Shown piece after piece: positions 1-20,185 of a stretch of 20,185 nt of DNA (its first letter is position 1; each line of letters starts with the position of its first letter). Made by a program: the position numbers and the translations under genes. Under the pieces are notes generated by a model. It was given only the letters and a program-made list of their open reading frames with translations, did not search any database and was not told where the DNA came from. Source of the DNA: a virus; the IMG/VR virus record IMGVR_UViG_3300046373_000048, positions 1 to 20,185 of that record, one strand, 5' to 3'.

Positions 1-2
1 AT

Positions 3-1013
3 GGTACGAGTTTTACGCCTGGAATGATCGTATCGACCGATCCGGGGCAGGTAGACCAAGATAGCAACGGCGTAACGTCCAATCCATCAACAATTACACT
101 GGCGGGCACCGGTGCTGCTGACCCAGCGGACGGGCGCGACTACTGGGCGCAATACTTGAGCGCGCTGGTGTGGATGGAAGACCTGGGTGTTGCAGGCGTA
201 GCGGCCAAGCGCGCAGCACTCAAAGGTGCAACGAATTGGAACACCACCCAAGGAGCGACGGACAAGCTCGCAACGCCAAACTTCAACTTTGCAACGCGGG
301 CAGAATACAGTCAGCCGCTTTTATACACCGCCACCGATTCAGGAGCAGGAGCTACATCCATGACGACACCCGGCCCCTCGTTCGTTTGGGACACTGCTAC
401 CCCGTTCGCTAACTCGTTTGTATGGGGGCCGCTACGGGGGCTAGGCTTGCCGCTATCGAGCTTGGCATCTGGCGGCAGCGATGGCACAACGCCGCTCTAC
501 GACGCGTACATCGCTGCAGGCGGCACGGTGAGCGCCAATTCGGAGGTGCGCTGGCTTGCAGGGGCTGTGTCGCATGGCACTCTGAACACCGACCCGACGA
601 ATGGAGCGATAGACTATACCGGGGATGGCACGTACGACACCTCCCTGTTTAACTTCTGGCTTGATGGCCCTTCGCTGCAAACAGCAGTTCCGGTTAATTT
701 CGGCACAGCGCCGGCCGGTGGTGGTGGCAGCACACCTACGCCAACTATTACAGCCACCGTCCGTACGCCGCCGCTGGCCCTGTTGCCCAACCTAACTGGT
801 CTGAAATGGGCGATGTTCTCGCAGGCGACCCCTGACTTGTTCGGCGCCCCGGTAGCGAAGGGTGCTACCGCATCAACTGATGGCGCGGCAAAGCTGAATA
901 TCCCGGCCACGGTAGCAGCTGGAACGTATTTCCTCATCTTCACGACGAGCGACGGCACGACGACGCAGAACCCGCCGCCGCAGTCGTTCGCCGCGCCGAT
1001 CACGGTGGCCTAA
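3..1013 (+). CDS. Phage structural protein, C-terminal part (5' partial)
   Basis: The reading frame is open from the left edge: codons before the first ATG (position 24) continue upstream as GTSFTPG, so ATG24 is probably not the true start. The visible part has two blocks. A roughly 230-residue region rich in Gly, Ala, Thr and Ser is followed by a Gly/Ser/Thr/Pro linker near residues 230-250 (counted from ATG24), then a compact C-terminal domain of about 75 residues containing LKWAMFSQATPDLF and ending in APITVA. C-terminal domains of this kind resemble Ig-like modules on phage virion proteins, from general memory only. The gene sits upstream of scaffold and capsid, where a head-associated protein is expected. 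Function is unknown; a structural role is inferred from context. Confidence 0.65.
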   Translation, partial: GTSFTPGMIVSTDPGQVDQDSNGVTSNPSTITLAGTGAADPADGRDYWAQYLSALVWMEDLGVAGVAAKRAALKGATNWNTTQGATDKLATPNFNFATRAEYSQPLLYTATDSGAGATSMTTPGPSFVWDTATPFANSFVWGPLRGLGLPLSSLASGGSDGTTPLYDAYIAAGGTVSANSEVRWLAGAVSHGTLNTDPTNGAIDYTGDGTYDTSLFNFWLDGPSLQTAVPVNFGTAPAGGGGSTPTPTITATVRTPPLALLPNLTGLKWAMFSQATPDLFGAPVAKGATASTDGAAKLNIPATVAAGTYFLIFTTSDGTTTQNPPPQSFAAPITVA

Positions 1014-1490
1014 GTGGACATCGTTCTCTCGCCGCAATTTGGAGGTGATGGCAGCTACCTGTTCGCCTACCAATACCCGTACAGCGAGAATCCACTTGCG
1101 GCCCAGGGCGGCGCACCGGGTAGCGGGAAAGCAGTAAAGAGCCGCGCGCTAAGCCGGAAGTACAGCGTCACGAAGAACGGCAAGACGATGGTCTTTCGTG
1201 ACCCGCGCCTGGCTGAGCAAATGCTACATAGCGACGACGAGCCTGCGCCAGCCCCCAAGCGCAAGAAGAAGGCCACGAAGATCGTTACATCAGGCGTCGG
1301 TCTTATCGAACTGCCGGCAATTGGTCCGACAATTGACCATGCCGAGCTTCGCCGCCAGGCCACGCTGCAAGCGGCGGCAGCCGAGCGCAAACGCGCGCTA
1401 GAGCGTGCCCATTACGCGGCCTTATTGTCGCAGCTTCGACGCAAGCAGATTGAGGAAGAAGATCACTTTTTACTATCGGCTTCGGCCTGA
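1014..1490 (+). CDS. Hypothetical phage protein with basic and helical C-terminal half
   Basis: This 158-residue frame opens with GTG directly after the upstream stop codon, so translation is probably coupled; no good Shine-Dalgarno sequence precedes it and no better in-frame ATG is nearby. The N-terminal third is Gly/Tyr-rich. A lysine cluster (KRKKK near residue 83) follows a short acidic/proline stretch, and the last 50 residues are Arg/Ala/Gln-rich and likely helical. I do not recognise a family. Its place between a structural gene and the scaffold suggests a head-assembly or packaging accessory, which is inference from position only. Confidence 0.6.
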   Translation: MDIVLSPQFGGDGSYLFAYQYPYSENPLAAQGGAPGSGKAVKSRALSRKYSVTKNGKTMVFRDPRLAEQMLHSDDEPAPAPKRKKKATKIVTSGVGLIELPAIGPTIDHAELRRQATLQAAAAERKRALERAHYAALLSQLRRKQIEEEDHFLLSASA

Positions 1491-1499
1491 CGGGGATTT

Positions 1500-1799
1500 A
1501 TGAGCATCGAACAGAAAATTTACGATGGCGACCGCGCCCAGGAAGTTTTGGAAAACGAGCAATTCAACCTGGCCTTTGAGGCCATTCAACTGGAGATCAT
1601 CGAGCAATGGAAGAACGCACCAGCAAGAGACGCGGAAGGGCGCGAAAAGCTGTGGACGATGTTGAAGCTGGCGGACAAATTCAAGCTGGCCCTGCAATCG
1701 ACCCTGGACACGGGCAAATTGGCGAAGATGGAGCTGCAACACCAGCAGACCCTAGCCCAACGCGCCAAGGAATGGCTTATGCCGAGTTTGAGCGATTGA
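1500..1799 (+). CDS. Small helical phage protein
   Basis: A 99-residue, charged, almost certainly all-helical protein with no Cys, a central EQWKNAPARDAEGREKLW segment and a helix beginning LKLADKFKLALQSTLDTGKL. GGGG lies a few bases before the ATG, nine bases after the upstream stop. Proteins of this size and style are common in podophage head modules, but I cannot assign a family. The same strand holds a second short reading frame overlapping its end (1772-1951), so the two may be translationally coupled. Confidence 0.65.
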   Translation: MSIEQKIYDGDRAQEVLENEQFNLAFEAIQLEIIEQWKNAPARDAEGREKLWTMLKLADKFKLALQSTLDTGKLAKMELQHQQTLAQRAKEWLMPSLSD

Positions 1800-1951
1800 C
1801 GCTAGAAGTGTCTCGCAAGAAGCTCGTTGCTGCATGTTGGCATCCAGACGCCCGCGGCGAGATTCATCCGCTGCACAACGGCGTCAATGCGCGCCTTTCT
1901 GTTGGCCCCGCCGCCTATCAGTTGTCTAGCGGTGAAAAAATAGTGCTGTGA
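1772..1951 (+). CDS. Candidate small gene overlapping the previous one
   Basis: An ATG at 1772 opens a 59-residue frame overlapping the last 28 bases of the upstream gene in another frame. The product (MAYAEFERLTLEV at its start, then CWHPDARGEIHPLHNG) has mixed, protein-like composition and fills most of the otherwise empty gap before the scaffold gene. The frame extends upstream of 1772, but that part is only a shadow of the previous gene. AAGGA abuts the ATG with no spacer, so initiation would have to rely on coupling. No family is recognised, and it may be a chance open frame. Confidence 0.45.
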   Translation: MAYAEFERLTLEVSRKKLVAACWHPDARGEIHPLHNGVNARLSVGPAAYQLSSGEKIVL

Positions 1952-1966
1952 CACAAAGCATTTCAA

Positions 1967-1996
1967 GACATTAACTTTACGGTAGTAAATAATGTC
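1967..1996 (+). promoter_or_regulatory. Interrupted inverted repeat upstream of scaffold gene
   Basis: GACATTA and TAATGTC form perfect 7-base outer arms, and TTTAC/GTAAA form 5-base inner arms around a GGTA loop. A 2-base AC bulge lies on the left side. No T-run follows, so it is not a classic terminator. It could be an operator, an RNase III-type processing hairpin or a transcript stabiliser; the sequence does not decide. Confidence 0.45.
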
Positions 1997-2001
1997 AATG
2001 C

Positions 2002-2027
2002 GCAAGGCTCTTTTGAGAGCTTGCTTT
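2002..2027 (+). terminator. Weak hairpin, possible leaky terminator before scaffold gene
   Basis: GCAA-(G bulge)-GCTCT pairs with AGAGC-TTGC around a TTTG loop, followed by only three Ts. It follows the 1967-1996 dyad by five bases. The short T-run makes efficient termination unlikely; a partial terminator or mRNA-processing element is possible. Confidence 0.35.
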
Positions 2028-2030
2028 GCC

Positions 2031-2043
2031 CGCCGGGATGGCG
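2031..2043 (+). promoter_or_regulatory. GGGAT-loop hairpin in the scaffold leader
   Basis: CGCC-GGGAT-GGCG folds as a 4-bp hairpin 44 bases before the scaffold ATG. A hairpin with the identical GGGAT loop and a changed but still paired stem lies before the capsid gene (3063-3077). The shared loop with compensatory stem difference suggests an RNA element, though each is short. Confidence 0.35.
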
Positions 2044-2087
2044 CGCTTTCCCCCGCTCGAAATGAGCATTAAGACGGAGTTTCACAC

Positions 2088-3050
2088 ATGGACAATCCTT
2101 CCCAGGAATCCAGCCTTAGCACGTTTGAAGCTTCAAACGAGTTCGCCAACATTTTTGGCGGCGAGCAAACCGAAGAGAAAAAGGAAGCGCCCGCAAATGA
2201 CGAAGATGCGGCGCTGGAACTGGTTAAGTCGGAAGAGGGCGGCGAAGAAGCCCCCGAGGCTGATGCCGAGCAAGATGAGCCGGCCGATGACGCGATCACC
2301 GTCGAAGTCGATGGCAAGCCGGTCGTACTGACCAAGGCACAGATTGCCGAGGCCCACAAAGGTCAGCTCCGCCAGGACGATTACACGCGCAAGACGATGG
2401 CTGTGGCTGAGGAAGCGAAAGCGGCTAAGGCAGAACGTGAAGCAGCAGCAGTAGAGCGTCAGCAGTATGCTACGCAATTGGGCGAATTCCAGAAGCAATT
2501 GCAGGGCGTATTGAATGAGCAGTCGAATATCGACTGGCAACAACTGCTCGAAACCGATCCGGTCGAGTACCTGAAACAGCAGCACCTCTATCAACAGAGA
2601 CAAGCGACGCTGACCCAGGCACAGGCCGAGCAGGAAAAGATCGAGCAGCAGCAACAGGCCGAAAGCGAGAAGACCCGCGCCGAGTACATCCGCAACCAGC
2701 ATCAACTACTCGTTGACAAGCTGCCCGAATGGAAAGACGAGGCGAAGCGCAAAGAAGGCGTTGCAGCACTTGCCAAGACCCTGCTTGATCGCGGGTTCAC
2801 GCAAGAGGAACTGTCCAAACTTTCGGACCATCGCTTGGTGTTGGAGTTCAACGATGCGAAAAAGTATCGGGAACTGATGGCACGCGCCAAAGAGTCAGCC
2901 AAAAAAGTGCAGGCTCTGCCGACGAAAGTTGAGCGCCCAGGTAACGGGCAGGCAAGCAAGGTCGATGGTCGCACAGCAGCAGTACAGCGGCTTAGCAAAT
3001 CAGGCTCGCAACAGGACGCGGCAGAAGTATTCGCGCAAATGTTCAGCTAA
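2088..3050 (+). CDS. Head scaffolding protein
   Basis: This 320-residue protein lies immediately before the major capsid gene, the usual scaffold position. Residues about 24-72 are strongly acidic (Glu/Asp/Ala-rich). Residues about 95-235 are Gln/Glu/Ala/Lys-rich and predicted to form long helices or coiled coil. The C-terminal 50 residues are more basic and end in DAAEVFAQMF, an amphipathic tail of the kind scaffolds use to contact coat protein; the N-terminus has a similar EFANIF segment. GGAG eight bases before the ATG supports the start. Scaffolds guide procapsid assembly and are then released or degraded. The assignment rests on composition, size and position, because scaffolds diverge quickly. 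Confidence 0.8.
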   Translation: MDNPSQESSLSTFEASNEFANIFGGEQTEEKKEAPANDEDAALELVKSEEGGEEAPEADAEQDEPADDAITVEVDGKPVVLTKAQIAEAHKGQLRQDDYTRKTMAVAEEAKAAKAEREAAAVERQQYATQLGEFQKQLQGVLNEQSNIDWQQLLETDPVEYLKQQHLYQQRQATLTQAQAEQEKIEQQQQAESEKTRAEYIRNQHQLLVDKLPEWKDEAKRKEGVAALAKTLLDRGFTQEELSKLSDHRLVLEFNDAKKYRELMARAKESAKKVQALPTKVERPGNGQASKVDGRTAAVQRLSKSGSQQDAAEVFAQMFS

Positions 3051-3062
3051 CCATATATCGGC

Positions 3063-3077
3063 GCGTCGGGATGACGC
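3063..3077 (+). promoter_or_regulatory. GGGAT-loop hairpin in the capsid leader
   Basis: GCGTC-GGGAT-GACGC is a perfect 5-bp hairpin 24 bases before the capsid ATG and 13 bases after the scaffold stop. It shares its loop with the hairpin at 2031-2043, with a C-G to T-A pair swap in the stem. Confidence 0.4.
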
Positions 3078-3101
3078 CTCAATCCTTCAGGGAGCAACAA
3101 C

Positions 3102-4025
3102 ATGGCTGCACCAACCAATACCTTTACCACGACTTCTGCCGTTGGCAATCGTGAAGACCTGACCAACATCATCGGCCGCATCGCGCCGACCGCCACCCCC
3201 TTCATGTCCATGCTGGGCAAAGCGAAGGCGACCAACACGCTGCATGAATGGCAGACCCAAGACCTGGCAGCCGCGGCGAACAACGCCCAGGCTGAGGGCG
3301 ACGACGCGACGGCCAAGACGATTACCCCGACCGTCCGCCTGAACAACCGTACCCAAATCTCGACCAAGACCGTCATCGTGTCTGGCTCGCAGCAGGCCAT
3401 GAACCCTGCCGGCCGCGCCAATGAGCTGGGCTACCAGATGAGCCTGGCTTCGATGGAGCTGAAACGCGATATGGAAGTCGCTTTGACGCAGAACAGCGTT
3501 ACCGCGACCTCCCCACGCCAACTGCGCGGCGCCATTGGCTGGCTGGGTGACAACAAGGATGCCGGCACCGGCTACGTGGCGCCCAACTACGTCACCAACG
3601 TGGCGCAGACGGACGGCACCCAGGCTGCTTTCTCGGAAGCGCGCCTAAAAAACGTGCTGCAACAGTGCTTCACTGCCGGCGGCGACCCTGACATGCTGTT
3701 CATGGGCCCCGCCGCGAAGCAGACGTTCTCGACCTTCACCGGCAACTCGACCCGTTTCGACAATGGCGAGGACAAGCGCGTGACCGCTTCGGTTGACGTA
3801 TACATCTCCGACTTCGGTGAACTCAAAGCCGTACCAAGCCGTTTCCAACGCGCCCGCGATGTGCTGGTGATCCAGTCGGACAAGTGGGCACTGGCTACCC
3901 TGCGCCCCTTCCAGACCGTGGAACTGGCAAAGACCGGCGACGCCGACAAGCGCGAGATCATCGTGGAATACACGCTGGAATGCCGGACGCCGAAAGCCAA
4001 CGGCATCATTGCCGACTGCCTCTAA
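3102..4025 (+). CDS. Major capsid protein, SU10/DUF5309 family
   Basis: The 307-residue product matches the SU10-type (DUF5309) major head protein family in length and pattern. It opens with a Thr-rich strand followed by GNREDLTNIIGRIAPTATPF (residues 15-34), then a long Ala-rich region with TISTKTVIVSG-like strands and an MELKRDMEVAL helix. The C-terminal half has the family's GGDPDMLFMGP segment and a closing block with SDKWALATLRPFQT. These proteins take the HK97 fold and form the icosahedral shell. GGGAG lies seven bases before the ATG. It directly follows the scaffold gene and is followed by a hairpin that may reduce transcription downstream, fitting the need for many capsid copies. Confidence 0.88.
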   Translation: MAAPTNTFTTTSAVGNREDLTNIIGRIAPTATPFMSMLGKAKATNTLHEWQTQDLAAAANNAQAEGDDATAKTITPTVRLNNRTQISTKTVIVSGSQQAMNPAGRANELGYQMSLASMELKRDMEVALTQNSVTATSPRQLRGAIGWLGDNKDAGTGYVAPNYVTNVAQTDGTQAAFSEARLKNVLQQCFTAGGDPDMLFMGPAAKQTFSTFTGNSTRFDNGEDKRVTASVDVYISDFGELKAVPSRFQRARDVLVIQSDKWALATLRPFQTVELAKTGDADKREIIVEYTLECRTPKANGIIADCL

Positions 4026-4037
4026 TCGTTGAACCTG

Positions 4038-4058
4038 CCCCCGCTACGGCGGGGGTTT
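4038..4058 (+). terminator. Hairpin terminator after the capsid gene
   Basis: CCCCCGC and GCGGGGG form a perfect 7-bp GC-rich stem around a TACG loop, followed by TTTCGCT. The T-run is short, so partial read-through to the downstream genes is expected. It lies 13 bases after the capsid stop codon. Confidence 0.65.
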
Positions 4059-4077
4059 CGCTATTGGAGCTATGAAT

Positions 4078-4377
4078 ATGGATGATTCCGTCACCATCAT
4101 CAAAACCGGCGTGATTCTGACCGCTGGTGGTACTTCGGTCAATGCTGCGATCCCAACCGCGCAGTCTGGCGAAATCCCGCGCTACATTCGTCTTGCTGCA
4201 ACGACTTCCATTTACGTCAAGCTTGGTATCGCTGGCGTAGCCGCGGTAGCAGGCGACTTCATGGTGCAACCAGGCGATGCGACGATTGTCGTTGTCCCGC
4301 AAGGCATCACGACCATCGCGTGCTTACAGGCCGCAACGGGCGGCATCTTGCAAGTGTCGCCGCTGGAAGACTGCTGA
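4078..4377 (+). CDS. Small head-associated protein (possible decoration or head accessory)
   Basis: A 99-residue, beta-rich, Ala/Val/Ile/Thr-rich protein. An ATG also occurs at 4072, but GGAG at 4066-4069 is ideally spaced (8 bases) only from ATG4078, so that start is preferred. The product has no charged clusters and looks like a small beta-sandwich, as seen in capsid decoration or stabilising proteins. Its position directly after the major capsid gene supports a virion role. The family is not recognised; decoration is an inference. Its stop overlaps the next ATG by one base. Confidence 0.7.
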   Translation: MDDSVTIIKTGVILTAGGTSVNAAIPTAQSGEIPRYIRLAATTSIYVKLGIAGVAAVAGDFMVQPGDATIVVVPQGITTIACLQAATGGILQVSPLEDC

Positions 4378-4664
4378 TGATCGACATCGATACCCGGATC
4401 ACGACCGAAGGCCAGCTCACGCACATCGAGCGGGTACAGGACTGCACGCCGATTGCCGAGTATGCAAAGGCGCAGCATAACGCCGGATTTCATGGTTCGT
4501 CGGAGTTGAAGCACGCCGCGCGTATCCCGAACGTCATCATCGAGAAATACTGCAATGACCACAACATCGAGTTCTCGGAGTTCATGCGCAACCGCGAGCA
4601 TATGCGCCGGGTACTGAACGACCCGAGTCTCGCCGCGTTTCGCATCTGGCCCGGAAAGGTCTGA
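4377..4664 (+). CDS. Conserved-looking small phage protein
   Basis: The ATG at 4377 overlaps the TGA of the upstream gene (TGATG), giving a 95-residue product. An in-frame start at 4320 would lie deep inside the upstream gene and is rejected. The sequence is compact and charged, with HIERVQDCTPIAEYAKAQHN, an ARIPNVIIEKYCNDHNI segment and a C-terminus ending LAAFRIWPGKV. This kind of protein recurs in podophage head-tail modules in my memory, always without a known function. A head or connector role follows only from location. Confidence 0.72.
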   Translation: MIDIDTRITTEGQLTHIERVQDCTPIAEYAKAQHNAGFHGSSELKHAARIPNVIIEKYCNDHNIEFSEFMRNREHMRRVLNDPSLAAFRIWPGKV

Positions 4665-4666
4665 CC

Positions 4667-5212
4667 ATGCAGCGCTACATCAACAATTTCATCGACACCC
4701 GCGGCAACGCTGTTCCATACGCGACGATCAGCGTATTCAACGTCAGCGGGGCGCCAGCGACGATCTACAGCGACAACGGCACAACCCCATTGCCGAACCC
4801 ATTCACCACGGATGAGCGCGGGTCAGTGGCGTTTTATGCTGCTGACGGCCGCTACAACATCAAGTGCGAAGGCTCGGGCGTTGATCCGATGATTGTCACC
4901 GATGTCGCCCTGTCCGATACAGCATCAATGCCTTGCGTAACTGCTTGGGTGAAGTTCAATGGTCTGACTGGCGCAATCCTTGCAGGTTTCAACGTAGCCA
5001 GCATTACCGGCAACAGCGGCGCCTATACGGTCAATTTCACCAAGCCAATGAAAAGTGCTAACTACGCAGCAGTCGCCTCCGTGCAGCAATGGAATGGGGT
5101 AAGCGATACCGTCTTGACGGGTGTTCCAACAGTTAATGGTATCGCAGTTAACACCTATTCGGCCGGCACGCTTGCGGCTAATGGCGAAGTGTCGCTAATC
5201 GTTCTCGGCTAA
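4667..5212 (+). CDS. Fibre-like virion protein with C-terminal beta domain
   Basis: This 181-residue protein has two visible parts. Residues 1-75 carry a YINNFIDTRGNAVPYATISV start and an ATIYSDNGTTPLPNPFTTDE motif ending in FYAADGRYNI, a pattern typical of N-terminal attachment domains of phage fibre or base proteins. Residues about 90-181 carry TAWVKFNGLTGAILAGFNV then AYTVNFTKPM, a beta domain often found at tips of tail fibres (ARAWVNFNG-type). It is therefore likely a short fibre or receptor-binding accessory. It lies inside the head-connector block, between two small head genes and the adaptor, which is unusual for a fibre. Receptor and copy number cannot be told. Confidence 0.75.
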   Translation: MQRYINNFIDTRGNAVPYATISVFNVSGAPATIYSDNGTTPLPNPFTTDERGSVAFYAADGRYNIKCEGSGVDPMIVTDVALSDTASMPCVTAWVKFNGLTGAILAGFNVASITGNSGAYTVNFTKPMKSANYAAVASVQQWNGVSDTVLTGVPTVNGIAVNTYSAGTLAANGEVSLIVLG

Positions 5213-5220
5213 GGGGCGAT

Positions 5221-5853
5221 ATGCCAATCATCGCCTCTCCTGCAATCGATCCACTTGATTACGCCTGGCTGCAATCTCGCGTCGCCCGCTGGCTGCACCG
5301 TACCGATTTAACCGCGGACATCAAGGATTTCATCACCCTGGCGGAGGCGCGTATTAACGCTGACCTCGATGCACGGGCGCAGGATCAAATTGCTACGCTT
5401 GCGACCGTTGCGCACGCCTCGGTGTTGCCGATCCCGACCGATCTGCTCAACGTCCGCTCGTTCCTGTTACAGAATATCCGCGAGCTGGATTACATGGCGC
5501 CTGAGAATTTCAACGCCCGTTACGGCACGGCCGGCGAGGGTTCACCAATCGCATACACGATCATTGGCGGGAATTTCTACTTTGGCCCTACGCCTGACAG
5601 CAATTATTCGCTAACGCTGGCGTACCAAGGGAATATCCCGAGCCTCGCGGCCAATGGGACAAATTTCCTGATGAGCGCGCACCCGAACGTGTACTTGTTC
5701 GCAACGCTCGTTGAAAGCACCAAATTCATTGCTGACGATGGCCGCCTGCCGACCTGGGAAATCTCATATCAGCAGGCCATCAAGGCGGTCAATGACCTCG
5801 ATTGGGCTGTCTCCGGTCCTATGCGCGTGCGTTCTGACGTGCGCAACAAATAA
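5221..5853 (+). CDS. Head-tail adaptor protein, SU10-like
   Basis: A 210-residue protein with the look of phage adaptor (connector ring) proteins found beside DUF5309-type capsids. It has an N-terminal helical half containing LQSRVARWLHRTDLTADIKD and FITLAEARINADLDAR, then a beta-rich part with IPTDLLNVRSF, FYFGPTPDSNYSLTLAYQG and a closing helical PTWEISYQQAIKAVNDLD. Adaptors dock on the portal and join it to the nozzle. AAGGGG lies six bases before the ATG. Together with the nozzle-like gene at 7589 it forms the neck, although fibre genes lie between them. Family assignment is from remembered sequence style. Confidence 0.8.
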   Translation: MPIIASPAIDPLDYAWLQSRVARWLHRTDLTADIKDFITLAEARINADLDARAQDQIATLATVAHASVLPIPTDLLNVRSFLLQNIRELDYMAPENFNARYGTAGEGSPIAYTIIGGNFYFGPTPDSNYSLTLAYQGNIPSLAANGTNFLMSAHPNVYLFATLVESTKFIADDGRLPTWEISYQQAIKAVNDLDWAVSGPMRVRSDVRNK

Positions 5854-5862
5854 GGGGCAACA

Positions 5863-7113
5863 ATGCCACTCGAAACCGGTACTTTTATTTCTGATCTGGT
5901 CCCGACTAACCCGACGCCTGGCGATGCAAAATCCCAGGGCGATGACCATATCCGCTTTGTCAAATCTGCTGTAAAAGCAACCTTCCCGAACGTAAGCGGC
6001 GCGGTTAATGCCACGCATACCGAGTTGAATTATGTTGTAGGTCTGACTGCGCAAGCGGCGGCCAAGGACGGCTCCAACCTCACCACGCCAGCACCTGGCG
6101 ACAGCACCACCAAGATCGCGACAACTGCGTTTGTGATGAATGCAGCACTTACCTCGTCGCTGCCTGGGCAGGCTGGCAACGGTGGCAAGTTTCTCTATAC
6201 CGATGGAACCAATGCGGTATGGCGGCAGGCCTACCCCACTTTATCTGGTTCGACGGCTGGCAAGGTGCTGACCAATGACGGTGTCGGTACTAGCTGGGTA
6301 CAGGCGATCCCTCCGATCTCGTCTGGTGTAGTTGGGCAGTATCTGTCGAATGATGGCGCCAATACGGTTTGGGCAACGCCATCGGCTTACTTGCCACTAT
6401 CTGGCGGCACGATGACGGGTCAACTCCTACTGAAAGAAGGTACGGCGGCCGCACCTGGGCTTTCATTTGCAAATGATGGAGCGCCGGACACAGGCTTTTA
6501 CCATATCGCCGATGGTGTTTTTGGAATTAGCAACAACACGAATCAGACATGGCGGTTTGCCGCCGATGGAACGACCACCTATAGCTTCCTCAACGTCGAT
6601 ACGAGTAGCAAGGGCGCAAATTACACAACCGCATATTTCCAAAATACAAATGGCCTGAACATTACATTACAAGGTAACGGGCCGAATGGTTATAAGACAT
6701 TGCGTCTACAAGGCGGCACTCTGTCGTTCGTGAATAGCGCATACACAGCACAAATCTGGTCCCTGACCGATGGCGGCGATATGGCGATCACTGGCAATTT
6801 CTCAGCCAATGCCGTGAGCGCTGGAACGGTGACTCAAACCTCCGACGAGCGCAAAAAGAAATCGTGGCAGCGCATGCCGCACGACTTTATTGCGCGCTTG
6901 GCCGGCTTGCGTAAGTCCGGCATCTTCCGCTGGAAGAAGGGTGGCGCGGTCGGCGTTGGCGTTGGCGCGCAATCGCTTGAAGCGATCTTCCCCGAAGCCG
7001 TGCATACCGATGAGCAGGGCAACAAGTCCGTGAACTATGGCGCCGCAGCCATGGTTGCGTGCGTGGAGCTGGCGCGCGAGATTGAAGCGCTCAAAAAGCT
7101 GGTGCAAAAATGA
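5863..7113 (+). CDS. Tail fibre with C-terminal S74 intramolecular chaperone domain
   Basis: The 416-residue product has a fibre N-terminus (GDAKSQGDDHIRFVKSAVKA, residues 20-39). Three 25-residue-spaced repeats of G-x-x-L-x-x-D-G-x4-W follow at residues 108, 133 and 158, then the fibre motif LPLSGGTMTG (177-186) and a beta-rich shaft. The C-terminus is a peptidase S74 (ICD) domain starting at TSDERKKK, with Ser327 and the nearby lysines in the position of the family's Ser-Lys dyad. It ends in a helical VELAREIEALKKLVQ coil. S74 domains trimerise the fibre and then cut themselves off just before the serine, leaving a mature protein of about 326 residues. Its stop overlaps the next start by four bases. 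Receptor specificity is not visible. Confidence 0.87.
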   Translation: MPLETGTFISDLVPTNPTPGDAKSQGDDHIRFVKSAVKATFPNVSGAVNATHTELNYVVGLTAQAAAKDGSNLTTPAPGDSTTKIATTAFVMNAALTSSLPGQAGNGGKFLYTDGTNAVWRQAYPTLSGSTAGKVLTNDGVGTSWVQAIPPISSGVVGQYLSNDGANTVWATPSAYLPLSGGTMTGQLLLKEGTAAAPGLSFANDGAPDTGFYHIADGVFGISNNTNQTWRFAADGTTTYSFLNVDTSSKGANYTTAYFQNTNGLNITLQGNGPNGYKTLRLQGGTLSFVNSAYTAQIWSLTDGGDMAITGNFSANAVSAGTVTQTSDERKKKSWQRMPHDFIARLAGLRKSGIFRWKKGGAVGVGVGAQSLEAIFPEAVHTDEQGNKSVNYGAAAMVACVELAREIEALKKLVQK

Positions 7114-7592
7114 CGTTGCAGTCATCCGGCGCGATCTCGCTTGGCGATGTGCTGACAGAGCTGCGCATCGCCAACCCTGGCCGCTCGCTGCCGATCTCGC
7201 TGGGCGATACAGATGTGCGTAACCTGGCTGGCGTGCCATCTGGCGCAATTAGCCTGTCGGACCTGTATGGAAAGAGTTCGTACGTCGCCATGAGTGCGAC
7301 GCTGCCTGACAACAGCGACTCCAGCCTGTCCAACCCGCCAAGCGCAACCACGATCAACATTCCCATGGCGATGACCGTCACTGGGGGGCTAGCACCTTTT
7401 AGCTATACGTGGTCGAAGGTATCCGGCTCGGGTTCTGTCCAGGCTGTCAACTCTCCTAACACGAACGCGCAGATCACCAACCCCCGTTTTAGCACGCCAT
7501 CGACGCTATCTGAACTTGTGCAATGTTCGGTAACTGACGCAATGGGCAACACGATCACGAGGCAAGGCACTGCGACCTTGTACATCGAATGA
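7110..7592 (+). CDS. Small tail/fibre-associated protein with Ig-like domain
   Basis: A 160-residue protein overlapping the S74 fibre by ATGA, so the two are probably made together. The N-terminal 55 residues contain two SGAISLxD motifs (ending ISLSDLYGK), a pattern common in small phage tail proteins. Residues about 60-160 form a Ser/Thr/Pro-rich beta domain with FSYTWSKVSGSGSVQAVNSP and CSVTDAMGNTI, resembling a PKD/Ig-like fold. It may be a fibre-connecting or host-surface binding protein. It overlaps the following gene by four bases. Function is inferred from neighbours and domain style only. Confidence 0.75.
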   Translation: MTLQSSGAISLGDVLTELRIANPGRSLPISLGDTDVRNLAGVPSGAISLSDLYGKSSYVAMSATLPDNSDSSLSNPPSATTINIPMAMTVTGGLAPFSYTWSKVSGSGSVQAVNSPNTNAQITNPRFSTPSTLSELVQCSVTDAMGNTITRQGTATLYIE

Positions 7593-9163
7593 TAATTCCG
7601 TTTCCTAATGCCGGTTCGGCTGGCGTCGTCAAAGACCTCTCAGTGCATGAGTTGCCGCCGCAGGCATGGACGGATGCTTCTAACGTGCGCTTCCTAGACG
7701 GCTATGCCCGCAGCTTCCTTGGGCACGGCCAAGTGTACGGCACGCCAGCGGTGACGCCGCTGCATGTAGTCCCGGTCAACGTGGGCAGCACCCGTTATTG
7801 GCTCTATGCGGGCGCAAACAAAGTCTACGCGGTGGCGAACATCGCCGGCACCGCAACGCATACCAACCTGACTCGGCAGACTGCGGGCGCCGATGTTGAC
7901 TATGCAGGTACGCCGAATGCCTGGACCAGTGCAGTACTGTCGGGAATCCCGATCATCAATGCGGGTAACAATATCGACCCGCCGCAGCAGTGGGACTTGG
8001 ACGTGACGCACCGCATGACGACGCTCGCCAACTGGCCGGCCGATACGTGGTGCAAAGCAATCCGCGGCTACAAGAACTATCTGATTGCCCTGAACGTGAC
8101 CAAGGGCACGACGAACTTTGGCTATATGGTCAAGTGGTCGAGCCCAGCTGATCCTGGCGGCGTCCCGGCTACATGGAACCCTGCCGATCAGACGCAGGAC
8201 GCAGGCGAGTTTGATCTGGCGGAGGGCGGCGACCAAGTGATCGATGGTCTACAACTGCGCGACTCTTTTATGATCTACAAAGAGCAGTCAGTGTGGCGCA
8301 TGGATTTCACTGGCGGACCTTTCGTGTTCCGCTTCCAGAAGGTGCTGGGCGTCTCGGGCGCGATGAATCGCAACTGCATCGTTGAAGTTGATGGCTTCCA
8401 CTTCGTACTGACCGGGTCAGATGTAATCGTGCATGACGGTCAGAGTGCTTTGCCGGTGCTGGATAAGGTAGCGCGGCGCGCTCTGTTTCAGGATATGGAC
8501 ACTGCGTACAACGACCGATCGTTCGTATTCAAAAACCCGTTCCTGAACGAGGTTTTCGTCTGCTACACCTCGATTGGCGCCACTTCGCCCAACAAGGCGC
8601 TAGTGTGGAACTACAAGGACAAGACGGTCTCGTACCGCGATATCCCGAACCTGAACCATGCCAATTACGGCACCGTTGACAATACGCTGTCAGGCTCCTG
8701 GGCGGCAGACAACGACGCATGGGAATCTGACCTCACGGCATGGAACGGGCCTGACTTCAGCCCGAATACGACTCGCGTCTTGATGGCGTCGAATGCGTCC
8801 AAGCTGTACATGCTGGACGCCTCAAACAGTTTCGATGGCTTGCCGTGTAACTGGTATTTGGAGCGTCGCGGCCTGTCCTTTGGCAAGGATGATGGTTTCA
8901 AAACGATCACCGGAGTACGCCCACGCATTGCGGGTAACGCTGGTGGAACGGTGAATGTGCAGATTGGTGGCAATAACACCGATCCCTACGCCGATCCAGA
9001 GTATCCGGTGTCGATGACGTACACGATTGGTCAGACGATTGCCTGCGATGGCATTGTGAGCTACCGCTACCCCGCGATCCGCTTTTCTAGCGGCACGGCC
9101 CAGCAAGCGCGCCTTGACTCGTTCGACATTGAGATCAGCGATTCAACCAGGGGGCGCTGGTGA
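7589..9163 (+). CDS. Tail nozzle / DNA stabilisation-like protein
   Basis: This 524-residue protein begins FPNAGSAGVVKDLSVHELPP and continues with AWTDASNVRFLDG, a start typical of large podophage neck proteins. Repeated Trp/Tyr/Gly-rich blocks (SVWRMDFTGGPFVFRFQ, FVLTGSDVIVHDGQ, LVWNYKDKTVSYRDI) suggest a beta-propeller, as in P22 gp10-like or SU10-like nozzle proteins that close the portal channel and anchor fibres. A final beta domain of about 90 residues (VRPRIAGNAGGTVNVQIGG onward) looks like a separate module. It overlaps both neighbours by four bases. The assignment rests on length, pattern and context. Confidence 0.77.
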   Translation: MIIPFPNAGSAGVVKDLSVHELPPQAWTDASNVRFLDGYARSFLGHGQVYGTPAVTPLHVVPVNVGSTRYWLYAGANKVYAVANIAGTATHTNLTRQTAGADVDYAGTPNAWTSAVLSGIPIINAGNNIDPPQQWDLDVTHRMTTLANWPADTWCKAIRGYKNYLIALNVTKGTTNFGYMVKWSSPADPGGVPATWNPADQTQDAGEFDLAEGGDQVIDGLQLRDSFMIYKEQSVWRMDFTGGPFVFRFQKVLGVSGAMNRNCIVEVDGFHFVLTGSDVIVHDGQSALPVLDKVARRALFQDMDTAYNDRSFVFKNPFLNEVFVCYTSIGATSPNKALVWNYKDKTVSYRDIPNLNHANYGTVDNTLSGSWAADNDAWESDLTAWNGPDFSPNTTRVLMASNASKLYMLDASNSFDGLPCNWYLERRGLSFGKDDGFKTITGVRPRIAGNAGGTVNVQIGGNNTDPYADPEYPVSMTYTIGQTIACDGIVSYRYPAIRFSSGTAQQARLDSFDIEISDSTRGRW

Positions 9164-9426
9164 GGTCGGGCAGCTTATCGACGGTTCGCTATGCGCCGGA
9201 ACACGTCCCGGATGACCCGAAGGACTATGGCCGCTTTCTGCGCGGTGAGTTCGACCGGATTTCGGCAGCTATCGCGGCTTTGGCTGCGGGGCATATCGAC
9301 CGAGTTTACGCGCTACCGCTGAAACCGCGTGATGGCGACATTCGCTACCTAGATTCGACCATCGCGCCGGGTGGCGTGCTTGGGATGTACTACTACAAGG
9401 CGGGCGTATGGACATTGCTCGGATAG
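9160..9426 (+). CDS. Small phage protein, possibly virion-associated
   Basis: The start is a GTG overlapping the previous TGA (GTGA), supported by AGGGGG five bases upstream. The 88-residue product has an N-terminal segment APEHVPDDPKDYGRFLRGEFDRI, then a helical AAIAALAAG stretch, and a beta-rich C-terminus ending in YYYKAGVWTLLG. Similar short proteins follow the nozzle gene in many podophages, by memory, without known function. It overlaps the next gene by 19 bases. Confidence 0.72.
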   Translation: MRSGSLSTVRYAPEHVPDDPKDYGRFLRGEFDRISAAIAALAAGHIDRVYALPLKPRDGDIRYLDSTIAPGGVLGMYYYKAGVWTLLG

Positions 9427-9839
9427 AGCGCGAGCGCATCGAACAGCTTGAAGATGCAATTTTGAAGGCGCCGCAAGTGGATTTGCAAACGAAGCAGGCG
9501 CTCTCGGGCAAGGTCTATGCAAGGACGATTCTGATCCCGGCTGGAACAGTACTCACCGGCGCAACGCACAAGAAAGACCACATCAACATCGTTTGCGGCG
9601 ACATCACAGTTACGACCGATGAGGGGCCGAAGCGAATCATTGGCTACCACGTGATTGAGACAAAGGCGGGCAGCAAGCGAGCTGGTGTAGCGCACGCAGA
9701 CACGATGTGGACGACCGTCTGCCACACCGAATTGACTGATAGCGAAGCTATTGAGGATGAGCTAGTCGAAGAAAGCAGCAGATTACAGACACGGCAGGAT
9801 TTACTGCCAAACGCCACTCACAAGGCACTGGAGGAATAA
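9408..9839 (+). CDS. Cupin-like small phage protein
   Basis: A 143-residue protein starting inside the end of the preceding gene, with AAGGCGGG a few bases before the ATG. Residues about 38-105 (TRTILIPAGT-like start, then THKKDHINIVCGDITV, GYHVIETKAG and AHADTMWTTV) read as a beta-barrel of cupin type, with several His residues that could be surface or metal ligands. The acidic helical tail has EAIEDELVEESSRLQTR. A catalytic role is not shown. It sits between the nozzle and ejection genes, so a virion or assembly role is likely. It overlaps the next ATG by one base. Confidence 0.72.
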   Translation: MDIARIERERIEQLEDAILKAPQVDLQTKQALSGKVYARTILIPAGTVLTGATHKKDHINIVCGDITVTTDEGPKRIIGYHVIETKAGSKRAGVAHADTMWTTVCHTELTDSEAIEDELVEESSRLQTRQDLLPNATHKALEE

Positions 9840-10903
9840 TGGCATTCGGACTCTCAGCAGCGGCTATTGGCGGCATTGCCACGGCTGGCCTTGGCGCATA
9901 TACGGCTTACAAGGGAAGCAAAAACACGCCTTCGCAGGCTACGACGACCCAGCAGCAGCAGGCAGACCCGCGCATTTCCGGGATGCTGTTCGGCCAAAAC
10001 GGAAACAATGGCCTGCTGAACCAGTTTCAGGGATATTTGGACAAGCCACAAAGCGCAGGCATGCAGCAATACGGGCAAGCTGCGCAGAACTACCTGGGTA
10101 ATAGCGGTGCCTATGACCTGGCAAATCAGCACAACGCCGCGATGGGCTTGATGAACGGCGGTCACTCCGCGCCAGCGCAGACCAACATGGACCTGTCGGG
10201 CGCGTATGACCGCACCATCAACGGCGACCCCGCTGCAAATCCCTACCTGACGGGAGCTATCGCCAAAGGCATCAACCAAAGCACAACCGCTTTCCAGAAC
10301 CAGCAGACTGACGCAACGCGAAACCTCACTGAGAACGTACTGCCATCGCTACGCGGTGGGGCAATCGCAGCTGGCCAGTATGGAGGCACACGGCAAGGCC
10401 TGGCCGAAGGAATGGCTCTCAATTCATTCAACACTCAGCAGGGTAGGGCGCTGTCGCAGTTCGGCCAGAACAATACCGATGCTGCCGTGTCGGCACAAGC
10501 GGGCGCTTATGACAATGGGCAATCCCGCGCACTCGCTGCAATGAACTCGGTAGGCGGTCAACAGCAGGCCAGCAATGCCCTGCAAAGCTCGAACACGCAG
10601 GCAGGCTTGCAAGCGTCGAACGGTCTGCTGAACAACATCTACACAGCCGGCGCGAATCAGGACTCCTACGGTATCAACCAGGCCGGCAAGGTCTCTGGCT
10701 TGCTGTCGCCGTACCTTGGCGTGAATGGTACGCAAACCACCAGTCAGCCGCTGTACCAGAACCAAGGCGCCAACATTCTCGGCGGTGCAACTGCCGGCCT
10801 TGGCATCTACAACGGGCTGAAAAATTCAGGCCTATTTGGCGACAAGCCTCCGACTATCGGCTCATCTGCTGACTACGCAAACAACAACTGGCTTACTTCG
10901 TAA
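9839..10903 (+). CDS. Ejection / internal virion protein, first of three
   Basis: A 354-residue protein with a Gly/Ala-rich hydrophobic N-terminus (LSAAAIGGIATAGLGAYTAY) and a second such segment near residue 310 (ANILGGATAGLGIYNG). Between them lies a long Gln/Asn/Ala/Gly-rich, largely helical region (many QQ, NNT and SNT runs) with hardly any Cys. This matches the first, smaller ejection protein of podophages (roles like T7 gp14 or P22 gp7), which leaves the capsid with the DNA and enters the host envelope. It starts one base before the previous stop ends. The two genes downstream complete the usual trio. Sequence-level homology is not claimed. Confidence 0.7.
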   Translation: MAFGLSAAAIGGIATAGLGAYTAYKGSKNTPSQATTTQQQQADPRISGMLFGQNGNNGLLNQFQGYLDKPQSAGMQQYGQAAQNYLGNSGAYDLANQHNAAMGLMNGGHSAPAQTNMDLSGAYDRTINGDPAANPYLTGAIAKGINQSTTAFQNQQTDATRNLTENVLPSLRGGAIAAGQYGGTRQGLAEGMALNSFNTQQGRALSQFGQNNTDAAVSAQAGAYDNGQSRALAAMNSVGGQQQASNALQSSNTQAGLQASNGLLNNIYTAGANQDSYGINQAGKVSGLLSPYLGVNGTQTTSQPLYQNQGANILGGATAGLGIYNGLKNSGLFGDKPPTIGSSADYANNNWLTS

Positions 10904-10912
10904 GGAAACACC

Positions 10913-12583
10913 ATGCCCGGTTTACTCGATGGCTTTATGGATGATCCATCCACGATGGGATTGCTCGGCATGGCCGGCGGCTTGCTGTCCGCTGGCGGGC
11001 CTTCGCTTATGCCTCATACGCTAGGACAGGGCTTGGCGGCAGGTTTTGACGGCATGAACAAGGCCTATAACAGCACAATGCAAACGCAGCTTGATCGCCA
11101 AAAGGAAGCGCTTCAGATGAACATGCTGAAGCAGCAGGTTGAGCAGGCCACGCGCAAGAACGGGCTCATTAACGACTTCTTGCAACAAAATATGGGCGGT
11201 GGCTCGCAGGCTACCCCGGCGATGTCCAGCACTCCTATGGGGGCGGCTGGAATGCCTGCCAACAGCATGCCAATGCAGCCAGGAAATGCACCAATCGGCA
11301 CTAATAGCAGCGCAGGCTTCGGGGGCATCCCTTCGGCAGCAATCGCAGCCGATCTGGCCTTCAATGGCGGCACAAAGATGGGCGAATGGATCAACGACCG
11401 CTCTAAGCCGACAGACTTCACCAAGCTCCTACAGCAGGCCGGTATTGATCCAAACTCGACGCTTGGCCGGCAGATGATGCAGCAGCATATCGCCAAGCAA
11501 AATAATATCCCGCTGGTCTCGGGCCGTGCTGGCGCACCCATGTATAACCCTGACGGCACGATTGCCGCAATGGCTCCAATCATCCCTAAAAACGCGGTTC
11601 CAACTATCGAAAACGGGCGCGTCACAGGTGTGTCGCCGCTGGCCGGCGCTGCCAATGTTGAACAGATCAATGCCTATGCGGATCAGGCGGGTAAAAATCA
11701 GGCCGAGCCAATAGCAGGCTTTAGCCCTGACGGAAAATCTGTCTATACGAATAAGTTTGCAGCAGCAAATGGCGGTGCGAGTGGTGGTACTTGGAGCGGC
11801 GGCTCCCTGGACAGTGCAACGCTTGCTAAGCTTAACCAGGCCGCTGCTGGCGGGAATAAGGACGCACTTGCTGCACTGACGGCATACGCTGGTAGAGGGC
11901 AGGCGGTGACCCCGAGTTTGCAGCCCGGCGTGGATAAGTCCATCGGCGGAAACATCGAAACGATGAACAACGATTTCGCCGATCTGTACGCTCAGAACAA
12001 GGCGGCACCTACCAGCCTTGCCGTGCTGGACAACATTAAGAAACTAGCGCCAAAAGCAATCATGGGGTCGCAAGCTGAGCGCTTGGCGTTCCTGAACGGC
12101 TTGCTAACCCTTGGCGGGATGAGCGGCACCGCAACGGATTTGAAAACCGCAACGGACCTGTTTGACAAGAACAGCAACATGCTTGTGGCGAACATGCGGA
12201 AGAGTGCAGGCGGTGCCGGAACAGATGCGTTCCAAGCACTCGCACAAGCGTCGAACCCTAATAATCACATGACGCCAGCAGCGGCTATTGAGGCGGCGGA
12301 CACGCTGATTGGTCAGATCAAAATGGCGCAGAAGCAGTATAAAACGATGCTGCCGTTCAAGATGAACAACGATGCAGTTGGCTACTACAACGCTCAGCAA
12401 CAGTTCGTCAACGGCGCCGATCCACGCAATTACCAGCCCGACGCCGGCCATGCCCCATCGGCACCAGCGGCGCCAAACAAATTCGACATGCTGCCGCCCG
12501 CAGCTCAATACGAAGGCAAGCGCCTGCAGGCCGACAACGGCACGATTTACCGCGCAGTCGGCGGTAAGTGGGTGAAGGAGTAA
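10913..12583 (+). CDS. Ejection / internal virion protein, second of three
   Basis: A 556-residue protein with AAGGA six bases before its ATG. It begins with a Gly/Leu/Met-rich amphipathic part (MGLLGMAGGLLSAGG) and a Gln-rich helix (residues about 50-80). A Pro/Met/Gly-rich low-complexity stretch (about 95-140) follows, then a long Ala/Asn/Lys/Gln helical body. It ends in a small basic beta segment, TIYRAVGGKWVKE. The composition and position fit an internal virion protein. No lysozyme or transglycosylase catalytic motif was recognised in it. The downstream Shine-Dalgarno sequence lies in its final codons, so the next gene is probably coupled. Confidence 0.7.
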   Translation: MPGLLDGFMDDPSTMGLLGMAGGLLSAGGPSLMPHTLGQGLAAGFDGMNKAYNSTMQTQLDRQKEALQMNMLKQQVEQATRKNGLINDFLQQNMGGGSQATPAMSSTPMGAAGMPANSMPMQPGNAPIGTNSSAGFGGIPSAAIAADLAFNGGTKMGEWINDRSKPTDFTKLLQQAGIDPNSTLGRQMMQQHIAKQNNIPLVSGRAGAPMYNPDGTIAAMAPIIPKNAVPTIENGRVTGVSPLAGAANVEQINAYADQAGKNQAEPIAGFSPDGKSVYTNKFAAANGGASGGTWSGGSLDSATLAKLNQAAAGGNKDALAALTAYAGRGQAVTPSLQPGVDKSIGGNIETMNNDFADLYAQNKAAPTSLAVLDNIKKLAPKAIMGSQAERLAFLNGLLTLGGMSGTATDLKTATDLFDKNSNMLVANMRKSAGGAGTDAFQALAQASNPNNHMTPAAAIEAADTLIGQIKMAQKQYKTMLPFKMNNDAVGYYNAQQQFVNGADPRNYQPDAGHAPSAPAAPNKFDMLPPAAQYEGKRLQADNGTIYRAVGGKWVKE

Positions 12584-12585
12584 CT

Positions 12586-14331
12586 ATGGGGTACACGCTA
12601 CTCGATGATTCTGGGGCGCCGGTCAAAGGCACATATACGCTACTTCCTGACGATGCGCCCAAGGCAAAAGACGCTGCACCTGGGATACTGTCTACCATTG
12701 CCGGCTTCGCTGGTAAGAATGGCCTCAATACTGCTTTGTCTGGCCCGAATTTGATAGGAAAAGGACTGTCGGCAATTGGCGATGCTCTTAGCCCGGCGCC
12801 ATCCTTGTCAGATTTGGTATCTGGGAAGAAACCGACCAACTTTATCGGCCAGGCTGGGCAAGCAATTCAGGACGCCGTAGCACGCGGTAAGGCCTCCATG
12901 TCTAACACGATGGCGCCATACCAAGATGCTCATCCAACGGCAGCGGTAGTAGGGGATACTGCTGGCGATGTCATTAAGACTCTTCCGGCAGGAATGGGTT
13001 TGGGAGCAGTTGCAAGAGCAGTTATGCCAGCTATAGCGACATCCCGTATTGCGCCATTGCTGACGGCAATCGAAACAGGCGGCATGAAGACGGGCGTAGC
13101 CCCAGCAGCTACCTTGGCAGGTAAAGCAGTTGACATGGGCACTCGGATGCTTGGGGGCGGCATCACTGGCGCAGCATCAACGGCAATGGTAGACCCTTCC
13201 AACGTTGGAACGGGCGGGGGAATTGGGGCCATCGCCCCAGTAGCATTCGGAGCTGCTGGGAAAATCGGGAATGCAATGGGGCGCGTTATTTCTGGCCCAG
13301 ATGTATCGCCTGCTGTGCAGGCCGGCGTGCAAGCGGCAACAAAAGCAGGATACGTGGTGCCTCCAACTCAGGCCAGTCCGACTCTTGCTAACCGCCTGAT
13401 GGAGGGGATGGCAGGGAAAATTTCTACAGCCCAGAATGCAAGTGCGAAAAACCAAGCGGTCACCAATGGCTTAGCAGCGACCGCTCTAGGCCTTCCCGCC
13501 GAGACGCAATTATCGCCTGGCGTCTTAAATCAAATTCGTCAGAACGCTGGCCGTGCGTATGATGCAGTCGCATCTACTGGGACCATTACGCCGGGGCCGG
13601 CCTATGAACAGGCGCTCGATTCAATCACTGCACAGGCGCGCCAAGCAGCGGCTGGTTTCCCCAATGCTAAGCCTAGCGCGATCCTGTCTGAAATCGACGC
13701 GCTTAAAAGCCCTCAGTTTGACGCGAGCAGTGCGGTTTCTAAGATTCAGCAACTGCGCGACCAAGCCAGTTCAGCTTACGCATCTGGCGATAAAAGTTTA
13801 GGTGCAGCATTAAAGGCAGGCGCTGGCGTCTTGGAAGACACGATTGACCAGCACTTGCAGCAGATCGGTGCACCGCCGGATTTGCTAGATGGGTTTCGCA
13901 ATGCTCGTCAATTGATTGCAAAAACCTACTCGGTTGAAAAGGCACTTAACCCGACTTCTGGAACCGTTGACGCACAAAAGCTTGCAGCACAGCTGAATCG
14001 AGGGAAACCGCTAAGCGGTGATTTGCTCACGGCTGCACAGTTTGCTCAGCAATTTCCGAAAGCAGCTCAGCCGGTTGAGAAAATGGGAAGTTTGCCACAA
14101 CTAAGCCCCCTTGACTGGGGCGCATCAGCTCTAGCGACAGCAGCATCAGGGAACCTGCTGCCTATGGCGGGAGTGATCCTACGCCCCGGCGCCCGTTCAC
14201 TTGCCCTATCGCCACTCATCCAAAATCGCTTAGCAAAGACAGCTACACCGGGGCTGTTAAGTCAACTTATGGGTGATCCTGAACTTTCGGGGCTGGGCTA
14301 TCTCGCCGCCCCGAGACTGGGAGACCATTGA
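12586..14331 (+). CDS. Ejection / internal virion protein, third of three
   Basis: The start is placed at ATG12586 because AAGGAG (12575-12580) is spaced correctly from it; a GTG at 12568 in the same frame lies inside the previous gene and is less likely. The 581-residue product has a short N-terminal domain with a repeated YTLLDD/YTLLPDD motif. Several Gly/Ala hydrophobic stretches follow (about residues 115-240, for example GGGIGAIAPVAFGAAGKIG), then a long helical region with Ala/Gln and a hydrophobic C-terminal part. Such a membrane-prone, Ala-rich protein fits the largest ejection protein. No catalytic motif is visible. It ends the structural operon; 159 bases without a plus-strand gene follow. 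Confidence 0.7.
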   Translation: MGYTLLDDSGAPVKGTYTLLPDDAPKAKDAAPGILSTIAGFAGKNGLNTALSGPNLIGKGLSAIGDALSPAPSLSDLVSGKKPTNFIGQAGQAIQDAVARGKASMSNTMAPYQDAHPTAAVVGDTAGDVIKTLPAGMGLGAVARAVMPAIATSRIAPLLTAIETGGMKTGVAPAATLAGKAVDMGTRMLGGGITGAASTAMVDPSNVGTGGGIGAIAPVAFGAAGKIGNAMGRVISGPDVSPAVQAGVQAATKAGYVVPPTQASPTLANRLMEGMAGKISTAQNASAKNQAVTNGLAATALGLPAETQLSPGVLNQIRQNAGRAYDAVASTGTITPGPAYEQALDSITAQARQAAAGFPNAKPSAILSEIDALKSPQFDASSAVSKIQQLRDQASSAYASGDKSLGAALKAGAGVLEDTIDQHLQQIGAPPDLLDGFRNARQLIAKTYSVEKALNPTSGTVDAQKLAAQLNRGKPLSGDLLTAAQFAQQFPKAAQPVEKMGSLPQLSPLDWGASALATAASGNLLPMAGVILRPGARSLALSPLIQNRLAKTATPGLLSQLMGDPELSGLGYLAAPRLGDH

Positions 14332-14410
14332 TTCCCCGAATGAATTGCCATACAAAAACGGCAACGCATAGAAGAAGAAACTTAACTATCAAATAAGTTA
14401 TGTAGCTCAT
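14267..14410 (-). CDS. Candidate small membrane protein, convergent with the ejection gene
   Basis: On the minus strand an ATG at 14410 opens a 47-residue frame starting MSYITYLIVKFLLLCVAV, with one clear membrane segment followed by a basic tail. The same frame can extend up to 14503, but that part is less protein-like. Its first half fills the 159-base plus-strand gap and its end overlaps the ejection gene's 3' end. A TATGAT lies just upstream, without a good -35. Shine-Dalgarno support is weak. It may be a small moron, but A/G-rich plus-strand sequence would give a hydrophobic antisense frame by chance. Confidence 0.28.
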   Translation of the reverse strand: MSYITYLIVKFLLLCVAVFVWQFIRGINGLPVSGRRDSPAPKVQDHP

Positions 14411-14490
14411 CACCGCATCATACCCCAAGAAGCCCAGAAGGCCTCTGAAATATAGCAAGCCGACGACGAGCGGCCAACCTGAAAGAAGAC

Positions 14491-14766
14491 ATGCAGACGC
14501 CAAGCGAAAACAAAATCCGGTTCGATAAAACGGTAAATCTAGGGCATATCCTGACTATGTGTATGTTCCTCGTCGCGATGATGACCGGCTGGAACATGAT
14601 GGACAAGCGCCTGCTTGTGCTGGAAGAGGCCAGGACATCCCAGCGCGACCGAGACGCGCTTCAAGATTCAACCGCTAAGGACAATCAGCAAGCAATCAAG
14701 GAGGCGCTTACCGACCTGCGCCGCAGCGTGGAAAAGGTTGCTGACAAGGTAGGCGCGCAAAAATGA
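14491..14766 (+). CDS. Small membrane protein with coiled coil (lysis-associated, holin/antiholin candidate)
   Basis: A 91-residue protein with one transmembrane segment (about residues 17-37, LGHILTMCMFLVAMMTGW) after a short charged N-terminus, followed by a charged coiled coil (42-88). It opens the lysis cassette and overlaps the next gene by four bases (ATGA). Proteins of this form occur next to holins in betaproteobacterial phages and may be a holin partner or antiholin. That role is inferred from position. Confidence 0.7.
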   Translation: MQTPSENKIRFDKTVNLGHILTMCMFLVAMMTGWNMMDKRLLVLEEARTSQRDRDALQDSTAKDNQQAIKEALTDLRRSVEKVADKVGAQK

Positions 14767-14999
14767 AAATCCAATTCATCGACAACGCGCGCAAGTTCCT
14801 GCGCCATGCCTGGAGCGTGCGCCTTTCGCTCTTGGCGGCAGTGATCACCTTCGGGAATGCTGCACTGCCGACGCTGGCACAGATCAAGCCGACAACCACT
14901 CTCGCGGCCCTGTCTGGCATTTTCGCCGTGGCGGCGGTATTTGCACAGTTCATTCCGCAGAAAAAACTATCGGGAGGCGAGGATGCCAGCAACCAATAA
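14763..14999 (+). CDS. Putative phage holin
   Basis: A 78-residue protein with a charged start (KIQFIDNARKFLRHAW) and two hydrophobic segments, about residues 20-38 (SLLAAVITFGNAALPTL) and 45-64 (TLAALSGIFAVAAVFAQF), then a charged tail with KK and GGED. This is class II holin topology. It lies directly upstream of the endolysin and overlaps its start by 17 bases. A holin permeabilises the inner membrane at the timed end of infection. The family resembles short two-helix phage holins in betaproteobacteria. Confidence 0.8.
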   Translation: MKIQFIDNARKFLRHAWSVRLSLLAAVITFGNAALPTLAQIKPTTTLAALSGIFAVAAVFAQFIPQKKLSGGEDASNQ

Positions 15000-15441
15000 G
15001 CAGCGCGCCGCCTGGTGCGCAATTGCCGTCACATGCGTGAGCGGCTTCGAAGGCCTACGCCAGGCAGCGTACAGCGATCCTGTGGGCATCCCGACGATCT
15101 GCTTTGGCGAGACCAAGGGTGTGCAGCTCGGCCAGCGCGCCACCATGGACGAATGCAAAGGGATGCTGGCCGACTCGCTGGAGATCGCTAACCGCGGCGT
15201 CGATGCCTGCATCCGTGCGCCGCTTCCAGACTATCGCCGCGCCGCTCTCGTTTCGTTCACCTATAACGTTGGGCAAGCCAATCTATGCGGCTCAACCCTG
15301 GCGCGCAAGCTGAATGCTGGCGACACTGTAGGCGGCTGCAACGAGCTGTCACGCTGGACGCGCGCTAGGGGCATTGAGTTGCCCGGATTGGTAAAGCGCC
15401 GTGCCGCCGAGCGTGAAATGTGCCTGCGGGGTGTGCTGTGA
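14983..15441 (+). CDS. Endolysin, GH24 lysozyme-like muramidase
   Basis: The start is set at ATG14983, with GGGAGG five bases upstream; longer in-frame starts lie in the holin gene. The 152-residue enzyme shows the T4-lysozyme triad spacing Glu23-x8-Asp32-x5-Thr38 (FEGLRQAAYSDPVGIPT), the conserved ALVSFTYNVGQANLCGSTL block and a PGLVKRRAAEREMC end, as in lambdoid R/Lyz-type endolysins. It cleaves the N-acetylmuramic acid to N-acetylglucosamine bond of peptidoglycan. The N-terminus (residues 9-22, AAWCAIAVTCVSGF) is weakly hydrophobic and could be a short signal-anchor-release segment, but it is close to the catalytic Glu. The protein has eight Cys residues. The stop overlaps the Rz start by GTGA. 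Confidence 0.9.
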   Translation: MPATNKQRAAWCAIAVTCVSGFEGLRQAAYSDPVGIPTICFGETKGVQLGQRATMDECKGMLADSLEIANRGVDACIRAPLPDYRRAALVSFTYNVGQANLCGSTLARKLNAGDTVGGCNELSRWTRARGIELPGLVKRRAAEREMCLRGVL

Positions 15442-15986
15442 ACCCGCTTACCCTAATTGGAATCAAATGCGCGGTCATCCTGGCCTTGTTCGCCGGCCTG
15501 TATGGATACGGCCACCATAACGGCGCGAAGGCTACCCGCGCCCTGTGGGACGCCGATAAAGTCAAGGTAGCCGCACAGTCCGAAGCCGCTATCCTCGCCG
15601 CCCAAGAGCGCTACGTGCGCATCCAGAAATTCAACGAAGTCACCGCCAGAAAGGCATCCGAAGCCCATGAAAAAGCTATTTCCGATCTTCAAGCGCAGTA
15701 CGATGCTGCTCGCGCTGCCATTCGCGCTGCTGGCGGGCTGCGCATCCCCAGGGCCATCTGTGCCAGTCAAGACCATGGAACATCCACTACCGCAGGCGGC
15801 GGCCGATCTGATGATCCCGCCGCCGCCACCGTCGCACTTCCTGCAGAAACTGAAAGACGCCTTCTCGAACTGAGCCAGGAGGCTGATGCCCTGGCCGAAC
15901 GCTTGCGCGCGCTACAGATGTGGATCAAGGGAGCGGGACTTTACGGCCCGGGCGATGAACTTCCCGCAGTCGCTCCTGCCAAATAG
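15438..15986 (+). CDS. Rz: Rz-like inner-membrane spanin
   Basis: A GTG at 15438 overlapping the endolysin stop is chosen over ATG15420, which lies inside the endolysin. The 182-residue protein has an N-terminal transmembrane anchor (about residues 4-26, LTLIGIKCAVILALFAGLYG), then a long Ala/Glu/Lys coiled-coil periplasmic region, a Gly/Thr/Ser-rich stretch, and a second helical part (ERRLLELSQEADALAERLRA). i-Spanins pair with o-spanins to disrupt the outer membrane at lysis. A frame for the o-spanin (15667-15873) is fully nested. The cassette order holin, endolysin, Rz/Rz1 is standard for Gram-negative hosts. Confidence 0.85.
   Translation: MNPLTLIGIKCAVILALFAGLYGYGHHNGAKATRALWDADKVKVAAQSEAAILAAQERYVRIQKFNEVTARKASEAHEKAISDLQAQYDAARAAIRAAGGLRIPRAICASQDHGTSTTAGGGRSDDPAAATVALPAETERRLLELSQEADALAERLRALQMWIKGAGLYGPGDELPAVAPAK
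15667..15873 (+). CDS. Rz1: Rz1-like outer-membrane lipoprotein spanin, nested in Rz
   Basis: A 68-residue frame lying wholly inside Rz in another frame. It has a basic N-terminus (MKKLFPIFKR), a hydrophobic signal segment and a lipobox LLAGC with Cys25 as the lipidated residue. The mature 44 residues are proline-rich (IPPPPPSHF). Nested o-spanins of this kind are well known in lambda. AAAGG lies about 10 bases before the ATG. It would sit in the outer membrane and bind the Rz periplasmic domain across the wall. Confidence 0.85.
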   Translation: MKKLFPIFKRSTMLLALPFALLAGCASPGPSVPVKTMEHPLPQAAADLMIPPPPPSHFLQKLKDAFSN

Positions 15987-15988
15987 CC

Positions 15989-16156
15989 ATGGACTTCCAC
16001 ATACTCAGCACGCACCAGCGAAACAGCGACGACGACACGCCGTTGCAGATGGTGAGCGCTGAGCAAGTGGCGTACTGGCAACGGATCGAGGCGGAGTATT
16101 TGCGACTGCTGGAGCAGTTGGCGGAGGCAGTTGAGCCGGCGCCCGCGTCTCCGTAA
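15989..16156 (+). CDS. Small protein after the lysis cassette
   Basis: A 55-residue frame starting two bases after the Rz stop and ending in TAA. It begins MDFHILSTHQRNSDDDTPLQ; the rest is helical and acidic (AYWQRIEAEYLRLLEQLAE) with a Pro/Ala end. No strong Shine-Dalgarno sequence is present, so coupling to Rz is likely. The protein-like helix pattern and correct spacing support it as a gene. No family is recognised. Confidence 0.55.
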   Translation: MDFHILSTHQRNSDDDTPLQMVSAEQVAYWQRIEAEYLRLLEQLAEAVEPAPASP

Positions 16157-16172
16157 ATGCTACCATGCCGCC

Positions 16173-16391
16173 ATGGACGACGAACACCTGCACCAAGAGG
16201 GCTACTTTGAGGCATTCGCCGCGGTCATCAACGCGCTTGATCCGAAGGCTGCTGACTTAGATTTCCAGTTTGCAAACCTGAGCAATGCGGCGCGAATCTC
16301 AACACTGCTCAGCGACGACGAGAAGAGGCGCTTGCGGGCGATGCTGCATATTGTGCGGACGCAGGCTGGTCCAAATGGAGGAACGGGATAG
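16173..16391 (+). CDS. Small hypothetical phage protein
   Basis: A 72-residue frame from ATG16173, starting MDDEHLHQEGYFEAFAAVIN, acidic at first and then basic and helical (DDEKRRLRAMLHIVRTQ). A TTG at 16131 with GGAGG three bases upstream would add 14 Arg-rich residues that overlap the previous gene; the ATG start is preferred because those residues look like a shadow. It is the last plus-strand gene before the attachment region. Function is unknown. Confidence 0.58.
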   Translation: MDDEHLHQEGYFEAFAAVINALDPKAADLDFQFANLSNAARISTLLSDDEKRRLRAMLHIVRTQAGPNGGTG

Positions 16392-16417
16392 ACCCCATAA
16401 ACTGTACTATTGAGAAT

Positions 16418-16436
16418 GCGTAAACTTAGCGTAAAC
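16418..16436 (+). repeat. Tandem GCGTAAAC repeat, one helical turn apart
   Basis: GCGTAAAC occurs at 16418-16425 and 16429-16436, starts 11 bases apart, so both copies face the same side of the helix. It lies in the left arm of the attachment region and is a candidate site for an excisionase-like or bending protein. Confidence 0.5.
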
Positions 16437-16544
16437 AAGCAATTACGTTCTCGACATGAACAATAATATAGTACATGATTGAGCGAATAATCCATTGAAT
16501 ACATTGGGAAATGCCTAGTTCGCTGGACAGATTCATAGCCTATC

Positions 16545-16572
16545 GGGGGTTCGAATCCCCCTCTCTCCGCCA
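16545..16572 (+). other. Attachment core: 3' end of a serine tRNA gene
   Basis: GGGGG-TTCGAAT-CCCCC is a perfect T-arm (16545-16561), followed by the acceptor 3' strand TCTCTCC (16562-16568), discriminator G and encoded CCA (16570-16572). No anticodon or D arm precedes it, so it is a fragment, not a complete tRNA. The acceptor would pair with GGAGAGA, as in betaproteobacterial tRNA-Ser genes. Carrying this segment lets a phage restore the tRNA on integration. The left limit of identity with the host gene is unknown. Confidence 0.8.
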
Positions 16573-16582
16573 TATATAGCTG

Positions 16583-16615
16583 TAGGGCCGCTTCGATAGC
16601 GGCCCTATTTGTTTG
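16583..16615 (+). terminator. Strong rho-independent terminator right of the attachment core
   Basis: TAGGGCCGCT and AGCGGCCCTA form a perfect 10-bp stem around TCGAT, followed by TTTGTTTG on the plus strand only. It lies 10 bases after the tRNA CCA. On the phage genome it would stop rightward late transcripts before the opposing integrase operon. In a lysogen it would lie just behind the restored tRNA gene. Confidence 0.8.
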
Positions 16616-16641
16616 TGCTATTCAGAGCCATTGTGCTATTC
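16613..16641 (+). repeat. Direct repeats TTGTGCTATTC (right arm sites)
   Basis: Two identical 11-base copies, 16613-16623 and 16631-16641, starts 18 bases apart, between the terminator and the integrase stop codon. Position and relation to left-arm TGTACTATT copies suggest integrase arm-type binding sites. Confidence 0.6.
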
Positions 16642-16648
16642 GATTTGC

Positions 16649-17704
16649 CTAGCGCAGGGGTTTTACGACCTCTGGCTTGCGCCGATAGACGCGCTCTGTC
16701 AATTTACCGTCAGCATGCGCAAGCAGTTGTCGAGCATGCTCCAGGGTCGCCGCATCGCTTGCGCACTTGGCGCGAAGATCGTGTTCGGTGAAATGCTCGG
16801 TGACAGCAGTTTCGGCCATGACGCGCTTAATAAAGCCTCCCCACATCGACTCCCATCCGCCAGCGCGCCCAGTTTCCTCGTTGAAATAGCCGCTCCCCAT
16901 CCTGTTGCAGAAAAGGAAAGGGGAGAGCTTCATCGGCCGGGCCTGTTTCGCGAGAGCTACGGCCGCTCGGAGTTCGTCAGACCATTCGATGATCATGCTC
17001 TTGCCGGTGCTGTTTTCGGTCTTCCCTGGTGTCACATGAATGCCAGTCTCTTCCCGAAGGGCGGACATTGTAAGGCGCAGAATATCGCCGCGGCGCATCC
17101 CGGTCAGCAGCTTCAAGCGTATGTAGGCCTGTACGGCCAAGACACTCCCCGCCTTCCTCTTTGACTCTAGTTTCAGGCACTCAACGATTTCCCAGTCCTC
17201 AACATACCGGGTCCGCGACTTCTCGCCCACCAGGCGCACCTCACCCTTGAACGGATGCCGGTCGATATAGCCCCACTCTACCGCTTTGGTCATTGCATGA
17301 GAAAGCAATTCTGTCTCGCGTCGGGCGCCCGTTTTAGCGTCGCGACCGTCGATATACTGGTAGATCAGTTTCGGCTTGATGTCCTCCAGCGACATCGCGC
17401 CGAATGCCATGCGCACCTTTTTGAGCGCCGACGCATTTTGATTTCGCGTGGTGACTGCCTTTTTCGGGATCACTTCAAGCGCGTACCGGTCGAGCAGTTG
17501 GGCGATGTTGCGGACTTCGGCCTTGTTGTTCAGCCGGCGCGCCCACTCCGCGTATGCCTCCGGAAGAGTGGCGCCTAGCCGGAACGTCTTTTTCCCATCC
17601 CACGCTGGCTCCTGGCCGACAGGTACTTGGTAGTAGTAGCCGCCGTGAGTGTGGCGCCACCGCTTAGGCAGCCCGAGATTTTCCGTGTTGCGTGCGCGGG
17701 GCAT
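16649..17704 (-). CDS. int: Tyrosine site-specific integrase
   Basis: The start is set at ATG17704, with GGAG eight bases upstream; a longer frame from 17776 lies inside the upstream gene. The 351-residue protein has an N-terminal arm/core-binding half and a C-terminal catalytic domain. The visible active-site set is Arg204 (TGMRRGDILRL), Lys228 (GKTENSTGK), His308 and Arg311 (EHDLRAK), His330 (LLAHADG) and nucleophile Tyr340 (ERVYRRK). It recombines attP with the host tRNA-Ser attB. Its stop is 76 bases from the core, the classic int-att arrangement, and it is last in the minus-strand operon, so its expression follows the early transcript unless it has its own promoter. Confidence 0.94.
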   Translation of the reverse strand: MPRARNTENLGLPKRWRHTHGGYYYQVPVGQEPAWDGKKTFRLGATLPEAYAEWARRLNNKAEVRNIAQLLDRYALEVIPKKAVTTRNQNASALKKVRMAFGAMSLEDIKPKLIYQYIDGRDAKTGARRETELLSHAMTKAVEWGYIDRHPFKGEVRLVGEKSRTRYVEDWEIVECLKLESKRKAGSVLAVQAYIRLKLLTGMRRGDILRLTMSALREETGIHVTPGKTENSTGKSMIIEWSDELRAAVALAKQARPMKLSPFLFCNRMGSGYFNEETGRAGGWESMWGGFIKRVMAETAVTEHFTEHDLRAKCASDAATLEHARQLLAHADGKLTERVYRRKPEVVKPLR

Positions 17705-17915
17705 TGATACCACTCCAGTTAATTTCCGGATCTTTCTTCCGCTTCGTCGTTGGGCCACCCATGACTTGCTCCACATGGGAGCGAAGCACAGCGATGCTGC
17801 CGTCCGGCCGCGTTCGATGCTCGATGCCCATGGCGTTCAAGACGCGAGCCTGGGCAGCATGCTGTACCCGCATCGTCAGTGCGTGGATTTCCTCGCTATC
17901 GAGTATAAGACTCAT
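17664..17915 (-). CDS. DUF4224-domain protein
   Basis: An 83-residue protein upstream of, and overlapping by 41 bases, the integrase. ATG17915 is preferred over ATG17933 because AAAGGAAG lies about seven bases before it. It begins SLILDSEEIHALT and has an ARVLNAMGIEHRTRPDGSIAVL core, matching DUF4224: a short helical domain followed by a 'GI..rpDGs.vVlr' beta pair. DUF4224 proteins commonly sit beside phage integrases and look like small DNA-binding proteins. A directionality (excisionase) or regulatory role is plausible but unproven. The Lys-rich C-terminus (TTKRKKD) may aid nucleic-acid binding. Confidence 0.78.
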   Translation of the reverse strand: MSLILDSEEIHALTMRVQHAAQARVLNAMGIEHRTRPDGSIAVLRSHVEQVMGGPTTKRKKDPEINWSGINAPRTQHGKSRAA

Positions 17916-18081
17916 CCTGCTTCCTTTCCTCATCCACCAGCGGCCAGCTGCATTGACTCAGCAAGTGCGCCCCGCCGCACCTGGTACACGCCGGCCGGAA
18001 TATCGCATCCCAGCCATCGCGGTAAGCCTTCGTAGGCGCCTTCGTGGCGATCTTGTCGCCTGTGATGTCGTTGTGGCTCAT
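17896..18081 (-). CDS. Small CCHC-type putative zinc-binding protein
   Basis: A 61-residue protein with GGAGG five bases before its ATG. It contains a compact Cys/His cluster, C32-x2-C35-x3-H39-x4-C44 (CTRCGGAHLLSQC), one residue shorter than a retroviral zinc knuckle, then WPLVDEERK. The N-terminal half is basic and aromatic (KAYRDGWDAIFRP). Small prophage proteins of this look are common and unnamed. It overlaps the DUF4224 start by 20 bases and its own start overlaps the upstream stop by ATGA. Metal binding is inferred. Confidence 0.75.
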   Translation of the reverse strand: MSHNDITGDKIATKAPTKAYRDGWDAIFRPACTRCGGAHLLSQCSWPLVDEERKQDESYTR

Positions 18082-18398
18082 GGCATCCTCCGACCAATGT
18101 TGGCGGCGGCCTGAACAATGCTGCGTCGAATGACAGGCAGTCGTTCGGGGTAATCAGGCAAATTCAATGGGTAATGGTCATATACCGCATCTTCAATGTT
18201 TATGTAGAGCCTAGCCGACAACCGCAGCGCATCGCCATCATCGGTCAGCGGGTTCCATAAAGAATCTCCGCCTCTGTCATTCCGAATCACAAAGCCGCCC
18301 GCAAAATGACCAGCAAAAATGACCATTTCACCAGCGTTGCCTACGACTTGCAAACCTGCCCCCTTCGCCGCCAGTTCCAGCAGTTCACGGTCGCTCAT
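18078..18398 (-). CDS. Conserved hypothetical early phage protein
   Basis: A 106-residue protein starting MSDRELLELAAKGAGL, a helical start typical of widespread unnamed phage proteins that also carry the WNPLTDDGDALRLSARL segment seen here. The second half is Pro/Tyr/Ile-rich with LPVIRRSIVQAAANIG. It is overlapped by four bases at both ends. Such genes sit in early, non-essential regions of temperate phages. No biochemical role is known to me. Confidence 0.8.
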   Translation of the reverse strand: MSDRELLELAAKGAGLQVVGNAGEMVIFAGHFAGGFVIRNDRGGDSLWNPLTDDGDALRLSARLYINIEDAVYDHYPLNLPDYPERLPVIRRSIVQAAANIGRRMP

Positions 18399-18796
18399 GG
18401 CTTCACCTCGCCTTGCAGCTTCTCGGGTGGCAGTGGCAGTGTGAGTGGGGCGGTCGCCATCGCAAAATCTACATTGGCATCCAGCAGTGACCCCTTACCG
18501 CCGCTCTGTAGCAACGGGATTGTGCCGGGCTTGTGGTGGTATTTCACGACCCAGCAAGCGCCGTCAGCGGTAAACGGGCTGGTAGAATCTGGCGAGTCCC
18601 GCAACCACTGATATCGTGCTGCATCGCGTTGCAGCTTCTTCACCAGTGCCAGAAGATCGAGAATGGCGGCTGTTGTCGCATGGTTCTCGTAGTCGATCAG
18701 CGCAGCGTTAAACTTTGCCTTGTCCTTTCCGTGCCTGGCGGCCTGCAAGCGCTTCGCCGCATCTCGCAGTCTTTCCTGTTCGGGGGTTAGCGCCAT
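18395..18796 (-). CDS. Ead/Ea22-like hypothetical phage protein
   Basis: A 133-residue protein with AAGGA six bases before its ATG. The N-terminal 70 residues are strongly helical and basic (RLRDAAKRLQAARHGKDKAKF, then LLALVKKLQRDAARYQWLRD). DAARYQWLRD is a recurrent motif of Ead/Ea22-type phage proteins. The C-terminal half is beta-rich with CWVVKYHHKPG and ends LPLPPEKLQGEVKP. Function is unknown; related genes fill the dispensable early region of lambda-like phages. Confidence 0.75.
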   Translation of the reverse strand: MALTPEQERLRDAAKRLQAARHGKDKAKFNAALIDYENHATTAAILDLLALVKKLQRDAARYQWLRDSPDSTSPFTADGACWVVKYHHKPGTIPLLQSGGKGSLLDANVDFAMATAPLTLPLPPEKLQGEVKP

Positions 18797-18799
18797 AAT

Positions 18800-18988
18800 T
18801 TATCCTTTCTTCGCGCAAATTAATGCATTGATACTGCCGCCGGCACGCATCTGATTGCGCAACTCACCAGCGGCAGCCTGGCAAGCGGCGGCAGAATTAA
18901 ACTCGATTGCTCCCGCCGTGATCGGATAAGCACCTCCTACGGCATTACTACTTTGCAGCACGAATATAAGCAGATAGGGGGTTAGCAT
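18800..18988 (-). CDS. Small exported-looking protein
   Basis: A 62-residue protein with a hydrophobic N-terminus (residues 2-15, LTPYLLIFVLQSSN) and then GGAYPITAGAIEFNSAAAC, a helix AAAGELRNQMRAGG, and Cys36 and Cys58 that could pair after export. A strong AGGAG precedes the ATG. The signal segment is short and lacks a basic start, so export is only likely. It overlaps the upstream gene by seven bases. A small secreted protein in an early phage operon may be an envelope-acting factor. Confidence 0.65.
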   Translation of the reverse strand: MLTPYLLIFVLQSSNAVGGAYPITAGAIEFNSAAACQAAAGELRNQMRAGGSINALICAKKG

Positions 18989-19164
18989 GATTGCTCCTGT
19001 TTGATTTGCACCACGATCAACGTATTGCCATCTTGGTAGAACTTCACCTGATGGCCGAGTGCCCGCCGACGATCAGCGTCAGCAATAGTTTTCGCGGCAG
19101 CACTTGCTGGCCCCATAATGTGCGCGACGACCTTAATTGCTTCCTCACTGATTTCTTTGATCAT
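18982..19164 (-). CDS. Small hypothetical phage protein
   Basis: A 60-residue protein with AGGAG seven bases before its ATG, starting MIKEISEEAIKVVAHIMG and ending NTLIVVQIKQEQSC. It looks helical then beta (QVKFYQDGNTLIVVQI). Both ends overlap neighbours (ATGA with the upstream gene). Family not recognised. Confidence 0.65.
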   Translation of the reverse strand: MIKEISEEAIKVVAHIMGPASAAAKTIADADRRRALGHQVKFYQDGNTLIVVQIKQEQSC

Positions 19165-19176
19165 GATTGCTCCTGT
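18986..19176 (-). repeat. Duplicated translation-initiation block
   Basis: The 15-base sequence CATGATTGCTCCTGT occurs at 18986-19000 and 19162-19176. On the minus strand it reads ACAGGAGCAATCATG, so two adjacent genes share an identical Shine-Dalgarno sequence, spacer and start codon. This is the boundary of a possible gene-cassette exchange, or simple reuse. Confidence 0.7.
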
Positions 19177-19430
19177 GGTTGATCCTTAAATTCGCCACAA
19201 ACGTGATCGCGCAGCGTCATGACATGTCCAGCTTCAAGCGGCAGGCTCGACCCGGTGATGCCAAGCATGCCGTAGCGCTCTGCGCCCGCTACCGGCGCGC
19301 AGCGGATACACTCGCCAGCGGCTGAGTTGTGCCACCGCCACCAGTCGCAGCCGCCGCAGCACGGGCCGTGGCTGCCGTAGAAGGCATCGACGTTGGCCTG
19401 TGTGCGCTCTTGCCGAGTCGGTACGCTCAT
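19161..19430 (-). CDS. Cysteine-rich small phage protein
   Basis: An 89-residue protein with Cys24, 25, 28, 41, 44 and 78: CCGGC-x12-C-x2-C then VCGEFK near the end. This spacing resembles small phage proteins with a C-x2-C ... GEC-x2-C ... CGxF pattern, thought to bind a metal or iron-sulfur cluster. It overlaps both neighbours by ATGA. The metal is inferred, and no DNA-binding motif is evident. Confidence 0.74.
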   Translation of the reverse strand: MSVPTRQERTQANVDAFYGSHGPCCGGCDWWRWHNSAAGECIRCAPVAGAERYGMLGITGSSLPLEAGHVMTLRDHVCGEFKDQPQEQS

Positions 19431-20179
19431 TCCGCCGCTCCCTGTGCCGACCCATTAGGCACGCGCCCGCACCCGCTGCATGTGTCGCATTCCTCGCCGT
19501 AAAACGAGCCTTTGCCGTCGCAGGTCGGGCAGAGCCGGCTATCCAAAATCTTCAAGCCGCGCCCCGGCACCTTCCCCGCCACGATCTGCTTTGCCTCATC
19601 GACCAGGGGCGAGGCGGCGAGCGTCGTTTCTTTCATCGCAGCACACGATTCGTTGATGATCCGCTTGAACAGCACGCGCATTTCGCTGCCCGAAGTTTTT
19701 TTGGTCAGCCCAGCGTGCGCGATTACATTGATTGAATGCAGCGCGATATGCGCCAAATCCAGAAGATCGTCATTCACCGGCGCCACCGGGGCAGGCGATG
19801 GCACGGCCTGATACGGCAGCATCGCATCCACTTGCTCTGTAGTCGCGCTTTCCGGGTCGGCCAGAACATCAAGGATATGCTCGGGCGCATCATGTGCCCC
19901 TGCAATTTGGTATGCGAATGCGATGATGCGCAACAAATGGTCGCGGTCGTCTGGCACTGCTGGCGATGCTGGGGATAACTTCTCCGTTCGCAACTGGTTC
20001 ATTTCATCCAGCATTTCGGGAGTGATAAGGACTGGCGATGCTGGGGTGGCGAGAAGATGGACGGCGCGCTTCACCATGGCTTTTTCCTTGGCCTCGACGC
20101 CGGCCAAGAAATCACCCAACTGATCGACATCGAGTGCAATATCTACTGTCATCCCAGCAGGCTTGGAGTGGTAGTCCAC
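19427..20179 (-). CDS. Hypothetical phage protein with DnaJ-type zinc motif (start uncertain)
   Basis: The frame is open to the right edge (codons for Glu-Phe precede GTG20179), so the gene may be 5' partial. ATG20152 is an alternative that would make an ATGA overlap like the other junctions of this operon. Counted from GTG20179, the product has 250 residues. The body is acidic and Ala/Pro-rich with helices (DHLLRIIAFAYQIAGAHD, DLLDLAHIALHSINVIAHAG). The C-terminus carries CPTCDGKG then CDTCSGCGRV (Cys217, 220, 231, 234), two CxxCxGxG-like units as in DnaJ zinc domains. It heads the visible part of the minus-strand operon. Function is unknown. Confidence 0.72.
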   Translation of the reverse strand: MDYHSKPAGMTVDIALDVDQLGDFLAGVEAKEKAMVKRAVHLLATPASPVLITPEMLDEMNQLRTEKLSPASPAVPDDRDHLLRIIAFAYQIAGAHDAPEHILDVLADPESATTEQVDAMLPYQAVPSPAPVAPVNDDLLDLAHIALHSINVIAHAGLTKKTSGSEMRVLFKRIINESCAAMKETTLAASPLVDEAKQIVAGKVPGRGLKILDSRLCPTCDGKGSFYGEECDTCSGCGRVPNGSAQGAAE

Positions 20180-20185
20180 AAACTC

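Follow-up and report, generated by a model that had tools for sequence, protein, structure and literature searches.

A copy of a tRNA-Ser 3' end lies between the late genes and the integrase gene of the phage DNA described here, which raises the question of whether it marks one end of an integrated prophage or the attachment site (attP) of a phage that is not inserted. The phage bears a duplicate of the terminal part of a bacterial serine-tRNA gene, so that insertion at this place leaves the tRNA intact. The whole stretch analysed, referred to below as the window, is an IMG/VR virus contig of 20,185 bases and corresponds to the complete record. Its segment from 16392 to 16648 very probably represents the attP of a single temperate phage of podovirus type, present as uninserted DNA in packaged, replicating, or circular form. 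The kind of site is ordinary and well known.

Gene layout around the site

The plus-strand genes from 1 to 16391 form a late set encoding capsid, tail, and internal-type proteins, an endolysin, and Rz. The last of them, to the left of the core, is the gene at 16131 to 16391, which follows the endolysin and Rz-type lysis genes. From 16649 onward, the minus strand carries the gene of a tyrosine integrase together with that of a DUF4224 protein and small early genes. The interval between the late and integrase sides, 16392 to 16648, is noncoding apart from chance open reading frames. The features relevant to the site are as follows.

3102 to 4025, plus strand: major capsid protein of the left-hand late module (PHROG 1328, E value of 1e-104)
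14920 to 15441, plus strand: endolysin, one of the lysis genes nearest the left arm (PHROG 7, E value of 6e-52)
15420 to 15986, plus strand: Rz-type lysis protein (Pfam PF03245, E value of 1.6e-5, barely over the cut-off)
16403 to 16410, plus strand: putative arm-type site P1, TGTACTAT (motif; similar position and strand in relatives)
16433 to 16445, plus strand: putative IHF-like site, AAACAAGCAATTA, with one mismatch to WATCAANNNNTTR (consensus match)
16468 to 16475, minus strand: putative arm-type site P2, inverted, ATAGTACA (motif)
16532 to 16572, plus strand: attP core, 41 bases identical to the tRNA-Ser(GGA) 3' end (alignment to intact tRNA-Ser(GGA))
16582 to 16608, plus strand: putative terminator, a terminator-like hairpin with a T-rich tail directly after the core (sequence; similar hairpins in L006, L124, and others)
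16613 to 16623, plus strand: putative arm-type site P'1, TTGTGCTATTC (motif)
16631 to 16641, plus strand: putative arm-type site P'2, TTGTGCTATTC (motif)
16649 to 17776, minus strand: tyrosine-recombinase integrase, reading towards the core with its stop at 16649 (PHROG 1, E value of 1e-36; Pfam PF00589)
17664 to 17933, minus strand: DUF4224 protein, candidate excisionase (41% identity over the match to a region of phage PBR31 annotated as a putative excisionase)

An open reading frame of 123 amino acids at 16202 to 16573 on the minus strand, starting with MAERGGFEPP, was rejected as a gene; it is antisense to the tRNA core and represents a typical false gene.

The preliminary description read the site as an attP and hence not as a simple prophage end, and this reading holds: phage genes occupy both flanks of the core, and in integrated relatives the two arms stand at opposite ends. 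No host genes are recognised on either side of the core in the window, although a single prophage end (attL or attR) would place host DNA on one side; with neither host DNA nor a complete tRNA found, such an end is ruled out. Since phage DNA flanks the core of this IMG/VR virus contig left and right, the window is assigned to an uninserted phage genome rather than to a prophage end. Among the three states originally offered, excised, circular, or packaged DNA is the best supported; a stable episome is possible and needs extra evidence, and tandem prophages are unneeded. The window contains no terminal repeat. Terminase and portal genes are missing from it because it is only a 20-kb fragment, about half, of what is probably a genome of ∼40 kb.

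The tRNA-Ser core and its arms

The 41-base core spans part of the variable arm, the T arm, the 3' strand of the acceptor stem, and CCA; in the alignment to intact tRNA-Ser(GGA), matching is only sporadic upstream of 16532. The earlier placement of a tRNA-Ser 3' end between the late genes and the integrase is thus retained, whereas its length of 28 bases is replaced by 41 bases on alignment. As expected for an attP, the ARAGORN search of the window yielded no complete tRNA. Base for base, the core equals the tRNA-Ser(GGA) 3' end of several Burkholderiales genomes. The search for hosts with an intact tRNA-Ser of the same end, which the preliminary description had proposed, was successful with the 41-mer: the 300 genomes sampled from one bacterial order include 5 that contain it exactly, and in all five at least one copy ends an intact tRNA-Ser(GGA). 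The host indicated is a bacterium with this tRNA-Ser(GGA) end, probably a member of the Burkholderiales near Herbaspirillum.

Related short repeats flank the core on both sides, as had been noticed. Four copies of the motif TGTRCTAT are present in the window: three on the plus strand, at 16403, 16614, and 16632, and an inverted one at 16468 on the minus strand. All copies lie within 16403 to 16639 and none elsewhere in the window, in the order P1+, P2−, core, P'1+, P'2+, which is like that of arm-type integrase sites. First-order Markov simulations (300 runs) gave 0.6 hits on average and never as many as three within 240 bases. The sequence thus points to repeated arm-type sites on both arms. 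The left arm has a G+C content of 37%, compared to 57% for the window, and only 0.2% of 140-base stretches are equally low. An IHF-like site is found between P1 and P2 in many relatives, with the exact IHF consensus at the equivalent place in L016, L014, L022, G056, and the Pandoraea elements. The left arm also contains a direct repeat of GCGTAAAC at 16418 to 16425 and 16429 to 16436, with 11 bases from one copy to the next, between P1 and P2; these copies are possibly excisionase sites.

Relatives show an equal layout with element-specific motifs, read from the arm sequences: TGGGTCAT in PBR31, TGTGCCAT in the Paraburkholderia prophages, and TATACCAT in L014. Across 13 elements, the right-arm sites fit the left arm of the same element better than those of the others (mean scores of 15.3 and 12.7, respectively), and none of 20,000 permutations reaches 15.3. 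Elements of one motif class are interchangeable in this comparison, which is significant over the set and weak for the window alone, where the own pairing scores 14 and other arms of the TGTRCTAT class score equally or higher. A Pandoraea element considered as a mismatched-arm control was dropped, as its score of 14 equals that of the window's own pairing; by eye, the Pandoraea arms appear to belong to differing motif classes, with TTTACTAT on the left and TCCTATT on the right.

Integrated, empty, and free forms of related sites

Besides the core, the arms, and the integrase of the window, relatives show sites of this kind both in the integrated state and empty. In Herbaspirillum sp. SJZ107, attL (L168, at 130 kb) is made up of an intact tRNA-Ser, the right arm, and the integrase, in this order, and attR (L180, at 189 kb), 59 kb away, consists of the left arm followed by a short core duplicate and host-type DNA with no tRNA. 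Core pairs in Paraburkholderia genomes are spaced 42 to 67 kb apart. In Cupriavidus basilensis KF708, the right arm of the phage contig L016 is found at attL (97% identity) and its left arm at attR (93%). The arms are thus divided between attL and attR in these integrated relatives of the window's phage, with the tRNA intact at attL. Four genomes (L203, L204, L205, and L207) have the tRNA, and no such integrase is present in their retrieved flanks of up to 1.5 kb per side. The free form is represented by the phage records PBR31 and L016, in which, as in the window, one core is flanked by both arms; the L016 contig (also G001) comprises 39,112 bases with a 111-base direct terminal repeat and an interior attP between the endolysin on one side and the integrase on the other. 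With these loci, attP, attB, attL, and attR of a single integrase family are all available as a clean natural collection that is useful for predicting hosts and for cutting prophages at their true att sites.

On the single contig L209, which has related late genes and the nearest internal protein (58%), the late and lysis genes are followed by a convergent integrase-like gene and then by early genes; the gap between the late genes and the integrase there contains no recognisable tRNA end. The right-hand early genes of the window have only weak or short matches in capsid-related contigs, so the co-occurrence of the late and early halves there is suggestive only. The contigs found did not include a closed genome of the window's phage, and a near-identical phage was likewise not found among GenBank phages, where the only match at the DNA level is the tRNA core of PBR31. 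The capsid protein was also searched for in the family of Herbaspirillum sp. SJZ107 (195 genomes), which yielded no lysogen of the window's phage, only relatives with 42 to 49% identity. In L151, L153, L157, and L190, phages with capsid proteins 68 to 69% identical, the tRNA end belongs to another serine tRNA (CGA); it is interior in three of these contigs, and the fourth has the complete tRNA near its end.

If two identical or closely related prophages were inserted in tandem in a single tRNA-Ser gene, the middle junction of this array, represented by the window, would have the same sequence as an attP; like-armed neighbours of this kind are indistinguishable from attP by sequence alone. Neighbouring insertions at this tRNA do happen, as indicated by Pandoraea horticolens (L137), where 10 kb separate two such cores. 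The array is nevertheless very unlikely: it needs an extra assumption, nothing here supports it, and the data are accounted for by an interior attP, as is common in phage records with this integrase. The cores of L137 are located at 3723 to 3750 and 13668 to 13695, one of them with an intact tRNA-Ser. Still less probable are two unrelated elements in tandem, one supplying the left arm and the other the integrase arm: heterologous neighbours seem to be present in Pandoraea, L159 and L172, but both arms of the window are of the TGTRCTAT class in a single-element layout, and its gene order (late, lysis, convergent integrase, early) is also that of L209. A chimeric metagenome assembly of two phages at a common tRNA segment deserves hardly any weight, since the arm classes agree across the join and the gene order is as in L016 and L209, even though a misjoin would be plausible at an exact 41-base repeat that is also present in hosts and in other elements. 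On the preferred reading as an attP, the contig is settled as uninserted phage DNA.

Proposed integration, orientation, and comparison with known systems

From its sequence, the attP suggests the following course. The N-terminal domain of the integrase would bind the four TGTRCTAT sites and its catalytic part the core, with IHF presumably bending the left arm. Upon recombination with the tRNA-Ser(GGA) gene of a host, two sites would arise: an attL with an intact tRNA, the phage terminator hairpin, and the integrase, and an attR with the late-gene end, the left arm, the 41-base duplicate, and host DNA. The hairpin would then lie downstream of the restored tRNA, replacing the host tRNA's own terminator. 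Excision, probably with the help of the DUF4224 protein, would remake attP.

The core is convergent to the integrase in the window, SJZ107, L016, and others and runs in the integrase direction in PBR31, L014, L015, L021, L023, L043, and L135. On a tree of 42 integrases, incompletely sampled and made after dropping a number of entries (those that duplicated another entry or whose translated match contained in-frame stops), both orientations are interleaved, and well-supported branches force at least three changes. It appears moderately likely that in the tRNA-Ser(GGA) integrase clade the complete attP, arms and core, has been flipped relative to the integrase at least three times; lysogens would thus differ in having the integrase beside the intact tRNA, as for the window's phage, or at the far end. 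The whole attP is found in either orientation to the integrase gene among relatives, as noted for 16532 to 16648 of the window and for L002, L014, L021 to L023, L043, L130, and L135. Once the window's phage is integrated, its integrase and the tRNA would be opposite-convergent, one of two common types, with 438 cases among 1,273 tRNA-integrase pairs surveyed (PMC2951348).

Xanthomonas phage PBR31 (MT119766; PMC10975493) is likewise a temperate podophage, with an integrase 53% identical to that of the window and internal-protein homologues 37 to 47% identical over the matches. Its complete genome also has the tRNA-Ser 3' end in the interior, between integrase and late genes, but with the core reversed relative to the integrase gene; the word attP is absent from the text of the PBR31 paper (PMC10975493). 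The nearest integrase in the tree, 75% identical and on the sister branch, is that of the Herbaspirillum sp. SJZ107 prophage (NZ_VFNH01000001), which shares the 41-base core, the arm-site class, and the convergent orientation. In contrast to the window, this prophage is integrated, with 59 kb between its sites, and the genome has no match to the window capsid protein. The IMG/VR contig 3300031825_000044 (L016) has an interior attP oriented as in the window, an integrase with 68% identity, and arm sites of the TGTCCTAT type; among the late genes, the endolysin (37%) is the sole match at the threshold used. The site follows the textbook scheme of tyrosine-integrase attP sites (PMC4111918). Like the lambda-type attP served by a tyrosine integrase and IHF (PMC4111918), it covers about 240 bases, with a core flanked left and right by arm-type sites and an IHF-like site in the P arm, whereas the number and spacing of the sites differ and the core is the 41-base tRNA end.
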